Shown here one piece after another: positions 1 through 64,000 of a DNA stretch of 64,000 nucleotides. The first letter of the stretch is position 1, and every line of letters begins with the position of its first letter. The DNA lies in assembly GCA_002050125.1 (NCBI GenBank), contig MWTA01000063.1:1-64000 (forward strand), read 5' to 3'. The position numbers were made by a program, and so were the translations under genes. Origin of the DNA: Anaerolineae bacterium UTCFX2 (GTDB taxonomy: Bacteria > Chloroflexota > Anaerolineae > Anaerolineales > UBA4823). The notes under the pieces are model-generated. The model saw nothing but the letters and a program-made list of their open reading frames with translations. It was not told the origin of the DNA and ran no database searches.

Positions 1-2
1 AT

Positions 3-200
3 GAGAATTTGATGGATGTCCAAGTTTCTCCGATTGGCTGTATTGGGCTTTGCGCGCTGGAACCCATTGTGATCGTCCAGCGCCCAGGCAGGCATGATGT
101 GATCTACGGCAAAGTGACCCCGGAGGTCGCACGCAGGATCATCCTGGATCATGTCGGCAATGGCATGATTGTTCAAGAGAACGTGATCGAGCAAGTATAG
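3..200 (+). CDS. [2Fe-2S] thioredoxin-like ferredoxin, C-terminal part (cut by window edge)
   Basis: The reading frame is open to the first base, so only the last 65 or so residues are seen. The motif SPIGCIGLCALEP followed by VYGKVTP-like residues is typical of the small thioredoxin-fold [2Fe-2S] proteins that accompany NuoE/NuoF-type subunits in soluble NAD-linked hydrogenases and formate dehydrogenases. The two visible Cys (GCIGLC) would be the second pair of cluster ligands. The first pair must lie upstream of the window. The NuoE-like gene starts 16 bases after the stop, so the two are co-transcribed. Its likely role is carrying electrons within the same complex. An internal ATG at base 12 exists but would leave half a fold, so it is not taken as the start. 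Confidence 0.8.
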   Translation, partial: ENLMDVQVSPIGCIGLCALEPIVIVQRPGRHDVIYGKVTPEVARRIILDHVGNGMIVQENVIEQV

Positions 201-216
201 AGAAGAGGAGCATTAT

Positions 217-732
217 ATGTGTCCTGGCATAGCAACGGACCATGAATATTCCGAACAAGAATTGGATCGAATTATTCAAGAGGCAGTCGAGGCAAATGGC
301 TCAGTCCGGGATGCGGTGATTCCCATACTTTCTGAGATCAACCAGAAATTGGGTTTCATTCCGGTTGAGAGTCTGGGGAAAATCCGCAGGTACATCAACA
401 CGCCCGAGGCAGGATTGTTCCTGGCGGACAGCCATCTATATGCCGTTGCCAGCTTTTATCAGATGTTCTCGCTAACGCCAACCGGCAAACATGTCGTCCG
501 CTATTGCGCCAGCGCGCCATGCCACGTCGAAGGAGGCCGGCAAGTAATCGAAGCCTTACAGGAACAGTTGGGGCTCCAGCCAGGTGAAACCAGCCACGAC
601 AATCAATGGACGCTGCTGAAGACTAGCTGCCTGGGTGTTTGCGGTGTTGGACCTGTGTTTCTGGTAGATCAAGATATTTATGGAAATGTCACTCCAGAAA
701 AGATCCCTCACATCCTGGCGAAGTATCGATGA
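217..732 (+). CDS. NuoE/HydC-like [2Fe-2S] subunit of an NAD(P)H-linked oxidoreductase
   Basis: This 171-residue protein has the length and layout of the 24-kDa NuoE family: a helical N-terminus (about residues 10-85), then a thioredoxin-like [2Fe-2S] domain. The four cluster ligands are visible as C97/C102 (CASAPC) and C138/C142 (CLGVC). In soluble complexes this subunit passes electrons between the flavin subunit and the catalytic partner. The start is set by a GAGGAG ribosome site seven bases before the ATG. It sits between a ferredoxin-like gene and a NuoF-like gene, the usual order in bifurcating hydrogenase and NAD-formate dehydrogenase operons. No membrane or proton-pumping Nuo subunits are present here, so a soluble cytoplasmic complex is inferred rather than complex I. 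Confidence 0.9.
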   Translation: MCPGIATDHEYSEQELDRIIQEAVEANGSVRDAVIPILSEINQKLGFIPVESLGKIRRYINTPEAGLFLADSHLYAVASFYQMFSLTPTGKHVVRYCASAPCHVEGGRQVIEALQEQLGLQPGETSHDNQWTLLKTSCLGVCGVGPVFLVDQDIYGNVTPEKIPHILAKYR

Positions 733-799
733 GCGAGATAACTGCCGCTTTGCGGAGAATTCCAGCCCTCTATGAGCCCGACCGTTTGCGAGGTGAGCG

Positions 800-2497
800 A
801 TGAAGTCGATTCGAACGATGATCCTGGTTACAAATGATCCAATAAGCGTAGAACGCGGCGCTCAAGACGTGTTCCAGATGTTTCAAACGGAGATCCGCAA
901 AGCAGACCTTTACGATGAAATAAAACTGAGCACAATCAGCGATGTCGGCGAGCGCGAGGACCTGCCCCTGGTGATCATTTATCCTGAAGCGGTCATTTAC
1001 AGTCAGATTACCACCGAAGAAGTCCCGGTTCTGTTTGATGAACACATTATCAACGGACGAATCGTCCGATCTCTCTTGAGTAAGATGCACGAACCAGTGG
1101 GTGAAATCGCCTGGCTGCGCGCCCGGCTTGGCGCTTTGCCCGCCCAGCAGCGGGTTGTGCTGGGGCGTGTAGGGCAGGTGGATCCAGAGAGTCTGGCTGA
1201 TTTCCTCACTCAGGATGGCTATGCCGCGTTGGAAAAAGCGCTCTTCGAGATGACCCCTGAACAGGTCATCGATGAGGTTCAGAAGTCCGGGCTGCAAGGC
1301 AGAGGCGGGGCAGGTTTTCCGACCGGGCGAAAATGGGATTTCGTGCGCAGCGCCCACGCCCAGCCCAAATATGTCATTTGCAACGCAGACGAAAGCGAAC
1401 CTGGAACTTTCAAAGACCGGCTGATCATTGAGGGCGATCCTTTCAGCCTGATCGAGGCGATAACGATTGCCGGTTACGCCGTCGGCGCTGAGACCGGGTA
1501 TATCTACATTCGCGGCGAATACAATCTGGGCTTTGAACGGCTTCAAAATGCCATCCGCCAAGCGGAAGAACAAGGATTGTTGGGAAACCACATCCTTGGT
1601 AAAGATTTCAATTTTCACATCCATCTGCACGCCGGCGCGGGGGCGTATATTTGTGGTGAAGAAACCGCGCTCATCGAATCGCTCGAAGGGAAGCGCGGCC
1701 AGCCGCGTGCCCGCCCGCCTTACCCGCCTTCATATGGTTTATGGGGCAAACCCACACTCGTCAACAACGTGGAAACCCTGGCGAACACTCCACACATTAT
1801 CCGCAACGGCGGCGAGTGGTATCACCAGTTCGGCTCCGAAAAAAGCCGTGGGACAAAAATTTATACCATCCTTGGAAATGTCAACTTCACCGGGGTCATT
1901 GAAGTCCCCTTCGGGATCACGCTGCGCGAGATGATCGAGATTTATGGAAAGGGCATGGAGAAAGGCGCTCGGCTCAAGTTGGTCCAAACCGGCGGGTCGA
2001 GCGGCTCCATCGTGCCAGCCAGCCTGCAAGACACGCCCATGGATTTCGAATCCTGGCGCAGCACCGGCGCTTCTTTGGGATCGGGAGCGATGCTGATCTG
2101 CGATGAACATACGTGTGTGGTCGATCTCGCAAAAGTGCTCCTAGACTTCTTCCGCTTCGAGTGCTGCGCAAAGTGCACCCCCTGCCGCGTAGGTACCCAG
2201 AGGTGCTACGAAATCGTTGATAGTATCTCAAAAGGGCTTGGCTCGCCCGACATGATCGATGAACTCAAGATCCTCGGAGCGGATATGGAACTGCTCTCAA
2301 ACTGCGGGCTCGGGCAGACCGCCTCTGTGGCAGTGCGGGACATCCTTAAACACTTCAAAGATGAGGTTGAGCAGCACATCTTTGAACATAAATGCGCCGC
2401 GGGGGTTTGCCAGTTCATCCAGAAGACGCCGTTTGAGCAGAACCTGTTGTCGGCGCAAGCCGGAGCAGAGATCGAATCGGAGGAGGTCGTTCCATGA
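800..2497 (+). CDS. NuoF/HydB-like FMN- and NAD(P)-binding subunit
   Basis: This 565-residue protein has an N-terminal thioredoxin-like part (about residues 1-100) without an obvious Cys set, then the flavin/NAD core with GRGGAGFPTGRKW and ICNADESEPGTFKDR (about 170-210), a SLBB-like segment, and the [4Fe-4S] motif CAKCTPCRVGTQ (about 455-466) with a later Cys. It should bind FMN, NAD(P) and one [4Fe-4S] cluster and act as the pyridine-nucleotide site of the complex. Many HydB/HndC relatives end with two extra ferredoxin clusters. Here only HKCAAGVC remains before the stop, so that tail is missing. The gene overlaps the next one by four bases (ATGA), indicating translational coupling. Confidence 0.92.
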   Translation: MKSIRTMILVTNDPISVERGAQDVFQMFQTEIRKADLYDEIKLSTISDVGEREDLPLVIIYPEAVIYSQITTEEVPVLFDEHIINGRIVRSLLSKMHEPVGEIAWLRARLGALPAQQRVVLGRVGQVDPESLADFLTQDGYAALEKALFEMTPEQVIDEVQKSGLQGRGGAGFPTGRKWDFVRSAHAQPKYVICNADESEPGTFKDRLIIEGDPFSLIEAITIAGYAVGAETGYIYIRGEYNLGFERLQNAIRQAEEQGLLGNHILGKDFNFHIHLHAGAGAYICGEETALIESLEGKRGQPRARPPYPPSYGLWGKPTLVNNVETLANTPHIIRNGGEWYHQFGSEKSRGTKIYTILGNVNFTGVIEVPFGITLREMIEIYGKGMEKGARLKLVQTGGSSGSIVPASLQDTPMDFESWRSTGASLGSGAMLICDEHTCVVDLAKVLLDFFRFECCAKCTPCRVGTQRCYEIVDSISKGLGSPDMIDELKILGADMELLSNCGLGQTASVAVRDILKHFKDEVEQHIFEHKCAAGVCQFIQKTPFEQNLLSAQAGAEIESEEVVP

Positions 2498-4944
2498 TCA
2501 GTCTGACGATCAACAACCAAACGCTGGAAGTCCCCGACGGCTCCACCGTACTCCAGGCGGCGGAAATGGCTGGAATCGCCATCCCGACGCTCTGTTTCCA
2601 CAAGGACCTCAGCCCGTACGGCGGCTGCCGGCTGTGCGTTGTCGAGGTTCAGGGAACGCGCCTGCCGATGACATCTTGCATTCTGCCAATCAACCCGGGA
2701 ATGGTTGTCAACACGGAAAGCGAAGCGCTCACCCGCTACCGCAAGGCAATCCTCCGCATGTTGCTGCAGAATTATTACGACGCCGGTTACAAACGAAACA
2801 ATGGCAAACTGGGGATCGACCGGGAAAATGAGCTGGCGCATTGGGCAGAGGTGTATGGGATCGATATCGAGCAGTACATGGCTAAGAAACCAGCCTTCGC
2901 TGTGGACAGCGATCCCAACCCGTTCGTTTGGGTGGATCTGAATAAGTGTATCCAGTGTACGCGTTGTGTGCGAGCCTGCGCCGAAATTCAGGGGCGCTTC
3001 GTTTGGTCGCAGTCTTACCGAGGCTACAAGGCGCGCATTGTGGCTGGATCGGATACGACCATGCTGCAAGCGCGCTGCGAATCGTGCGGCGCGTGCGTGG
3101 CGTACTGCCCTACCGGCGCGCTGGATAACAAGATGTCGGTCAGCGCCGGCTTAGCCGACCGGTTAGTGCGCACTACCTGCGCTTATTGCGGGGTAGGCTG
3201 CCAATTGGATTTGAACGTTCAGGATAACGTGCCGGGTCGAAGGGTTATTCGCGTAACGTCGAACACCGACCCTGCGACCGTCAATAAGCGGCATCTGTGT
3301 CTGAAAGGGCGGTATGGTTATGATTTTATCCACAGTTCGACCCGCCTCACCCAGCCGCGCGTGCGGCAGTACTTACTGGATTCTGCGCCGCGCCCAAAGG
3401 ATCGTGGAAAATGGGTCGACGTAGATTGGGAAACCGCCCTTCGGGTTGCGGCAAATGGTCTCGTACAGGCATGGCAGGCGGGCGGCAGCGATGCGATTGG
3501 TATTTTAGGTTCCGGTAACCTGCTGAACGAGGAGAGTTACCTGTTGGGAAAACTGGCGCGTCAGGTAATCGGGACCAATCAGATCGATTGCTGCGCCCAT
3601 ATTTACGCCTCCGACCTTTCCGAACACCTGCTCGACGCGGCTGGAATCCCGGCGATGCAAAACCCATTCGACGAGATTGCCTCAAAAGCGGGCACACTGC
3701 TGGTCATCGGATCAAATTTAACCGAGCAGCATCCGGTCTTCGGGGCAAAAATCCGTCAGGCAATTCTGCGCCGCAAAATCAAAATGGTCGTTGTCAGCCC
3801 CGATTTCTTCAACATAGCCGAATACGCTGCATTGCCTCTCTACCCTAAGCCCAATACCGAAGCAATCTTGGTACAGGGATTGATTCATTTTATTCTGGAA
3901 AAGCACCTGGCAGATCACGCCAAATGCCAGATGGGTTCAGAAGACATTACTAAGCTCAAAGAAGCGGTCGCGAAATATTCGGCTCGCAAAACTTCAGACC
4001 TGACCGGCGTAGCCATTGATGCGCTTTATGAGGCGGCGGAGATATTGACACGCGAACCTCCGCTGTCCGTCATAATGAGCGATGGGCTTGCCGATCGAAC
4101 CGTCGCTCGCCAGAACATGCAAAGCCTGATCAATTTGCAGCGGCTTCTGGGCAGCCTCGATACGCCCGGTGGAGGCGTCAATTTCCTAGGAAGCCAAAAT
4201 AATATCCGGGGCGCAGGCGATCTGGGTTCCACGCCCAACAGGCTGCCCGGTTACCAGAATTGCAAAAATTCAACCGCACGCGCGAAATTCGAGCAAGCTT
4301 GGGGAGTCGCGCTCTCTAGCGCTCCGGGGCTCTCTGCCTGGGATATGCTCAAATCGGTGTCAGAGGGGAAGGTGAAGGCGCTCTACATCGCTGGCGAGGA
4401 TGCGTTGAACGTCTCGCCGGATGGCGGGCAAGCGCGGCGCAGCCTGGACGCCTGTGAATTCGTGGTTTATCAGACAAGCGTCGCGACCGAGACCGCCCGC
4501 TACGCCGACGTCTTGCTCCCAGGAGTGACGTTTGCCGAGAAAACCGGGTCATTCACCAACGCCGAGCGGCGCATCCAGATGGTGCATCAGGCAATCGAAC
4601 CGATCGGCGCTGCTAGCCCGGATTGGCAGATCTTCAAGGAGTTGGCAAAAAGGATCCTTCCCAGCATCGAGCGGCAAATTTCCCCCGCGGCGTATTCCAA
4701 CTGGGATTACACCGATACAGCAGAGATTATGCAAGAAATCGCCGCGCTGACGCCGATCTACTATGGGGTCTCACACAGCCGGTTAGATCAGGCAGGCAGT
4801 CTATTTTGGCCCGTAGAATCTGAAGAACACCCTGGAACGACGTTTCTGCAGACCGCGTATTTCGAGCCGATTCAAAACACGTTCATCCCCATCAAACTGA
4901 TCGTACCAGAGGGGTACCAGACGCCGATATTGACACCAGTATAA
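2494..4944 (+). CDS. Formate-dehydrogenase-alpha-like molybdopterin/Fe-S subunit with altered active site
   Basis: This 816-residue protein has, in order: a [2Fe-2S] ferredoxin domain (C34, C45, C48, C62), two [4Fe-4S] clusters (C152/155/158/162 and C195/198/201/205), and a molybdopterin-oxidoreductase core opening with a [4Fe-4S] set (C229, C232, C236, C269). The layout is that of NAD-dependent formate dehydrogenase alpha subunits. Two departures are visible. The His-Cys3 cluster segment expected around residues 90-110 contains no Cys. In the block matching the formate dehydrogenase D-H-C-A-R-x-(U/C)-H motif the protein reads DCCAHIYASD, so Tyr371 takes the place of the Mo-binding Sec/Cys and Ala the place of the catalytic His. 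It is coupled to the NuoF-like gene. A classical formate dehydrogenase reaction is therefore doubtful. The real substrate is unknown. Confidence 0.85.
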   Translation: MISLTINNQTLEVPDGSTVLQAAEMAGIAIPTLCFHKDLSPYGGCRLCVVEVQGTRLPMTSCILPINPGMVVNTESEALTRYRKAILRMLLQNYYDAGYKRNNGKLGIDRENELAHWAEVYGIDIEQYMAKKPAFAVDSDPNPFVWVDLNKCIQCTRCVRACAEIQGRFVWSQSYRGYKARIVAGSDTTMLQARCESCGACVAYCPTGALDNKMSVSAGLADRLVRTTCAYCGVGCQLDLNVQDNVPGRRVIRVTSNTDPATVNKRHLCLKGRYGYDFIHSSTRLTQPRVRQYLLDSAPRPKDRGKWVDVDWETALRVAANGLVQAWQAGGSDAIGILGSGNLLNEESYLLGKLARQVIGTNQIDCCAHIYASDLSEHLLDAAGIPAMQNPFDEIASKAGTLLVIGSNLTEQHPVFGAKIRQAILRRKIKMVVVSPDFFNIAEYAALPLYPKPNTEAILVQGLIHFILEKHLADHAKCQMGSEDITKLKEAVAKYSARKTSDLTGVAIDALYEAAEILTREPPLSVIMSDGLADRTVARQNMQSLINLQRLLGSLDTPGGGVNFLGSQNNIRGAGDLGSTPNRLPGYQNCKNSTARAKFEQAWGVALSSAPGLSAWDMLKSVSEGKVKALYIAGEDALNVSPDGGQARRSLDACEFVVYQTSVATETARYADVLLPGVTFAEKTGSFTNAERRIQMVHQAIEPIGAASPDWQIFKELAKRILPSIERQISPAAYSNWDYTDTAEIMQEIAALTPIYYGVSHSRLDQAGSLFWPVESEEHPGTTFLQTAYFEPIQNTFIPIKLIVPEGYQTPILTPV

Positions 4945-5002
4945 GCAGAAGCGGGCTTTCCCGCCCGCCTGAATTACGCCGACCACTATCCGATGTTAGG
5001 TA

Positions 5003-5041
5003 AAACCACCGCGATGCTACACCAAAGCACCGCGGTGGTTT
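5003..5041. terminator. Perfect 11-bp hairpin between convergent genes
   Basis: AAACCACCGCG (5003-5013) is exactly complementary to CGCGGTGGTTT (5031-5041) across a 17-base loop. It lies about 60 bases after the molybdopterin-subunit stop and 30 bases before the end of the convergent SHOCT gene. The A/T ends of the stem give a short U-run on either strand, so it is probably a bidirectional terminator. Confidence 0.6.
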
Positions 5042-5070
5042 CGTGATCGTGAAATGTCTTTGTTCCCCGC

Positions 5071-5364
5071 TCAGCCTGCCAGCAGTTTTTGCTTGGCTGT
5101 GGCGAACTCGTCATCCGTGAGCAGACCTTGAGCGTAGAGCGCACCGAGGCGTTCGAGTCGCTCGATCGGATCTGCTGCCGCAGAAACAGCTTCCACTGGA
5201 GCCGGCTGCGGCGGTGGGGCTTGTTGGGCTAACGCCGCATTCATCGCCTGCACGTGCGCTTGGGCATTTCTACCAGCCTGACGGCGTTCTACCGCATTGC
5301 GTGTGGCAGTAGCGGTGCCGACTACCGCAGCAGTCCTGGTCATGCTTCGTATTAATCCTGTCAT
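5071..5364 (-). CDS. Small SHOCT-domain protein
   Basis: The protein has 97 residues from an ATG preceded by AGGAGG six bases upstream (reverse strand). The frame extends further upstream, but without a ribosome site. The N-terminal half is basic with an Ala/Thr-rich stretch, the middle is Pro/Gln-rich (residues about 45-60), and the C-terminus carries the short SHOCT motif (DPIERLERLGALYAQGLLTDDEF). SHOCT is a roughly 30-residue helical module, often at the C-terminus of stress or membrane-associated proteins, that probably mediates oligomerisation. The adjacent upstream gene is a DUF6325 protein, a pairing I associate with Actinobacteria and Chloroflexota. The function is unknown. Confidence 0.75.
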   Translation of the reverse strand: MTGLIRSMTRTAAVVGTATATRNAVERRQAGRNAQAHVQAMNAALAQQAPPPQPAPVEAVSAAADPIERLERLGALYAQGLLTDDEFATAKQKLLAG

Positions 5365-5392
5365 ATCAAACCTCCTGAAGTTAGCTACCCGC

Positions 5393-5809
5393 TTAAGATG
5401 TAAATATCTCATTAATAACCGAAGATGGTACCCGGACATTCAATGCTACTTCAACTCCATTAGCATTCAACGCATTGATCAGAGTAACCGCCCAGGCATG
5501 TTCGATCGCTAGAGCAACCACTGCGGAACCTGGACACATTCCTTCGAATAAGGCGTCCGAATCCTCGGAGTCGAAAAAGCCGCGTGTTCCAGTTTCAATA
5601 AAGCCCAATGTCTGGCGCTGGTCACGAGGCAGATCCTCCAGATCCAGCGTTGAGCATTCCTCAACTTCATCTTTGAACAGAATCATTGCATCCAGCACCC
5701 GAATTACCCCGGCTTCTGCTTGCCGTTCAAGCTCGGTTAGAACCTTACCGTCAAAGCGCGGTTCTCCCAAAGCCAAAACGTAGATATCAACTGGTCCATG
5801 TTTAACCAT
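5393..5809 (-). CDS. DUF6325-family protein
   Basis: This 138-residue protein has the sequence character of the DUF6325 / DUF1269-like group: an N-terminal VDIYVLALGEPRFDGK, a helix with an invariant-looking V-I-R-V-L-D-A segment, and an acidic middle. A hydrophobic Gly-Ser-Ala-Val-Val-Ala-Leu stretch before EHAW resembles the family signature in which a small protein folds on itself. An AGGAGG site lies nine bases before the ATG. The SHOCT gene follows 28 bases downstream and is probably in the same transcript. No biochemical role is known to me. Confidence 0.7.
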   Translation of the reverse strand: MVKHGPVDIYVLALGEPRFDGKVLTELERQAEAGVIRVLDAMILFKDEVEECSTLDLEDLPRDQRQTLGFIETGTRGFFDSEDSDALFEGMCPGSAVVALAIEHAWAVTLINALNANGVEVALNVRVPSSVINEIFTS

Positions 5810-5922
5810 CTGTTATTACCTCCTGAGTTTTCTGGTTCTTATTAATCAAACGGATCAGAACAGCTTGCCATCCGTTCCGCCCATTTTATCATTGGTTTGT
5901 TTTTGCGCCTTAAGGGATAAAT

Positions 5923-6924
5923 TCAATCTCCCAAAGTCGCAACCATGACCGCTTTAGCGGTGTGCACCCGGTTCTCCGACTGATCAAACACAATCGAGCG
6001 TTCCGATTCGAACACCTCTTCGGTGACCTCCATGTTTTCCAACCCGCTCTTCTGGTAGATTTCTTCCCCCACTTTGGTTTCTCGGTTGTGGAAAGCCGGC
6101 AGGCAGTGCATGAATTTGACCTTAGGATTGCCGGTTTTCTCAACTGCCTCCATATTCACTTGATACGGCTTGAGCAGTTTGATGCGTTCATCCCAAATCT
6201 CTTTCGCCTCGCCCATCGAGACCCACACATCGGTATAGAGGTAATCGGCGCCCTGAACGCCCTCATCCACGTTTTCCGTCAAGGTCAGACGGCTCCCCGT
6301 CGCGGCTGCGATTTCCTTACACGCGTTCACCAACCAGGTTTCGGGCCATAATGCCTTGGGAGCACACAGTCTCACGTCCATGCCCATCTTGCATCCCATC
6401 GCCATCAACGAGTTACCCATGTTGTTGCGCGCGTCGCCCAGATAGCAAAAGGCGATCTCGGACAGCGGCTTGTCGCTGTGCTCCACCATCGTCAGAACGT
6501 CGCACAGCGTCTGCGTGGGGTGGAATGCATCCGTAAGCCCGTTCCACACCGGCACCCCGGCGTACTGACCCAGCGCCTCGACCCTGTCCTGCCCAAAGCC
6601 GCGGTATTCGATCCCATCATACATACGCCCCAGCACACGCGCAGTATCTTTCATAGATTCTTTGTGACCGATCTGCGAGCCTGAAGATCCCAGGTAGGTC
6701 ACATTGGCTCCCTGGTCATAAGCCGCTACTTCGAAAGCGCAGCGCGTCCGCGTGGAGTCCTTCTCGAAGATCAAGACGATGTTCTTGCCTTTCAACCGTT
6801 GCTGCTCGTATCCGCCGTACTTTGCTGACTTGAGTTCTGCAGATAATTTTAGTAAAAACTTGAGTTCCTCGGGCGTAAAATCCAGCTCTTTGAGGAAATT
6901 GCGATTGCGTAAATTGAAAGCCAT
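5923..6924 (-). CDS. argF: Ornithine carbamoyltransferase
   Basis: This 333-residue enzyme makes citrulline from ornithine and carbamoyl phosphate in arginine biosynthesis, or runs in reverse in the arginine deiminase pathway. The carbamoyl-phosphate loop STRTR is at residues 57-61 and the ornithine-side HCLPAFH motif begins at residue 273. The length matches the family. The reverse-strand ATG follows a GGAAGAAAAAA-type purine stretch. No other arginine genes are nearby. The gene lies downstream of the long sugar operon with a gap of about 140 bases and may be transcribed separately. A catabolic ArcB role cannot be excluded, but no arcA or arcC is visible. Confidence 0.93.
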
Positions 6925-7065
6925 GATTTTTTCTTCCTTTTCTCCAGAACGGTTTTTTTATGAACGGGCTTTCATTTTACTACCGTGCTTTCCACATAGC
7001 CAGTTATTTGGCGTCCTGGGACTGGCTGAAAGAAATGCGCCTGGTTATCAGTCAAGATGAAGGGG

Positions 7066-9054
7066 CTAATCAACCGGGCGATCCATCCAATCCACAGTTG
7101 CCACCGCGTAGGGCAAGAGATTCAACGCTATCTCGCCGGTGGTTTTTGGTATGTTCCTCCAAGCGCCTGACCGGTATGCCGCGGGGTCAAACAGAGCCTG
7201 ACCCGCGTTTGTTTCATCCATATGTCGCACAGCTGCACCCGCCGGTACGCCCCGCAGCCTGACCGTCTGGCGCTGAGATGAATGGCTGGCGACCACTAAC
7301 CTGCGCCGGTTCCCCTGCGTCAACCCCAAGGCGCTTACCAGCAGCGGATGCGAGGGACGAACAGAAAAAACCTCACCGCCTGCGAACTCACCCACGTCTG
7401 CGAAAATGTGATAAACCGGGAACACCTGACCCGCATGAGAAGGAAACCGGGCAGGCAGGCGGGGTTCTTCTTGGGTTGCCATCACCCCGCGCCATCCGGT
7501 CGTTTCGTAGTAAGTCGCCCTCTTCACACCCGCGCGGGTCAATGCAGCGAGGCTGCCAACCGTCCATCCGGCTGTAAATAATGAGAGTTGGCGCCGATCA
7601 ACTGCGGCTGGCAATTGGTCCGGCGGGGGTTGTGAAACCTGGCTTGAAGCATAGACATTGAGGCGCGGTTTAAGCGTCACCGGGCTGACTGCCACCGGCA
7701 GCCCGCCGGCGCTGTGCCGCGCGCTCTCAACCGCGCTGCTTTGAGCCAGAAGTGTCTCGATTATTGAAGCGTTATCGAAGGCGTGGATTTGCGGGGAGAT
7801 TGAAAAACACACACCGTCCACTTCCTCCAACGGAGGCATGGAACGCAGCATGAAGATGAGGTCCCAATTCGTGCCGGCGAACAATGGAACTTCAGGAAAG
7901 AGCGGACTGAGGGTCGCCCGACAGATACTGACAGCTGCTTCGATTGGCGACCCGCCCGCAAATATCTCGCGCCTTGGATAAACCATCCAAGCGTTCACCC
8001 TGGCTTGCAGTCGCTGCAACACCCGTTCGGCTTCCTCTACAGCCGCCCGGGCCGCTGCGTCGGGCGCCAACGCGAATTCAAGACCAAGACCCAAATCATG
8101 CGCCTGGCGGGACTGACGCTCCAGAGTTGCAACCCAATCGGGATCGGATAAGTCGACATCTACCCGCAAGTGTGCGAGGCGCAGGAGGCACAGGCGCTGA
8201 ATCTCGACGTCCGAAAGCGGCTGATCAGCGCTGTCTGCCCCCAGCCCAAGCGCCGGCAGAGGAACCCGCGAATCGGGGTGGAACTCTACAATCACATCCT
8301 GCGTGTCGTCAGCAGGAAAAAAGTAAGCCGCCGAAGCCTCTTTATGCAGCGAAAGGTGGATTGATTGGCGGATGCGAGTGCCTTTTTCGATCTGAACCGG
8401 GTAAGGCAGGCGGAGCGGGGTACAGAAAGACTTGAAAGACGCATCGGTCCAGTTGCGCTGGTCTTCCATTTCGAAGATATCGCCTTGAAAGCGCACCTCA
8501 ACCTGCACACCCGGAAGGACTGCGTAGTTAACCGCCCGCATCTCCGCAAAAGGCTGCAAGGGTTGGCTGGGATTGATGAACTGCGGGAACACGGCTTCTT
8601 CGTGAGAGCCATCAACATGCTGGACAACGGCTGCGGAACCCGCTAATTCGGCTGGATGCAAGACGCAAAAGCCAATCCGGTTGCGCCAGAAGGTGCGGCG
8701 TGCAAGCCCATCCATGCTAAAGGACAATTCTCCATTCGCGCTGCCGGAGATGACGCCGGTCCAGACAAAGTCAATCTCGCCTTCAATATGAGCGGCATTA
8801 AAAGATACGCTAAAGCTTTCATCATTCTGTTCGATTTTCAGATCGGAGAAATGTGGCTCCACGGTGCCCCAATTGCGATCGCGCACCGCCATATAAATCC
8901 GCCGCAAGAGAACCGCGTATCCGATCCGTATTTCACGTAGGTCACCTTCTCCCAGGATCGCTGAAAGCGGTCCGGCGCGCAGGACGCGCGGCTGAGGCAG
9001 TTCTTCATCGCGCCCGTAGTACAAAATCCGAGTGGGTATCAACGGGGCGCTCAT
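7066..9054 (-). CDS. apnL: D-apionate lactonase family protein
   Basis: This 662-residue cytoplasmic protein has no signal peptide or membrane segment. Features I associate with ApnL are LRAGPLSA followed by an L-R-x-I-R-x-G block near the N-terminus, an RNWGTVEP segment, and MEDQRNWTDASFK in the middle. A predicted TIM-barrel-like region and a short C-terminal beta domain follow. ApnL hydrolyses D-apionolactone to D-apionate after a Gfo-type dehydrogenase oxidises D-apiose. A Gfo dehydrogenase lies in the same operon (17382-18461), which supports a lactone-opening role. The recognition is from memory of family motifs. A related aldonolactonase acting on another sugar is possible. The gene overlaps the upstream SDR gene by four bases. 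Confidence 0.75.
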   Translation of the reverse strand: MSAPLIPTRILYYGRDEELPQPRVLRAGPLSAILGEGDLREIRIGYAVLLRRIYMAVRDRNWGTVEPHFSDLKIEQNDESFSVSFNAAHIEGEIDFVWTGVISGSANGELSFSMDGLARRTFWRNRIGFCVLHPAELAGSAAVVQHVDGSHEEAVFPQFINPSQPLQPFAEMRAVNYAVLPGVQVEVRFQGDIFEMEDQRNWTDASFKSFCTPLRLPYPVQIEKGTRIRQSIHLSLHKEASAAYFFPADDTQDVIVEFHPDSRVPLPALGLGADSADQPLSDVEIQRLCLLRLAHLRVDVDLSDPDWVATLERQSRQAHDLGLGLEFALAPDAAARAAVEEAERVLQRLQARVNAWMVYPRREIFAGGSPIEAAVSICRATLSPLFPEVPLFAGTNWDLIFMLRSMPPLEEVDGVCFSISPQIHAFDNASIIETLLAQSSAVESARHSAGGLPVAVSPVTLKPRLNVYASSQVSQPPPDQLPAAVDRRQLSLFTAGWTVGSLAALTRAGVKRATYYETTGWRGVMATQEEPRLPARFPSHAGQVFPVYHIFADVGEFAGGEVFSVRPSHPLLVSALGLTQGNRRRLVVASHSSQRQTVRLRGVPAGAAVRHMDETNAGQALFDPAAYRSGAWRNIPKTTGEIALNLLPYAVATVDWMDRPVD

Positions 9055-9827
9055 GGCTTCACCATCAGCGGATGATACAGGCTTTGGGCGCCATCCACCG
9101 CCACCACTTGACCGGTGACATGGGCAGCCTCTTCCGAGGCAAAATAACCCACCAGATTGGCGTGATCTTCCTCTTGCGCCATGTGACCCGCCGGGATCAG
9201 CGCTACCATCGCATCCAGATCCAGCCCGCGTTCAACTGCCGATTTGCTGAGCATCTCGGTCCAGGTCATCCCCGGGCAAATACAGTTGACCGTGATACCG
9301 TCTGGGGCAAGTTCAACCGCCAGGCAGCGGGTGAAATGGATCGTGGCGGCTTTGGCGGCGCAGTATCCGATTTGCCCGGTGCGCACGATCAGCCCAGCGA
9401 TAGACGCGATGTTGATGATCCGGCCGCGCTTGCGCGGAAGCATCGCGCGAATAGCCGCCTGTGAGCAGAGAAATACCCCTTTGGCGTCCACGTCAAAAGC
9501 CCGGTCCCAGGCTTCTTCCGGCAAGCTCACTGTAGGCCCGGTGGTCAAGACGCCGGCGTTGTTGACCAACAGCCAAAGCGGACCCAGTTCCCTTTCTACG
9601 CGCTCAAACATTGCGCTCACCTGGTTGACATCCGAAACGCTGGCGGGAATTGCTATCGCTGGTCGCCCTATCTGTTCGATTTCGCGGGCGGCGGATTGCG
9701 CCAATTCAAGATCAATATCGTTGATGGCGATAGACATCCCGCGCTGAGCCAGCTTTTTCGATATGGCTCGCCCGATACCACGCCCTGCGCCGGTGATCAA
9801 GGCAACTTTATCTTGCAGGCTGTTCAT
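9051..9827 (-). CDS. Short-chain dehydrogenase/reductase (sugar-acid or polyol type)
   Basis: The 258-residue classical SDR starts at an ATG with AAGGAAAGGA upstream. A TTG three codons earlier is less well placed. The cofactor motif TGAGRGIG is at residues 12-19, NNAG at 89-92, and the catalytic Ser142, Tyr155 and Lys159 (YCAAK) are all present. It should oxidise a hydroxyl group of a sugar, polyol or aldonate with NAD(P). D39 after the second strand (NDID) favours NAD over NADP. It is coupled to the lactonase gene and follows the split transketolase, so a hydroxy-acid or keto-sugar intermediate is the likely substrate. The exact substrate cannot be read from sequence. Confidence 0.85.
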   Translation of the reverse strand: MNSLQDKVALITGAGRGIGRAISKKLAQRGMSIAINDIDLELAQSAAREIEQIGRPAIAIPASVSDVNQVSAMFERVERELGPLWLLVNNAGVLTTGPTVSLPEEAWDRAFDVDAKGVFLCSQAAIRAMLPRKRGRIINIASIAGLIVRTGQIGYCAAKAATIHFTRCLAVELAPDGITVNCICPGMTWTEMLSKSAVERGLDLDAMVALIPAGHMAQEEDHANLVGYFASEEAAHVTGQVVAVDGAQSLYHPLMVKP

Positions 9828-9904
9828 AATAGACAATCCTTTCCTTCGAGCGAAACAAATCCTTCTCTACACACCGGGTTTCGCTTCATGTCTGGATGAG
9901 CGCA

Positions 9905-10873
9905 TCAACCCGGTCTTCGCCCGCCTTTCAACGAAAGCGCACACCTGGCGGCTTCAACAATGTTCTCCACCGACATCCCGTAACGGTCGAGCAGGTCTAG
10001 ATAGGGGCCGCTTTCGGCAAATGTATCGTTGATTCCCACCCGGACGACTGGCACAGGCGCTGCGCCAGCGGTCACTTCGGCAACCGCAGCCCCCAGACCG
10101 CCGATCGTCGAGTGTTCTTCGGCGGTTACCAGCGCCCCGGTTTCCCGCGCGGCCTGGAGGATGAGGTCACGATCTAAAGGTTTTAATGTATGGATTTCGA
10201 TCACGCGTGCAGAAATACTTTCATCCGCTTCCAATCGTTGGGCAGCTTCCAGACAGCGGTGAAGCAGCATTCCCGTGCCAATCAGGGTCACATCGCCGCC
10301 CTTCCGTATGACCATTCCCTTGCTGATCTCGGGTGAATAGGTTTCATCGAACAAAACTGGAACCTCATTACGATTCAGCCGAAAATACACCGGTCCGGGC
10401 CAGGCAGCCACTTGTGGCAGCAGACGCTCAACCGCCACCGCATCCGCTGGGACAACCACCGTCATGCCCGGCAGGCTGCGCAGGGCTGCCAGATCGGTAA
10501 TCGCGTGATGGGTCGGACCATCAAAAGAATCAGACAAACCTGCATAGGCTCCCATCAGCTTCACGTTCGCCCCGCCGTAACACAGGTGAGTGCGGATCAT
10601 TTCCAGCGCCCGCGTAGCAAACAGGAACGCAAACGTATTGGCAAAAGGAACCTTGCCCGCATAAGCCAGACCAGCTGCCACATCGACCAACGCTTGCTCG
10701 GCAATTCCGACGTTGTAAAAACGATCCGGGAAGGCTTCCGCGAACATCGCGCTGAAGTCAGAATTAGACACATCTGCGGAAAGGACGACAACGTCTGGGT
10801 TTTGTTCACCCAGGCGGACCAGCGCCTGACCATATGCCTGGCGCATTAAACTCCAGGTGAGCGGCGCCTTCAT
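9905..10873 (-). CDS. Split transketolase, C-terminal (pyrimidine-binding) subunit
   Basis: The 322-residue protein corresponds to the pyrimidine and C-terminal domains of transketolase. It has DVVVLSADVSNSD at the start, the conserved Glu in NVGIAEQ that activates ThDP, and the transketolase C domain. It must pair with the N-terminal subunit encoded immediately upstream, with which it shares an ATGA overlap. Split transketolases are known both for central metabolism and for specialised sugar routes such as apulose-4-phosphate cleavage. The location inside a sugar-acid operon with an ApnL-like lactonase favours a specialised role. Confidence 0.88.
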   Translation of the reverse strand: MKAPLTWSLMRQAYGQALVRLGEQNPDVVVLSADVSNSDFSAMFAEAFPDRFYNVGIAEQALVDVAAGLAYAGKVPFANTFAFLFATRALEMIRTHLCYGGANVKLMGAYAGLSDSFDGPTHHAITDLAALRSLPGMTVVVPADAVAVERLLPQVAAWPGPVYFRLNRNEVPVLFDETYSPEISKGMVIRKGGDVTLIGTGMLLHRCLEAAQRLEADESISARVIEIHTLKPLDRDLILQAARETGALVTAEEHSTIGGLGAAVAEVTAGAAPVPVVRVGINDTFAESGPYLDLLDRYGMSVENIVEAARCALSLKGGRRPG

Positions 10874-11745
10874 GATAGACCTCCTTCAAGCTCAGCCAGC
10901 GCTTGCCTGTATTGTGTCTCATTTGGAGGCTGCCCATGCCAGCGATGGTCGTATTCCATGAAGCTCACTCCCTTACCTTTAGTCGTACGGGCGATCACAA
11001 TGCTGGGTTGAGCGTGCACCTCGTCTGCCCGGTCGAGGGCTGCCAGAATCTCTGCCACGTTGTGCCCGTGGATCTCCTGAACATGCCATCCAAAGGACTT
11101 CCACTTTTCAGCCAAATCCCTCGTAGGCAGCACGTCAGCGGTCGCGCCGGTCTGCTGGATCCCGTTGCAATCGAGAACTGCCGTCAGGTTGCCCAAGCGG
11201 TACTTGGATGCCGCTAATGCGCCTTCCCAAACCACTCCGGCGTTGATTTCGCCGTCGCCGAGCAGCACATATACCCTTGCCTCAGCTGCACGCGCGGACG
11301 GCGCGCTTTTGGAGGATGGTTTGTTCGCGGCGCGCAACGCCAGCGCGGTACCGACACCGATTGCCACGCCATGCCCCAACGGTCCAGCGGATATTTCGAC
11401 GCCTGGGCATTTGAGCCGGTCGGGATGTCCTTGCAGACGGCTGTTGAGCTGTCGAAATGTCTGCAATTCTTCGACCGGAAAAAAGCCGCGGCGTGCCAGA
11501 GCGGCGTAAAGAACTGCGCAGGCGTGTCCTTTGGATAGCAAAAACCGGTCACGCTCGGACCAGTCGGGGCGCGCCGGGTCAATCCGCAGGTGATGAAAAT
11601 AGAACGCTGCAACGAGTTCAGCCGCCGAGAACGCCCCACCGATGTGACCGGTCTGCCCCGCATACACCATTTGCAAAACGTCTATGCGAAGCTGCTGTGC
11701 GAGCCGAGATATGCTTTCGACAAGCGCCTCTGAGTGATAATGCAC
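10870..11745 (-). CDS. Split transketolase, N-terminal (ThDP-binding) subunit
   Basis: The 291-residue protein has the transketolase N-terminal domain. GHIGGAFSAAE lies near residue 33, SKGH at 71-74, and the ThDP/Mg motif runs from GDG at 163-165 to N194. The start is taken as GTG because AAGGAGG lies six bases before it. A TTG two codons earlier abuts the ribosome site. It is translationally coupled to the C-terminal subunit. Acting together they transfer a two-carbon ketol unit between sugar phosphates or analogous keto-sugars. Because the operon has no pentose-phosphate partner genes, a dedicated catabolic substrate is more likely than housekeeping use. Confidence 0.88.
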   Translation of the reverse strand: MHYHSEALVESISRLAQQLRIDVLQMVYAGQTGHIGGAFSAAELVAAFYFHHLRIDPARPDWSERDRFLLSKGHACAVLYAALARRGFFPVEELQTFRQLNSRLQGHPDRLKCPGVEISAGPLGHGVAIGVGTALALRAANKPSSKSAPSARAAEARVYVLLGDGEINAGVVWEGALAASKYRLGNLTAVLDCNGIQQTGATADVLPTRDLAEKWKSFGWHVQEIHGHNVAEILAALDRADEVHAQPSIVIARTTKGKGVSFMEYDHRWHGQPPNETQYRQALAELEGGLS

Positions 11746-11771
11746 GCGCAACCTCCTTAAACCCTTGTTAA

Positions 11772-13052
11772 TTATTCAGAATGTTGGCATAACACAGGAA
11801 TCGTCTGCGGTCCCTCGGGCAGGACGCAAATCGTGGCGGCAGCGCCGATGCGAGTGACCAGCTCTTGCAGCGTTTCTTCGACGGACCTTATAGGAACCAA
11901 CAAAGCCTCGCGCACCTGTTCGGGGGACAAATACTCGCTGTATAGAAAAACATCCGCTTTCATGAGGATTTGCGCCTGGACCTGCGCCTGCCATTGCTCC
12001 AGCTTTGGCGGCTTCCAATTGGGAAGCTGCGCAAGGATTGCGGCTGGGCTGCCAGCCTCATGCAGGATCTGGCTGTACATGCTGCCATCCGGAACGCCGT
12101 CGCGGCATTCGGCTGCGATGACAATCGCCCCGCCCGGCTTGACAACCCTTGCCGCCGCGCTCATCCCCTTGACTGCCTGGTACAGGTTGCGATCAAGTGG
12201 AAAGCCCGAGTTGGTTGTGACAACAATGTCGAAGGGATCCGACACTTCCACAATTGCCGTGCGGCGAACATGCGCTACGCCCGCGGAATACGCCAGATCC
12301 AGGTCTCCTGCAAATACGCCGGTGATCTGTTTGTCGCGATTGAGCGTGATATTGAGCAGAAAAATGCTCCCCGCAGCGCGCGCCGCCGTTCGAGTTTCCT
12401 CCCAGATCGGATTTCTCCGAGTGACATCCCAGGTTGCCGAAGGGTGAGCGACATAGTCAGCGGAGTGGTTGTTTAAGATCGTCTCCAACCCCGCCATCCC
12501 CGGCATGATCGCCTTTCCGCCGCCCGAGTATCCAGCAAAGAAATGCGGCTCGATGAACCCGGTCAGGATCTTGAGATCACACTCAATCAACTGGCGATTG
12601 ATCCACAAACGCCGCCCGGGCGCTGACTCGCCGATCTCCACCTGGGTGGAACGATCGAACGCGTCATTTTGTACGATCGCGTATGTATCCCTTATTCCCG
12701 GTCCCAGCAGGCTGTCCAGTTCATCCATTGTCGCTGGGCGATGGCTTCCGAGTGCAATAAAGATGATGATCTGGCTTGGATCGGCTTGGTTCAGCTCGTC
12801 AATTATGCAGCGTAACAGCAAGGGGGTTGGCGTGGCACGCGTGATATCGTTGACGATGATCCCCACGCGTCCTTTCGACGGTACCAGGTCCTTAAGGGGA
12901 GGCAGCCCCACTGGATGACGCAGCGCATCGGTGACCGCGCGTTGTTCATCGGGCAACCTGGGAATATAAATCGGCTCGATCACTCTTACATTGCACGAAT
13001 CAGCGAACCGAACCGGTAAGCCCCCTTCTCCGTATGCCAGGCGAACTTCCAT
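11772..13052 (-). CDS. LarA-family nickel-pincer racemase/epimerase
   Basis: This 426-residue protein belongs to the lactate racemase LarA family. Relative to the residues known from the Lactiplantibacillus enzyme (H108, H174, K184, H200), the equivalents H104 (LGSHRPA), H170 (EPHFFAGYSGGGK), K180 and H196 (NNHS) are all present with a constant offset of four. The protein should therefore hold the Ni-pincer nucleotide covalently at K180. LarA homologues racemise or epimerise diverse alpha-hydroxy acids, and in this operon an aldonate such as one made by the lactonase is a natural candidate. The cofactor-making larB, larC and larE genes are not in the window. A GAGGTGAGGT site precedes the ATG. 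Confidence 0.88.
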   Translation of the reverse strand: MEVRLAYGEGGLPVRFADSCNVRVIEPIYIPRLPDEQRAVTDALRHPVGLPPLKDLVPSKGRVGIIVNDITRATPTPLLLRCIIDELNQADPSQIIIFIALGSHRPATMDELDSLLGPGIRDTYAIVQNDAFDRSTQVEIGESAPGRRLWINRQLIECDLKILTGFIEPHFFAGYSGGGKAIMPGMAGLETILNNHSADYVAHPSATWDVTRRNPIWEETRTAARAAGSIFLLNITLNRDKQITGVFAGDLDLAYSAGVAHVRRTAIVEVSDPFDIVVTTNSGFPLDRNLYQAVKGMSAAARVVKPGGAIVIAAECRDGVPDGSMYSQILHEAGSPAAILAQLPNWKPPKLEQWQAQVQAQILMKADVFLYSEYLSPEQVREALLVPIRSVEETLQELVTRIGAAATICVLPEGPQTIPVLCQHSE

Positions 13053-13149
13053 ACCTCACCTCACTTCAGGTTGTGAAACAGTTTTAAACCGATCGTTGAT
13101 ACTTCATGCAGTTCACGTGAGAGTGTTTTCACAACAGCAAATTCAACCA

Positions 13150-14373
13150 TCACCCGCTCTCTGTTTCGCCTCGATCCAGGAGACCCTGCGGGGTTTCCAG
13201 CAGAACTTTGAGGTCCGCCAGAAAGCGCGCGGCGCCCGCGCCATCCACCGCACGATGATCGGACGACAGGCTGAGGACAAAATGTGGAACCCACCCCACC
13301 GCGCCATTCAGCAAACGAACAGGCTCGTCAGACACTTGCCCGACCGCCAAAATCGCCACCTGCGGCGGGTTAATGATCGCCTGGAACATATCCACACCCA
13401 GCATTCCCAGGTTGCTGATCGTAAACGTGCCGCCGGCTAAATCTTGTGGCGCCAGTCTTCCCTCGGAAGCCTTCCGTTGCAGCGCGCGCAAACTTGTGGT
13501 GAGTTCGGACAGGCGCAACCGGTCAGCCTGAGCAATCACCGGGGCAACCAGACCGCTTGGGGTGTCGATCGCAACGGCAAGGTTGATCTCGGACAGCAAG
13601 CGCAGACCGTCTTGCTCCACCCGGACATTCAGGCGCGGATGCATCCGTAAAGCGCGGGCGGTTGCCCGGATCAGCAGCACCGTCAAGCTCAGCCGCTCGC
13701 CGGTTTCCGCCTGTACCACCGGGCGCGCCTGTTCCAACTGCTGCAACAAGCTGCTGGCATCGACCTTGAGCTGCAAATAGAAATGCGGGATCGTTTGAAC
13801 GCTTTCCAACATGCGCTGCCCGGTCAAGCGCCACGCCGTGGTAAATCGCTCCAGCGATCCGTCTTCCGCTTCCGCTGGCAGGTGGGCGCCCCGCTCCGCT
13901 GCCCGCCGGACATCTTCATCGCGAATCGTACCGCCCGGTCCGCTGCCAGCGATGATGGATAGGTCAATGCCCAACTCGCGCGCCAGGCGGCGTGCAATTG
14001 GCGTAGCGCGGATGGCATCCGCATTTCTCGCCTGAGGTTCAGGTTCTCGTGTTTTAACTTCGCCGATCTTAGTTTCATCTTGCACCGTGTCGGGGCGATC
14101 AGTCTTGGCGAAAAATGCCTCAGGAAGCTTCTCCCCGGGCGCCAAAATCCAGGCGATCGGCTGCCCGACGGGAACTTCATCGCCCGCTGCAGCCCGGATG
14201 CCGCTCAAGATGCCCGAGGCAGCCGCCTGGATTTCCCCCACCGCTTTGTCTGTCTCGATTTCGACGAGCACGTCATCTTGTTCTACCGAATCGCCGTTAT
14301 GAAAGAGCCATTGAACAATGCGCCCGGTCTCCATGTGATCTGACATTTTTGGAATATAAACTTCTAATGCCAT
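13150..14373 (-). CDS. Dihydrolipoyl acyltransferase (E2) of a 2-oxo-acid/acetoin dehydrogenase-type complex
   Basis: This 407-residue E2 has one N-terminal lipoyl domain with the lipoylated K43 in VEIETDKAVGEI, an acidic/Pro linker, a peripheral-subunit-binding domain around residues 118-150 (ATPIARRLARELGID, then GSGPGGTIRDEDV), and a catalytic core ending with the H373/D377 pair (DHRAVDG). It would take the acyl group formed by the E1alpha/E1beta pair encoded upstream and pass it to CoA. The gene overlaps the preceding TIM-barrel gene by ten bases. No E3 (dihydrolipoamide dehydrogenase) gene is found in the window, so the complex must borrow one. The acyl group handled is unknown. Confidence 0.92.
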   Translation of the reverse strand: MALEVYIPKMSDHMETGRIVQWLFHNGDSVEQDDVLVEIETDKAVGEIQAAASGILSGIRAAAGDEVPVGQPIAWILAPGEKLPEAFFAKTDRPDTVQDETKIGEVKTREPEPQARNADAIRATPIARRLARELGIDLSIIAGSGPGGTIRDEDVRRAAERGAHLPAEAEDGSLERFTTAWRLTGQRMLESVQTIPHFYLQLKVDASSLLQQLEQARPVVQAETGERLSLTVLLIRATARALRMHPRLNVRVEQDGLRLLSEINLAVAIDTPSGLVAPVIAQADRLRLSELTTSLRALQRKASEGRLAPQDLAGGTFTISNLGMLGVDMFQAIINPPQVAILAVGQVSDEPVRLLNGAVGWVPHFVLSLSSDHRAVDGAGAARFLADLKVLLETPQGLLDRGETESG

Positions 14374-15215
14374 GCTTGCCTCTGGTCATCCATTTGAGCG
14401 ATCAGTTTGCGAAGGTGTTGAATGGAATTTTGAGCTGCAGACATCGGGTCAGGCCAGGGTTGAATCTCCAGGCTGACAAAACCTGGATAATGGATGTCTT
14501 CCAGGGCAGAGATGACTCGCTCAAATGGGATCGTCGCGGAGCCGGGCCAACGACGGTTCGAATCAGAAAAATGAATATGCCAGGCAACATCCGCCGCCTC
14601 ATGAAGGCTGGCGATCGGATCTACGTCTTCGCGGAACATGTGATAAGTATCCAGATTTAAACCCAGATTGGGGCGATTGACCCGCCGGATCATTTCAAGC
14701 CCGTCCTGGGTGGAGTGGATGAAATTGGTCTCTGAACGGCTGATCGGTTCGAGAGCCAGCTTGACTCCAAAAGACGCAGCCTCGTCGGCAAGTTGCTGCA
14801 ACGCCTCTTGAAGACAGTCCAGCGTCCTTTGCGGGCGAAGCGGATCGCCCATTCCTCGCGAGCGACCGATATTAAACATGCCTCCAGGTCCAATGAGCTG
14901 CGCCGCAGCCTCGATAAACTCCCGCATTCTGTCAAAAGCCTGCTGGTTGATCTCAGCCGTGGAAGGAACCAGTTCCAGATGATCCTCAGCAAAAAGGTGA
15001 CCCGTGCACAAGCCCACCAGGACGAGGTCATTCTCAGCCAGACATTGCTTCAAGGCGGTCTTATCCAGCAAGCCTGGGCGGCGGCTCATCAACTCGATGC
15101 CATCAAAGCCCATTTTTTTCAATTGTAGACAGGCGTTGGCGAGATCACCGCTGAAGGGCGCCAGCGTTGGCATATTGAGATCGGGAGCCCCGACCATGGA
15201 TGCAATCCGGATCAT
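14364..15215 (-). CDS. Xylose-isomerase-like TIM barrel (sugar phosphate isomerase/epimerase family)
   Basis: The 283-residue protein matches the AP-endonuclease-2 / xylose-isomerase-like TIM barrel superfamily. Probable metal ligands sit at the ends of strands: Glu in LALEP, Asp and His in NLDTYHM, His in HIHFSDSN, and Glu in SLEIQP. Members isomerise or epimerise sugars, dehydrate inososes, or (OiaC in apionate degradation) decarboxylate 3-oxo-isoapionate. The gene lies between E1beta and E2, which is unusual for a dehydrogenase complex operon and suggests it makes the substrate of that complex. A GAGGT site six bases before the ATG supports the start. Assignment to one reaction is not possible from sequence. 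Confidence 0.8.
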   Translation of the reverse strand: MIRIASMVGAPDLNMPTLAPFSGDLANACLQLKKMGFDGIELMSRRPGLLDKTALKQCLAENDLVLVGLCTGHLFAEDHLELVPSTAEINQQAFDRMREFIEAAAQLIGPGGMFNIGRSRGMGDPLRPQRTLDCLQEALQQLADEAASFGVKLALEPISRSETNFIHSTQDGLEMIRRVNRPNLGLNLDTYHMFREDVDPIASLHEAADVAWHIHFSDSNRRWPGSATIPFERVISALEDIHYPGFVSLEIQPWPDPMSAAQNSIQHLRKLIAQMDDQRQAWH

Positions 15216-15228
15216 GTTAATACCTCGT

Positions 15229-16305
15229 TTAATACTGCATCAAGTCGCGCGCAGCGGCGATCACATCTTCTGTGTCCGGCCACATGCCATTCTCGAGCGA
15301 ATCGGCAAAGGGGACGGGCGAAAATCTGCCAGCCAGCCGGCGGATAGGCGCCTTTAAATAATCAAACGCCTGCTCCATCACAACCATCGCCCACTCTCCG
15401 GTCGGTCCATAGGATCGGCAGGCTTCAGCCACCACGAGCGCCCGCCCCGTTTTGCGGACCGAAGCGCCAATTGTCTCTTCGTCCAATGGACTCACCGTGC
15501 GCACGTCTACGACCTCCACGCTGATCCCTTCTTGCTCCAGCGTGCGCGCAGCCAGCATGGCATGCCAGACCATATATCCCGAGGCAATAATGGTCACATC
15601 GCTCCCCAGCCGCTTAATATCACACTTACCAAACGGCAGGCTGTAGTCTTGTTCTGGCACCAGACCCCGAAACGAATAAAGCAGTTTGTGCTCCAAAAAG
15701 ATCACCGGGTTATCGTCGCGAATGGCGGTTTTCATCAAGCCTTTTGCATCATACGGGGTGGACGGAAGCGCCACTTTGAGACCGGGAATATGCGCATACC
15801 AGACCTCCAAACTCTGAGAGTGTTGCGCCGCGGTGCTTTTTCCGGCTCCACCGCCCTGGGGCATGCGCAGCACCCAGGGAACTTTGGCTTGCCCACCGGT
15901 CATCAGGCGGAGTTTGGCAGCCTGGTTAGCGATCTGATCCATTGCCAACCCTGAAAAATCGACAAACATGATCTCGGCTACGGGGCGCATCCCGACCAGC
16001 GCCGCGCCGGTCGCGGCTCCGATGATGGTATTTTCCGAGATGGGCGTATTGCGCACCCTTTCCGCGCCAAACCGGTCGAACAGCGTGCGGGTTACTCCAA
16101 AAGCGCCGCCGTGCTTGCCAATATCTTCGCCAAGCAAGAATACCCGCGGGTCACGCTCCATCTCTTCGGCTAATGCCTCGCGGATGGCTTCAGCCATGGT
16201 CATCTCTTTTGCTGGCACTCCCGCTGGAATCTGCACGATCAAATCCGGCGGCATAACCGGCGCTTTTGCGCCAAGCGAAACGGCATCACGTGTGAGGTTG
16301 GTCAT
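15229..16305 (-). CDS. ThDP-dependent dehydrogenase E1 beta subunit
   Basis: The 358-residue protein is a pyruvate/2-oxo-acid/acetoin dehydrogenase E1 beta subunit. It has a conserved EDIGKHGGAFGVT block, RNTPISENTIIGAATGAAL, a pyrimidine-binding region with MPQGGGAGKSTAAQHSQSLE, and a transketolase C domain. The ATG used here has AAGGAGG seven bases upstream. An upstream in-frame ATG overlaps that site. About 30 N-terminal residues precede the usual family start. It follows E1alpha by 14 bases. With E1alpha it forms the decarboxylating or C-C cleaving ThDP enzyme that reductively acylates the E2 lipoyl group. Confidence 0.9.
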   Translation of the reverse strand: MTNLTRDAVSLGAKAPVMPPDLIVQIPAGVPAKEMTMAEAIREALAEEMERDPRVFLLGEDIGKHGGAFGVTRTLFDRFGAERVRNTPISENTIIGAATGAALVGMRPVAEIMFVDFSGLAMDQIANQAAKLRLMTGGQAKVPWVLRMPQGGGAGKSTAAQHSQSLEVWYAHIPGLKVALPSTPYDAKGLMKTAIRDDNPVIFLEHKLLYSFRGLVPEQDYSLPFGKCDIKRLGSDVTIIASGYMVWHAMLAARTLEQEGISVEVVDVRTVSPLDEETIGASVRKTGRALVVAEACRSYGPTGEWAMVVMEQAFDYLKAPIRRLAGRFSPVPFADSLENGMWPDTEDVIAAARDLMQY

Positions 16306-16319
16306 GTTCGCTGCCTCCT

Positions 16320-17282
16320 TCATGCATAAATGTAATCGAGAGCCGTTGACGGATCCGGCATTGGCGCGTTCTGGGCGAACTCAACTGCCGCAGACATCTC
16401 GGCTTGAATCTCCTGATGGATAGCTTCAAGTTGTTCCGCAGTAGCTGTTCCATCCTGGGTTAGAACGGCAGCGAAACGCCTGATCGGATCGTATTGGCGT
16501 TGTTCGTTGACTTCAGCCCGATCGCGATAGACTTCAGGCTCGCCGGCATAGTGCCCTTCAATTCGGTAACACTCCGTCACCAGCAGCGTCGGTCCTCCAC
16601 CGCTGCGAGCGCGCTCAACAGCTTCGCCTGCCGCGGCATAGACTTTCAGAACGTCAAAGCCATCCACGCGCACGCCCGGTATGCCATACCCCGCGGCGCG
16701 GGCTGAGAGATCCTCGATGCTGACGGCATCGCGATAGTACGTCGATACCGCATATTTATTGTTCTCCACCACAAAGACCACCGGAAGTTTCCAAATGGCA
16801 GCCATGTTGAGCGCCTCGTGAAAGTTTCCAGTGCTCGTGCCGCCATCGCCGGTGAACGGCACTGCCACGCTGTCTTTTCCCTGCATTAGAAACCCCAACG
16901 CAGCTCCTACCGCAATCGGCAAGCCTGAGCCAACCACCGCCAGCGCGCCTAAGCTGCCGGTTTCAAAGGCGGTAATGTGCATTGACCCGCCGCGGCCGCG
17001 GCAGTATCCCGCTTCTTTGCCGAAGATTTCCGCCATCATGCGCGCTGGATCGGCGCCTTTGGCGATGTTATGCCCGTGGCTGCGATGCGTCCCGGCAATC
17101 AAATCGTCGCTTCGCAAAGCCATGCACACCCCCACCCCCGAAGCTTCTTCGCCAATATAAGGATGAACGGTGCCTTTGATCAATCCGCGCTTGAAAACAT
17201 CCATCGCTGTCAACTCGAATTCGCGGATTCGAACCATCCGCCGGTACATCTCCAATTTGAGGTCGTTCGAAAGAGTTGTCAC
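16320..17282 (-). CDS. ThDP-dependent dehydrogenase E1 alpha subunit
   Basis: This 320-residue E1 alpha subunit carries the ThDP motif from GDG (145-147) to NN (174-175), the active-site HRSHGH (66-71) and the GRGGSMH block (97-102). In overall character it is closer to acetoin dehydrogenase / AcoA-type and general 2-oxo-acid E1 alpha than to branched-chain E1. The start codon is GTG, with AGGAG seven bases upstream. A 100-base gap separates it from the upstream dehydrogenase gene, but no terminator is seen. In acetoin-type systems this enzyme cleaves a C-C bond next to a ketone. In this operon a hydroxy-keto sugar acid is a possible substrate, by inference only. Confidence 0.9.
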   Translation of the reverse strand: MTTLSNDLKLEMYRRMVRIREFELTAMDVFKRGLIKGTVHPYIGEEASGVGVCMALRSDDLIAGTHRSHGHNIAKGADPARMMAEIFGKEAGYCRGRGGSMHITAFETGSLGALAVVGSGLPIAVGAALGFLMQGKDSVAVPFTGDGGTSTGNFHEALNMAAIWKLPVVFVVENNKYAVSTYYRDAVSIEDLSARAAGYGIPGVRVDGFDVLKVYAAAGEAVERARSGGGPTLLVTECYRIEGHYAGEPEVYRDRAEVNEQRQYDPIRRFAAVLTQDGTATAEQLEAIHQEIQAEMSAAVEFAQNAPMPDPSTALDYIYA

Positions 17283-17381
17283 ATTTTTGCTCCTACAAGG
17301 ATAAGGTCAGGGTCTTCAGTAAAGCTAGATGAAAGCTGCCGGGCTATTCCGATTCTGCCAGAACCGAGGCGCACAGATCAT

Positions 17382-18461
17382 CTAAGGCGCTTGTTTCGGG
17401 CTGGCTGCGGGCTCGCCCGCTTCGCGCAGCAGCTCAGCTGGCGATACCGTAGTCCGCGTTTCAGCAGAACGATACCCCGCCCAAACCAGCGCCATAGTCT
17501 CGAGGTTGTCTCTGCCTCCCGTCTCGAACTGGCTGCCATCCCTCAGGCAGTCAACGAAATGCTGCAAGGTTGCTCTCCGCCCATCCGCTTCGGTATCGGA
17601 TGAAAAACGCCAGGTTTCATCACCCTGGTCAGTGTAGAGACTGAGGGTTCCATCCACCGCCAGACTGAGCGTTCCTTGTGGACCATCAACTTCCAGCCGG
17701 GAGATCAGGGCAGGGCTGCCATCTGCGGGCGTATCGATCCCTGGAATAGGGACGGAAACCCAACTGCTCTCAATGACCGCCGTCAGGTGGGCGTAATCTA
17801 ACAAGATCACTTGGACATCTTCGCCCTGCATCTGCGAACTGACATGGTGCAAGCGGGCGTTGATCGCAGAGGGCATTCCGAAAAGGAAGCGCAACGTATC
17901 GAGATAATGCACGCCCATTTCATAGAGGATCAGGCGCGGCATTTCTGCCAGGTAAGCCTGCGGATGTTCGAAATGAGGCAGAGTGGTCCGGGCGCGCTCC
18001 TCTATCTTGACAAAAAACGGCTCCTCAATCATTCGGGAATCCAAGATTTCTCGAACTTTGCGGTACCAGGGCTGCCAGCGGAAGTTCTCGTTGATCATCA
18101 AGCGCACACCAGCCCGTTCGCAGGTTTGCACCACCTCAACCGCTTCACCGAGCGACGTGCAAAACGGCTTTTGACAGATCACCGGCAGGCGGTTCGCAAC
18201 CGCAAGCCGGACAAGCTGAGCATGGGAGGCTGGGCGCACACAGATATCCAGAAAATCCAGCTTTTCGCGCGCTGCCATTTCCCGTGGATCCGTGTAACGC
18301 TGACGGATGTCGAACTGGCTCGCAATCCGCACCAGGCGTTCCGGCAAACGGTCGCATAAGGCAGCGATCTCGGCGCCATTCACCTTTTGCCAGGCGTCCA
18401 ACTGGTTCGCCGACCAGGCGCCGGCGCCTATCATCCCGCCGCGCAACAGATCACCCGGCAT
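17382..18461 (-). CDS. Gfo/Idh/MocA-family sugar dehydrogenase (candidate D-apiose dehydrogenase)
   Basis: The 359-residue oxidoreductase has a Rossmann domain with GMIGAGAWS (residues 9-17), the conserved Lys98 in CQKPF that replaces the classical EKP, and the catalytic-region His185 in EMGVHYLDTL. The family oxidises sugars, inositols and aldoses with NAD(P). In apiose degradation a member of this family (ApsD) oxidises D-apiose to apionolactone, the substrate of the ApnL-type lactonase found downstream in this operon. The gene overlaps the preceding GH2-like gene by 11 bases, and AAGGAAGG precedes its ATG. Another pentose or hexose substrate is possible. Confidence 0.85.
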   Translation of the reverse strand: MPGDLLRGGMIGAGAWSANQLDAWQKVNGAEIAALCDRLPERLVRIASQFDIRQRYTDPREMAAREKLDFLDICVRPASHAQLVRLAVANRLPVICQKPFCTSLGEAVEVVQTCERAGVRLMINENFRWQPWYRKVREILDSRMIEEPFFVKIEERARTTLPHFEHPQAYLAEMPRLILYEMGVHYLDTLRFLFGMPSAINARLHHVSSQMQGEDVQVILLDYAHLTAVIESSWVSVPIPGIDTPADGSPALISRLEVDGPQGTLSLAVDGTLSLYTDQGDETWRFSSDTEADGRRATLQHFVDCLRDGSQFETGGRDNLETMALVWAGYRSAETRTTVSPAELLREAGEPAASPKQAP

Positions 18462-20919
18462 TGGGACCTTCCTTTTGAGATTCTAAGTAGAACATCTCCA
18501 AGTTCCGGCACAATTCGGTTCCATTCTCATCAAAAATGCTCAATTCCAACGCGAGCAATCCTTCGGGCAGGTCGTTCGTGCTCCATTCCGCCAGGCAGGT
18601 GTACTGATCGCCGCCGGGAATCTCCAACCCGTTGAGGTTCGCCCGACCGACTACGTCCCCCGCCCCATCGCGAAACTCAATGCGCAGCGTCGCTTCAGAG
18701 ACTGCCCGATCATGGTTGCTGACCATAATGCGCAAAGGATCGCCTTTCTGAACCACCGTGTTGCCACTCAGACCAGTCACAAAAACGGGGCGCAGCGTCT
18801 GCTGCAAAACAAAAAAAGCCAGCTTGGGAACCGCTCCGGCGTCCACCAGACCCTGCAAGAAGGTCTGCACATCCACCATCATCATCAAAAAGAACCCGCC
18901 GAAAATGCCCGGCAGTTCCCGCAAACAAGCGATAATGGTCGAATCCACCAACGCCTGAGCAGCTTGGGTCTCGCGCCAATCCGTGGGGGTGATTTCCCGC
19001 CCATACCAGACAAGGTCGTCCTCTTTACGGTTGCGATTCCAGTAAGGGTTGGCGCCCCAGCGATACCGTCCATGCAGGTGTATCTGCCGCTCGGGCGCGG
19101 GGAGCGCATCAAACCCAAATTCGGCATAGGTGGATAACCGAGCGCCGTCGAACGCCTGCGCGGCTTCCTCCACCGCTTCGCGCACCGTGCGCAGGGGCAG
19201 AATCATCGGGGAAGTGTGGAAATCCCAATAGAGAAGAGGAAAGGAATAGAGTGGAAAATCGCGCAAAATGCGCGCCCGGGTTTGCTTGCGCTCCGCCTCA
19301 TTAACCGCTGAGCGCATCATATCCCAAATTTCCGCTGCTAGGTGACCTGCTGGCTGGATCGGGCGGGTGTTATCCTCTTTTTCCACCAGCCGGTACACCT
19401 GCTCGTACCAGCGGTAGCGCCGGTAATTATGGATTTCCATCAAGGGTTCGTCGCCCATTTCCCAGACGATGATGCTGGGATGGTTGCGCAGGTCGCGCAC
19501 GAGCGCCGGTACGTCGCGGTTGGCGTGCAATTCCAGCTCGGTATGGATGATCCAGACCGCAAAGTACCCTGCCCAGACCAGCATATAACCCAGTTGATCG
19601 CAAATCTCGGCGATGCGCGCATAATGCACGCGCTCGTCCGATGGAAAGCGCGAACAGTTCGCGCCGAGGGTTTGATGCAGCAGCACTTCGCGCACGATCC
19701 AGGCATCCGAGGGACAAGCCGGGCTTTCCCCTGGATAATACGTCAACTCATGCGTGCCGCGCAGATAGGTGAGCCGCCCGTTGACGTAGAAGTGCCCACC
19801 CTTCATCTCCACCGTCCGCACCCCAAAGGTCTCGTACACGTCATCCACCGGCTGACCCGCTTCGTCCACCAATACCACATGCCCAAGGTATAACGCCGCC
19901 TTCCCAGGTTCCCAAACCGCAGGCTGCTCCAACCGAAACACCAGTTCCACCTCCCCCTCGTTCATCGGCAGAACCTCCACCTCCTGCTCGATCACCCGCT
20001 CCACTGCGCCTTCCTCGGGCAGCCACCGGCTCACTTCCACCTGTAGTTTGCCTCTGTATCGCTCCCACCCTTCATTGCGCACCGTCACCCGGCAGGCTAC
20101 CTCCGCTTCTCCCTCCCCCAGAGAGCGCGTCTGAAAGAATGCACTCCGCAGGTGCGCCCGGTTCAACACCCGCAGCCACCCCGCCCCTGCCAGTCCCGCC
20201 CAGGCGTGGTCTTCCCAATCCTCGCCAAGCTTGCCGCTTGAGAAAGGCGGGTTATAGTATGCTGAAGCAAACCCTTGAGCAAACATCCAGGGTTTGTTTG
20301 TCGCGGTGGTTTTCGCCTGCAGGGTGATTTGCGCTCGACCCGTGGGCGCCGCGCGCAGCTCTTCGGTGACCTCCATCTCGAACGGGAACAACCCCAGATG
20401 ATCGAGCATCACCGGATTTTCGTTCACCCATACCGTGCTCTCCAGGTTCACTGAGTCAAACGCCAGGTACGCTACCCGCTCCGCCAAATCATCCCCCACC
20501 GGCGCCTCACACCGGTACCAAGCCGCGTACTCCCCCTTCCAAATCGTCCCACCTTCACCAGAACCGAAAATATCATGAATGGACTGCCCAAATTTTACCG
20601 GTTCAGGGATATGCCTGGTCATATGCGGCGTTTCCACTTGTTCCCAGGCGCTGTCATCACACCCAAAACCGAAGTATCCCAACCGCACTCCTTCGTCATT
20701 TTCATCCAACCGGTAGCGCCAGCGGGTTAACGGGATTTCATTCCGGTAACGCGGCGCGGGTTTCGGTTTGAGATGCGCAATAACCCGCGTCACCTCCGCT
20801 TCATCGATCACTTCATCTTTTACATCGTAAAAACGACTGGCAGCCGCATAGTAACGCTGCAAATATTCCCACTTGCGCGCTGGATCAAGTTCGACTAATT
20901 CGGTGTAAGCGTTGCTCAT
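18451..20919 (-). CDS. GH2-like glycoside hydrolase, second tandem copy
   Basis: This 822-residue cytoplasmic enzyme has no signal peptide. Its layout follows glycoside hydrolase family 2: an N-terminal jelly-roll sugar-binding domain (about residues 60-240), an immunoglobulin-like domain (about 240-370), and a TIM barrel from about 375. The barrel carries the probable acid/base E491 (RNHPSIIVWEMGDEP, where GDE replaces the usual GNE) and the probable nucleophile E600 (YAEFGFD). A C-terminal beta domain follows. It starts within an ATGA overlap with the neighbouring paralogue. About the first 385 residues are nearly identical to that paralogue, even at DNA level, while the barrel is much more diverged, so the two probably act on different linkages. 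The sugar released is unknown. Confidence 0.85.
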   Translation of the reverse strand: MSNAYTELVELDPARKWEYLQRYYAAASRFYDVKDEVIDEAEVTRVIAHLKPKPAPRYRNEIPLTRWRYRLDENDEGVRLGYFGFGCDDSAWEQVETPHMTRHIPEPVKFGQSIHDIFGSGEGGTIWKGEYAAWYRCEAPVGDDLAERVAYLAFDSVNLESTVWVNENPVMLDHLGLFPFEMEVTEELRAAPTGRAQITLQAKTTATNKPWMFAQGFASAYYNPPFSSGKLGEDWEDHAWAGLAGAGWLRVLNRAHLRSAFFQTRSLGEGEAEVACRVTVRNEGWERYRGKLQVEVSRWLPEEGAVERVIEQEVEVLPMNEGEVELVFRLEQPAVWEPGKAALYLGHVVLVDEAGQPVDDVYETFGVRTVEMKGGHFYVNGRLTYLRGTHELTYYPGESPACPSDAWIVREVLLHQTLGANCSRFPSDERVHYARIAEICDQLGYMLVWAGYFAVWIIHTELELHANRDVPALVRDLRNHPSIIVWEMGDEPLMEIHNYRRYRWYEQVYRLVEKEDNTRPIQPAGHLAAEIWDMMRSAVNEAERKQTRARILRDFPLYSFPLLYWDFHTSPMILPLRTVREAVEEAAQAFDGARLSTYAEFGFDALPAPERQIHLHGRYRWGANPYWNRNRKEDDLVWYGREITPTDWRETQAAQALVDSTIIACLRELPGIFGGFFLMMMVDVQTFLQGLVDAGAVPKLAFFVLQQTLRPVFVTGLSGNTVVQKGDPLRIMVSNHDRAVSEATLRIEFRDGAGDVVGRANLNGLEIPGGDQYTCLAEWSTNDLPEGLLALELSIFDENGTELCRNLEMFYLESQKEGPNAG

Positions 20920-23396
20920 ACGGTTTTCTCCTGGATATAAAAAATCTCAAGCGTGCGGGCAACTTCGCGCCGATCGGCGCCGGTCAAGACCAGTTCGAGG
21001 GTGTAGCAGCCTGCCGCCTGCCCGGTTGTCTCCAGCCGGGCGATGTCTGTCAGCGCCGCCGGCCCAGCGGCAAACGCGATCTTCACATTTTCTTCCAGAA
21101 CAGAGAAATCATGACTATCTCGCAGCACGGCATTCAGGTTCAGATGATCTACGCGCGGACCCAAATTGGAAACAGAGACGGTAATTGGTTCACCGCGAGA
21201 CAAAACCGTGTTGCCGTGCAAACCGGAAACCGCCAGCGGGCGGAACAGGCTTTGCATCACGAAAAAGCCCAGCTTCGGATTAGAGCAAACGTCCACCACG
21301 CCCTGATAATAAGTCCAGACATCGAACATCTCCATGAAATAGAAGGCGGCAAAATCACGCGGCCGCTCGCGGATGCCCGTAATCATGGTTGCGAGCTCGA
21401 TCGCCTGGCAAGCCTGGGTTTCCCGCCAATCTTCGGCGCGGATCTGGCGTCCGTAGAGGATTTCATCGTCCCGCTCACGATCCACATACCAATACTGGTT
21501 TGCTCCCCAACGAAATCCGCCGTAAACGGAAAACACCTTCTCCGGCTCGGGCAAACCATCGATGCCAAATTCCGTGAGCACTGTTGGGCGTTCGCCTCCA
21601 AGCGCATCAGCAATCCGCGCAATGACTCTGCGCACCGGCTGGATAGGCGTTATCATGAAGGTGTAATGATGGTCCCAAAATACTTTTTTCATTGAGTAGA
21701 CGGGAAAGTCGCGCAATACCTCTCGGCGCCGTTCTTCCAGGGTTTGCCCTGGGCGGTGCCCGCCGGCAATCAAATTGACTTGCTCAAGGCTGAAATGTCC
21801 GGCTGGCAGGATCGGACGGGTATCATCCTCACTTTCCACCAACCGATACACCTGCTCGTACCAGCGGTAGCGCCGGTAGTCGTAGATGCCGAGCAGCGGT
21901 TCATCGCCCATTTCCCAGATGATGATGCTTGCATGGTTACGCAAGTCGCGCACGAGTGCCGGAACATCACGTTCAGCATACATTTCGAATTCGGGGTGGG
22001 GTACGAACACCTCGAAATATCCGCACCAGACGAGCATATAGCCCAGTTGATCGCAGATCTCGGCGATGCGCCTGTAGTGGATGCGCATGTCGCTTGGGTA
22101 ACGCGAGCAGTTCGCTCCCATCGCAAAATGAAAAAGAAGATCTCTGACGATCCATTCATCAGTCGGCGCAATCGCTGAAGTGTCCGGATAATGGCAAACA
22201 TCGTGCGTGCCGCGCAGATAGGTGAGCCGCCCATTGACGTAAAAGTGCGCCCCCTTCATCTCCACCGTCCGCACCCCAAAGGTCTCGTACACGTCATCCA
22301 CCGGCTGACCCGCTTCGTCCACCAGTATCACATGCCCAAGGTATAACGCCGCCTTCCCAGGCTCCCAGACCGCGGGCTGCTCCAACCGAAACACCAGTTC
22401 CACCTCCCCCTCATTCATCGGCAGAACCTCCACCTCCTGCTCGATCACCCGCTCCACTGCGCCTTCCTCGGGCAGCCACCGGCTCACTTCCACCTGTAGT
22501 TTGCCCTTGAACCTCTCCCACCCTTCATTGCGCACCGTCACCCGGCAGGCGATCTCCGCTTCCCCCTCCCCCAGAGCGCGCGTCTGAAAAAACGCACTCC
22601 GCAGGTGCGCCCGGTTCAACACCCGCAGCCATCCCGCCCCTGCCAGCCCCGCCCAGGCTTCATCGATAGCATCTTCCTTTAGCTTGCCCGCAGTGAACGG
22701 CGGGTTCAGATAAGCGGTTGTAAAGCCGTTGTAGAACATCCAGGGTTTGTTCGTCGCGGTGGCTTTTGCCCGCAGGGTGATTTGCGCCCGACCCGTGGGC
22801 GCCGCGCGCAGCTCTTCGGTGACCTCCATCTCGAACGGGAACAGCCCCAGGTGATCGAGCATCACCGGATTTTCGTTCACCCATACCGTGCTCTCCAGGT
22901 TCACCGAGTCAAACGCCAGGTACGCCACTCGCTCAGCTAAGTCATCACCCACCGGCAACTCACACCGGTACCAGGCTGCATATTCCCCCTTCCAAATCGT
23001 CCCGCTATCTTCGGAGGCGGTGTTCGTAGCGAAAGCAAAGGGGTCGTGCATCGAACGCCCAAACCGTTCCGGGCGAGGCGGGATATGATTCACGGTATGC
23101 GGCGTTTCCACTTGCTCCCAGGCGCTGTCATCACACCCAAAACCGAAGTATCCCAACCGTACCCCCTCTTCCTGGTCATCCAGCCGGTAGCGCCAGCGCG
23201 TCAACGGGATTTCCTTCCGGTAACGCGGCGCGGGTTTCGGTTTGAGATTCGCAACTACCCGCGCTACCTCCGCTTCATCGATCACTTCATCTTTCACATC
23301 GTAAAAACGGCTGGCAGCCGCATAGTAACGCTGCAAGTATTCCCACTTGCGCGCTGGATCGAGTTCGATCCATTCGACCGGTTGGTTCAGACTCAT
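20916..23396 (-). CDS. GH2-like glycoside hydrolase, first tandem copy
   Basis: This 826-residue protein has the same domain order as the adjacent copy: a beta-sandwich sugar-binding domain, an Ig-like domain, then a GH2-like TIM barrel. The probable acid/base is E499 (WEMGDEP) and the nucleophile E609 (LTEFGID). The ATG chosen has AAAGGAA upstream. The open frame extends 33 codons further into the permease gene without a ribosome site. There is no signal peptide, so oligosaccharides or glycosides must be imported by the adjacent ABC permeases and cleaved inside the cell. Compared with its paralogue it has a short insertion (about residues 105-125) and a different barrel sequence. Confidence 0.85.
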   Translation of the reverse strand: MSLNQPVEWIELDPARKWEYLQRYYAAASRFYDVKDEVIDEAEVARVVANLKPKPAPRYRKEIPLTRWRYRLDDQEEGVRLGYFGFGCDDSAWEQVETPHTVNHIPPRPERFGRSMHDPFAFATNTASEDSGTIWKGEYAAWYRCELPVGDDLAERVAYLAFDSVNLESTVWVNENPVMLDHLGLFPFEMEVTEELRAAPTGRAQITLRAKATATNKPWMFYNGFTTAYLNPPFTAGKLKEDAIDEAWAGLAGAGWLRVLNRAHLRSAFFQTRALGEGEAEIACRVTVRNEGWERFKGKLQVEVSRWLPEEGAVERVIEQEVEVLPMNEGEVELVFRLEQPAVWEPGKAALYLGHVILVDEAGQPVDDVYETFGVRTVEMKGAHFYVNGRLTYLRGTHDVCHYPDTSAIAPTDEWIVRDLLFHFAMGANCSRYPSDMRIHYRRIAEICDQLGYMLVWCGYFEVFVPHPEFEMYAERDVPALVRDLRNHASIIIWEMGDEPLLGIYDYRRYRWYEQVYRLVESEDDTRPILPAGHFSLEQVNLIAGGHRPGQTLEERRREVLRDFPVYSMKKVFWDHHYTFMITPIQPVRRVIARIADALGGERPTVLTEFGIDGLPEPEKVFSVYGGFRWGANQYWYVDRERDDEILYGRQIRAEDWRETQACQAIELATMITGIRERPRDFAAFYFMEMFDVWTYYQGVVDVCSNPKLGFFVMQSLFRPLAVSGLHGNTVLSRGEPITVSVSNLGPRVDHLNLNAVLRDSHDFSVLEENVKIAFAAGPAALTDIARLETTGQAAGCYTLELVLTGADRREVARTLEIFYIQEKTV

Positions 23397-23425
23397 GATG
23401 TTCCTTTCGATGATTTGAGTTTTTT

Positions 23426-24289
23426 CTATCCCTTGACCGCGCCCGTGTACATGCCTCGAACGATCTGCTCCTGGAACAGGATGAACAGGATACACACCGG
23501 TACCACCACGATGACGATCCCCGCCGCAACCAATCCATAATCCAGCGAACGGTCAGTTTTAATCACGGTCAGCGCGATTTGGAGCGTTCGATTGCGCTGG
23601 TTTAACATCACTAACGCAAACAGAAACTCGTTCCAAAAATCGATGAAGTTCAGAATGAGCACGGTGATCACCCCCGGCCGCGCAATCGGAAAGAAGATGT
23701 GCCTGATCATCTGCAGCCGGCTGGCGCCGTCCATTTGAGCGCTTTCTTCCAGTTCTTTGGGTACGGTGCGCAAATAACTTGCCAGCAATATCACGGATAC
23801 CGATATTTTGGTAGCGGGATAGAAAATCACCAACGCCATAGGGCTATACAACAACCCAATCCGCACAACTAAAAGGTAAACCGGTACGAGCATGGCAAGC
23901 GCCGGGATGAGAAATCCCAGGCTGAATACATACTCAAACAACGACGAAAGGCGGGTAGGGATGCGCGCAATTGCATACGCCGCGGGAAAAGCCAGCAAGA
24001 GCGTCAAGATTTCCGCCCCGACCGTCACACCGGTCGAGATAAGGAATGCCCGGTCCAACACGGCTACTTTTTGAGCACGGACAAAATTATCGAAGGTAAA
24101 TGTTTCGGGTAAAGCCAAAGGCTGGGTGAAGATCGTTCGGTTCGTTTTAAAAGCCGAAATCGCTACATAATAAATCGGGACCAAGATAATAATTGCATAT
24201 AAAATCGAGATTAAATAACCGCCAAGAATAAAAAGCGTAGAGCCGTCTCTTAGTCGGGCTGCCAGACGCAAACGAGGCACATGAACCAT
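23426..24289 (-). CDS. Carbohydrate ABC transporter permease (MalG type)
   Basis: The 287-residue membrane protein has about six hydrophobic helices and the EAA loop EESAQMDGASRLQMIRHIFF (about residues 190-210), which docks on the ATPase. It belongs to the CUT1 carbohydrate uptake family. The gene follows the MalF-type permease by 14 bases and precedes the GH2-like gene by about 29. GGAGAAAA precedes the ATG. No ATPase gene lies in the cluster, so a shared MsmX-type ATPase encoded elsewhere is expected. Confidence 0.93.
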   Translation of the reverse strand: MVHVPRLRLAARLRDGSTLFILGGYLISILYAIIILVPIYYVAISAFKTNRTIFTQPLALPETFTFDNFVRAQKVAVLDRAFLISTGVTVGAEILTLLLAFPAAYAIARIPTRLSSLFEYVFSLGFLIPALAMLVPVYLLVVRIGLLYSPMALVIFYPATKISVSVILLASYLRTVPKELEESAQMDGASRLQMIRHIFFPIARPGVITVLILNFIDFWNEFLFALVMLNQRNRTLQIALTVIKTDRSLDYGLVAAGIVIVVVPVCILFILFQEQIVRGMYTGAVKG

Positions 24290-24303
24290 GGGTCTTTTCT
24301 CCG

Positions 24304-25248
24304 TTAATCAGTTTGCCGAAAAATTTGGCGGATGATCACCAGCCCTACCATTCCAACAATAAAGAGGAACACTCCAATCGCCTGACTGTATCCCAACCGC
24401 TGCGTTACAAAAGCCTGGTTATATAGATAGTAACCGAGCGTTAGCGAATAATGACCTGGACCGCCTTTGGTTAAGATCAATACGTTCTGAGCCGCGCTGG
24501 TGAGAATCCAAAGGAAGTGAAGCATCGTCACCACGCCAAAAAATCCCTTCGAAAGAGGAAATGCGATTCGCCAGAGGATCGTCCACAGGCTGGCGCCATC
24601 CAGCCGCGCCGATTCATACAATTCATTGGGAAGGTTGGAAAGCACCGCGAAGAACAACACAGCATAAAACCCGATCCCTGTCCAAATATCGATAAAGATG
24701 ATGCTTCCGAATACGGTTTTTGGATCTGCCAACCAATTATGGGTCCATGCGCTCAAACCCAAAAGGCGCAAGACTGCATTAAGAATGCCCTCCGGCATAT
24801 AGATACCGTAGAACATCATCGCAAGCGCAGCCACAGAGACCATAGCTGGGATAAAAAAAATGAAGCGAAATGCGCGAAAACCCGGCAGCCGCAGGCTCAT
24901 AAAGAAGCCAAGGAAAAAGGCAGGAATCAACGCCAGCGGCATGCCGAATAAAAGGTGAATCCCCGTATTCCGCATGGCATAAAAAAAGAGGTCGTCCGTG
25001 AACATGCGCTGGTAGTTCGCCAAGCCGATGAACGTGCTTGCTTTTACTAAGCCATCCCAGCGCAACAGACTGATCCTGAACATGTTGATGAGCGGCCAGA
25101 GCATCCAGACCAGAAACCAGACCATCGCGGGCACACCGAATGCCAGGAACGCAACGCGGCGACGCCATTGATTCCGGCGGATGGTGCTGTGCTGCGCCGA
25201 GGAAGCAGAAAGCTCTCCTTCTGAATGTCCAGTCAACCGGATTTGCAT
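24304..25248 (-). CDS. Carbohydrate ABC transporter permease (MalF type)
   Basis: The 314-residue permease has a basic cytoplasmic N-terminus of about 35 residues, then six predicted helices and the EAA loop YESARLDGASLWTILWRIAFP (about residues 208-228). It pairs with the MalG-type permease downstream and the lipoprotein upstream to form the importer of the operon's substrate. AGGAGAAAAGA lies directly before the ATG. A stable hairpin separates it from the binding-protein gene and probably lowers permease expression relative to the binding protein. Confidence 0.93.
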   Translation of the reverse strand: MQIRLTGHSEGELSASSAQHSTIRRNQWRRRVAFLAFGVPAMVWFLVWMLWPLINMFRISLLRWDGLVKASTFIGLANYQRMFTDDLFFYAMRNTGIHLLFGMPLALIPAFFLGFFMSLRLPGFRAFRFIFFIPAMVSVAALAMMFYGIYMPEGILNAVLRLLGLSAWTHNWLADPKTVFGSIIFIDIWTGIGFYAVLFFAVLSNLPNELYESARLDGASLWTILWRIAFPLSKGFFGVVTMLHFLWILTSAAQNVLILTKGGPGHYSLTLGYYLYNQAFVTQRLGYSQAIGVFLFIVGMVGLVIIRQIFRQTD

Positions 25249-25262
25249 TCTTTTCTCCTCAT

Positions 25263-25297
25263 CTGGGGGCGCCCGGTCACTGACCAGCCGCCCCCAG
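25263..25297 (-). promoter_or_regulatory. Intercistronic hairpin between binding protein and permeases
   Basis: CTGGGGGCG (25263-25271) pairs perfectly with CGCCCCCAG (25289-25297) across a 17-base loop. In the transcript it falls after the binding-protein stop and just before the permease ribosome site. There is no strong U-run, so it is more likely an mRNA-stabilising or partial attenuation element, as known in mal-type operons, than a full terminator. Confidence 0.6.
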
Positions 25298-25326
25298 ACA
25301 ATTAATTTGCTACCTTGAAATACGCA

Positions 25327-26754
25327 TTATTCCAGGATGCGCTTCCAGGCGGCATCGAGGGCATCGACTATTTGTTGCACCGTCGTACCTGGGATAAAGG
25401 CTTCTTTGGTGATGTTGGTCAGGTCTTCCCAAGCCGTTACCGGGATATATAAATCAACCGCATCGATGTAGTTCACAGAATCACCCCATTTGAGGGTCTG
25501 AACGTACAACGGATTCAGTTTGCTTTCATCGACTAACGTAACCTTCAATGGCGAGGTCATCCCTGCCACTTCCACAAAGCGGTCGATCATTTCTGGCTGG
25601 AAAAAGAACTTGACGAATTTTTCGACCGCATCGATCTTCTTGGCGCCGTTGCGAGTGATCCACACGCCCTTACCAATGAAACCAGCCGGAAGGATAGGCT
25701 TCTCCCAAGGTGAGTCTTCCGGGATCGGGAAGCCGCTTACGATGATGTGGTCCAACATTTCAGGCGGGGCTTCACTGAAGCTCCAAGAGCCCAAATGCGC
25801 CATCGCCGCCTTCTCAGAGTAGAATATCTGCTCCATTGCCGGAGGATCCAGACCCTCCGAGTTGTCTGCAAATACCCCGGCGTCTCTGAGCTTAACGAAG
25901 AGTTCAACACTTTTCACAAAGCTTTCACTCTCTGAGAAACCGCCCTGAGAATAAACTTTGCCAAACTCCTCGTTTGTCATGGTGGCGGAGTTGACCACGT
26001 TGAAGAACCCCTGACCGGGCCAGTCTGCGCCAGCGATCACCAGCGGTTGGTAGCCCGCCGCGCGAATTTTTGCCGAGTCCTCGATCAATTCGTCAATCGT
26101 TGTCGGGACTCGATCAATTCCGGCTTCTTTGAAGATTTTCATGTTGTACCACACCGGCCAGGTGAAACCTTCCAACGGGAATGCAACGATGTCCCCGTTT
26201 TCATCGGTGTACTGGGCAAGAGCCTCCTCTCTGAACCCATCTTTCAATCCCCATTCCACTATCAAGTCGGTGACTGGAATGGTAATCCCATCTTTTAGCC
26301 AATCTTTGGTCATGTAGGGATAGTTTTGCAAAATGATGTCGGGTTCTTCTCCCGCCAGGAAAGCCGTGCTCACTTTGGTGGGGATGTCGGTGTCGGCGAA
26401 AACCTCTTCCTGAATCTTAATATTCGGATAGGCTTTCATAAAATCTTCGTAGATGCTTTGGAGCGGTGGTCCTTTCGCGTCAACTTGCGCGCCCCAGTTG
26501 TCCATCACGTTAAGGACTATTTGCTCTTCTGCGGGTTCCGCAGTGGGTTGGACCGGGGCTTCAGTGACTTCAGGTTGAGCAGGCGCTTCAGTCGCGACAG
26601 GCTGGGCGGGGGCTTCAGTGACCGCAGGCTGAGCAGGCGCTTCAGTGGCGGCAGGGAGGGCAGTGGGCGAAACGGCTGGGGCGCAAGCTGCCAGAATCAC
26701 TGAGAGAATGATCAAGAGCGTACACCATGTCAATCGGTTATTCTTCTGATTCAT
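25327..26754 (-). CDS. Carbohydrate ABC transporter substrate-binding lipoprotein
   Basis: The 475-residue extracellular lipoprotein starts at the ATG with AAAGGAG upstream. The frame continues 39 codons further without a ribosome site. The signal peptide (residues about 7-23) ends in the lipobox LAAC with C24 as the lipidated residue. A Thr-Glu-Ala-Pro repeat linker spans residues 37-70. The rest (about 80-475) is an extracellular solute-binding protein family 1 fold typical of CUT1 sugar importers. It is the first gene of the long minus-strand operon, so its binding specificity decides what enters the pathway. The ligand cannot be read from sequence, but the adjacent cytoplasmic GH2-like enzymes imply a glycoside or oligosaccharide. 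Confidence 0.93.
   Translation of the reverse strand: MNQKNNRLTWCTLLIILSVILAACAPAVSPTALPAATEAPAQPAVTEAPAQPVATEAPAQPEVTEAPVQPTAEPAEEQIVLNVMDNWGAQVDAKGPPLQSIYEDFMKAYPNIKIQEEVFADTDIPTKVSTAFLAGEEPDIILQNYPYMTKDWLKDGITIPVTDLIVEWGLKDGFREEALAQYTDENGDIVAFPLEGFTWPVWYNMKIFKEAGIDRVPTTIDELIEDSAKIRAAGYQPLVIAGADWPGQGFFNVVNSATMTNEEFGKVYSQGGFSESESFVKSVELFVKLRDAGVFADNSEGLDPPAMEQIFYSEKAAMAHLGSWSFSEAPPEMLDHIIVSGFPIPEDSPWEKPILPAGFIGKGVWITRNGAKKIDAVEKFVKFFFQPEMIDRFVEVAGMTSPLKVTLVDESKLNPLYVQTLKWGDSVNYIDAVDLYIPVTAWEDLTNITKEAFIPGTTVQQIVDALDAAWKRILE
26545..26646 (-). repeat. Tandem TEAPAQP-type linker repeat in the binding-protein gene
   Basis: Four copies of a nine-residue unit (TEAPAQP plus two variable residues, the last copy TEAPVQP) follow the lipobox. 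At DNA level the 27-base units are close copies with third-position and spacer changes. Such repeats act as flexible spacers holding the binding domain off the membrane and can expand or contract by slippage. Confidence 0.75.
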
Positions 26755-26920
26755 CTTTTTCTCCTTTTCATATACTCTAACTTGGATGCTCAGGTATGGC
26801 ATTGATTCAATTGTTATAGATACTTTGTTTCTAGGGCGCCTCCTTATTGATTGATAACGTGTTTTCAGCACTCATTCGATTAGCCATTATGAGATGGGCT
26901 GTCGCTTTATTAACGGCGCG

Positions 26921-27874
26921 CTACCAGCGCCTAGTACTGACCTCAACATTGGGGAGTATGCGGTACACATCGTCTGCATTGCATTCGCCGGTAGCCAGCG
27001 TCAGCACCGCGGCTGCTCCCGCCGCTGCCGCAAAATGAAGCGCTTCCTGAAACGTTTTGCCGCTGCTCATCTGCCAACAAAGCGCCGCGGAAACAGCATC
27101 GCCTGCGCCGGCGGCATTGTACGCTTGCTGCACCGGCGCCCGGGCGATGAAGCTGGCTTCGGGCGTAACAGCCAGGATCCCATCCGCTCCGCACGTCACC
27201 ACAAAACAATCCAGATCGTATTCAAGCGCAACTTGCCGGACCACAGGGGTCAGGGTCGTGGGGGAAAGATCGGTTAATGAATGGGTTATTGCAGGGAAGG
27301 TCTCCTGAAACTCATTGCGATTCATTTTCGCAATTTCAGGGTGCGCAGCCAGTCCCCTGCGAAACGGTTCTCCGCTGCAATCGATCAGCGTTTTACACCC
27401 ATGCGCCCGGGCGCGTTCAATGTACTCCGCGTAGATCGAGGGGTCCGCGTTGCCCGGCAGGGAACCGGCGCAGATGACCCACTGCGCCCCTTGACACAAA
27501 CGTTCCAGTTCCTCGACAAGCTCCTGGTAATCTTGCGGTTTAGGGGTTATGCCGCCGTGTTTAATATGCGTGACCGCGCCGCTTTCAGTCTCGGCGATGA
27601 CGTAACAGATGCGGATTTCCCCTTCAACCCACACTGGCGCCGTGACAATGCCGTACTCTTCAAGGATTCCCTGCAACTCGCAGCCGTTCGCGCCTGCCAG
27701 CAGCGTCAAACCTGTGGTTTCAACGCCAAAACCGCGCAGTGCAACCGAAACATCCAGCCCTTTTCCGCCTACACAAGTAACTGCCTGACTGGCGGGAATA
27801 TCACTGCCCGCAACAAACCGGTCCACGACAAGCACCTGGTCGATCGCGGGGTTGAGTGTAACAGTCAGCAGCAT
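26921..27874 (-). CDS. PfkB-family hexose-phosphate kinase (1-phosphofructokinase / tagatose-6-phosphate kinase type)
   Basis: The 317-residue kinase has a FruK/LacC-like N-terminus (LLTVTLNPAIDQVLVVDRF), the first PfkB signature with VGGKGLDVSVALRGFG, and the second with AGAGDAVSAALCW containing the catalytic Asp. Such enzymes phosphorylate fructose-1-phosphate or tagatose-6-phosphate to bisphosphates. With the SIS protein, ROK kinase and aldolase upstream it fits amino-sugar or galactitol-type catabolism. It overlaps the neighbouring aldolase reading frame only if the longer start is used. The ATG at 27874 is preceded by GGAAAG about ten bases upstream. Confidence 0.85.
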   Translation of the reverse strand: MLLTVTLNPAIDQVLVVDRFVAGSDIPASQAVTCVGGKGLDVSVALRGFGVETTGLTLLAGANGCELQGILEEYGIVTAPVWVEGEIRICYVIAETESGAVTHIKHGGITPKPQDYQELVEELERLCQGAQWVICAGSLPGNADPSIYAEYIERARAHGCKTLIDCSGEPFRRGLAAHPEIAKMNRNEFQETFPAITHSLTDLSPTTLTPVVRQVALEYDLDCFVVTCGADGILAVTPEASFIARAPVQQAYNAAGAGDAVSAALCWQMSSGKTFQEALHFAAAAGAAAVLTLATGECNADDVYRILPNVEVSTRRW

Positions 27875-27897
27875 GAGATTTATCTTTCCTTGAAGCC

Positions 27898-28500
27898 TCA
27901 GGGTTGCTGTGGCAGCATTCCCTGAGCGAGTACGCACCAGGCATTCCAGTTGATGCGCTCCACAGCATCAAGGCAGCGATAGAGATCGGTGGACACCACA
28001 AAAATCCCGTGGCGCGTCAAAAGCAGCGGCGCGGCGAACCGGGTGATTAACTCCTCCTTATGCCTGAGGGCTTCGCAGACAGTGTTCGCCAACTCCATCG
28101 AGTGCGCCGGGGCAAAGGGCAGCGGCTCGATCACTCCAAATTTTTCCGTGGCTTCCAGAATCGGATTCATTGGGCGACCGGCTGCACAGAAAGGCAGCAC
28201 ATAAAAGGAATGCGCATGGATGATCGCCGTGGCGGAGGGAAACTCGCGATACACCGCGAGGTGCGCTTTGCCTTCGCGCGAAAAGTCCGGATGATCGAGG
28301 ATGTCATCCGTGTTGAGGGGACCATGGACGATTGTTTGCGGGTCGACGCGCCAATGCTGTTTCGCGCCGCTGTAGCGCGGCGTCATAAATACTTCCTCAC
28401 CCACGCGCATGCTGATGTTGCCGCCAGCGAAATCGGTCAGCCGGCGTTCAAAAAGCATCCGTCCGATATAGGCAATTGTTTCTTGAGGGGTCATATCCAT
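27898..28500 (-). CDS. Class II aldolase/adducin-family protein
   Basis: The 200-residue protein has the L-fuculose-1-phosphate-aldolase fold. It shows a G-G-N-I-S motif near residue 26, a His pair in IIHAHSFY, and a later His in TRHGIF that completes the zinc site. Such enzymes cleave sugar-1-phosphates to dihydroxyacetone phosphate plus an aldehyde. GAGGTG precedes three possible starts. The ATG at 28494 has the best spacing (nine bases), the ATG at 28500 only three. It sits between a SIS isomerase and a PfkB kinase. A fuculose-type aldolase is not the usual partner of a tagatose-6-phosphate kinase, so the substrate is uncertain. Confidence 0.82.
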   Translation of the reverse strand: MDMTPQETIAYIGRMLFERRLTDFAGGNISMRVGEEVFMTPRYSGAKQHWRVDPQTIVHGPLNTDDILDHPDFSREGKAHLAVYREFPSATAIIHAHSFYVLPFCAAGRPMNPILEATEKFGVIEPLPFAPAHSMELANTVCEALRHKEELITRFAAPLLLTRHGIFVVSTDLYRCLDAVERINWNAWCVLAQGMLPQQP

Positions 28501-28518
28501 AATCACCTCTCTGCTCGC

Positions 28519-29583
28519 TTATGGACGCACAATCTCGATGAATGAAGTCGTGTTGCGTGACAAGTCGGGATTCACGCCCTGTTGAATCGCCAGGTAATAG
28601 GCGGCTAATTGGACAATTGGCAGATAAGCCAGCCCCTGAATCCGGTCATCCCAGCTAACCCCGGTTGAAACTACGTTGTTCAGCGCGCCAGTTTCCCAAG
28701 AATTGTCAGGAACAGCCGCCAGCGAAACCACACCCAGCTTTTGGCTATATTCTTCCATGACCGGGGCTTCCAGACCCCGTCCTGCCTGGCTGTACAAACC
28801 TAAAACCAACGTGTTCGCGTCCATCAGCGAGCGCGGACCGTGGCGCGATTCCAAGAAGGGGTAGCAGAAAGTCGGAACAAACGACATTTCCATCACTTTC
28901 AATGTGGCTTCGCGGACGATGCCGTACAGCGGACCGGCACCCAGGAAGAATACGCGCGATATCTGACGCGATTCAATCACCTCGCGAACCACCGGCTCGG
29001 CATTCTGAAGAATGGATGTGAACGCCTCCGGCGCTGCGCGCAGATCATCTAGGTCGGCATCGAAACCGCTAATAATTGCGTTCAGGGTCAACGCTGCCAT
29101 GTACATCGACGACAGCGAACGGGTTTGTGGCAGCGCGGCGTCATCGCCCTTGGGGAAATGAATATTTAATCGAGTTAATCGCGACAACGGAGAATTTTCA
29201 CGCGGCGAGAGCAAGATCGTGCGCCCTGGGTGTTTTTTATTGAACTCTTCAACCATCCAAAGGGCTTCAGTGGTGAGGCCCGATCGAGATAAGACAATCA
29301 TGACTGGATTGGCTTTGCGGGTGAGGTATGCATCGGGGAATTGGATGAACTCATTACAAGGAACCGCGCGCACGGAAATCCCAAGCTGTTGTTCCAACCC
29401 TATTGCAGCCGAAACGCCGGCGTAATAAGGCGAGGTACATCCGGTAAACAACACCTGGTCCGGTTGGGCTTCGCGCCAGAAATCGCGGATCTCATCGGTG
29501 CGCTCAGTAACGCGCTCAAAGGCTTGCTGCCAGGCTTCCGCCTGATGCGTGATCTCCTCATAACATGTGTATTTTTCTGCCAT
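28519..29583 (-). CDS. Double-SIS sugar-phosphate isomerase/deaminase (AgaS/GlmS C-terminal-like)
   Basis: The 354-residue protein holds two SIS domains, at about residues 35-170 and 200-340. The first has LSRSGLTTEALW, the phosphosugar loop, and the second has GAGPLYGIVREATLKVME and ESRHGPRS, as in AgaS and the isomerase half of GlmS. Enzymes of this type deaminate or isomerise galactosamine-6-phosphate, glucosamine-6-phosphate or related amino sugars. The glutaminase domain of GlmS is absent, so the catabolic direction is likely. AAGGAGA precedes the ATG. The ROK kinase upstream and PfkB kinase downstream support a sequence of sugar phosphorylation, deamination/isomerisation and second phosphorylation. 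Confidence 0.85.
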   Translation of the reverse strand: MAEKYTCYEEITHQAEAWQQAFERVTERTDEIRDFWREAQPDQVLFTGCTSPYYAGVSAAIGLEQQLGISVRAVPCNEFIQFPDAYLTRKANPVMIVLSRSGLTTEALWMVEEFNKKHPGRTILLSPRENSPLSRLTRLNIHFPKGDDAALPQTRSLSSMYMAALTLNAIISGFDADLDDLRAAPEAFTSILQNAEPVVREVIESRQISRVFFLGAGPLYGIVREATLKVMEMSFVPTFCYPFLESRHGPRSLMDANTLVLGLYSQAGRGLEAPVMEEYSQKLGVVSLAAVPDNSWETGALNNVVSTGVSWDDRIQGLAYLPIVQLAAYYLAIQQGVNPDLSRNTTSFIEIVRP

Positions 29584-29606
29584 GACTATCTCCTTAAATA
29601 TAATTA

Positions 29607-30587
29607 TTACAGATGTTCAAACAGTTCGACCGTGGAACCAATGACACCAGTTTCTCCGGTCAGTTCGCCCAATTCGATACGCACCCCGTGGTAATAGTCG
29701 CCGGCGAGGCGGGCATAATTGCGATGATAGGCACCGACAAGCATTTCAAACCTCGCCCGCGCAGCATCCAAAAGTGGTTCACCGGCGCGGGCAGTGCCCC
29801 CTACCAGGCAGATCACCTCGGGCAGGAAGATCGGGGCGAGCGATGCGAGTAGCTCACCGGTGTACCCGCCGATCTCGCGCATTACCCGAACGGCAGGCTC
29901 TTCTCCATTGCGAGCCGCGCTGATCACCTCCTTAGCTGACATCTGCTTGCCGTAGACTTCCTGAGCAGTGCGTTCAATGCCGGCTGTTCCGATGAACGCC
30001 TCGCCGCAGCCGTGACAGCCTGCGGAACAGGTAATGGGAGAATCGGGTCGCAAAATCAGGTGACCTGTGTCGCCAGCGCATCCGCCCGTGAAACGCATCA
30101 ATTGCCCGTTCAAGACGATCCCCGCCGCCAGCCCGGTGCCCATCGCAAGCGCCAGAAACCGCCGGGCACCCCGTCCGCGCCCATAAGTGTATTCTGCCAG
30201 GGTGTGCGCATTGGTATCATCGTTGACCACGACCGGCAGATTGAACTGTCGCTCGAGCATCCCTCGAATATTGACACCATGCAGCTCTGGAAGATTCATG
30301 CACAGAAAAGGTCCGGTTCGGTCCTGGTCTATCCAGCCTAGGAAGCAGGCTCCGATCCCAATGATTGGACCCCCGGCTGAGTTTATCAACGCCTCGATTT
30401 CAAGCATAAGCTGGCTAAAAAAGCGGTCTCTGTCAAAGTGAGTGGAACGCGTCGGAAAGCTGCGCGCCATCCGGATTTCGCCATGCTGGTTGACCAAGCC
30501 AAGCTTGGTGAACGAGCCGCCAATATCAAGTCCTATGGCAAGCTTCTCGCCCTCAGTGCTTTGCGAGGAAACCTGTTGCGCATCCAT
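29607..30587 (-). CDS. ROK-family sugar kinase
   Basis: The 326-residue protein has the ROK ATP loop IGLDIGGSFTKLG (residues about 18-30), a sugar-binding VNDDTNAHTLAE block with catalytic Asp, GDTGH in place of the usual GElGH, and the ROK zinc motif CSAGCHGCGEA. There is no helix-turn-helix, so it is a kinase rather than a NagC-type regulator. The probable reaction is 6-phosphorylation of glucose, N-acetylmannosamine, N-acetylgalactosamine or similar. Its start overlaps the deoR stop by one base. The GGAGG upstream is 13 bases away, so reinitiation from deoR translation is likely. Confidence 0.88.
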   Translation of the reverse strand: MDAQQVSSQSTEGEKLAIGLDIGGSFTKLGLVNQHGEIRMARSFPTRSTHFDRDRFFSQLMLEIEALINSAGGPIIGIGACFLGWIDQDRTGPFLCMNLPELHGVNIRGMLERQFNLPVVVNDDTNAHTLAEYTYGRGRGARRFLALAMGTGLAAGIVLNGQLMRFTGGCAGDTGHLILRPDSPITCSAGCHGCGEAFIGTAGIERTAQEVYGKQMSAKEVISAARNGEEPAVRVMREIGGYTGELLASLAPIFLPEVICLVGGTARAGEPLLDAARARFEMLVGAYHRNYARLAGDYYHGVRIELGELTGETGVIGSTVELFEHL

Positions 30588-31357
30588 CAGGCGATAATGA
30601 CCTCCACACCAGCTTCTTCGATTGCGTCTTTTTCATGAGCCGGAATACCGGAATCGGTAACGATCTTCCCGATGCGCGAGAGCGGGCAAATATTGACAGT
30701 CGACACCCGGTTGAACTTGGTATAGTCGGCGGCGATAATCACCTCCCGTCCGATTTGCAGAATCGCACGTTCCGTGGAAATATCCGGTCCAATATCATTC
30801 GTAATGCCGCCGGTGAGGCTGATCGACCGGGCGCCTAAGATCACTCGATCGACGTGTATCCCAGCAAGCATCATTTCAGCGAAATGTCCGTAGATTGTCG
30901 CTTCATCATAGCGAAACACCCCGCCGAGGACTACCAGGCGGGTTTGACCGGCGGTGGCGAAAGTATTGATCACCTGAAGGCTGTTTGTAATGACCGTTAC
31001 CTGGTCTCGCTCTGCCAGCCCTTTTGCCACTTCGTGAACCGTCGTGCCGCCGCCCAAAAAGATGGTTTCTCCATCCTGGATGAGGTTTGCCACCGCTGCG
31101 CCGATGGCGGCTTTCTCCTCAACCTGATCTCGACAACGGTTCAGGAACGGCGCCTGGGGTGGCGCAGTTTCGATAACGACCGCTCCGCCAGGGATGCGCT
31201 TTACCAAGCCTAGCTGCTCAAGTGCGTCGAGATCGCGCCTGGCGGTGGCGGTGCTGATGCCAAATACCGAGGAGATATCAGCGAAGGTGACGATATCTCG
31301 CCGTCCTGCAATCATCGTTTGCACGCCCATTAATCGGTTTTGGTTCGATCGACTCAT
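30587..31357 (-). CDS. DeoR-family transcriptional regulator
   Basis: The 256-residue repressor has an N-terminal winged helix (ITFA..ISSVFGISTATARRDLDALEQLG) and a DeoR sensor domain with the sugar-phosphate loop GGGTTVHEVAKGL and the IIAADYTKFNR block. The ATG chosen has GAGG six bases upstream. An ATG six codons earlier lacks one. It heads the SIS/ROK/PfkB module and diverges from a uroporphyrinogen-decarboxylase-family gene, so it probably controls both from the 166-base intergenic region. The inducer should be a phosphorylated sugar made by the module. Confidence 0.92.
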   Translation of the reverse strand: MSRSNQNRLMGVQTMIAGRRDIVTFADISSVFGISTATARRDLDALEQLGLVKRIPGGAVVIETAPPQAPFLNRCRDQVEEKAAIGAAVANLIQDGETIFLGGGTTVHEVAKGLAERDQVTVITNSLQVINTFATAGQTRLVVLGGVFRYDEATIYGHFAEMMLAGIHVDRVILGARSISLTGGITNDIGPDISTERAILQIGREVIIAADYTKFNRVSTVNICPLSRIGKIVTDSGIPAHEKDAIEEAGVEVIIA

Positions 31358-31413
31358 AACTGCCTCTTCATTCAAACAAGCGCTATGTTGACATAATCAT
31401 ATCACGATTATCG

Positions 31414-31476
31414 AAGAATATGATATACTCATTGCATGATTTTAAGAATATGACTGATTACCGCATAGTATTCTTA
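31414..31476. promoter_or_regulatory. Repeated AAGAATATGA boxes: candidate DeoR operator
   Basis: AAGAATATGA occurs at 31414-31423 and again at 31444-31453, exactly 30 bases apart (about three helical turns). TAAGAATA (31443-31450) is repeated in inverted form as TATTCTTA at 31469-31476. The boxes lie in the AT-rich region between the divergent deoR and uroporphyrinogen-decarboxylase-family genes. A TTGACA hexamer sits at 31388-31393. Spacing on the same helix face suggests cooperative repressor binding. Confidence 0.5.
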
Positions 31477-31523
31477 ATTGGAAGACAACTCATAAGACAA
31501 CTCGCTTTGGAGGAAAACCTGGC

Positions 31524-32630
31524 ATGACCGAATTGACCAACCGCCAACGCTTCTTGCGCACTTTTACTGGTGAGGAAATTGATCACATCCCTTTTCTGGA
31601 TATTATGGGGTTTTGGGATTCCTGTCTGGATCGTTGGAAGACGGAGGGGTTAGCGCAGGATGCTGACGCCGCGACCGTGCGCAAGATCGTGGGATTTGAA
31701 GGAGGGCTGGGGGCTTTTCTCGAGATAAATTCATTTGTTTGGCCGGCGTTCGAACGAAAGGTCGTCCGCGAGGAAGGAGACAAGGTTTACACGCGCAACA
31801 GTTGGGGCGCGATTGAGATCCTGCTTGAGGATTCCGAATTTTTGCCGATTACAGTGGAAGGACCGGTAAGCGACCGAGAAAGCTGGGAGAAGCTAAAGGT
31901 GCGTTTGCAGCCCAATATGCCAGAGCGCTTGCCCGAGAATTGGGCATCCATGTGTGAGAAAGCGCGCCAGAGTGGAGACCCGGTTTATTCAGGCGAATTG
32001 CCCAATGGCTTTTTTGGCAGCGTGCGAGAGTTAATGGGTTTTGAACGCCAGGTCATGGTGTTTTATGACGACCCCGGTCTCATGGAAGATATGTTAGACA
32101 CGCTATGCGATTTGTGGATTGCCGTTTACACCCGCGTCATGCAAGATATTCAATTGGATTATTTCTATATCTGGGAAGACATGTGTTATAAGGGGGGACC
32201 ATTGATCAGCCCAGCCTTGTTTCGCCAATTCCTTTTGCCGCGTTACCAGCGCCTGTCAGAGGCGCTGCGCGCCAGCGGCTGCCCAAATATTTTCGTGGAC
32301 AGCGATGGCGACATGCGCAAGTTGGTTCCCCTATGGATCGAAGGCGGGGTGAACATAACCTTCCCCTGGGAGACACAGTTTGGATTGGACATTACCGAGG
32401 TCCGGCGTCAGTTCAAGACCCTGGGAATGATGGGCGGATTGAACAAATACGCTCTGCGAGCTGGGCGGTCGGCGATCGACAAAGAGTTAGAAAAGCTGCC
32501 ATTTATGCTGGAGCATGGATATTACATCCCTGGCTTGGACCACGGCGTTCCTGATGACGTGTCATGGGATGATTACCTCTATTTCTATGACCGGCTGCGC
32601 GAGCTGATCTGGCGTTACACAGCAAGGTGA
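31524..32630 (+). CDS. Uroporphyrinogen-decarboxylase-family protein (URO-D-like)
   Basis: The 368-residue protein has a URO-D-type TIM barrel: NRQRFLRTFTGEEIDHIPF at the start, a central W-E-D-M motif (YIWEDMCYKGGPLISPALF), then VDSDGDMRKLVPLWIEGGVN and MGGLNKYALRAG. This subgroup lacks the heme-pathway HemE context and resembles corrinoid- or methyltransferase-related URO-D proteins that are multiplied in anaerobes and sugar clusters. Its reaction is unknown. It diverges from deoR, so co-regulation with the sugar-phosphate module is likely. GGAGG lies 12 bases before the ATG. Confidence 0.8.
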   Translation: MTELTNRQRFLRTFTGEEIDHIPFLDIMGFWDSCLDRWKTEGLAQDADAATVRKIVGFEGGLGAFLEINSFVWPAFERKVVREEGDKVYTRNSWGAIEILLEDSEFLPITVEGPVSDRESWEKLKVRLQPNMPERLPENWASMCEKARQSGDPVYSGELPNGFFGSVRELMGFERQVMVFYDDPGLMEDMLDTLCDLWIAVYTRVMQDIQLDYFYIWEDMCYKGGPLISPALFRQFLLPRYQRLSEALRASGCPNIFVDSDGDMRKLVPLWIEGGVNITFPWETQFGLDITEVRRQFKTLGMMGGLNKYALRAGRSAIDKELEKLPFMLEHGYYIPGLDHGVPDDVSWDDYLYFYDRLRELIWRYTAR

Positions 32631-32908
32631 TTGGTCGCTGTTCCAGCCGGAACATCAGCTCCCTCCACTGACCCCTGGACAGGCGGTTAATCGGATATCT
32701 TGGGTTTTTTAACCTTGATATACCGATTATTCGCGGATATAATAAACCCCGACACCCTGACTGGTGGTACACAGCTGCGTTGTATTAGCCAGACGGGTAG
32801 TTATAACCCACATACGCGTTGTCCGCCGAAAGGCGCCCACCGAGCATCGTTATGGTAATTGTCCTAAACCGGCTCCACGGTTCGCTTCTCAAGTTGTAAG
32901 TTCGAAAA

Positions 32909-32929
32909 TGTCATAAAAATCATATGACA
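32909..32929. promoter_or_regulatory. Inverted repeat TGTCAT-N9-ATGACA upstream of IclR gene
   Basis: TGTCAT (32909-32914) and ATGACA (32924-32929) form a perfect 6-base inverted repeat with a nine-base spacer. It lies just upstream of the proposed -35 element, a position suited to activation or repression by the IclR-family protein. Confidence 0.4.
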
Positions 32930-32937
32930 TTCATCAC

Positions 32938-32985
32938 TTTACTGTACCTGTCTGCGTTTGCTAAAATATTTCATACTAATGAAAT
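32938..32985 (+). promoter_or_regulatory. Candidate promoter with overlapping palindrome for the IclR gene
   Basis: TTTACT (32938-32943) and TAAAAT (32962-32967) are separated by 18 bases. Immediately after the -10 lies ATTTCAT-ACTA-ATGAAAT (32968-32985), a perfect 7-base inverted repeat covering the expected transcription start. An operator here would give autorepression, which is common for IclR regulators. Confidence 0.5.
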
Positions 32986-33029
32986 GATTTCGGCTATATG
33001 AAAAATCGAGGTAGGTCAGGTTCTTAGAG

Positions 33030-33833
33030 ATGGATACCTTCAAGCGAGACCTCGTCAAATCAGCCGCAAGATCGCTGGATATTCTGGAATATCTGGCGGA
33101 TTACCCCGGGGGCGCCAGCCTCACCGATCTGCACCAGCGCCTGCACATCCCCGTGAGCAGCCTGCATAATATCGTCATGACCATGGTAAATAAAGGCTTC
33201 CTGCTGCGTCAGGAGAGTTCCCTGATATACCACCTCGGTCCCAAGATTGGTCAGCTCGCCAATAGTTATTTTGAGCAGGTGGATTTGATCCAACTGGCTG
33301 ACCCATATATGTGTCGTTTAGCCCGCTTAACCGGTGAAACCACCAGCCTGACAGTGCTGCGCGGTAATCTGGTCGTTTTTATTCACAAGGTGAATGGCGA
33401 AAGCGCGCGGCAAATTGTCAATCCGGTTGGAACGATGTTGGCTGCACACGCCACCGGCGCTGGGAAAGCCATGCTGGCGTACTTACCCGAGAACGAACTT
33501 GACCGCTTGTATCCGCACGAAGATTTAGAAAGGTTTGCGTTAGCCACCATCACCTCAAAAAGCAAATTGAAAGAAAAACTCCAAGAAATCATCCGGGATG
33601 GATTCGCGTTTGACGAAGAAGAGTCAACACCGGGCATTTGGGCGGTCGCGGGCTGTATTCGCGACCGGCATGGCTTACCCGTGGCTTCGATCAGCATCGC
33701 GGGGCTGGTGGGGCACATCAAAACCAAGAATTATCCAGAGTGGTGTCAGCCCATCCGCGAAATGACCGCGGAGATGAGCACGGCTTTGGGCTTCCGCCCT
33801 ACCGGGCAAAAGGCTCTCGTTAGCACGACCTGA
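33030..33833 (+). CDS. IclR-family transcriptional regulator
   Basis: The 267-residue protein has an N-terminal winged helix (about residues 8-70; SLTDLHQRLHIPVSSLHNIV) and an IclR effector domain (about 80-255) with AHATGAGKAMLAYL and the GIWAVAGCIRDRHG segment. It lies 60 bases upstream of the flavoprotein and reads the same way as the whole heterocycle-type gene set (33893-45999), so it is its likely regulator. IclR ligands are usually small aromatic, keto or acid compounds. The start has AGGTAGG-like purines upstream. Confidence 0.9.
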   Translation: MDTFKRDLVKSAARSLDILEYLADYPGGASLTDLHQRLHIPVSSLHNIVMTMVNKGFLLRQESSLIYHLGPKIGQLANSYFEQVDLIQLADPYMCRLARLTGETTSLTVLRGNLVVFIHKVNGESARQIVNPVGTMLAAHATGAGKAMLAYLPENELDRLYPHEDLERFALATITSKSKLKEKLQEIIRDGFAFDEEESTPGIWAVAGCIRDRHGLPVASISIAGLVGHIKTKNYPEWCQPIREMTAEMSTALGFRPTGQKALVSTT

Positions 33834-33892
33834 AATTTGGTATCGGCGACGGTTTTCAGAGTAGTTGTAGAAACAATCTTGCAGGAGCGAAT

Positions 33893-35674
33893 ATGTCACA
33901 AAACGAGGTATTAGAAACGGATGTCATTATCGTTGGCGCTGGCGGCGCGGGGATGCGCGCCGCGATTGCTGCCGCCGACGAAGGCGCACGCGTGATCGTC
34001 ATCACCAAGGGTCAGGCTGCCCGCAGCGGCGCCACTCCCATGGCTTGTCCCTCCTATCAAGCCGCCTTTGCCATGGAGGATGACCGCGATAACCCGGAGA
34101 TCGCCTTTGAAGACACCTGCTTCGAAGGGCGTTATCTGGGTGACGAAAACCTGATCGACGCGCTCACCCATGAAGCAACCGATCGCGCCATGGATATGTA
34201 TAGCTATGGGGTGAAGTTCCGCAAGCAAGAAAATGGAAAATTCTTACAGGTGGTTCACCCGGGTCATTCTTTCGAGCGTAACCTGGTTATTATGGGGAAT
34301 GGTTATGCCATGGCTGCCGGCTTGCGCCGGGAGATGCTGAAGAAGCCATCTGTCAAGCTGCTGGAAGATGTGGTGGTCACGCGCTTGTTGATGGATGACG
34401 GGCGGATCGCGGGCTTGGTTGGTTTGGATATGCGCAGCGGAAACACCATCTCCGTCCAGGCGCCCACCGTGATTCTGGCGACCGGCGGCTACCAGGAAAT
34501 GTGGCGCTGGACCGATACCGAGCCGGGTCTCACCGGTGAAGGCGTATTTCTGGCATATCAGGTGGGCGCCGACCTGGTCGATCTTGAAATGATGCTCTTT
34601 TATCCGGCTGGGTTGTGTTACCCCAATGAGGTCGAAGGCACGCTGGTTCAATATGAAGGTCTGCTGACTAAGAAATACTGTGCGGGTGAGATGCTCAACG
34701 GCTTGGGCGAACACTTCCTGCCACATACCCAGGCTTTGCCGGTGCGCGACGTAATGATGAAGCTGATGTTCCGGGAGATCGAAGAAGGTCGAGGTACGCC
34801 TCACGGCGGGGTTTATATCGATCTGCGCAATTCGCCGCGCTCTGGCGAGGAGATCCGCGCAATTCTGACCAAACTGGATTCTCTTCCGTATGACCAACTG
34901 CGCGACCTGGGGATCGACGTAGAGAAAGAGCCGATTGAAGTGATGCCGGTAACCCATTACACGCTGGGCGGCGTGCGCATCAACGAGTGGGCTGAAACCA
35001 CGGTCGAAGGTCTTTTTGCGGCAGGAGAGGTGGGCGGCAATATCCACGGCGCAAACCGCACCAGCGGGAATGCGCTGGCAGAAACTCAGGTCTTTGGCAG
35101 GCGCGCGGGAATCCGCGCGGCGCAATATGCGTTGAACACCTCGCGAAGACCGGTTGATCTAACGGAAGTCGCACAGGAAGCGGAAAGGCTCGAGCAATTC
35201 CTCACCCCGCTGCCATCCGGCATCCGCCCGATCGAGCTCAAACGCAAGATCAAAAAGATCATGCATGATTACGTCCACTACCGCCGCAATCGTGAGGGGC
35301 TGCAAACTGCAATCGAGGCTTTCCAACAGTTGCGGGTGGAGGACGCCCCGCGGCTGTGCGCATTTGACAAGCATAGGATTTATAACTATGAATGGGAAGA
35401 AGCTATCGAAGCCAAATTTATGATCGAACTCGGCGAGTTGATTGCCGCTTCAGCCCTGACGCGCGAAGAGAGCCGCGGGCATCATTGGCGCACCGATTTT
35501 CCGGCAATGCGACCGGAATGGGAGAAGCACACGATTGTGCGCAAGGTAGAAGCAGACCAATATGAGGTTTCCGACGCGCCTGTGATCCGCTTGAAAGACC
35601 GCACCAAGATCCGCCGGACAGCCGATGCGGCTCTGTTGGAAGCAGGTGTATTGGAAGGGTATCCAGGAGATTAA
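33893..35674 (+). CDS. Fumarate-reductase/succinate-dehydrogenase-like flavoprotein
   Basis: The 593-residue FAD enzyme has the dinucleotide motif VIIVGAGGAGMRAAIAA near the N-terminus and an FAD_binding_2 domain. Residues HYTLGGVRI...FAAGEVGGNIHGANRTSGNALAE match the substrate and FAD region of FrdA/SdhA, and a C-terminal helical domain follows. The His that binds FAD covalently in SdhA (SHTxxAxGG) is missing: the equivalent reads ARSGATPMACP. FAD is therefore probably non-covalent, and the substrate need not be fumarate. The next gene, four bases on, encodes only a [2Fe-2S] protein. In this operon the pair could reduce an unsaturated intermediate of the molybdenum hydroxylase pathway. GCAGGAG precedes the ATG. 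Confidence 0.88.
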   Translation: MSQNEVLETDVIIVGAGGAGMRAAIAAADEGARVIVITKGQAARSGATPMACPSYQAAFAMEDDRDNPEIAFEDTCFEGRYLGDENLIDALTHEATDRAMDMYSYGVKFRKQENGKFLQVVHPGHSFERNLVIMGNGYAMAAGLRREMLKKPSVKLLEDVVVTRLLMDDGRIAGLVGLDMRSGNTISVQAPTVILATGGYQEMWRWTDTEPGLTGEGVFLAYQVGADLVDLEMMLFYPAGLCYPNEVEGTLVQYEGLLTKKYCAGEMLNGLGEHFLPHTQALPVRDVMMKLMFREIEEGRGTPHGGVYIDLRNSPRSGEEIRAILTKLDSLPYDQLRDLGIDVEKEPIEVMPVTHYTLGGVRINEWAETTVEGLFAAGEVGGNIHGANRTSGNALAETQVFGRRAGIRAAQYALNTSRRPVDLTEVAQEAERLEQFLTPLPSGIRPIELKRKIKKIMHDYVHYRRNREGLQTAIEAFQQLRVEDAPRLCAFDKHRIYNYEWEEAIEAKFMIELGELIAASALTREESRGHHWRTDFPAMRPEWEKHTIVRKVEADQYEVSDAPVIRLKDRTKIRRTADAALLEAGVLEGYPGD

Positions 35675-35677
35675 GGC

Positions 35678-36043
35678 ATGTCTCATATTTTGAAAATTCA
35701 TCCAGATTCAGAACAGGTTCTTGGAGAGCCAGTTACCGCCGAGATTTTTCGCTTTGACCCCGAGGTGGACGCCGAACCGCGCATGCAAACCTACGTAGTC
35801 CCCTATCGATATCGCATGAGTATCCTGACCTTGCTGCGCGAGATCTATGAGACGCAGGACCCGACCCTGGCTTTTCGAAATCAACAGTGCGGGCGCGGGA
35901 TTTGTGGCACCTGTCATGTGCGCGTCAGCGTCAATGGGAAGCTCACAAAAGGCTGCAGCGTTCCGTTGGAGCCGGGAAGCAAAATCACCCTGACCCCAGC
36001 CAGCCGGGCGAAAGTTATCCGCGACCTGGTGGTAGATTTCTAA
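35678..36043 (+). CDS. [2Fe-2S] protein, SdhB/FrdB N-terminal domain only
   Basis: The 121-residue protein corresponds to the N-terminal plant-type ferredoxin domain of succinate dehydrogenase / fumarate reductase iron-sulfur subunits. It has the Cys set CGRGICGTC and KGCSV, and a STLLREI-like helix before it. The C-terminal half of SdhB with the [3Fe-4S] and [4Fe-4S] clusters is absent, and the stop is clean. It starts four bases after the flavoprotein stop, so it is the likely electron donor or acceptor of that enzyme. No membrane anchor subunits follow, so the pair is soluble. Confidence 0.88.
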   Translation: MSHILKIHPDSEQVLGEPVTAEIFRFDPEVDAEPRMQTYVVPYRYRMSILTLLREIYETQDPTLAFRNQQCGRGICGTCHVRVSVNGKLTKGCSVPLEPGSKITLTPASRAKVIRDLVVDF

Positions 36044-36077
36044 TTCAAGCCCCAAAGATAATTCGAGGAGTCAGGTT

Positions 36078-36941
36078 ATGCTATACAGAAAATATGAAGT
36101 TGCCCAAACTCTGCCGGAGGCTTTGTCGCTGCTCAGTTCACACAATGGCGCGGTCGTTCGCCCCGTCGCTGGCGGCACTGACCTCATCCTGCAACTTCAT
36201 GAGCGCATTTTATCCGCAGATGTCCTGGTCGATATCAGTCGTGTGCCAGAACTGCGCGGCATCCGCCTCGAAAATGGGCAGCTGGTGATTGGCGCGGCAA
36301 CGACTTACACCGAGATCAGCCGTTCAGATCTGGTCTTGAAAAATGCATTCGTGCTGGCTGAAGCCAGCAAAAAGATCGGCGCGGTTCAGATCCAAAACAT
36401 GGCAACGCTGGGGGGCAACATCGGAAATGCCTCTCCCGCGGCAGACGCTATCCCAGGTCTGTACGCCCTGCAGGCTGATGTGGTTGTGTGCGGACCCAAC
36501 GCAGAGCGGCGGATCCCCATTACCGAATTTCATCAGGGTTATCGCAAAATCGATCTAAACCCTGGCGAATTGATTAAGGAGATTCGATTTGCGATCCCCG
36601 CCGAAGGAACTGGCACCGCTTTCTATAAATACGCCCTGCGAAAGAGCCAGGCAATCTCGGTGGTCGACGCGGCGGTCTGCGTACAGCTAAGCGATGGGGT
36701 GATAAAACACGCCACCGTCGCGCTGGGCGCCGTGGCGCCCACCATTATCCGCAGCCCGGCAGCCGAAAGCGTACTGATTGGGGAACCGCCCTCCGAAGAC
36801 CTGTTTGACCGGGCGGCGGAAGCGGCTTGCCAAGATGCGCGTCCAATTGATGACATTCGTGGCAGCGCAGCCTTTAGAAAATATCTTGTGGGGGTATGCA
36901 CTTCCCACGCTGTTAGATCAGCGTGCGAGCGCGCCGCCTGA
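36078..36941 (+). CDS. Molybdenum hydroxylase FAD subunit (CoxM/NdhF type)
   Basis: The 287-residue protein has the FAD-binding fold of the xanthine-dehydrogenase family medium subunit. VRPVAGGTDLILQL (residues about 30-43) and TLGGNIGNASPAADAIPGL (about 112-130) match the two FAD-phosphate loops. A CO-dehydrogenase flavoprotein C-terminal domain follows. It passes electrons from the Fe-S subunit to NAD or another acceptor. GAGGAG lies before the ATG. It is the first of four adjacent genes that together make one complete hydroxylase. Confidence 0.92.
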   Translation: MLYRKYEVAQTLPEALSLLSSHNGAVVRPVAGGTDLILQLHERILSADVLVDISRVPELRGIRLENGQLVIGAATTYTEISRSDLVLKNAFVLAEASKKIGAVQIQNMATLGGNIGNASPAADAIPGLYALQADVVVCGPNAERRIPITEFHQGYRKIDLNPGELIKEIRFAIPAEGTGTAFYKYALRKSQAISVVDAAVCVQLSDGVIKHATVALGAVAPTIIRSPAAESVLIGEPPSEDLFDRAAEAACQDARPIDDIRGSAAFRKYLVGVCTSHAVRSACERAA

Positions 36942-36959
36942 TTGCACACGGAGTATTCT

Positions 36960-37478
36960 ATGGATGAAAACAACTTGATTAAGATGGAATTGACGGTTAA
37001 TGGCGAAGCGGTCTCCATGATTGTCAAAGGAGGCCGCCGTCTCTTAGATTTTCTGCGGGATGATCTGCATCTCACCGGCACCAAAGAAGGCTGCGGAGAA
37101 GGGGAATGTGGCTCTTGCACCGTTCACCTGGACGGTCAGAGTGTGTTAGCCTGCCTGACGCCGATGGAGCGCGCGATTGGCTGCTCCGTACTGACTATTG
37201 AAGGGGTCGGCAGCCCCACCAACCTGCACCCGGTCCAAGCCGCGCTGCTCGATGAGGGCGGAGTGCAATGCGGGATGTGCACCCCAGGAATGGTGATGTC
37301 GGCGCTTGACCTGCTTGAACGCAACCCTGACCCAACGATCGAAGAAATTATTGAGGGAATCTCCGGCAACCTGTGCCGCTGCACGGGGTATAAGAAAATC
37401 ATCTACGGCATTCAGCAGGCAGCCCAGGAACTGCAAGCTGCCAGCCCAGCGGGGACGGTAAAGGAGTCGGTCGAATGA
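36960..37478 (+). CDS. Molybdenum hydroxylase [2Fe-2S] subunit (CoxS/NdhS type)
   Basis: This 172-residue small subunit carries two [2Fe-2S] clusters. The plant-type cluster is GCGEGECGSC plus a later Cys, and the alpha-helical cluster is CGMCTPG and CRCTGY. The ATG is chosen because CGGAG lies six bases upstream. A TTG six codons earlier has no site. It overlaps the next gene by four bases (ATGA). It relays electrons from the molybdenum centre to FAD. Confidence 0.93.
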   Translation: MDENNLIKMELTVNGEAVSMIVKGGRRLLDFLRDDLHLTGTKEGCGEGECGSCTVHLDGQSVLACLTPMERAIGCSVLTIEGVGSPTNLHPVQAALLDEGGVQCGMCTPGMVMSALDLLERNPDPTIEEIIEGISGNLCRCTGYKKIIYGIQQAAQELQAASPAGTVKESVE

Positions 37479-38830
37479 CTATCCTGAACGAGACATTGCA
37501 AGAGGAAGAACTCAAAATCCAGACGCCGTCGATCTCGCGCAAAGATGAGTACGAATCGGTCGGTAAGTCGGTGCTGCGTAAAGATTCCGTCCCGAAGGTG
37601 ACCGGAAAGGCGATCTATACCGGCGATCTGCACATGCCCGGGATGTTATTCGGGAAAGTGTTGTTGAGCACGCAGGCGCATGCCTTGATTAAGAGCATCG
37701 ATGTGTCGGCTGCCGCCGCAGTCCCGGGCGTCAAAGCGGTGTTGACCTCCAGAGATATCCCCGGAGAAAACGCTTTTGGGATCGCCATCCCCGATCAGCA
37801 AGTGCTGGCTGAAACCAAGGTGCGCTATATCGGAGAGCCGGTGGCAATTGTAGCGGCGGAGGATATTTTCGCCGCTGAACAAGCTATTAGCCAGATTCAA
37901 GTGGAATATGAACCCTTACCAGCGGTCTTTAGCCCGTTCGATGCGCTTAAACCCGGCGCGCCTGCGGTTCACGCGAAGGGCAATATCCTCTACCACACAA
38001 AGGTCCGCAAGGGCAATATCGAGCGAGGGTTCGATGAGGCCGCGATCATCGTCGAGAATATTTATCGCACCTCCGGGCAGGATCATGCGCCAATCGAGCC
38101 CGAAGCCGGCTTTGCCTGGATCGACGCCGAAGGCGTTTTGAACGTTTTTTCCGGCACGCAATACGCGTTTCGAGACCGGCGGCAGATCGCCATCGCGCTC
38201 AATCTGCCAATGAACCGGGTGCGCGTCGCCAATATGACCATGGGCGGGGGTTTTGGACGCAAGGATGACGTCACCGCGGAGATCCTGGTGGCTCTGCTTG
38301 CCTGGAAGACCGGTCGCCCGGTGCGTCTGGTCTATTCCCGCCATGAAGCCATGATGAGCCAAACCCACCGCCACCCCACCTATACGCGCGTGCGCACTGG
38401 CGCCAACAAGGAAGGCAAGTTGACTGCGATGGAAGGGGTCATTTATGGCGATACCGGCGCATACGCTTCGCTTGGGCTTTTTGTGATCAAAAAGATGGCT
38501 CTGCATCTTGGAGGCCCTTATTATTATCCAAACTACAAATCAGACAGTTTCTCGGTTTACACCAACAACCCCATCTTTGGCGCATTCCGGGGCTTTGGCG
38601 TTTTGCAAGCGGCGGTCTCCCATGAAGGTCAAATCGATGAACTGGCTGAAAAACTGGGAATGGACCCAATAGAATTTCGGTTGAGGAACTGCCTGCGACC
38701 TGGATTGAGTTTTTCGACCGGGCAGTTGATGACCAACGCCTGCGGCATCGCCACAACGCTGGAGCGGCTGCAGGATTACCTGGTTGAAAACGGATTGAGT
38801 ATCGAACTCCACCCGGAGGTATCGGCATGA
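37475..38830 (+). CDS. Molybdenum hydroxylase large subunit, N-terminal half (NdhL-like)
   Basis: This 451-residue protein is the first part of a xanthine-dehydrogenase-family molybdopterin subunit. A small alpha/beta domain (VTGKAIYTGDLHMPG, about residues 40-150) precedes the first molybdopterin half with MTMGGGFGRKDD and FGAFRGFGVLQA. It ends where a full-length subunit would continue, and the next gene supplies the rest through an ATGA overlap. The size (about 49 kDa) and break point resemble NdhL of Eubacterium barkeri nicotinate dehydrogenase. Because both halves are intact and coupled, this is taken as a natural split rather than a frameshift. Confidence 0.9.
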   Translation: MTILNETLQEEELKIQTPSISRKDEYESVGKSVLRKDSVPKVTGKAIYTGDLHMPGMLFGKVLLSTQAHALIKSIDVSAAAAVPGVKAVLTSRDIPGENAFGIAIPDQQVLAETKVRYIGEPVAIVAAEDIFAAEQAISQIQVEYEPLPAVFSPFDALKPGAPAVHAKGNILYHTKVRKGNIERGFDEAAIIVENIYRTSGQDHAPIEPEAGFAWIDAEGVLNVFSGTQYAFRDRRQIAIALNLPMNRVRVANMTMGGGFGRKDDVTAEILVALLAWKTGRPVRLVYSRHEAMMSQTHRHPTYTRVRTGANKEGKLTAMEGVIYGDTGAYASLGLFVIKKMALHLGGPYYYPNYKSDSFSVYTNNPIFGAFRGFGVLQAAVSHEGQIDELAEKLGMDPIEFRLRNCLRPGLSFSTGQLMTNACGIATTLERLQDYLVENGLSIELHPEVSA

Positions 38831-39861
38831 AACTGCGTGGAATAGGTGTTGGATCAATGATGTACGGGTTGGGTTATGGTTTTGCTCGACCGGACTTTTC
38901 GACGACCGATATCGAGCTGGCGCCCGATGGGACCGTAACGATTTGGAATGGCGCGAGCGAACTGGGTCAAGGTTTGCAGACTTTGCTCTGTCAGCTAGTC
39001 GCGGAAGAGCTGGGCATCCCGTATGAAGACACTTTTATCATCACCGCCGACACCGGGCGCACCCCCGATGCTGGACCGGTTTCCGCCAGCCGTTCGACTT
39101 ACGTGCAAGGAAATTCAGCCTTGAAGGCTTGTCGCGATCTCAAAAAGCCGATGGCAGAGCTGGCGGGCGAACTCTTAAAGACCGACCCTGACCAACTGAT
39201 CTTCAAGAAAGGGTTGGTGCAGGATCAAAACGAACCCAGCCGTTCGATCAGCTTTACCAACCTTGCAGGAGGAATGCACCAGCGCGGCCGGCGTGTAAGA
39301 GGCAGCGGTTATCACAGCATCACCACCGGGGATGTTGACAAAGAGACTTCCCAGGGCGATGCGTATGCCACCTATGCCTGGGCAAGCCAGCTCGCTGAGG
39401 TGGAGGTGGATACCGAAACAGGACAGGTGACAGTTTTGCGCCTTGCCTCCGCCACGGATGCCGGCAAAGCCATCAACCCCAAGATGGTAGAAGGGCAAAT
39501 TGAAGGCGGCGCGGTGCAGGGGCTAGGATTTGCGCTCATGGAAGATATGAAAATCGAACAAGGGGAGTTCAAGAACGCAAAACTGAGCACCTACCTCATC
39601 CCCACGGCAGCCGATGTGCCAATGGTTGAACCTCTGATCGTGGAGGTGTACGACCCCACTGGCCCATATGGTGCGAAAGGCGTTGCCGAACCCGCCACAA
39701 TCCCCACTGCGCCGACCATTTTCAATGCTATTGCCAATGCGCTTGGGCAACGTGTGCGCTTCACCCCAGCCACGCCCGAGAAAATGCTGAAGTTGCTTGG
39801 AAAGCTAGAGGAGAAGGAGGAACAAATAACAATTGAAGATATGCCATACCCAGAACCATAG
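38827..39861 (+). CDS. Molybdenum hydroxylase large subunit, C-terminal half (NdhM-like)
   Basis: The 344-residue protein completes the molybdopterin subunit. It has an ASELGQGLQT molybdopterin-binding motif (residues about 43-52), a TGDVDKETSQGDAYATYAW segment, and GAKGVAEPATIP with E288 as the expected active-site Glu base. It overlaps the N-terminal half by four bases. Its size is close to NdhM (37 kDa) of the four-subunit nicotinate dehydrogenase. The hydroxylated substrate is probably an N-heterocycle, but purines, pyridines and others cannot be told apart here. Confidence 0.9.
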   Translation: MKLRGIGVGSMMYGLGYGFARPDFSTTDIELAPDGTVTIWNGASELGQGLQTLLCQLVAEELGIPYEDTFIITADTGRTPDAGPVSASRSTYVQGNSALKACRDLKKPMAELAGELLKTDPDQLIFKKGLVQDQNEPSRSISFTNLAGGMHQRGRRVRGSGYHSITTGDVDKETSQGDAYATYAWASQLAEVEVDTETGQVTVLRLASATDAGKAINPKMVEGQIEGGAVQGLGFALMEDMKIEQGEFKNAKLSTYLIPTAADVPMVEPLIVEVYDPTGPYGAKGVAEPATIPTAPTIFNAIANALGQRVRFTPATPEKMLKLLGKLEEKEEQITIEDMPYPEP

Positions 39862-39913
39862 CCAGTTGTCACAAAACCTGTTTCGATCTATTTAGGAGAA
39901 AGGAAGAAGGAAC

Positions 39914-41161
39914 ATGATGAAGAACTGGAAGTTGATTATTTCAATGTTGGCGTTGATCGCGGTTCTCGCAACCGCCTGCGCCGCCCCCGCCACGCCTGCG
40001 CCGCAGCAACCCCAGGCGCCAGCCGCGGCAGAGACTCAAGCGCCGGCTCAGCCAGAGACCAAAGAACCGATCAGGATCGGGGTGGTAGAGCCCCTCACCG
40101 GCCCGGTGGCGGATTCCGGCACGTATGTGACCAATGGCGTCAAGATTGCTGTCGATCGCATCAACGCTAATGGCGGCGTTTGTGGTCGTCCGCTTGAGGT
40201 GGTTATCGAAGACGGTAAAAACGACCCGCAAGAATCTGCCAACGCCGCCGAATTGCTGATCACCCGCGACAAAGTGCCGATTATCATGGGCGCCTGGGGC
40301 AGTTCGTCGTCCCTGGCAGTCATGCCGGTGATGGAAAAGCACAAAGTGCCGTTCCTGGTCGAGACCTCCAGCTCCGGTAAGATCAGCGACCCGGCTACGC
40401 CTGGTTTCCAATACACTTATCGGATCAGCCCAATGAGTAAAATGGAAGCCGACGCTTCGCAGAATTATATCGTTGATAAGCTCGGCTTGAATAGCGTCGC
40501 CATCCTGAGCGTGAACAATGACTGGGGACGCGGCGCGGCAGCAGTTTTCAAAGAGGCTATTGAGGCGCACGGCGGAAAGGTTATCAGCGAGTACTTTGTC
40601 GAACAGTCTGCAACGGATGTCCTCCCGCAGTTGACAGAAATCAAGAACTCTGACGCTGATTCGATCTTGATCACCACCAGCGCCGGACAGATCGCCACCA
40701 TGCTGAAGCAGTACCATGAACTGGGGATGACGCAGACCGTTCTCACCACAGGCGGTTCGAACTACCCGATGGCGATCATGGCTCTTTCTAGCAAAGAGAT
40801 CGTTGAAGGAACGTACCACCTGGTCTTCTATGTCCCCCAACGGTTTGACCTGGCGGCGGATCCTGACCTCGCGGAATGGTATTTAAACGAATATACCAAG
40901 CGCGGACTGCCGGATATTGGCATCGGCGAATCCTACCGTGGCTTTGATGGAATGCATGTCATTGCACAGGCGATCGAGAAGGCGGGATGCGTGGTTGAGC
41001 CCGAAGCCATTCGCGCCGCGATGTCTCAGGTCGAATTTAAAGGCTTGAGCGGGGTCGTGAAGTTCGCCGAGGCAGAAGGGCATCAGAGCCGTCCGAACGT
41101 CTACCTGGTACAGATGGTAGATGGACAGATGGTCGTGCCAGAATTTCAGTTCGAGAAGTAA
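39914..41161 (+). CDS. Branched-chain amino acid-type ABC transporter substrate-binding lipoprotein
   Basis: The 415-residue protein has a signal peptide with lipobox LATAC (Cys at about 22) and a Pro/Gln/Ala-rich linker (about 23-50). A Leu/Ile/Val-binding-type periplasmic fold follows (RIGVVEPLTGPVADSG onwards). Such HAAT-family binding proteins take amino acids, amides, urea, aromatic acids and heterocycles. It follows the molybdenum hydroxylase genes by 52 bases, so the ligand is plausibly the hydroxylase substrate. Two adjacent ATGs are possible starts, with AGGAAGAAGGA upstream. Confidence 0.93.
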   Translation: MMKNWKLIISMLALIAVLATACAAPATPAPQQPQAPAAAETQAPAQPETKEPIRIGVVEPLTGPVADSGTYVTNGVKIAVDRINANGGVCGRPLEVVIEDGKNDPQESANAAELLITRDKVPIIMGAWGSSSSLAVMPVMEKHKVPFLVETSSSGKISDPATPGFQYTYRISPMSKMEADASQNYIVDKLGLNSVAILSVNNDWGRGAAAVFKEAIEAHGGKVISEYFVEQSATDVLPQLTEIKNSDADSILITTSAGQIATMLKQYHELGMTQTVLTTGGSNYPMAIMALSSKEIVEGTYHLVFYVPQRFDLAADPDLAEWYLNEYTKRGLPDIGIGESYRGFDGMHVIAQAIEKAGCVVEPEAIRAAMSQVEFKGLSGVVKFAEAEGHQSRPNVYLVQMVDGQMVVPEFQFEK

Positions 41162-41180
41162 ATCGTCGGAAGGATAAGAA

Positions 41181-41210
41181 GGGATGCGGATGCTCATCCG
41201 CATCCCTTTT
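41181..41210 (+). terminator. Hairpin with T-run between binding protein and permease genes
   Basis: GGGATGCGGATG (41181-41192) and CATCCGCATCCC (41195-41206) are perfectly complementary and are followed by TTTT. It looks like an intrinsic terminator. It sits 20 bases after the binding-protein stop and before the permease genes, so it probably gives partial termination and excess binding protein. Confidence 0.7.
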
Positions 41211-41231
41211 ATACGAACTGGGAGAACCGTA

Positions 41232-42104
41232 ATGGCTGAATTTCTTCAGCATTTGCTCAATGGTTTGATGATTGGAGGGATCTACGCCCTGATGGGGATT
41301 GGTCTCACTCTGATCTTTGGGATTATGAATGTGGTCAATTTCGCCCATGGTGAATTCTATATGCTTGGAGCGTTTGGCGTACTGACCCTGTTCACGTTCA
41401 TGGGCGTGCCCTATGTGCTGTCTCTGGCACTTACAGCGTTGTTTTTCTTCTTCTTTGGGGGGGTTATCCAGCGTCTGATCCTGCACCCCTTACGAAACCA
41501 GTCCGTAGAAGTGCCTATGCTGGCAACAATCGGTTTATCCATCTTCCTGGCTAACATGGCTTTGATTATCTGGGATCCAACCCCCAAGGATATCGGGCTG
41601 CCGTTTCCTCTAAAAGCCGTTCAATTAGGTCCGATCAGTCTCACGCCAATCCGGGTTTTTGTTTTTTTTACGGCACTGGGCTTAATTGTCGCCTCGCATC
41701 TGTTTTTGAAACATACAACGCTTGGCACCGCCATTCGGGCCACTTTTCAGGACCGTGAAGCGGCTGCGTTGATGGGCATCAATACCAATCTGATAAATAT
41801 GGTGACTTTCGCCTGGGGCACCGCGCTTGCGGCTGTTGCTGGCGGATTGCTTGGACCGATTTTTCAGGTTTTTCCAACCATGGGCGCTGCCACCAGTTCA
41901 AAATCCTTTGCTGTAGTGATCGCTGGGGGACTGGGGAACTTCCCTGGCGCGATTCTAGCAGGTTTGCTCTTGGGAATTGCTGAAAGCCTGGGCGCAGGCT
42001 ATATCTCCTCCGGTTATCGAGACGCGATTGCCTTTATTATGATTATTGTCGTCTTGATCTTCCGACCTACGGGGCTGTTGGGCAAGTCAAGGCGGCTCGG
42101 ATGA
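41232..42104 (+). CDS. Branched-chain amino acid-type ABC permease (LivH type)
   Basis: The 290-residue integral membrane protein has about eight hydrophobic helices and the family motifs GIYALMGIGLTLIFGIMNVVNFAHGEFYMLGA near the N-terminus and GGLGNFPGAILAGLLLG near the C-terminus. GGAG lies eight bases before the chosen ATG. An upstream in-frame start would put the hairpin inside the gene. It overlaps the LivM-LivG fusion gene by four bases. It forms half of the membrane channel. Confidence 0.93.
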   Translation: MAEFLQHLLNGLMIGGIYALMGIGLTLIFGIMNVVNFAHGEFYMLGAFGVLTLFTFMGVPYVLSLALTALFFFFFGGVIQRLILHPLRNQSVEVPMLATIGLSIFLANMALIIWDPTPKDIGLPFPLKAVQLGPISLTPIRVFVFFTALGLIVASHLFLKHTTLGTAIRATFQDREAAALMGINTNLINMVTFAWGTALAAVAGGLLGPIFQVFPTMGAATSSKSFAVVIAGGLGNFPGAILAGLLLGIAESLGAGYISSGYRDAIAFIMIIVVLIFRPTGLLGKSRRLG

Positions 42105-43991
42105 AGCGAACCAATTTATTGCCCATACTTGTTATTGTAGCGTTCCTGGCGGTACTCCTGGCGCTGCCCAATCTGCTGTCCAACGAATATTATCTTCGCC
42201 TGGCAATCATGTCTGGTCTTTTCATCCTGCTGGCTTCGGCGCATAACATTCTGATGAAAGTAGGTCAGCTCTCCCTTGGTCCCGTGGCTTTTTACGGTTT
42301 AGGGGCTTACGTTTCGGCGATCCTGAGTGTGCGCTATCACACACCATTTCTACTTGCCTTTCTAGCCGCGGGAGTGATAACGGCTGCAGTAGGATGGGTG
42401 ATCGGGAAATTGACCCTTAAACTGCGGACAGCGTATTTTGTCCTGGTGACAATTGGCTTTGCTGAATTCTTCCGCCTGGTCGCCATAAACTGGACCGATA
42501 TGACAAACGGTCCAATGGGTATCACCGCGGTGCCTGCGCCAGCGTCCTGGTTTGTGGGCTACCGACCTTACTATTACTTCATTCTGCTTCTGGTGGTGCT
42601 GGTGCTTGCAGCCCTTTACCGGATCGAGCATTCCACCATTGGGCGGGCGATGCACGCCATCCGGGAGAACGAGACATTAGGGCGATCGGTCGGCATCGAC
42701 AGCTATCGTTACATGATGTTTGCGGCGGTTCTCAGCTCGTTTATCATCGGCTTGTCGGGAAGTTTTTACGCCCACTTCTTTCAGTTCGTTGGACCCGAAC
42801 TGCTCAGCTTTGACCTCACTATCGCCATTGTGATTATGGTGATCGCCGGCGGGCGCAGCACGCTCGCGGGACCGGTCATCGGGGCGATCTTGTTCACAAT
42901 CATCCCAGAGTTGCTGCGCGCGGCTTCATCCTATCGAATGGTCATTTATGGGGCTTTGCTGGTATTGCTGATGCTTTTTATGCCGGATGGCATTCTGCCG
43001 GCGGTGATGACCCTGCTGCGCCGGATAATCGCGCTAGTCAGCCCCGCTCTTCAGAGATTGGCAACTTCATTGACGGGCAAGCCGTTTGCGCTTCCTCAAC
43101 CTGTTGAAAGTGCGCCGGCTCTCGCGAATGCAGCAGCCACTATGGATGCGCCTCGCGCGCTTACCAGCTTGACCTCTAAAGACGATGGCGGTTTGACCGC
43201 ACCGAATAAGGATAAGCTCGAAGGACAAAAAGAGCTCATTCGCGTGGAAGATCTGAGTGTTCACTTCGGCGGGATCCACGCGGTTGAGCGCCTGTCATTC
43301 AGCGTTGAACAGGGCGAGATTTTCGCGATTATTGGGCCCAATGGAGCCGGAAAAACCACTCTGCTCAATGCGATCACCCGCCTGGGACCGATTACCTCTG
43401 GGACGATAACCTTTCAGGGCGAGACGCTCAATTCGCTTCAGGCGCACGATGTTGCCAGGCGCAGGCTCGTGCGCACCTTCCAGCACACCAGCGTATTTCC
43501 TCATGTAACAACCAACCGCAACCTGGTGTTGGCGCATAATCTACGTGAGCCAGCCGGTTTGCTGCCCAACTTACTGCGCACACGCCACTACCGCGCCTCT
43601 GAAGTAGACTGCCGTATCCGCGCCAAAGAGGTACTGGCTTTCTTGAAACTGGAACATCATGCCGATACTCAAGCCAACAGCCTTCCTTATGGGAATCAAC
43701 GCTTGTTGGAACTGGGCATTGCCATGATGACCAACCCTAGTGTGCTGCTTCTCGACGAACCGGCAGCCGGGATGAACTCCACAGAAGTTGAAATGCTGAT
43801 GGATTTAATCCTGTCCATCAGAGACATGGGCGTCACGGTGATCCTGGTGGAGCACGACATGAAGCTCGTCATGGGCATTTCAGAGCGAATCCTGGTTTTG
43901 AACTATGGAAAACGGATCGCCATGGGACACCCGGATGAAATCCGCCAGAATGAAGATGTGATCACTGCTTATCTTGGGAGGCGGGCTGCCG

Positions 43992-44008
<17 letters not shown>
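42101..44008 (+). CDS. Fused ABC permease-ATPase (LivM-LivG)
   Basis: This 635-residue fusion carries a LivM-type permease in residues 1-315 (about nine helices, with GRSTLAGPVIGAIL near 265). A variable 60-residue Ala/Pro/Leu linker follows, and then a LivG-type ATPase from about 375. The Walker A is GPNGAGKTT, the signature region reads LPYGNQRLLELG (normal for LivG, which lacks LSGGQ), the Walker B is LLLDEPAAGMN, and the switch His lies in VEHDMK. The usual two genes are joined without any stop. The ATPase LivF follows and overlaps it. The fusion fixes a one-to-one ratio of permease to ATPase. Confidence 0.93.
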
Positions 44009-44696
<688 letters not shown>

Positions 44697-44724
44697 AAAA
44701 AATGATTAAGGAGCTCGTCTTCAA

Positions 44725-45999
44725 ATGAATCCGCATCCAGAGGCAGTTCTTGCTTCCATCGATCAGCGCCGCGCTGAGATCGTTGCGTTTCTGCAAAAAC
44801 TGATCAGCTACCAAAGCGTAACTGGTCAGGAAGGGGAAATCCAGGCTTTTGCCGCCGGCTACATGAAGGAACTCGGTTTAGACGTGGATGTCTTCGAGCC
44901 GGACGTGGATCGTTTGCGCAGTTACCCTGGTTTTCTCGAACCTGAACTGCCTTTTGCTGGGCGCCCCAACGTGGTGGGCGTTTGGAAAGGCTCCGGCGGC
45001 GGGCGTTCGCTTTTGCTCAACGGTCATGTGGACACCGTTCCGCTGGAACCGCTGAGCGAATGGGAAACAGGACCGCTGGCTGGGGAAATCGTCGAGGGGA
45101 AGATCGTCGGGCGCGGGGCTTCAGATATGAAATCCGGCGTGGCGGCGATGACCATGGCGGTCCAGATTCTCAAGCAGATGGGTGTACAGTTAAAGGGTGA
45201 CGTGATCCTGGAATATGTGGTGGACGAAGAACGCACCGGTCTCGGCACCCTGGCGTGCGTCGAGCGCGGCTACACCGCCGATGCGGGTATCTGCTGCGAG
45301 ACGAGCGATCTGGAAGTGATGCCGGCTTGTATTGGCAGGATGTGGTTCACGGTGAAGCTCAAGGGCAAACCCACCGGCATCGCCACCCGCTGGGAGGGGG
45401 TAAGCTCGATCGAGAAGGCTTATAAGATCATCCAGGCGGTGGAAGACTTGGAGAAGATCCGCATCCAGGATTTGCATCACCCCCTCTATCCGGACAACCG
45501 CGGCGCGCTGCCCTGCGCGGTGACGATGATCCACGCCGGCACTTTCCCGAGCACCGCCCCCGAGGATGCAGTGCTGCGCGGCAGCCTGGGGTTGATGCCT
45601 TATGAAGATCCCGAGGACGCCAAACAACAGTTAATTGACCAGATTGACCTGGTGTGCAAAGCCGATCCCTGGCTGCGCGATCACCCGCCCTTCATCACCA
45701 CCGAAGGCGGTTATGTCGCCGCAGGGGCGGAAATCCCGCGCGATCACCCCATCGTTCAGACGATGCAAGCCAACTTCCAAAGCGTAACCGGACGGCTGCC
45801 GGTGATCAGCGGCAGGATGGGCGCGGCGGACACGCGCTTCTTAACCCGCAGCGGGCACACCCCCACCGTGATCTTTGGTCCCGGTGTGACCGCCCAGATG
45901 CACGCCATGAACGAGAACGTGCCCATCGATCACTTGATCACCGCCACGAAAGTGATCGCGTTAACGATTTTGAACTGGTGTAATTCAGACAAAGACTGA
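44725..45999 (+). CDS. M20-family amidohydrolase/deacylase (ArgE/DapE type)
   Basis: The 424-residue zinc peptidase-family protein has NGHVDTVP (first zinc ligand and catalytic Asp), GRGASDMKSG (bridging Asp), DEE near residue 172 (catalytic Glu and zinc Glu), and a dimerisation domain in the middle. M20 enzymes hydrolyse N-acyl, N-carbamoyl or N-formyl amino acids. It is the last gene of the transporter operon, 28 bases after LivF. It may open or deacylate the linear amide formed from the imported compound, by inference. AAGGAG lies 11 bases before the ATG. Confidence 0.88.
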   Translation: MNPHPEAVLASIDQRRAEIVAFLQKLISYQSVTGQEGEIQAFAAGYMKELGLDVDVFEPDVDRLRSYPGFLEPELPFAGRPNVVGVWKGSGGGRSLLLNGHVDTVPLEPLSEWETGPLAGEIVEGKIVGRGASDMKSGVAAMTMAVQILKQMGVQLKGDVILEYVVDEERTGLGTLACVERGYTADAGICCETSDLEVMPACIGRMWFTVKLKGKPTGIATRWEGVSSIEKAYKIIQAVEDLEKIRIQDLHHPLYPDNRGALPCAVTMIHAGTFPSTAPEDAVLRGSLGLMPYEDPEDAKQQLIDQIDLVCKADPWLRDHPPFITTEGGYVAAGAEIPRDHPIVQTMQANFQSVTGRLPVISGRMGAADTRFLTRSGHTPTVIFGPGVTAQMHAMNENVPIDHLITATKVIALTILNWCNSDKD

Positions 46000-46115
46000 G
46001 GCCGCTAAAGCTGAGGTTGGTTCTGCGCCAGGCTTCCAGGATGCCATCGAGGGGTTCGATGGCGTTTCGCGTTCTGCCCCATGCACAAGAATCCCCGCTT
46101 TCAACCCCATCTAGC

Positions 46116-46139
46116 AAAAACCCCCACTGCTGGGGGTTT
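46116..46139 (-). terminator. Intrinsic terminator downstream of tRNA-Val
   Basis: AAACCCCCA (46118-46126) and TGGGGGTTT (46131-46139) form a perfect nine-base stem with loop CTGC. Read on the reverse strand the stem is followed by five T residues, as expected for termination of the tRNA-Val transcript. It could also stop plus-strand transcription from the M20 gene. Confidence 0.85.
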
Positions 46140-46144
46140 CCGAG

Positions 46145-46218
46145 TGGGCAGAACAGGACTCGAACCTGCGACCTCCTCTGTGTAAGAGAGGCGCTCTAAC
46201 CAACTGAGCTATCCGCCC
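46145..46218 (-). tRNA. tRNA-Val (anticodon TAC)
   Basis: The reverse strand folds into a full cloverleaf. The seven-base acceptor stem is GGGCGGA with TCTGCCC (one G-U pair). The D-stem is GCTC/GAGC, the anticodon stem CCTCT/AGAGG has loop CTTACAC, and the T-arm contains TTCGAGT. The anticodon TAC (46182-46184, reverse) reads valine GUA codons. The 3' CCA is not encoded. It has its own promoter and terminator. Confidence 0.97.
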
Positions 46219-46229
46219 ACAGCATGTGA

Positions 46230-46259
46230 ATTGTATTGCGACCTTCCCGATTCTGTCAA
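46230..46259 (-). promoter_or_regulatory. Sigma-70-type promoter for tRNA-Val
   Basis: On the reverse strand TTGACA (46254-46259) and TACAAT (46230-46235) are separated by 18 bases, and the tRNA begins 12 bases after the -10. This is a near-consensus housekeeping promoter. Confidence 0.8.
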
Positions 46260-46397
46260 TAGAGTTGATCGTATCGCTTGCCAGCAATGCAAATTGGAAA
46301 TTTCAACGATTTATCGCGGAACAACGAACATATTGCTATTTTGCATGTGAAATCGATGTAAAAAAGTTGTTGGAATTTAAATTTATTACATAAAGTA

Positions 46398-46426
46398 TTG
46401 CACATCTCACATAATTATGATAAACT
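46398..46426 (+). promoter_or_regulatory. Candidate promoter upstream of the RpiR-family gene
   Basis: TTGCAC (46398-46403) and TAAACT (46421-46426) have a 17-base spacer in a markedly AT-rich stretch (about 46270-46440). The RpiR-family start is 60 bases downstream. The rest of the interval between the tRNA-Val promoter and this site shows no gene. Confidence 0.5.
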
Positions 46427-46486
46427 AAAAGCGGTTTAATCGCTTATCCTGCTATCATCCATGTGTTCGCGCACAGGAGGACTGCC

Positions 46487-47323
46487 ATGTCATACGAAGA
46501 CCGCATCCGCCAAGAGCGTTCTAATATGTCAAAGAGTTTTTCCAAGCTCGCAGATTTCCTGCTGGATTCATACGTGGAAGCCGCGTTCATGACCGCCAGC
46601 GAACTGGCTCACACACTCAACCTGGATGCCGCAACGGTGGTGCGCTTCTCACAGCACCTGGGGTATGACGGCTTCCCAAAGTTGCAGCGCGAAATCCGCC
46701 AGCGGGTAAAAGACGATCTCCTCATTCGCCCAAAGCAAGCCGAGGCGGAGGAATCTGTGCCAGGGATCGCCTCCACCGCAATGCAAGAAGTATCGATCTC
46801 CCTCGAACAAACCCGAATCGCCCTGGACACTGAGGTGATGGAAGCGCTGGCGGAAAGAATCGGTCAGGCGCGCCGGATTATTATCCTTGCCGAAGGTCCG
46901 GCGCAGCCCTCGGCGTACAGCCTGGTCCTATTCATGGAAGAGGGCGGGTTTCCGGTCTACATCGCCCGCGCCGGAATCGCCGACCTGGCGCGCACAGTCA
47001 ACACCGCTACCCCCTTCGATCTGATCCTTGCGATGGAAGTGGCGGGGCAGGCGCCCTATATCGCGCGCGCTCTGGAAGAAGCCCAGCTAAAGGGCATCCC
47101 CACCGCCGCAATTGTCGGATCAGCTTCGCTCGCCTCCGCCCGCTTTGCGAACAACGTGCTGGCAGCTCACGCCCACCCGTCGATGGGCGTTGGGATTGTC
47201 TCGATCGAAGCGATCGTCTACGCCCTTTCACAGGTTTTGCGCTGGCGCTTCGCAGATCGCTTTGCCGGGACCGAACAGGCAATCTCCGAGCTGTCAGAGC
47301 GCATTCAGATGCCGTTCGATTAG
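46487..47323 (+). CDS. RpiR/MurR-family transcriptional regulator
   Basis: The 278-residue protein has an N-terminal RpiR helix-turn-helix (about residues 1-75; TASELAHTLNLDAATVVRFSQHLGY) and a C-terminal SIS-type domain (about 120-260). The phospho-sugar loop is poorly conserved (ILAEGPAQPSAYSL), so the ligand may not be a sugar phosphate. AGGAGG lies seven bases before the chosen ATG. It precedes an FAH-family hydrolase gene by 64 bases on the same strand and may regulate it or the divergent set. Confidence 0.88.
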   Translation: MSYEDRIRQERSNMSKSFSKLADFLLDSYVEAAFMTASELAHTLNLDAATVVRFSQHLGYDGFPKLQREIRQRVKDDLLIRPKQAEAEESVPGIASTAMQEVSISLEQTRIALDTEVMEALAERIGQARRIIILAEGPAQPSAYSLVLFMEEGGFPVYIARAGIADLARTVNTATPFDLILAMEVAGQAPYIARALEEAQLKGIPTAAIVGSASLASARFANNVLAAHAHPSMGVGIVSIEAIVYALSQVLRWRFADRFAGTEQAISELSERIQMPFD

Positions 47324-47387
47324 CTGCGTTTGAATTTCAAGTTTTACACCCCTTCACCCACCCCAATTAAACAAGGAGGTTCTGTTT

Positions 47388-48170
47388 ATGCGCCTGATAC
47401 GCTATCTGAAAGGTGATCAGCCTCCTGCATATGGCTGGCTGCTCGACGAGCCAACCGGTTCGTATGCCGGAGCAATCGAAGGCTCTCCGTTCGAAGGATT
47501 TCGACGCATGGACGCGGATACGCCCCTGCAATCGATCCGGCTGCTTTCACCGATCCTGCCGGGCAAGATCATTGGCATCGGCAGAAACTATGCCGCACAC
47601 GCGCATGAGCACGGCGCGGAGATTCCCGAGATACCGCTTTTCTTCTTGAAGCCTCCCTCGGCGGTGATCGGACCCGACGAACCGATTGTGCTGCCACCCC
47701 AATCGCAGCAGGTTGAGCACGAAGCCGAACTGGTCGTTGTAATCGGAAAGCGCGGCCGCTGGCTCTCCCCTGAGGAATCGCTCGATTACATTCTGGGGTA
47801 TACTGTGGGAAATGATGTTACCGCAAGAGACCTGCAGCGCAAGGACGAGCAGTGGACGCGCGCCAAGGGCTTCGACACCTTCTGCCCCATCGGACCCTGG
47901 ATCGAAACCGATTTCGACCCCGCCGACAGCTTGATCACCTGCCACGTCAACGGTGAAATGCGTCAGATGTCCTCGACCCGCGATATGATCTTCAACGTCC
48001 GGCAGCTCATCGCGTACGTCTCTTCCGTGATGACGCTGGAACCGGGCGATCTTATAATGACTGGCACTCCGGCAGGCGTCGGACCGCTGCTGGACGGAGA
48101 CCTGGTCGAAGCCACTGTTGAGGGTTTGGGCACGTTGCGGAACCCCGTCGTAAAAGAGGGCAGTCACTGA
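47388..48170 (+). CDS. Fumarylacetoacetate hydrolase-family protein
   Basis: The 260-residue protein matches the FAH family of C-C bond hydrolases, decarboxylases and isomerases. It has IGIGRNYAAHAHEH, the metal ligands in VEHEAELVVVIGKRGR, and GNDVTARDLQRKD then GFDTFCPIGPW. Members include acylpyruvases, oxaloacetate decarboxylases and 2-hydroxyhepta-2,4-dienedioate isomerases. The context (an RpiR regulator upstream, a membrane protein downstream) does not fix the substrate. AAGGAGG precedes the ATG by nine bases. Confidence 0.88.
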   Translation: MRLIRYLKGDQPPAYGWLLDEPTGSYAGAIEGSPFEGFRRMDADTPLQSIRLLSPILPGKIIGIGRNYAAHAHEHGAEIPEIPLFFLKPPSAVIGPDEPIVLPPQSQQVEHEAELVVVIGKRGRWLSPEESLDYILGYTVGNDVTARDLQRKDEQWTRAKGFDTFCPIGPWIETDFDPADSLITCHVNGEMRQMSSTRDMIFNVRQLIAYVSSVMTLEPGDLIMTGTPAGVGPLLDGDLVEATVEGLGTLRNPVVKEGSH

Positions 48171-48178
48171 TCTAGAAA

Positions 48179-49195
48179 ATGCAACTGGATATCCATACCG
48201 CAGTCCAGACCGCGTTAGTGATCTCTGTGGTCGCCTTGATCCTGAGCATCTGGTTTGGGATTCAAGCAATCCGCAAAGCGCGCGCGCTTCCTTTTTTCCG
48301 GATGCGCCGCGAGACCATGACCCGCGGCTGGAGGCTGCTGGGTTGGGCTGCCTTCTGGGCGATACTGGCGGTGCTGCTGAACACGCGGGCTGAAGCGTTT
48401 ATCTACCGATTCCACCCGCCCACTGCCACATTCACCCTGACCCCTACGATAACGCTCACCCCTTCGATCACCCTCTCGCCGACCATCACGCTCACACCTT
48501 CGCTCACCCTTACGCCAGCCATCTCGAACACGCCCTCGATTACGCCTACACCGGCAATCCCGCTGGCGGTCGAAATGCTGTTCGAGAGCACCATCACCCC
48601 CAACCCCGAAGCGCTGTTTTCAGATTTGACCTTCACCGATGGAATCGACTCGGAATACCGCCCGCTCAAACCGGGCGAAGTTTTCCAGAACCCGATCGAT
48701 CACATGTACTCGGTGTTCAGTTACGACCAGATGATCGTCGGATCTCAATGGACCGCCTTGTGGTATAGAAACGGCGAGCTTGTTCATTACGAGACGCTGC
48801 CCTGGAACGGCGGATCGGGCGGTTTCGGTTACGCCGACTGGCAGCCCGACCCCTCGGAATGGCTGCCAGGCGAGTATGAAGTTCAGCTTTTCGTAGGAGA
48901 ACTCTGGCGGAAATCGGGTAGATTCACAGTGGAAGGAGAACCCCCGGCGCCTCAGCCGACCTCAACCTCCACTCCGACAGCCACGCCAACCCACACCAAT
49001 ACAGCTACACGCACACCGTTTCCAACCACGACCCGCCCTGCCACTAGCACCCCCCGTCCGACCGTGACGCCGTATATTTCGCCTACCCCCACTACCAAAC
49101 CAACCGCCTATCCAACCCTGACGCGCACCCCCACTCCGACAATCACAAACACGCGGCCGCCCACATTGCAAAATACCCCCACTTCAGGGTCGTAA
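48179..49195 (+). CDS. Membrane-anchored protein with Thr-Pro-rich stalks
   Basis: This 338-residue protein is not recognised as a known enzyme. It has two hydrophobic segments near the N-terminus (about residues 9-28 and 47-65). An extracytoplasmic TLTP/SITL-type repeat tract (about 80-120) follows, then a folded region of about 130 residues with Trp-rich beta-like sequence (WTALWYRNGELVHYE), and finally a second Thr/Pro tract to the C-terminus (about 258-338). Such low-complexity stalks are frequent in Anaerolineae surface proteins. The ribosome site is weak. Its 3' end overlaps the convergent psuG gene by 12 bases. Confidence 0.75.
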   Translation: MQLDIHTAVQTALVISVVALILSIWFGIQAIRKARALPFFRMRRETMTRGWRLLGWAAFWAILAVLLNTRAEAFIYRFHPPTATFTLTPTITLTPSITLSPTITLTPSLTLTPAISNTPSITPTPAIPLAVEMLFESTITPNPEALFSDLTFTDGIDSEYRPLKPGEVFQNPIDHMYSVFSYDQMIVGSQWTALWYRNGELVHYETLPWNGGSGGFGYADWQPDPSEWLPGEYEVQLFVGELWRKSGRFTVEGEPPAPQPTSTSTPTATPTHTNTATRTPFPTTTRPATSTPRPTVTPYISPTPTTKPTAYPTLTRTPTPTITNTRPPTLQNTPTSGS

Positions 49196-50131
49196 AAAAC
49201 CACCAGGCTTACTCAGTATAAAAAAATGGGAGACCCGCGCGGCGATCCGCGCGTTGTTCCTTAACAATTCCAGATTCACCGCCACGCTGCGCCCTGCAGT
49301 AAGCTGATTGATTCGCTCTAATAAAAAGGGCGTGACCGCCGGACCCCGGATCCGCTTTTCATCCGCCTCTCGCTGCGCGCTTCGAATCACCTCTTCGATC
49401 TCAGTCTGCGGCAGCGCATACGTTTCAGGCGGCGGGGCGGCGAGCAGAACCGCGCTGCGCAAGCCCAGTTTCCAATGGTTTCTGGCTAGTTCAGCCGCCT
49501 GTTCAGGGGTATCCACACGGCAGCTCACTTTCAATCCGCTCGACCGCGCGAAAAAAGCGGGGAAATCGTCGGTTTGATAACCGACGACCGGCACGGAATG
49601 GGTGTCGAGATATTCGAGCGTCGCGTCCAGATCTAGAATAGCCTTTGCGCCCGCGCAAACCACCATAATCGCGGTGGTGGCTAACTGCGGCAAGTCGGCT
49701 GAGATGTCGTATTGCGGGGAGCGATGGACGCCGCCGATGCCGCCTGTTGCAAAAATCCGGATGCCCGCCCAACCGGCTGCCAACATCGTCCCGGCGACCG
49801 TGGTGCCGCCGCTCCACTTGAATGAAACCGCTGGGGCGTAGTCGCGGATGCTGATCTTATGCAAATCATCGCCTTGAGCCAATTGTTCGATCTGCCCGGT
49901 ATCAAGGCCGACATGCACCCTGCCCTGCAACACCCCAACGGTTGCCGGGGTGGAACCTCCCGCGCGGATAATCTCTTCCAGATCCAGCGCGAGCTGCAAG
50001 TTTTGGGGATAAGGCAGTCCATGCGAGATCACCGCCGACTCGAGCGCAACTACCGGCGCGCCGTCAGATAGAGCTTGTGAAACAACTGGGGAAATATGTA
50101 AGTAAGGATAATCTGGTTTCAGCGCGTTCAT
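49184..50131 (-). CDS. psuG: Pseudouridine-5'-phosphate glycosidase
   Basis: This 315-residue enzyme cleaves pseudouridine 5'-phosphate to uracil and ribose 5-phosphate. Family hallmarks seen are ALESAVISHGLPYPQN with E31, SGGTTVAGT, TGGIGGVHR, and CAGAKAILDLDATLE with K163, the likely Schiff-base Lys. The length is normal. It overlaps the upstream kinase psuK by four bases (ATGA), so the two steps are coupled. The role is salvage of pseudouridine from RNA turnover. Confidence 0.95.
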   Translation of the reverse strand: MNALKPDYPYLHISPVVSQALSDGAPVVALESAVISHGLPYPQNLQLALDLEEIIRAGGSTPATVGVLQGRVHVGLDTGQIEQLAQGDDLHKISIRDYAPAVSFKWSGGTTVAGTMLAAGWAGIRIFATGGIGGVHRSPQYDISADLPQLATTAIMVVCAGAKAILDLDATLEYLDTHSVPVVGYQTDDFPAFFARSSGLKVSCRVDTPEQAAELARNHWKLGLRSAVLLAAPPPETYALPQTEIEEVIRSAQREADEKRIRGPAVTPFLLERINQLTAGRSVAVNLELLRNNARIAARVSHFFILSKPGGFLRP

Positions 50132-51081
50132 ATCACTAACCGGTCGTATAGTTTCTCCAGGCTCAGATCTGGGACGACCGCGCCCGGATAACGAAGCGTC
50201 AGACTGGCTGCCGAAACGCCCAGGCGCACCGCATCATCGATCGGGATGCCGTTCAGAAACGCAAAGATGACCGCGGAAGTAAGCGCGTCCCCGCCGCCCG
50301 TCGGGTCAACCACCTGAGTGCGCAGCGCGGGCACCTGTCCAGCAGTCTCAGATGTGGCATAGCACACGCCCAACTCAGCCTGGGCGACGATGGCAATTTC
50401 AACGCCTTGGCTGACCAGGCATTGCGCGGTTTCGAGGGCGTCCGGGGGGTTGGCTGGATCGTAAGTCCCGTAGCAGAGGATCGCTGCTTCAGCCAGGTTG
50501 GGCGTGATCAGTTTTAACCGGCGAAGATAGGGTTTCAGGCGGCTGGCGAGCAGCGTAGAGGTCGGGTCCGCGCATACCGGAATTTTGGCTTTTTTCGCCA
50601 ACGAGAAAATCTTGCGCAGCGTTTCTTTGTTCAGGTTGGCATCGACAAATACCAGCGAGGATTCATAAAATAACCTGGATAATTCCTCCACATACGCCGG
50701 CGTCAGGCAAGAGACGATTCGCATATCGTCCAGAGCATGTTGCAGCCAGCCCTTTTGGTCGACAAGCGCCAGATAGGTGCCAGTGGGATATTTATCGGTG
50801 CGCAAGATGTAGTCAGTTTCTACCCCGGCGCCTTGAACCTGCTGAATGAGCTGCTCTCCCGACCAATCCTGACCCGCAACCGTTAATAAAGTAACCGAAT
50901 GACCCAACCGGGCGAGGTTTTCGGACACATTTCGCGCCACCCCGCCAAAAGAAATCCGAATGCGCCCGGGGTTTGACGTGGCGGGCTGCAGATCGTGCAG
51001 GGGTCGTCCAACCAGGTCCTGTCCGGCTGCGCCGATCACCAGGATCGGCGCATCTGGCGATGCGATAGAAGCCTCATCCAT
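50128..51081 (-). CDS. psuK: Pseudouridine kinase (PfkB family)
   Basis: This 317-residue PfkB-family kinase has the sugar-binding start VIGAAGQDLVGRP, FGGVARNVSENLARLG and the catalytic DPTGGGDALTSA motif. Coupling to psuG identifies it as the kinase making pseudouridine 5'-phosphate. TGGAG lies seven bases before the ATG. A different nucleoside substrate is unlikely given the pair. Confidence 0.93.
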   Translation of the reverse strand: MDEASIASPDAPILVIGAAGQDLVGRPLHDLQPATSNPGRIRISFGGVARNVSENLARLGHSVTLLTVAGQDWSGEQLIQQVQGAGVETDYILRTDKYPTGTYLALVDQKGWLQHALDDMRIVSCLTPAYVEELSRLFYESSLVFVDANLNKETLRKIFSLAKKAKIPVCADPTSTLLASRLKPYLRRLKLITPNLAEAAILCYGTYDPANPPDALETAQCLVSQGVEIAIVAQAELGVCYATSETAGQVPALRTQVVDPTGGGDALTSAVIFAFLNGIPIDDAVRLGVSAASLTLRYPGAVVPDLSLEKLYDRLVI

Positions 51082-51135
51082 AGATGCTCTCCAGCATGGA
51101 TTTTATCATCAGCCGGATTTGAAAACAACCAGATG

Positions 51136-53244
51136 TTATGGCACAATCACTTTTGCCAGGATGTCCAGAATTTCCTGTGGAGGTGAAGAGACTTTTTCCA
51201 AAATCAAGTTACGTTCAGTGGATTCTACCCTATTCGTTCCGTCCTCCAGCCGCCAGAACGACTGGAATTGAATTTGTTGCCCCGTCGCCAGGTTGATCCA
51301 AACCGTGTTGCCAGCACCGATAAATGCTTGCGTTTCGCCTGCAATCAAGATCGGCTCAGGGAAAGATTCCATCGATGTGACTGCTATGCAAGGCTGCCCA
51401 CCAGCGCAAGTGGTTTCATCGCGCGTGACAAGGTTGCCATTTTGTTTAGCTTGCGCCAAATCGTGCGAGAGCATGTCCGCCGAAAAATGGTAGGGTTGAC
51501 CGCGATTAAAACCCGCATCACCGGTCGTGAAATTGACTGAATAATCCTCCACTGTGGCTGACAGTTGGATGGTATTTCCATCTGCATCCTTGTCCAGCCA
51601 AACACTGCGAATAACATAGCCGTTGGCGTCCGTTTCAATCCACTGTTCGCTGATGATGTAGGGCGGCGGAAATGTTTGACCAGCCCGAGGGTTCATCGTT
51701 CCTTCGGACACCACATGAATCCAGGCGGGACCCTCCTGGAAAGGCGCGTCGAACTGTTGCGCCAATTGCTGAACTTCGAGCACGATAGGGTCTGAAGAAG
51801 CCAGGGTCGGGGTGGCATATGGCGGTTGGGTTGGGACGAAGGTTACTGCTGGCGGAACAGTTGTCCCGTGGGGCGCTGAGGGGGGCTGCCATTGAATTTC
51901 CCATGACCCGTGAGCCGTATAGTACACCCGTGTCACTCGCACTTCAAACGGGTGTGCCGGTATGTTCTCAAAAGTCATCCCTGCTAAAATATTTCCATTT
52001 ACCTGGGGAACCCCGCCAGTCGCGCCGCGCAGCGATGGGTCTGGCGTATAGAGCATCACGCCTGTTATCTTGCCGGTTGGTTCAAACTCAAAAAGCAGTT
52101 CTCCGGGCGATTCCAGACGGGCGCTCAACACCCGCAAAGTGAAACCGCTGATCTGGATTACCTTGTCCAGCGCCCAGGTTTGTCCGACTGCTGGATCTGG
52201 CCCCGGATCGAACCGGAATCCATTGGCATCATCCAATGAGAAGTCAACCGAAATCGGCAGTTGCTGTGCGTTAGGGAAGACGTTCAAGGAGACTGTTAAC
52301 TGTTCATTTCCGATGAAAGGCAAGGTTTGGAATATCTTGGCGTTTCCATCTATCGATTCGGGCGTGATGTCGATCGCCGGATAAACTGCGCCCTTTTGAT
52401 CTGTCAAGAGCACGTTCCAGTCGCTGTTAAGCGACATACCTAGTTTATCGAAATGCACAGAGACCTGAAATACGGTTTTATCGCTGGATGGGGCAACCTG
52501 GTCCAGAACCAGGGTCACCCCATCCTGAGTTACGCTTCGCCATTGCCCTGGCTGCTGCGGTTCAGATGGGAGAATATCGCCTGGCTTTGCCGGGCGTAAG
52601 TGGATCGGCGCGCTAAAATTCTGCCCGTCCAGGTTTTCGATATATAAAACCAGATCGGTTACAACAGCCGGCAGCGGCGGAAAGACGTATGCCCAGTGAA
52701 TATCCTCAGAATCGCCTGCCACGCCGCTGCTCATTTGGAAAGGAATTTTCTCTCCATTGGGTAGAAAGACAAAAGCCCGAGAAGAATCGTGCTCGTCAGG
52801 CAGCCCCGTGACGGTCAAGCTCACCCAGAACATGCTCTCGTCGCTCACCGCCTGATCTACACGCAGTGTTATACCCTCACCTGCAACTTCAACCGGCTCT
52901 GATAGCAGGAACACCGATTGAATATCTGTAGTAAACCCAAAGCCAGGGATATAGCCCTTTAACCTGCCAATCGCATAAGCCGCTCCGGTCAATAATAAAA
53001 GGGCGATCAGTACGACAATCAGCGCTAGAACAGGTCGAGTCCGTACAGACTGCATTATTTTGCTCCGCTTACTCCACGCAAAACGAATTACGGGCTGAGT
53101 TTTATATTGCAGCATATCAGTCTGGCGCTGGCGCAATTCTTGTTCGAGGCGGGCTGCAAATGCGGGCGATGGCTCAGATGCGACATAAAACTCGGCAATC
53201 GCAGCCTCCAGATCCGGCGGAAGCCTCCAAGTCGTGTCAGGCAT
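51136..53244 (-). CDS. Membrane-bound anti-sigma-like protein with large extracytoplasmic region
   Basis: This 702-residue protein is encoded immediately after an ECF sigma factor, with an eight-base overlap. Residues 1-70 form a cytoplasmic part rich in acidic and Arg residues, a single hydrophobic helix spans about 71-92, and the remaining 600 residues lie outside. The outer part has repeated beta-rich segments resembling DUF4179/DUF5643-type domains (VAGEGITLRVDQAVSDES, DGVTLVLDQVAPSSDKT) and a C-terminal domain after a Pro-rich linker near 465-485. Position and topology indicate a regulator of the sigma factor that senses something outside the cell. No classic zinc anti-sigma motif (HxxxCxxC) is visible. 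Confidence 0.75.
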   Translation of the reverse strand: MPDTTWRLPPDLEAAIAEFYVASEPSPAFAARLEQELRQRQTDMLQYKTQPVIRFAWSKRSKIMQSVRTRPVLALIVVLIALLLLTGAAYAIGRLKGYIPGFGFTTDIQSVFLLSEPVEVAGEGITLRVDQAVSDESMFWVSLTVTGLPDEHDSSRAFVFLPNGEKIPFQMSSGVAGDSEDIHWAYVFPPLPAVVTDLVLYIENLDGQNFSAPIHLRPAKPGDILPSEPQQPGQWRSVTQDGVTLVLDQVAPSSDKTVFQVSVHFDKLGMSLNSDWNVLLTDQKGAVYPAIDITPESIDGNAKIFQTLPFIGNEQLTVSLNVFPNAQQLPISVDFSLDDANGFRFDPGPDPAVGQTWALDKVIQISGFTLRVLSARLESPGELLFEFEPTGKITGVMLYTPDPSLRGATGGVPQVNGNILAGMTFENIPAHPFEVRVTRVYYTAHGSWEIQWQPPSAPHGTTVPPAVTFVPTQPPYATPTLASSDPIVLEVQQLAQQFDAPFQEGPAWIHVVSEGTMNPRAGQTFPPPYIISEQWIETDANGYVIRSVWLDKDADGNTIQLSATVEDYSVNFTTGDAGFNRGQPYHFSADMLSHDLAQAKQNGNLVTRDETTCAGGQPCIAVTSMESFPEPILIAGETQAFIGAGNTVWINLATGQQIQFQSFWRLEDGTNRVESTERNLILEKVSSPPQEILDILAKVIVP

Positions 53245-53773
53245 TTCTGTCCTCCCAATTCTCGCGCAGCCAGCGGATGATTCGATAAACGTTCATCTTG
53301 ACCGCGGCTTCGCTCTTGCCCTCCAGCGCGGCAATTTCTTTGAAACTCAACCCACCGGCAAAACGCAGGCGCATCAATTCTTGTTTTTCTTCATCAAGCT
53401 CTGAAAGTAATTTTTCCAGCCGGATGTTGTCATCCGAGTGATGAATCTGACCCGCAGGATCGGGGCTCATCTGTGCAGCTTCTTCAAATGAGACGGTGGC
53501 TCGCGACCGGTACGCATCAATCAGCCGGCGCCTGGCAATGGTGAATAACCAGCCTGTGAATTTTCCACTTTCCTGGTAGCGATGCTGGACCAGACCCTCA
53601 AGCGCCTCGATGAATACTTTTGAGGTGATGTCCTCCGCCTCTTGTGAGTCGCCCAGCCGAACGAATAAATAGCGATAAACCGGCGCTAAATAACGCCGAT
53701 AAAGAACGCCAAACGCCTCCGGGTCGTAGCGGGCGCGTTCGATCAGTTCATCGTCATTTCGTAAATCAGTCAT
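53237..53773 (-). CDS. ECF-type RNA polymerase sigma factor
   Basis: This 178-residue sigma-70-family factor contains region 2 (about residues 22-90, with DAEDITSKVF-like residues and FTGWLFTIARRRLIDAYR) and region 4 (about 118-170, with LRFAGGLSFKEIAALEGKSEAAVKMNVYR as the -35 helix-turn-helix). There is no region 1 or 3. It overlaps the downstream membrane protein, its probable partner. No strong ribosome site precedes the ATG. Target promoters are unknown. Confidence 0.93.
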   Translation of the reverse strand: MTDLRNDDELIERARYDPEAFGVLYRRYLAPVYRYLFVRLGDSQEAEDITSKVFIEALEGLVQHRYQESGKFTGWLFTIARRRLIDAYRSRATVSFEEAAQMSPDPAGQIHHSDDNIRLEKLLSELDEEKQELMRLRFAGGLSFKEIAALEGKSEAAVKMNVYRIIRWLRENWEDRNA

Positions 53774-53861
53774 CGTTAATAATAGATCGTTGAAAAAGCC
53801 AAAAAGTAACCTAGCTGGCAGCGTTTACTAACTTCATTGTAAGCCCTGACGAAAATAAGTC

Positions 53862-53910
53862 TGATACAATTCGTGCTATCGATTGCCGGTTCACCGCGTT
53901 TGAACGCGGT
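53862..53910 (+). promoter_or_regulatory. Extended -10 promoter and 18-base palindrome before the DUF362 gene
   Basis: TGATACAAT (53862-53870) fits an extended -10 element with no good -35. Further on, ACCGCGTT-TG-AACGCGGT (53893-53910) is a perfect inverted repeat in the expected leader. It could be an operator or an mRNA hairpin. The 181-base region separates the divergent sigma factor gene and the DUF362 gene. Confidence 0.4.
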
Positions 53911-53954
53911 CATCTTGATCAATTCATTTTTTATCGATGTCTCGGAGGAAGCAA

Positions 53955-55172
53955 ATGAGTAATTATCCTGGCAAAGGAAAAGTTGCAGTCTTGAAGACCA
54001 CCCCGGCGACAGTCTTAGAAGACTATGAACGCTTGATGAAGCTGGCAGATTTCGAGAACGTGCTCTCGAAAGACGTCCGCACCGGGCTCAAGATCAACAT
54101 CTCCTGGCAAACCTGGTATCCTGCCTGTTCGACGGCGCCCTGGCAGCTCGAAGGCGTGATTCGGACGCTCCAGGCTGCCGGCTACGCCGATCTGGTGGGC
54201 GTGCACAACGACACGGTGGTGGTGAACACCGCCGACGGCGAGCAGAACAACAAACATCGTTATATCACAGATAAATACGAGGTGCCGTGCCTATATTTAT
54301 ACAACCAGGACTTTGAATGGATCGAATACAAGCCGAAAAAGCCCATGCTGGTCCTGGACAAAGTCTATCCGGAAGGCATTTTCATTCCAAAAGCGCTGAT
54401 GGGAATGAATATCATCCACTTGCCAACCGTAAAAACCCACGTTTTCACCACCATCACCGGGGCGATGAAGAACGCGTTCGGCGGTCTGCTGCACCGCCAT
54501 CGGCACTGGACGCACTCTGTAATTCACGACACCCTGGTTGATCTGCTGACAATCCAGCAAGAGATCCACCCGGCGGTGTTTGCCGTGATGGATGGGACGT
54601 TTGCGGGCGATGGTCCCGGCCCGCGCGCTATGCGGGTATACGAAAAAGATATCATCCTGGCATCCCCCGATCAAGTTGCGATTGATGCTGTCTCCGCCAA
54701 GTTGCAAGGTTTCGATCCAATGAGCCTGCGTTTTATCCGCCTGGCGCATGAAGCTGGCTTGGGCATCGGCGATCCAAGAGAAATCGAAATAGTCGGATAT
54801 GACATCGAGCAAGAACAACCCTGGGGGTTCGTACAGGAAGATACATTCGCCAGCAAGGGTCAAAAGCTGATTTATCACGGGCGGCTCAAACCGTTCGAAA
54901 AAATTCTACTGCAAAGTCCGCTGGTCCCCTGGTCGTATTTTGCCAGCAACTTCTACCACAACGTCTACTGGTACCCATTTGTGGGTCGAAAGCGCGTTGA
55001 GCAGGCACTACAAACCAAATGGGGACGGCTCTTTGCGTCATACGGGGATGGCGGGGTAGTAATGCCCGGCATGGAACCCCGAACGGTCGCCCAGGCAGCC
55101 GTGGGATTGGTGCTGTTGACCAGCTTAGCCGCTGGGTTAATCCTGTCGCTCAGCAAGAAGAAGCCCGCGTGA
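53955..55172 (+). CDS. DUF362-domain protein with C-terminal membrane anchor
   Basis: This 405-residue protein has the DUF362 fold: GLKINISWQTWYPACSTAPWQLEGVIRTL, IHLPTVKTHVFTTITGAMKNAFGGL and DGTFAGDGPGPR are its core motifs. No ferredoxin clusters are attached, unlike many DUF362 proteins. A hydrophobic helix at about residues 380-398 followed by KKKPA suggests a tail anchor with the body in the cytoplasm. The ATG chosen has CGGAGGAAG upstream. An ATG six codons earlier overlaps that site. Function is not established; some relatives act in Fe-S or redox contexts. Confidence 0.82.
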   Translation: MSNYPGKGKVAVLKTTPATVLEDYERLMKLADFENVLSKDVRTGLKINISWQTWYPACSTAPWQLEGVIRTLQAAGYADLVGVHNDTVVVNTADGEQNNKHRYITDKYEVPCLYLYNQDFEWIEYKPKKPMLVLDKVYPEGIFIPKALMGMNIIHLPTVKTHVFTTITGAMKNAFGGLLHRHRHWTHSVIHDTLVDLLTIQQEIHPAVFAVMDGTFAGDGPGPRAMRVYEKDIILASPDQVAIDAVSAKLQGFDPMSLRFIRLAHEAGLGIGDPREIEIVGYDIEQEQPWGFVQEDTFASKGQKLIYHGRLKPFEKILLQSPLVPWSYFASNFYHNVYWYPFVGRKRVEQALQTKWGRLFASYGDGGVVMPGMEPRTVAQAAVGLVLLTSLAAGLILSLSKKKPA

Positions 55173-55276
55173 GCAAAATCCAGGACGAGAACGCCAGCCT
55201 GACAAAACGCCTTTGAGTCGGGTAGATTTTGGGTTTCAGTCTTGAAACAACCTCCTGTTGAGAAAAGAGGAAGCAT

Positions 55277-55936
55277 TTGAAACTGCGGATCGAGTTTCAC
55301 TGTCACACGCGTTATTCGCTGGACTGCCTGACTTCTGTCGAGCAGCTCATTGCCGCCTGCAAAGCAAAAAGCATTGACCGCGTTGCGATCACCGATCACA
55401 ACACGATCAGCGGCGCGCTGGCAGCCCACAAACTAGATCCGGAGCGGGTAATCATCGGGGAAGAGGTCAAAACCACTGCGGGCGAACTGCTGGCATTTTT
55501 CGTAAAAGACGAAGTCCCGCCTTACCTGGATCCGCTCGAGGCGATCCGCCTCTTGAAAGAACAGGGCGCTTTTATCAGCGTCTCGCATCCATTTGACCAG
55601 TTGCGTTCTCCCTGGAAGCTCGAGCAGCTAAAGGAAATCCTGCCATTTATCGATGCAATCGAAACGTTCAATTCGCGTTGCATGTGGTCCGGGTTTAACC
55701 GCCAGGCTCAGGCGTTCGCACGTGAGCATGAGCTGGCTGGCACCTCTGGGTCAGACGCCCACTCGCTCCCCGAACTGGGCGCAGCGACGATGACCTTGGA
55801 AGAGTTTGCAGACGCCGAAGGACTGCGGAGCGCGATCCGCAGCGCAATCCCTCGCAATCGCCTTTCGGGGTTCTGGGTTCATTTCGCTTCTCGCAAAGCG
55901 GTGCAGCAGAAGCGCCTCTCCGAACGGGGAACGTGA
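55277..55936 (+). CDS. PHP-domain phosphoesterase
   Basis: This 219-residue protein has the polymerase-and-histidinol-phosphatase fold: FHCHTRYSLD, VAITDHNTISGALAA, GEEVKT, VSHPFD and SGSDAH supply the metal-binding His and Asp residues. Stand-alone members hydrolyse phosphate esters such as nucleoside 3',5'-bisphosphates or histidinol phosphate. The start codon is TTG with AGAGG seven bases upstream. It follows the DUF362 gene by about 100 bases. The substrate is unknown. Confidence 0.87.
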   Translation: MKLRIEFHCHTRYSLDCLTSVEQLIAACKAKSIDRVAITDHNTISGALAAHKLDPERVIIGEEVKTTAGELLAFFVKDEVPPYLDPLEAIRLLKEQGAFISVSHPFDQLRSPWKLEQLKEILPFIDAIETFNSRCMWSGFNRQAQAFAREHELAGTSGSDAHSLPELGAATMTLEEFADAEGLRSAIRSAIPRNRLSGFWVHFASRKAVQQKRLSERGT

Positions 55937-55944
55937 TTTTGCCC

Positions 55945-55972
55945 TTGACCACGCGCGATCTCAGGTTAAAAT
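55945..55972 (+). promoter_or_regulatory. Promoter for tRNA-Leu
   Basis: TTGACC (55945-55950) and TAAAAT (55967-55972) are spaced by 16 bases, and the tRNA begins 15 bases after the -10. This fits a housekeeping promoter for the tRNA and probably the LapA-domain gene behind it. Confidence 0.7.
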
Positions 55973-55986
55973 AAAGCTATAGACAC

Positions 55987-56072
55987 GGGGCGGTGGCGGA
56001 ATAGGCAGACGCAGGGGACTTAAAATCCTCCGGAGGTGACACTCCTTGTGGGTTCGATTCCCACCCGCCCCA
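55987..56072 (+). tRNA. tRNA-Leu (anticodon TAA)
   Basis: This class II tRNA of 86 bases has acceptor stem GGGGCGG/CCGCCCC, a long variable arm (CCGGAGGTGACACTCCT region) and a GGGTTCGATTCCC T-arm. The seven-base anticodon loop is CTTAAAA, so the anticodon TAA is at 56021-56023 and reads leucine UUA. CCA is not encoded. The next gene starts 19 bases after the tRNA end. Confidence 0.97.
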
Positions 56073-56090
56073 TGTCAGGGAGTTAACGCC

Positions 56091-56519
56091 ATGCAGATTT
56101 TTCTGGTCTTCGCTCTTCTCATCGCAGTCCTGGCAGTCATATTTGCAATCCAAAACAATGCGCCTGCCACCGTTTCGTTCGCGCTGTGGCAATTTCAGGG
56201 TTCTCTGGCGCTTATGCTGCTGGTTGCCCTCATCGCCGGCGCCCTCATCAGCATTTTTCTCTCAATGCCATCAAATATCAGAACCCGCTGGACAATCCGC
56301 CAGCAGCGCAAAAAAATGACGGAACTCGAAAACAATCTTACTGAACTGCGGACCGAAGTGGAGACCGCTCAAAAAAAGCTCGAACGCCTCCAGATGTCCG
56401 AAACCAAACCGTTCTCCCTGCCACTGCAACCCACCCCTCTTGAAGAAGGCACACAAGATATCGAGCCTGAACCTAACAAAGAAGAACCAAGCAAAGAAAC
56501 CGAACCAGCGGATAACTAA
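56091..56519 (+). CDS. LapA-domain (DUF1049) inner-membrane protein
   Basis: The 142-residue protein has two hydrophobic helices (about residues 2-22 and 40-62) with the LapA motif AVIFAIQNNAPATVSFALW between them. A charged coiled-coil (about 75-105) and an acidic Glu/Pro-rich tail follow. LapA proteins help in envelope assembly or LPS regulation in Gram-negatives; the role in Chloroflexota is unknown. The ATG lies 19 bases after tRNA-Leu, and an AGGGAG site is present between them. It is probably co-transcribed with the tRNA and released by RNase processing. Confidence 0.82.
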   Translation: MQIFLVFALLIAVLAVIFAIQNNAPATVSFALWQFQGSLALMLLVALIAGALISIFLSMPSNIRTRWTIRQQRKKMTELENNLTELRTEVETAQKKLERLQMSETKPFSLPLQPTPLEEGTQDIEPEPNKEEPSKETEPADN

Positions 56520-56628
56520 GAAGCAACTCCAACCCGGAGGCGTTTATTGGGTGCAGCGCAAGGCGACAGCCAGATGAAAAAGAGTTGATCCTGGAGAAGT
56601 GCACGGCGTTATGTGCAGGTAGAATAAC

Positions 56629-57657
56629 ATGAGAGCCATGGTCTTGGATAGGATCAAAAATCTAGCGGCAGACACACGCCCCTTGAAACTAGTTGAAATG
56701 CCGATTCCTGCACCGGCAGACGGCGAAGCGCTGATCCGGGTTTCGACCTGCGGAGTATGCCGCACCGAGTTGGATGAGATCGAAGGGCGCACCCCGCCCA
56801 GCCAATTTCCAATGACGCTGGGACATCAGGTGGTAGGATACGTAGAAAGGCTGGGACCCAAAACAAGCTTACATCAGATCGGCGATCGGGTCGGGGTTGG
56901 CTGGATTTTTGACTCCTGCGGTCATTGCAGCTACTGCCAAACTGGAATGCAAAATCTATGCGCTGAGTTCCAGGCAACTGGCAGAGATGCGCCTGGCGGT
57001 TATGCCGAGTACATGACCGTCCCCGAACGCTCCGCCTATCCCATTCCAGAGGCGTTATCCGATGCCGAGGCGGCGCCTTTGCTATGCGCCGGCGCCGTCA
57101 GGTATCGCTCGTTGCGCCTGAGCATGCTCGAGGAAGGACAGGCGCTCGGTCTGACCGGTTTTGGCGCTTCAGCTCATCTCGTACTCAAAACGGTCCGCCA
57201 CCTGTATAAAAATGTGCGCATTTGCGTGTTTTCACGCAGTCCATCCGAACAGGAATTTGCCAACGAACTTGGAGCGGACTGGGCGGGGGATTTCAGCGAT
57301 CCGCCTGCTGAACCGCTGAACCGCATCATCGACACCACGCCGGTCTGGAAACCGGTGGTTGAAGCGCTGCGCAACCTGGCGCCCGGTGGTCGCCTGGTGA
57401 TTAACGCTATTCGCAAGGAGTCAACCGACAAAGAATATCTGTTGAACCTGGATTACCCAACCCATTTATGGCTCGAAAAAGAGATCAAGAGCGTTGCCAA
57501 TGTAACCCAACATGACATTAGCGAATTCATCAAGGTCGCTGCATCCGTTCCAATTAAGCCGGATTATCAGATCTACGAACTCGAGGAGGCTAATCGGGCG
57601 TTACTTGAACTCAAAAGAGGACAAATTCGAGGCGCGAAAGTGCTGCAGATTCTATAA
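56629..57657 (+). CDS. Zinc-dependent alcohol dehydrogenase (MDR family)
   Basis: The 342-residue enzyme has catalytic zinc ligands C44 (CGVCRTE) and H66 (LGHQVVG), and structural zinc Cys at 97, 100, 103 and 111. In the Rossmann domain the usual GxGxxG is replaced by LTGFGASAH, as in the AdhA subgroup. It oxidises alcohols or reduces aldehydes with NAD(P). The ribosome site is weak. Neighbours give no hint of the physiological substrate. Confidence 0.9.
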   Translation: MRAMVLDRIKNLAADTRPLKLVEMPIPAPADGEALIRVSTCGVCRTELDEIEGRTPPSQFPMTLGHQVVGYVERLGPKTSLHQIGDRVGVGWIFDSCGHCSYCQTGMQNLCAEFQATGRDAPGGYAEYMTVPERSAYPIPEALSDAEAAPLLCAGAVRYRSLRLSMLEEGQALGLTGFGASAHLVLKTVRHLYKNVRICVFSRSPSEQEFANELGADWAGDFSDPPAEPLNRIIDTTPVWKPVVEALRNLAPGGRLVINAIRKESTDKEYLLNLDYPTHLWLEKEIKSVANVTQHDISEFIKVAASVPIKPDYQIYELEEANRALLELKRGQIRGAKVLQIL

Positions 57658-57729
57658 TAATCTGGATAATTCTCCACAGAAATCAGCTCAGATAAATGCC
57701 TTCAACACTTGAACTTCAAAGGGGATAAC

Positions 57730-58410
57730 ATGACCTCAAACCAGCAAATTATATCCGATCTACGGTTGGCAATGGACATGCACCAACATCTGGATCTCAT
57801 GGTCATCTACAAAGGGGTGCCGGTAATATCCAAAGCAGAGATCAAAGACATCCAAGGCGATATTGTCACAATGATCACTCACGACCCGGGTTTGGTTTGT
57901 TTGCGCACCAGCCCGCAAACCAGCATACTGGGGAGCGATTATTTTGAACCCTCCGCCGCAAAGATCCAGAAAGTGGAAATTCAATCCGGTGAAGTAGTTC
58001 TGGACGAATTCACCTATCTTGGAACCCGTTTAGGCGAGAGGATGATCATTCGCGTCGAACCGGCTGCGCCAATACCGCTCAAGCTGGAATTTGAAGATCA
58101 AGCCATCGACGGCGAATTAGTCGATATCTCACTGAGCGGTGCCGGGGTTCGCATTCCCTCGGAAAAATACACCCCCCTGCTTAAACCCGGCGCGGTCATC
58201 CAGATAAAATTCGAGCTGCCCAACGGGGCGATCTCCATCAGCGGCACCGTCCTCAGCGGAACGAGAAACGTCGATCTGTATCGACTTTCGGTCCGATTTG
58301 GTCAGAATGGAGAGCAAAAAGAGCGCATTTTTAGATATATGGTGGATCGCAGGGCTCAGATCGAACAGGAATTGCGGACAGAATACGAAAAAGCTAAGGG
58401 TGAAGCCTGA
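57730..58410 (+). CDS. PilZ-domain c-di-GMP-binding protein
   Basis: This 226-residue protein has a YcgR-like N-terminal domain (about residues 1-105) and a C-terminal PilZ domain with both c-di-GMP motifs, RMIIR (RxxxR) at about 104-108 and DISLSGAG (DxSxxG) at about 136-143. The ATG is chosen because AAAGGGG lies six bases upstream. A TTG seven codons earlier is less likely. It probably acts as a c-di-GMP effector in the cytoplasm. No diguanylate cyclase is nearby. Confidence 0.85.
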   Translation: MTSNQQIISDLRLAMDMHQHLDLMVIYKGVPVISKAEIKDIQGDIVTMITHDPGLVCLRTSPQTSILGSDYFEPSAAKIQKVEIQSGEVVLDEFTYLGTRLGERMIIRVEPAAPIPLKLEFEDQAIDGELVDISLSGAGVRIPSEKYTPLLKPGAVIQIKFELPNGAISISGTVLSGTRNVDLYRLSVRFGQNGEQKERIFRYMVDRRAQIEQELRTEYEKAKGEA

Positions 58411-58425
58411 GAAAGGTCAATTTTC

Positions 58426-59211
58426 TTGGATATTCGAGCTTACAACCGGGAAGCCTGGAACCGCGAGGTGGATCAAGGCAACCAATGGACCATCCCAGTC
58501 GATTCACAAACCGTTGCGCTTGCCCGCCAGGAGACCTGGTCGGTTTTGCTCACACCCACCCGTCCGGTACCAGCGAGTTGGTTCCCGCACATGAGGGGGA
58601 CTAAAATACTCTGCCTGGCTTCTGGAGGAGGCCAGCAAGGACCGACTTTTGCTGCGGCTGGGGGCATTGTGACCGTGCTGGACAACTCTCCCCACCAGTT
58701 GCAACAGGATCGCCTGGTCGCTGAACGGGAGAATCTGGAACTCGAATTGGTAGAAGGCGATATGGCGGACCTCTTCGAGTTCAAGGACGATCAATTCGAC
58801 TTGATTTTTCACCCCGTATCAAATGCTTTTGTTCCCGATGTAAAGCCGGTCTGGCGCGAAGCATTCCGTGTCCTGCGCCGCGAGGGCGCGCTTCTGGCAG
58901 GTTTCGTCAACCCGGTGCACTATTTATTTGATTATGATCTGATGGACGAAAAGGGTGAGTTGGAGGTCCTATATTCAATCCCTTATTCTGATCTTAAGAG
59001 TCTGCCTCCAGATAAATATAAACATTACCTGGAAAGCGGTGAGCCATTAGAGTTTGGACACACTTTGGAAGACCAGATCGGTGGTCTGATCGAAGCCGGA
59101 TTTCTGATCAGCGGCTTTTATGAGGATATTGACCCGAGCAGCCTGATAGGTCAGTACATTCCGTCTTTCATCGCGGTTAAAGCCATCAAACCGGTTACGG
59201 CTGGCATTTGA
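58426..59211 (+). CDS. Class I SAM-dependent methyltransferase
   Basis: The 261-residue enzyme has motif I LCLASGGGQQGP (about residues 61-72), VTVLDNS as the acidic SAM-ribose contact, EGDMADL, and an LIFHPVSNAF post-motif. The start is TTG with GAAAGG upstream, 15 bases after the PilZ stop. The N-terminal AYNREAWNREVDQG resembles small-molecule and ubiquinone-type methyltransferases of unknown specificity. No substrate can be assigned. Confidence 0.87.
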   Translation: MDIRAYNREAWNREVDQGNQWTIPVDSQTVALARQETWSVLLTPTRPVPASWFPHMRGTKILCLASGGGQQGPTFAAAGGIVTVLDNSPHQLQQDRLVAERENLELELVEGDMADLFEFKDDQFDLIFHPVSNAFVPDVKPVWREAFRVLRREGALLAGFVNPVHYLFDYDLMDEKGELEVLYSIPYSDLKSLPPDKYKHYLESGEPLEFGHTLEDQIGGLIEAGFLISGFYEDIDPSSLIGQYIPSFIAVKAIKPVTAGI

Positions 59212-59374
59212 GTTCACACCCCAAACCGGTTTTCCCAGGCGCATGATCTCGCAGGCGCCGCCAGATCCATTGTCCAGTCAGGCTAAACCTCCACATTGCT
59301 TGACGCCAGCCATTGCAGTAAAACCATTATTCGATTGCCTCAAACAATGCGTTGCACAAGAAGCCGAGGGCTAT

Positions 59375-59782
59375 TTGAAACAAACAGGTTTCCGGGAAAT
59401 TGAACACACTGCGGATCGCGAATTGGAAGTGTGGGCGCCGGACATGGCGCAATTGTTGGAGACCGCCGCGCGCGGAATGAACGTCATCAGCGGGGTTCTA
59501 ACCGCCGACCAAGTTCCTCAATCGAGAACGATCCAATTCCAAAACGCCGATCCAGAAACCCTGTTGGTAGATTTTCTGAACGAACTGCTTTATTTCGTAG
59601 AAACCGAAAGGCTGGCTTTTGACCAGTTCCACATCACCGAGACGGGAGGCATCTGGGAAGCGCGGCTGAGCGGCAAACCGATTATCTCCCAGGAAAAAGA
59701 GATCAAAGCGGTGACCTTTCATCGTCTTGAGGTGCGCCGGACCGAGCAAGGGTTAACTGTAAATATCGTATTTGATGTTTAA
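59375..59782 (+). CDS. Archease (RtcB activator)
   Basis: The core domain begins with [19 protein letters not shown] and runs to the C-terminal [17 protein letters not shown], a normal archease of about 135 residues. Archease speeds RtcB turnover by promoting guanylylation. The frame is open back to an ATG at 59243, which would add 44 residues not expected in the family. The TTG at 59375 puts the N-terminus at the family position, with GAGGG four bases upstream. The rtcB gene starts 13 bases after the stop. The two proteins act together. Confidence 0.85.
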
Positions 59783-59795
59783 GGAGAAGAACAAA

Positions 59796-61247
59796 ATGGT
59801 ACCCATAAAAGAAATTCAACGCATAAGCGAGTATGAATGGGAAATTCCTCAATCTTATCGAAACGAAATGCGCGGCGCAGTGCGCATTTTTGCCACACGG
59901 CGCTTGCTGGAGGAAATTTCTGGCGATAAATCACTGGAACAAGCGGTCAATTCCACCACGCTGCCCGGCTTGGTGGGAAATGTGCTGGTCATGCCCGATA
60001 TGCATCAAGGGTATGGGTTCCCCATCGGCGGGGTAGCCGCCACGCGCTATCCGGAGGGGGTGATTTCGCCTGGAGCGATTGGCTATGATATCAACTGCGG
60101 AGTGCGTCTGCTCGCGTCTCAGATCGAATACGAATCGGTGGTCGATTGGTTGGGGGATCTCACGACCTCGCTTTATCAGCACTGCCCAAGCGGGGTTGGA
60201 GAGAGCGGAGAAATCCGTTTGAGCGAAGCTGAACTGGAAAAGGTATGTGTTGAAGGCTCGCATTGGACTCAAAAAAAGGGGTACGCGACTGAAATGGATC
60301 TCCGCCGGACGGAAGAAACCGGTCGGATCGCGGGAGCCAACCCTTCAAAAGTCAGTCCGCGCGCCAAGAGCCGCGGCCGCCCCCAACTCGGCACGCTGGG
60401 AGCTGGAAATCACTTTCTGGAAGTCGATATTGTCGAACAAATCTTTGATCCCCGCGCGGCTCAGGAAATGGGTCTGCAGGAGGGGATGCTGGCGGTTCAA
60501 ATTCATTGCGGTTCGCGCGGTTTTGGTCACCAAATCTGCACGGACTACGTGCGTGAGTTCCAAAGCGTCGTGAAGCGCTACGACATCGAACTGCCGGATC
60601 GAGAATTGGTCTGCGCGCCGCTTGATTCACCGGAGGGGCAAAACTATCTGGCGGCTATGTGCTGCGCCGCCAACTATGCTTTCGCCAATCGCCAGGTGCT
60701 GACGCATAACGCCCGCCAGGCGTTCGAAGAAGTCTTAGCGGGGAAGGTCAAAAACTGGCATCTCTTTCAGGTTTACGATCTCGCGCACAACATGGGTAAG
60801 GTTGAGGATCATAAGGTCAACAACGAAGTCATAACAGTTTGTGTTCACCGCAAAGGAGCAACCCGCGCTTTTGGTCCCGGCTCCCCCGGGCTACCGCCGG
60901 AATTTTCTAAAATCGGTCAGCCGGTGCTGGTGCCTGGGAGCATGGGAACTGCTTCTTGGGTTCTAGTCGGCACGCAGGAAAGCATGGAGCGCGCTTTTGG
61001 TTCGTGCTGTCACGGCGCCGGCAGGGTGATGAGCCGTTCGCAGGCGAAGAAGACGATCAGAGGCGAAAACTTGCGCCAGGAATTGATACAGAGCGGGATA
61101 CACATCCAGGCTGGCTCATTAGCCGGGCTGGCAGAGGAGGCGCCTCAGGCATATAAAGACGTGGATGCGGTGGTTCAGACTGTTTCCGGAGCAGGGATTG
61201 CCCGGAAAGTAGCCCGTTTAACGCCGGTGATTGTGATCAAAGGCTGA
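59796..61247 (+). CDS. rtcB: RNA-splicing ligase RtcB
   Basis: This 483-residue RNA ligase joins 2',3'-cyclic phosphate (or 3'-phosphate) and 5'-hydroxyl ends using GTP and Mn. Metal and catalytic residues are visible: D98 and C101 in [27 protein letters not shown], and H406 in CCHGAGR, the expected GMP-linked His. SQAKK follows. The ATG at 59796 has AAGGAG nine bases upstream. It is paired with archease. Roles include tRNA repair and repair of toxin-cleaved RNA. Confidence 0.96.
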
Positions 61248-61277
61248 ACGATCCTCAGAATCCCCGCTGCGCGATTT

Positions 61278-61754
61278 TCATTTACCCAGTTCTTCCAATA
61301 GACTGTCGGGAACCTGGACTGCAACAACCTCGCCTCTTACGGTGATCTCGCCTTCCGCTACAATCCACTCCTCGACTGTGACCTTGCGACCCTTGACTTC
61401 GCGCACTCGTCCCCAAACCTCTAACTCAACCCCCAACGGGGTTGGTTTTAGATAATCTACGTGCAAGGAGGCAGTTAGAAACCGCAAGGGAGGAGAGCTG
61501 TCCATCGGGCGATTTTCTGCCCGGTAAGCTGCTGCGGCGGCGGTTCCCGTACCGTGGCAATCGATCAAAGATGCCAGCAGACCGCCATACACATAGCCCG
61601 GCACCGCGATGTGATACGGTCTGGGCGTCACGCGCGCGACCGTTTCATCTCCATCCCAATAGCTTTTTATCTGCAAACCGTCTTCATTGAGACGACCGCA
61701 CCCATAGCAATAACTTAATGCATCGGGGTAATAATCTTGAAATGCTTTTTTCAT
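61278..61754 (-). CDS. PaaI-type hotdog-fold thioesterase
   Basis: The 158-residue protein has a hotdog fold with YVYGGLLASLIDCHGTGTA as the central helix containing the probable catalytic Asp/His, and a Cys-containing CYGCGRLNEDGLQ segment near the N-terminus. The latter is typical of the PaaI-family subgroup annotated as acyl-CoA thioesterases. Two ATGs are possible (61766 or 61754). The second has GGA seven bases upstream. It converges on rtcB with 30 bases between. The acyl substrate is unknown. Confidence 0.83.
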   Translation of the reverse strand: MKKAFQDYYPDALSYCYGCGRLNEDGLQIKSYWDGDETVARVTPRPYHIAVPGYVYGGLLASLIDCHGTGTAAAAAYRAENRPMDSSPPLRFLTASLHVDYLKPTPLGVELEVWGRVREVKGRKVTVEEWIVAEGEITVRGEVVAVQVPDSLLEELGK

Positions 61755-61796
61755 GATGAATTCCATCGGCTCAAGAATTGAGATTCTAGCGGATTG

Positions 61797-62141
61797 CTAC
61801 TGCAACCTGAGCAGGATTTTGCCTTTGCCCCACAAATCCTCCAGGCGGTAATATTTGCGCCGGTCAGGTGAAAACAGATGCACAATCACATCACCAAAAT
61901 CAATTAATATCCAGCCGTCTTCTGCTGCCCCCTCTACCCGCCCGTGAATCTGTTTTTCTTTGCGTATGTTCTTCATCAGATCGTTGGCAAGCCCTTGCAG
62001 CATTCGATCGCTCGTGCCGGTGCACATGACGAAATAATCGGCAAAATCAGCGATCTCACGAATATCCATCAATAGGACATCTTCTCCCTTTTTCTCTTCT
62101 AACACATCGACAATTTTTCGCGCGAATTCTAAGGTATCCAG
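61797..62141 (-). CDS. rsfS: Ribosomal silencing factor RsfS, apparent CTG start
   Basis: The protein binds ribosomal protein L14 (uL14) and blocks subunit joining in starvation. MDIREIADFADYFVMCTGTSDRM and GRVEGAAEDGWILIDFGDVIVH are clear family motifs. The conserved N-terminal helix (DTLEFARKIVD) is encoded upstream of the first ATG/GTG/TTG in frame. A TGA stop lies two codons before it, leaving CTG at 62141 (GAGGTG four bases upstream) as the only way to include it. Use of GTG at 62105 would remove 12 residues of the first helix. Downstream in this direction lies the thioesterase gene. Confidence 0.88.
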   Translation of the reverse strand: MDTLEFARKIVDVLEEKKGEDVLLMDIREIADFADYFVMCTGTSDRMLQGLANDLMKNIRKEKQIHGRVEGAAEDGWILIDFGDVIVHLFSPDRRKYYRLEDLWGKGKILLRLQ

Positions 62142-62172
62142 ATTTCACCTCATCTTTTGTTTGGTATTAAGA

Positions 62173-62796
62173 TCATTGTACTGTTTTGTCTGCCAGCGAG
62201 GCAGAAAAGAGCCTTGTGTAGATTGCCCCATCGGGTTTGAGATCACTGCGGATTAATTCCAGCGATGAAACTCGCAGCGCGCCCAGAAAACCTACTTTGG
62301 ATTGGTTGATCGCGCTCGATATTAATTGATATTCATCTGATCGAACGTTGCGGGAAACGCGTCCGAGCGTCAAGTGAGGGGAAAACGCCCGCGGTTCAGG
62401 CGCGTACCCCAGCCGCGCCATCTCGCCTTCTATGCCTTTGTGAATCATTAACAATTCGGCTGGGGCTTCAATCCCCACCCAGATCACCTTTGGTCGGTTA
62501 AGAGTCGGAAACACCCCGAGCCCGCCGATTGATAACTCAAACGCGGTGTGACGGCTGGCTTCGGCAACCAGACACCTGGTCAACAGACCCTGGTTCGCAG
62601 CTGAAACGTTGCCCAAGAACTTGACTGTCAGGTGGATGTTTCGAGGCTGCACCCAGCGGATTGGAGCACGGCGGAGCTGATTCTGTAAATTATCAATCGT
62701 TTGCGCCAAACCAAGCTGGATCTCTGGCGAAAGGGTTATAGCAATAAATGCCCGAAAGACGTTCGATGATAAGGAGATGTAGCTGTTTCCGTGCAA
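62173..62796 (-). CDS. thpR: RNA 2',3'-cyclic phosphodiesterase
   Basis: This 207-residue 2H-phosphoesterase has the two HxT motifs at H55-T57 (HLTVKFLG) and H141-T143 (HLTLGRV). It opens 2',3'-cyclic phosphates to 2'-phosphates and can show 2'-5' ligase activity. The start codon is TTG at 62796. The conserved VFRAFIAI begins at residue 13, so the first dozen residues may be an extension. It lies on the opposite strand from archease-rtcB but within 2 kb of it. Confidence 0.92.
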   Translation of the reverse strand: MHGNSYISLSSNVFRAFIAITLSPEIQLGLAQTIDNLQNQLRRAPIRWVQPRNIHLTVKFLGNVSAANQGLLTRCLVAEASRHTAFELSIGGLGVFPTLNRPKVIWVGIEAPAELLMIHKGIEGEMARLGYAPEPRAFSPHLTLGRVSRNVRSDEYQLISSAINQSKVGFLGALRVSSLELIRSDLKPDGAIYTRLFSASLADKTVQ

Positions 62797-62807
62797 TGGT
62801 TATCTCA

Positions 62808-63191
62808 TCAATTCTCAGGCGAGTAGGAAGTCACTGCCTCCACGGCAGATTTCAAATCGGCGAAAGACACGGGCTTTGTCAGGTAATAGGCTGCGCCAGC
62901 CTCCAACCCTCTTTTCATATCCGCTGGCAGGCTCTTCGCTGACACGATGATCACCGGTATGTGCCGCAAGCTGGGATCCAGCCTCAAGGACTGCAATACA
63001 TCCAGCCCACTGAGTTCCGGCATCATCTGATCCAACAGGATGGTGGAGGGTTTCTTTTCAGCTATCAGATCAACGGCTTTGAGACCGGTCAGGCAGGCGT
63101 ACGTCTGAAAACCGATCAGGCGCATCATCTCCACCAACATATCTGCAGTTTCAGGTTCGTCTTCGACAATAACGACTGATTTAGCACCCAT
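62808..63191 (-). CDS. Stand-alone response-regulator receiver protein
   Basis: The 127-residue REC domain has acidic residues E10/D11, phospho-acceptor D54 (LLDQMMP), S84 (VSAKS) and K106 (TKP). There is no output domain. The ATG at 63191 has GGAG nine bases upstream. No histidine kinase gene is adjacent, so it probably acts in a phosphorelay or by protein contact. It is 12 bases upstream of thpR in the same direction. Confidence 0.9.
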   Translation of the reverse strand: MGAKSVVIVEDEPETADMLVEMMRLIGFQTYACLTGLKAVDLIAEKKPSTILLDQMMPELSGLDVLQSLRLDPSLRHIPVIIVSAKSLPADMKRGLEAGAAYYLTKPVSFADLKSAVEAVTSYSPEN

Positions 63192-63301
63192 CAAAAACTG
63201 CTCCGCCAAATGATCGCTGACCTAATATTCTGCATTCGACCAAACGGTTTATTTCATCCAAAAATAGCACAAGATGCGCTTGTTTGCAAGGGTAAGCTCC
63301 T

Positions 63302-63895
63302 CTACGGTTGCCGCGCCGGTAGTTCCCGCAGATAATCCTGGGGGGTATCCAGGTCACGTAAAATCGAATCGTCCTCAACCGGCAGATACTCGATCAGCTC
63401 TTGCTGCTCCTCGAGAAAATCCCTCAGCGTGGCTGGCGGGTTGATCGCCAAAATCTGAGGCCACAACGATCGATCGACCAGCCAGGGATGTCCGCGCCGC
63501 CGGTTATAGCTGGGCACAACGATTGGTGAGCGGCGTGTGTAAAACGCATCGATAACGCGTTCGACAACCAGCCGCTGAATCTGCGGTTGGTCCCCCAGGA
63601 CAATTAGAGCCCCCCGGCTATTCTCGTCCAGGCTTAATAGACCTGCCTTCACTGAGGAGAGCATCTCCCCATTCGCATAATCGGGGTTGTGCTCAAACCG
63701 CACCGGCTTTCCAACTAACAAATCCTTTAGAGATTCGCGGTTTGCTCCGGTAACCAGGATGATTTCTCCTATCTGGGTATTTTCCAGCGTGGATATTACC
63801 TGCCCGAGCACCGTCGTATTCCCCCAGGGCAGCGCTAACTTCGGTTGACCCATCCGCACGGACAAACCGGCAGCAAGCACAATCGCCGAGATCAA
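63302..63895 (-). CDS. MocA/MobA-like nucleotidyltransferase (molybdenum cofactor cytidylyltransferase type)
   Basis: The 197-residue protein has the nucleotide-binding start IVLAAGLSVRMGQPKLALPWG, VTGANRES and VLGDQPQI with the metal-binding Asp. It matches the MocA subgroup that makes molybdopterin cytosine dinucleotide for xanthine-dehydrogenase-family enzymes, which would suit the hydroxylase at 36078-39861. The start is TTG with GAGG seven bases upstream, overlapping the stop of the upstream gene by four bases. Confidence 0.87.
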   Translation of the reverse strand: MISAIVLAAGLSVRMGQPKLALPWGNTTVLGQVISTLENTQIGEIILVTGANRESLKDLLVGKPVRFEHNPDYANGEMLSSVKAGLLSLDENSRGALIVLGDQPQIQRLVVERVIDAFYTRRSPIVVPSYNRRRGHPWLVDRSLWPQILAINPPATLRDFLEEQQELIEYLPVEDDSILRDLDTPQDYLRELPARQP

Positions 63896-64000
63896 TCTTC
63901 AACCTCGCGGTGTGAATTGAGCAGCGCAGCGTAGTCGGCGGGTGTATCGATATCCTGCAGGTCGTAGGGGTCATTCCAGGGCAGCCAGGTTGGGGTGAAA
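63892..64000 (-). CDS. C-terminal end of a second MobA/MocA-like nucleotidyltransferase (cut by window edge)
   Basis: The reverse frame is open from the window edge to a TGA at 63892-63894. The visible tail contains LQDIDTPADYAALLNSH, which matches the DIDTPEDY ending of MobA-like enzymes, including the neighbouring protein (DLDTPQDYL). It overlaps the start of the downstream gene by four bases, so a tandem coupled pair is inferred. Nothing more can be said from 35 residues. Confidence 0.65.
   Translation of the reverse strand, partial: FTPTWLPWNDPYDLQDIDTPADYAALLNSHREVED

Follow-up and report, generated by a model that had tools for sequence, protein, structure and literature searches.

A molybdenum hydroxylase with a naturally split molybdopterin chain, encoded in an operon with a conserved core in an Anaerolineae bacterium

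The fermentation of nicotinate begins with a hydroxylase, a reductase and an amidohydrolase, in that order. The nicotinate dehydrogenase of Eubacterium barkeri, NdhFSLM (PDB 3hrd), is assembled from F, S, L and M subunits, its molybdopterin chain being divided between L and M. Section 3.3 of PMC5746545 models Tyr13 of M in this enzyme as a ligand of the ring nitrogen. According to PMC2276186, the trait of selenium-dependent molybdenum hydroxylases consists of three genes, selD, yqeB and yqeC. The three-subunit xanthine oxidase family, with 4-hydroxybenzoyl-CoA reductase (1rm6) and the xanthine dehydrogenases, has the same domains and catalytic Glu as the enzyme described here, but its Mo chain is unsplit and it scores lower (1rm6_A, 1.4e-63 with L and 3.4e-43 with M).

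The stretch of DNA analysed, 64,000 nucleotides of contig MWTA01000063.1 of Anaerolineae bacterium UTCFX2 (hereafter the window), carries the genes of a molybdenum hydroxylase with four subunits, a member of the xanthine oxidase family, in which the Mo chain is made as two proteins from overlapping genes. These genes belong to a 12-gene unit, all on one strand and separated by at most 59 nt, in which an IclR-type regulator is followed by an SdhA-like flavoprotein, a solitary [2Fe-2S] protein, F-S-L-M, a Liv-type transporter and an M20 hydrolase (Table 1). The ORF list puts the start of S earlier, at a TTG at 36942, and the true start codon of the LivF-type ATPase may lie downstream of 43974. 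We take the first permease to be of the LivH type from its gene position and from general knowledge of such transporters; the LivM-LivG fusion is also a single protein in L057, L058 and L059 and two separate proteins in L165. The GC content of the operon (0.553 vs 0.550 for the rest of the window) gives no signal for or against a recent transfer. Among the open-licence papers that our literature searches listed, none describes this operon in its title or the beginning of its abstract.

Table 1. Features of the operon and of the distant cofactor genes
Feature	Coordinates	Strand	Basis
IclR-type regulator, probable operon regulator	33030..33833	+	Pfam HTH_IclR and IclR_C
SdhA/fumarate-reductase-like flavoprotein, 593 aa, probable ring (C=C) reductase or dehydrogenase	33893..35674	+	FAD_binding_2 and Succ_DH_flav_C; best PDB match 7d6v_A
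Solitary SdhB-type [2Fe-2S] protein, 121 aa, without second half of SdhB	35678..36043	+	Fer2_3, above cut-off
F, FAD subunit of molybdenum hydroxylase	36078..36941	+	FAD_binding_5 and CO_deh_flav_C
S, two-[2Fe-2S] subunit	36960..37478	+	Fer2 and Fer2_2
L, 451 aa, N-terminal half of molybdopterin chain	37475..38830	+	Ald_Xan_dh_C and MoCoBD_1; 3hrd_A
M, 344 aa, C-terminal half of molybdopterin chain, Tyr13 and catalytic Glu288	38827..39861	+	MoCoBD_2 alone; 3hrd_B
Periplasmic substrate-binding protein, Liv/HAAT type	39914..41161	+	Peripla_BP_6
LivH-type permease	41184..42104	+	60-89% identical proteins in matching operons L057, L058, L059, L165
Fused LivM permease and LivG ATPase, 635 aa	42101..44008	+	Comparison with matching operons
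LivF-type ATPase	43974..44696	+	64-84% identical proteins in matching operons
M20-family amidohydrolase/deacylase	44725..45999	+	Peptidase_M20; ArgE/DapE family TIGR01910 above cut-off
MocA-type molybdenum cofactor cytidylyltransferase	63302..63895	-	TIGR03310, 164.5 bits, below cut-off 186.45 (L043:8303-8896)
yqeC-mocA fusion gene, 3' end	63892..64000	-	TIGR03172 above cut-off, TIGR03310 below cut-off
yqeB, outside the window after yqeC-mocA	65342-66127 (family match)		TIGR03309 above cut-off

Homologues were compared in a base set of 113 rows that leaves out L025, L029, L047, L058, L060 and L094, whose contigs carry no L half, L129, which yielded no pair, and duplicates of earlier rows. The count of split and fused chains (111 rows) is additionally without L010, the same gene as L056, and L027, whose L half is incomplete; the residue-column alignment is additionally without L050. 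The tree and the AU tests used 49 rows picked by hand from 114 (the 113 and L165).

The Pfam domains of F, S, L and M all score above their cut-offs, and the enzyme has all five domain types of the xanthine oxidase family; its Mo chain carries the catalytic Glu close to the C-terminus. The initial annotation had read the large subunit as two genes joined by an ATGA overlap, with the active-site Glu in the second half; both open reading frames are indeed present, and position 288 of M is Glu in 111/111 aligned rows. The S/L junction has the same ATGA overlap, and a ribosome-binding site, GGAGG, lies 7 nt 5' of the ATG of M. The proposed likeness to NdhF/NdhS/NdhL/NdhM in make-up and size also holds, with 287/172/451/344 aa here and 296/164/425/330 aa for the E. 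barkeri ORFs (L100). Among solved structures, L comes closest to 3hrd_A (E 1.9e-104) and M to 3hrd_B (E 7.4e-77), with 43% identity in each half; residue 1 of M aligns to residue 1 of 3hrd_B, and the break position is therefore the same. Tyr13 of M is shared as well, being Tyr in 17/17 rows of the window's clade and 7/7 of the Ndh clade, but since it is also found in 23 of the 65 fused rows it is not diagnostic.

The core of the operon (SdhA-like flavoprotein, hydroxylase and Liv transporter) is found in four other genomes from the Chloroflexota and Acidobacteriota, namely a genome of the same genus, G438 and G439, which belong to one class, and the Chloroflexota genome G056. The Fer2_3 protein is seen in the last three; in the same-genus genome the operon is on two contigs and the place of this gene is the contig break. 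There (L168), an IclR gene 72% identical to that of the window stands immediately 5' of the SdhA-like gene. A distribution over three phyla was dropped, as the 'Woeseiaceae' record L059 groups in one class with the Acidobacteria-titled G438 and the Vicinamibacteria-titled G440. Close relatives of M occur in at least 2 of 400 genomes of the window's phylum, its own included (E <= 1e-85), and in at least 1 of 396 of the phylum of G438, namely G438 itself (E <= 1e-100), both counts being lower bounds with the best 5 candidates per genome scored. Amide-bond hydrolases of three unrelated families adjoin the core: M20 in the window and L057, LamB/YcsF in L059 and L167, and M24 in L165. In a further clade member, L062, a 56% identical M20 homologue lies 3' of L-M-F-S. 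A DHO_dh and 4Fe-4S protein, for which the best NCBIfam model is that of the dihydropyrimidine dehydrogenase PreA (below cut-off), is encoded one gene away in L062 and L165.

The flavoprotein shares with SdhA, FrdA and TfrA the FAD_binding_2 fold and keeps the HYTxGG, HGANR and RD motifs. It differs from them in its partner, which is not a complete SdhB but the [2Fe-2S] domain alone, matching residues 6-106 of the 238-aa SdhB chain 1nek_B. In L059, L167 and L165, too, the SdhA-like gene has Fer2_3 and Mo-hydroxylase genes as neighbours. The window's flavoprotein has FYP instead of FHP and no His at the position of the usual covalent-FAD His; on the roles that we assume for these two positions, its chemistry may therefore not be ene reduction.

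We give about even chances to the idea that this operon serves the uptake of some N-heterocycle, its hydroxylation next to the ring nitrogen, the reduction of the ring and the hydrolysis of the resulting amide. This reading of the genes builds on the domains and PDB matches, the split shared by all 17 clade rows, the compact unit with its recurring core, the amide hydrolases, the PreA-like neighbour and Tyr13 of M. The Liv-type transporter would import a small N-heterocycle, or a similar planar acid or amide. F-S-L-M would then place a water-derived oxygen on the carbon adjacent to the ring nitrogen to give a lactam, with Tyr13 of M holding the nitrogen, Glu288 acting as the base and electrons passing from Mo through two [2Fe-2S] clusters to FAD; the Mo ligand could be S or Se, according to the host. 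The SdhA-like flavoprotein and its [2Fe-2S] partner may next reduce (or desaturate) the ring, and the M20 hydrolase would open the amide bond. The start of nicotinate fermentation follows the same logic, but the later enzymes are unrelated and the substrate is probably different.

Several observations weigh against this proposal, among them the missing His residues of the flavoprotein and the limited diagnostic value of Tyr13. A PDB search with the binding protein returned no ligand-specific match. In the more distant clade members L061-L071, L074 and L075, the enzyme's neighbourhood showed neither SdhA-like nor Fer2_3 nor Liv-transporter genes, which are thus not features of the whole clade; several of the compared neighbourhoods sit on short contigs. 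The SdhA-like protein of the G056 operon is only 35% identical to that of the window, a closer copy (51%) being encoded elsewhere in G056, and no M20 gene was seen in L059 or in the examined part of G056.

A rather unlikely alternative is that the hydroxylase acts on a compound other than a heterocycle, such as an aldehyde or a CoA- or acid-bound aromatic, with the SdhA-like pair simply delivering electrons to quinone or some other acceptor. Both halves of the Mo chain score well against models of xanthine dehydrogenase and 4-hydroxybenzoyl-CoA reductase, although all below cut-offs, and SdhB-type [2Fe-2S] proteins are electron carriers by family. However, F already provides an electron outlet, and Tyr13, the best PDB match to nicotinate dehydrogenase and the repeated presence of amide-bond hydrolases nearby speak against this alternative. 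It is also conceivable, though quite doubtful, that the hydroxylase and the SdhA-like/[2Fe-2S] pair form one electron-coupled unit, in which the substrate gives up electrons at Mo and the product regains them at the second flavin. Such a unit would hydrate an N-heterocycle and reduce its ring with no net redox change and no external cofactor.

That F-S-L-M is a true E. barkeri-type nicotinate dehydrogenase with labile selenium, serving nicotinate breakdown, appears improbable. The shared subunit set, break point and Tyr13 support the comparison with this enzyme made in the initial annotation and, together with the identity of the two halves and the selenium-cofactor genes of the genome, speak for such an assignment. 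Against it stand the phylogeny, the residues at L203, L262, L264 and L340, which differ between the clades, and the neighbouring genes. A single clade of the window's enzymes and the Ndh enzymes is rejected (AU p 0.0013; 0.009 with three extra rows), with the reservation that the clades were named once the tree had been seen and that its deep branches are weak. On the E. barkeri side, the neighbours are Fer4, ApbE, NAD_binding_2, PTS_EIIC_2, Amidohydro_1, B12-binding and PrpF proteins (7/10 neighbouring ORFs scanned), and at 1e-6 none of the 10 non-Ndh ORFs shown for that locus has a match among the 61 ORFs of the window. The B12-domain protein of E. barkeri, which we take to be 2-methyleneglutarate mutase, finds only matches of B12-domain size in the 83%-complete genome. 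A nicotinate pathway was rejected on these two results. The different branch and the operon's own uptake and processing genes imply that the substrate is probably a ring compound other than nicotinate.

As to selenium, selD, yqeB and yqeC, which the initial annotation suggested looking for, were all found in the genome, but they do not co-occur with the clade. The yqeC-mocA fusion extends beyond the window to contig position 65307, and yqeB and yqeC lie on the same contig as the enzyme, at the right edge of the window and about 24-25 kb downstream of M. Of 16 further genomes that encode an enzyme of this clade (their completeness is not given), 2 have yqeB and 14 lack it, which led us to reject selenium as a clade trait and is a further point against the E. 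barkeri-type assignment. Another hydroxylase, a fused one (C101:67403-69655), is encoded one gene from yqeB and is a likelier client of the selenium genes than F-S-L-M.

The split itself is natural. Fused homologues are common (65/111 rows), and yet a frameshift or assembly error within a fused gene has practically no chance of being the explanation, because the chain is split in 17/17 clade rows, the window among them, all four genes, at 83-88% identity and with the identical overlap, are found in the same-genus genome, ATGA is present at 7 of the 16 clade L/M junctions compared, L and M are about 1 kb apart in L063, and M has its own ribosome-binding site. Split chains occur repeatedly, in several separate clades according to the survey rows and the tree, and one clade of all split enzymes is rejected (AU p 8e-13).

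Because of this recurrence, the split xanthine-oxidase-type Mo chain points by itself to neither nicotinate nor selenium: the arrangement turns up repeatedly and is no hallmark of nicotinate dehydrogenase, and architecture alone is insufficient for giving such genes that name. The locus further defines a rare operon that brings together a Mo hydroxylase, an SdhA-like flavoprotein and a lone [2Fe-2S] protein, and for which a testable pathway can be proposed.

The four molybdenum hydroxylase genes F, S, L and M are found as open reading frames where the initial annotation had placed them, and the molybdopterin chain is divided between L (451 aa), with the Pfam domains Ald_Xan_dh_C and MoCoBD_1, and M (344 aa), with MoCoBD_2. 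The two halves indeed meet in an ATGA overlap, a GGAGG lies 7 bases upstream of the M start, and the S/L junction shows the same kind of overlap. The catalytic Glu288 proposed for M is invariant across the 111-row alignment. That the split is natural is borne out by relatives. A query alignment of three M proteins was scanned against one genome per species, the best 80 of 357 loci were kept (including Eubacterium barkeri, L100), and L and M were paired both at those loci and at loci of the window's family. In the tree of 111 concatenated L+M rows (46 split, 65 fused into one protein), the clade containing the window comprises 16 rows (SH-aLRT 100), every one of them split. A locus of genome G056 (L165), added afterwards, joins this clade and is split too, giving 17 of 17 rows with the window included. 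ATGA marks the L/M junction in 7 of the 16 rows. In L063, a Dehalococcoidia-titled chromosome, about 1 kb separates the two genes, and the two ORFs in this gap match no Pfam family. Among the 38 genomes of the window's family, a close M occurs only in the same-genus genome (88% identical), the next best by E-value being 41% identical and in a fused frame. Other split L/M enzymes of this family form a further clade apart from the window's (L045 in G027, 448 + 342 aa; L046 in G017, 447 + 333 aa).

The best PDB sequence matches of L and M are the large and medium chains of nicotinate dehydrogenase (E 1.9e-104 and 7.4e-77; 43% identity each), with 4-hydroxybenzoyl-CoA reductase far behind (1.4e-63 and 3.4e-43). 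The E. barkeri enzyme is described as having its domain likewise divided into L and M, selenium borne by Mo, and ring nitrogen binding modelled for Tyr13 of M (PMC5746545), and as comprising four subunits versus three in most others (PMC10331938). However, the likeness to this enzyme drawn initially does not amount to a common group: joining the window clade to five nicotinate dehydrogenase rows is rejected on a 49-row set (AU p 0.0013), also after adding three more rows, one of them fused (p 0.009), the groups having been defined after a first tree was seen, from quick trees with weak deep branches. A single group of all 32 split rows is rejected as well (p 8e-13, same set). On the 111-row tree the split label has to change 7 times, with well-supported branches forcing at least 5 of these; on the 49-row set it changes 5 times (at least 3). 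Together, change counts and rejections suggest that the chain was either split repeatedly at the same domain boundary or re-fused, between which the counts do not discriminate.

The two clades also differ in residues (17 window-clade and 7 nicotinate dehydrogenase rows compared). L203 is Asp in all 17 versus Thr (4) or Ser (3), L264 is Asp (16) or Glu (1) versus Leu in all 7, L340 is invariably Lys versus Arg, and L262 is Arg (14) or Gly (3) versus Gly throughout. By xanthine dehydrogenase, we take these columns to lie near the Mo pocket. Tyr13 of M is kept in both clades and is present as well in 23 of the 65 fused rows.

The genes expected for a selenium cofactor are all found in the window's genome (2.9 Mb, 83% complete): selD scores above its cut-off, yqeC is fused to a MocA-type (molybdenum cofactor cytidylyltransferase) domain, and yqeB lies just outside the window, one gene away from a fused hydroxylase. 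The selD gene has an in-frame TGA within its N-terminal SNCAG-U-ASK stretch, a motif we take to mark the Cys/Sec position. Sec is probably encoded there, suggesting that this genome uses selenocysteine. A further Mo hydroxylase cluster of the genome (L170), where an XdhC-type gene accompanies a fused Mo subunit of 1013 aa and an ORF of 1085 aa, is reminiscent of purine/selenium clusters. Within the window's family, yqeB is present in 33 of 38 genomes. In Clostridioides difficile, yqeB deletion is described as abolishing the gain in growth from uric acid and strongly reducing the gain from xanthine (PMC11448449). Nevertheless, the implied tie between selenium and the enzyme does not extend to the window's clade as a whole: in a survey of 40 genomes, yqeB accompanies this enzyme in only 2 of 16 genomes other than the window's own (the same-genus genome and L071). 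It is present in all 7 genomes of the nicotinate dehydrogenase clade, in all 4 tested from a Moorella-type clade of nine rows, and in 6 of the remaining 13. Three yqeB-negative records (L063, L068, L069) are named chromosome 1. Of 14 genomes tested, 12 have XdhC-type genes, which play a role in sulfur insertion; neither XdhC nor yqeB was matched in G438 or in the genome of L062. To judge from the yqeB and XdhC counts, the window-clade enzyme evidently exists without selenium genes in some genomes.

The enzyme belongs to a 12-gene, single-strand operon running from an IclR gene to an M20 hydrolase gene, in which the spaces between genes never exceed 59 nt. In the same-genus genome, IclR-SdhA lies on one contig and F-S-L-M-transporter-M20 on a second, the site of the [2Fe-2S] protein Fer2_3 falling in the unseen break. 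L059 carries YcsF-SdhA-Fer2_3-F-S-L-M-BP-LivH-LivMG-LivF on one contig, G438 has this order across two (partial YcsF 69% identical), and G056 has F-S-L-M-M24-SdhA-Fer2_3-LivH-LivM-LivG-LivF-BP. In the more distant clade members L061-L071, L074 and L075, no SdhA-like, Fer2_3 or Liv genes passed the applied cut-offs in the enzyme's neighbourhood. There the enzyme has other partners: in L062, M20 together with a PreA-like protein and a PLP enzyme; in L075, enzymes of the CoA transferase, luciferase-like and PLP types; and in L064-L071, a DUF6282 protein (incomplete in L071). Since C-N hydrolases and ring reductases recur beside the enzyme, we infer from this gene company that its substrate class may be N-heterocycles, which would be converted to a lactam before ring reduction and then ring opening.

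The LivM permease and LivG ATPase, fused in the window, are a single protein in L057, L058 and L059 too; two separate genes match in L165. The uroporphyrinogen-decarboxylase-fold gene preceding the operon was not seen upstream of it in the same-genus contig L168. G056 has a second pair of SdhA-like and short Fer2_3 genes (L166, contig C24; 51% and 41%), neighboured by arylmalonate-decarboxylase-fold, corrinoid, MtmB-like methyltransferase and DUF6282 proteins and Liv-type transporter genes.

Coordinates of the operon and of other features discussed
Feature	Sequence	Positions	Remark
Uroporphyrinogen-decarboxylase-fold protein	window	31524-32630	weak MtaA/CmuA methyltransferase similarity
Operon, IclR to M20	window	33030-45999	
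F-S-L-M	window	36078-39861	
LivM-LivG fusion	window	42101-44008	635 aa
Second MocA	window	63302-63895	
selD	L173 (G000 C97)	3015-4010	
Further Mo hydroxylase cluster	L170 (G000 C83)	5000-22000	
Gap between L and M genes	L063	5957-6995	

An even sample of 400 genomes across the window's phylum gives M matches at E <= 1e-85 in at least 2, the window's own genome and G056. The same-genus genome is absent from the matches and was therefore not drawn in this sample. At E <= 1e-100, it occurs in at least 3 of 193 genomes of G439's class (G438, G439, G440) and at least 1 of 396 of G438's phylum (G438), all these counts being lower bounds with the best 5 or 10 candidates per genome scored. Phylum names follow record labels (L057 Anaerolineales; L058 Acidobacteria) and database grouping. 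The Woeseiaceae-labelled genome (L059, L060; NZSH01) is grouped in the same class as Acidobacteria- and Vicinamibacteria-labelled genomes, so its label is probably wrong; its M gene region is present in one full and one partial copy. Some Chloroflexi COG1529 proteins of sponge symbionts are described as assigned to nicotinate via KEGG orthology (PMC8941161), and the present result suggests caution with nicotinate names for such proteins.
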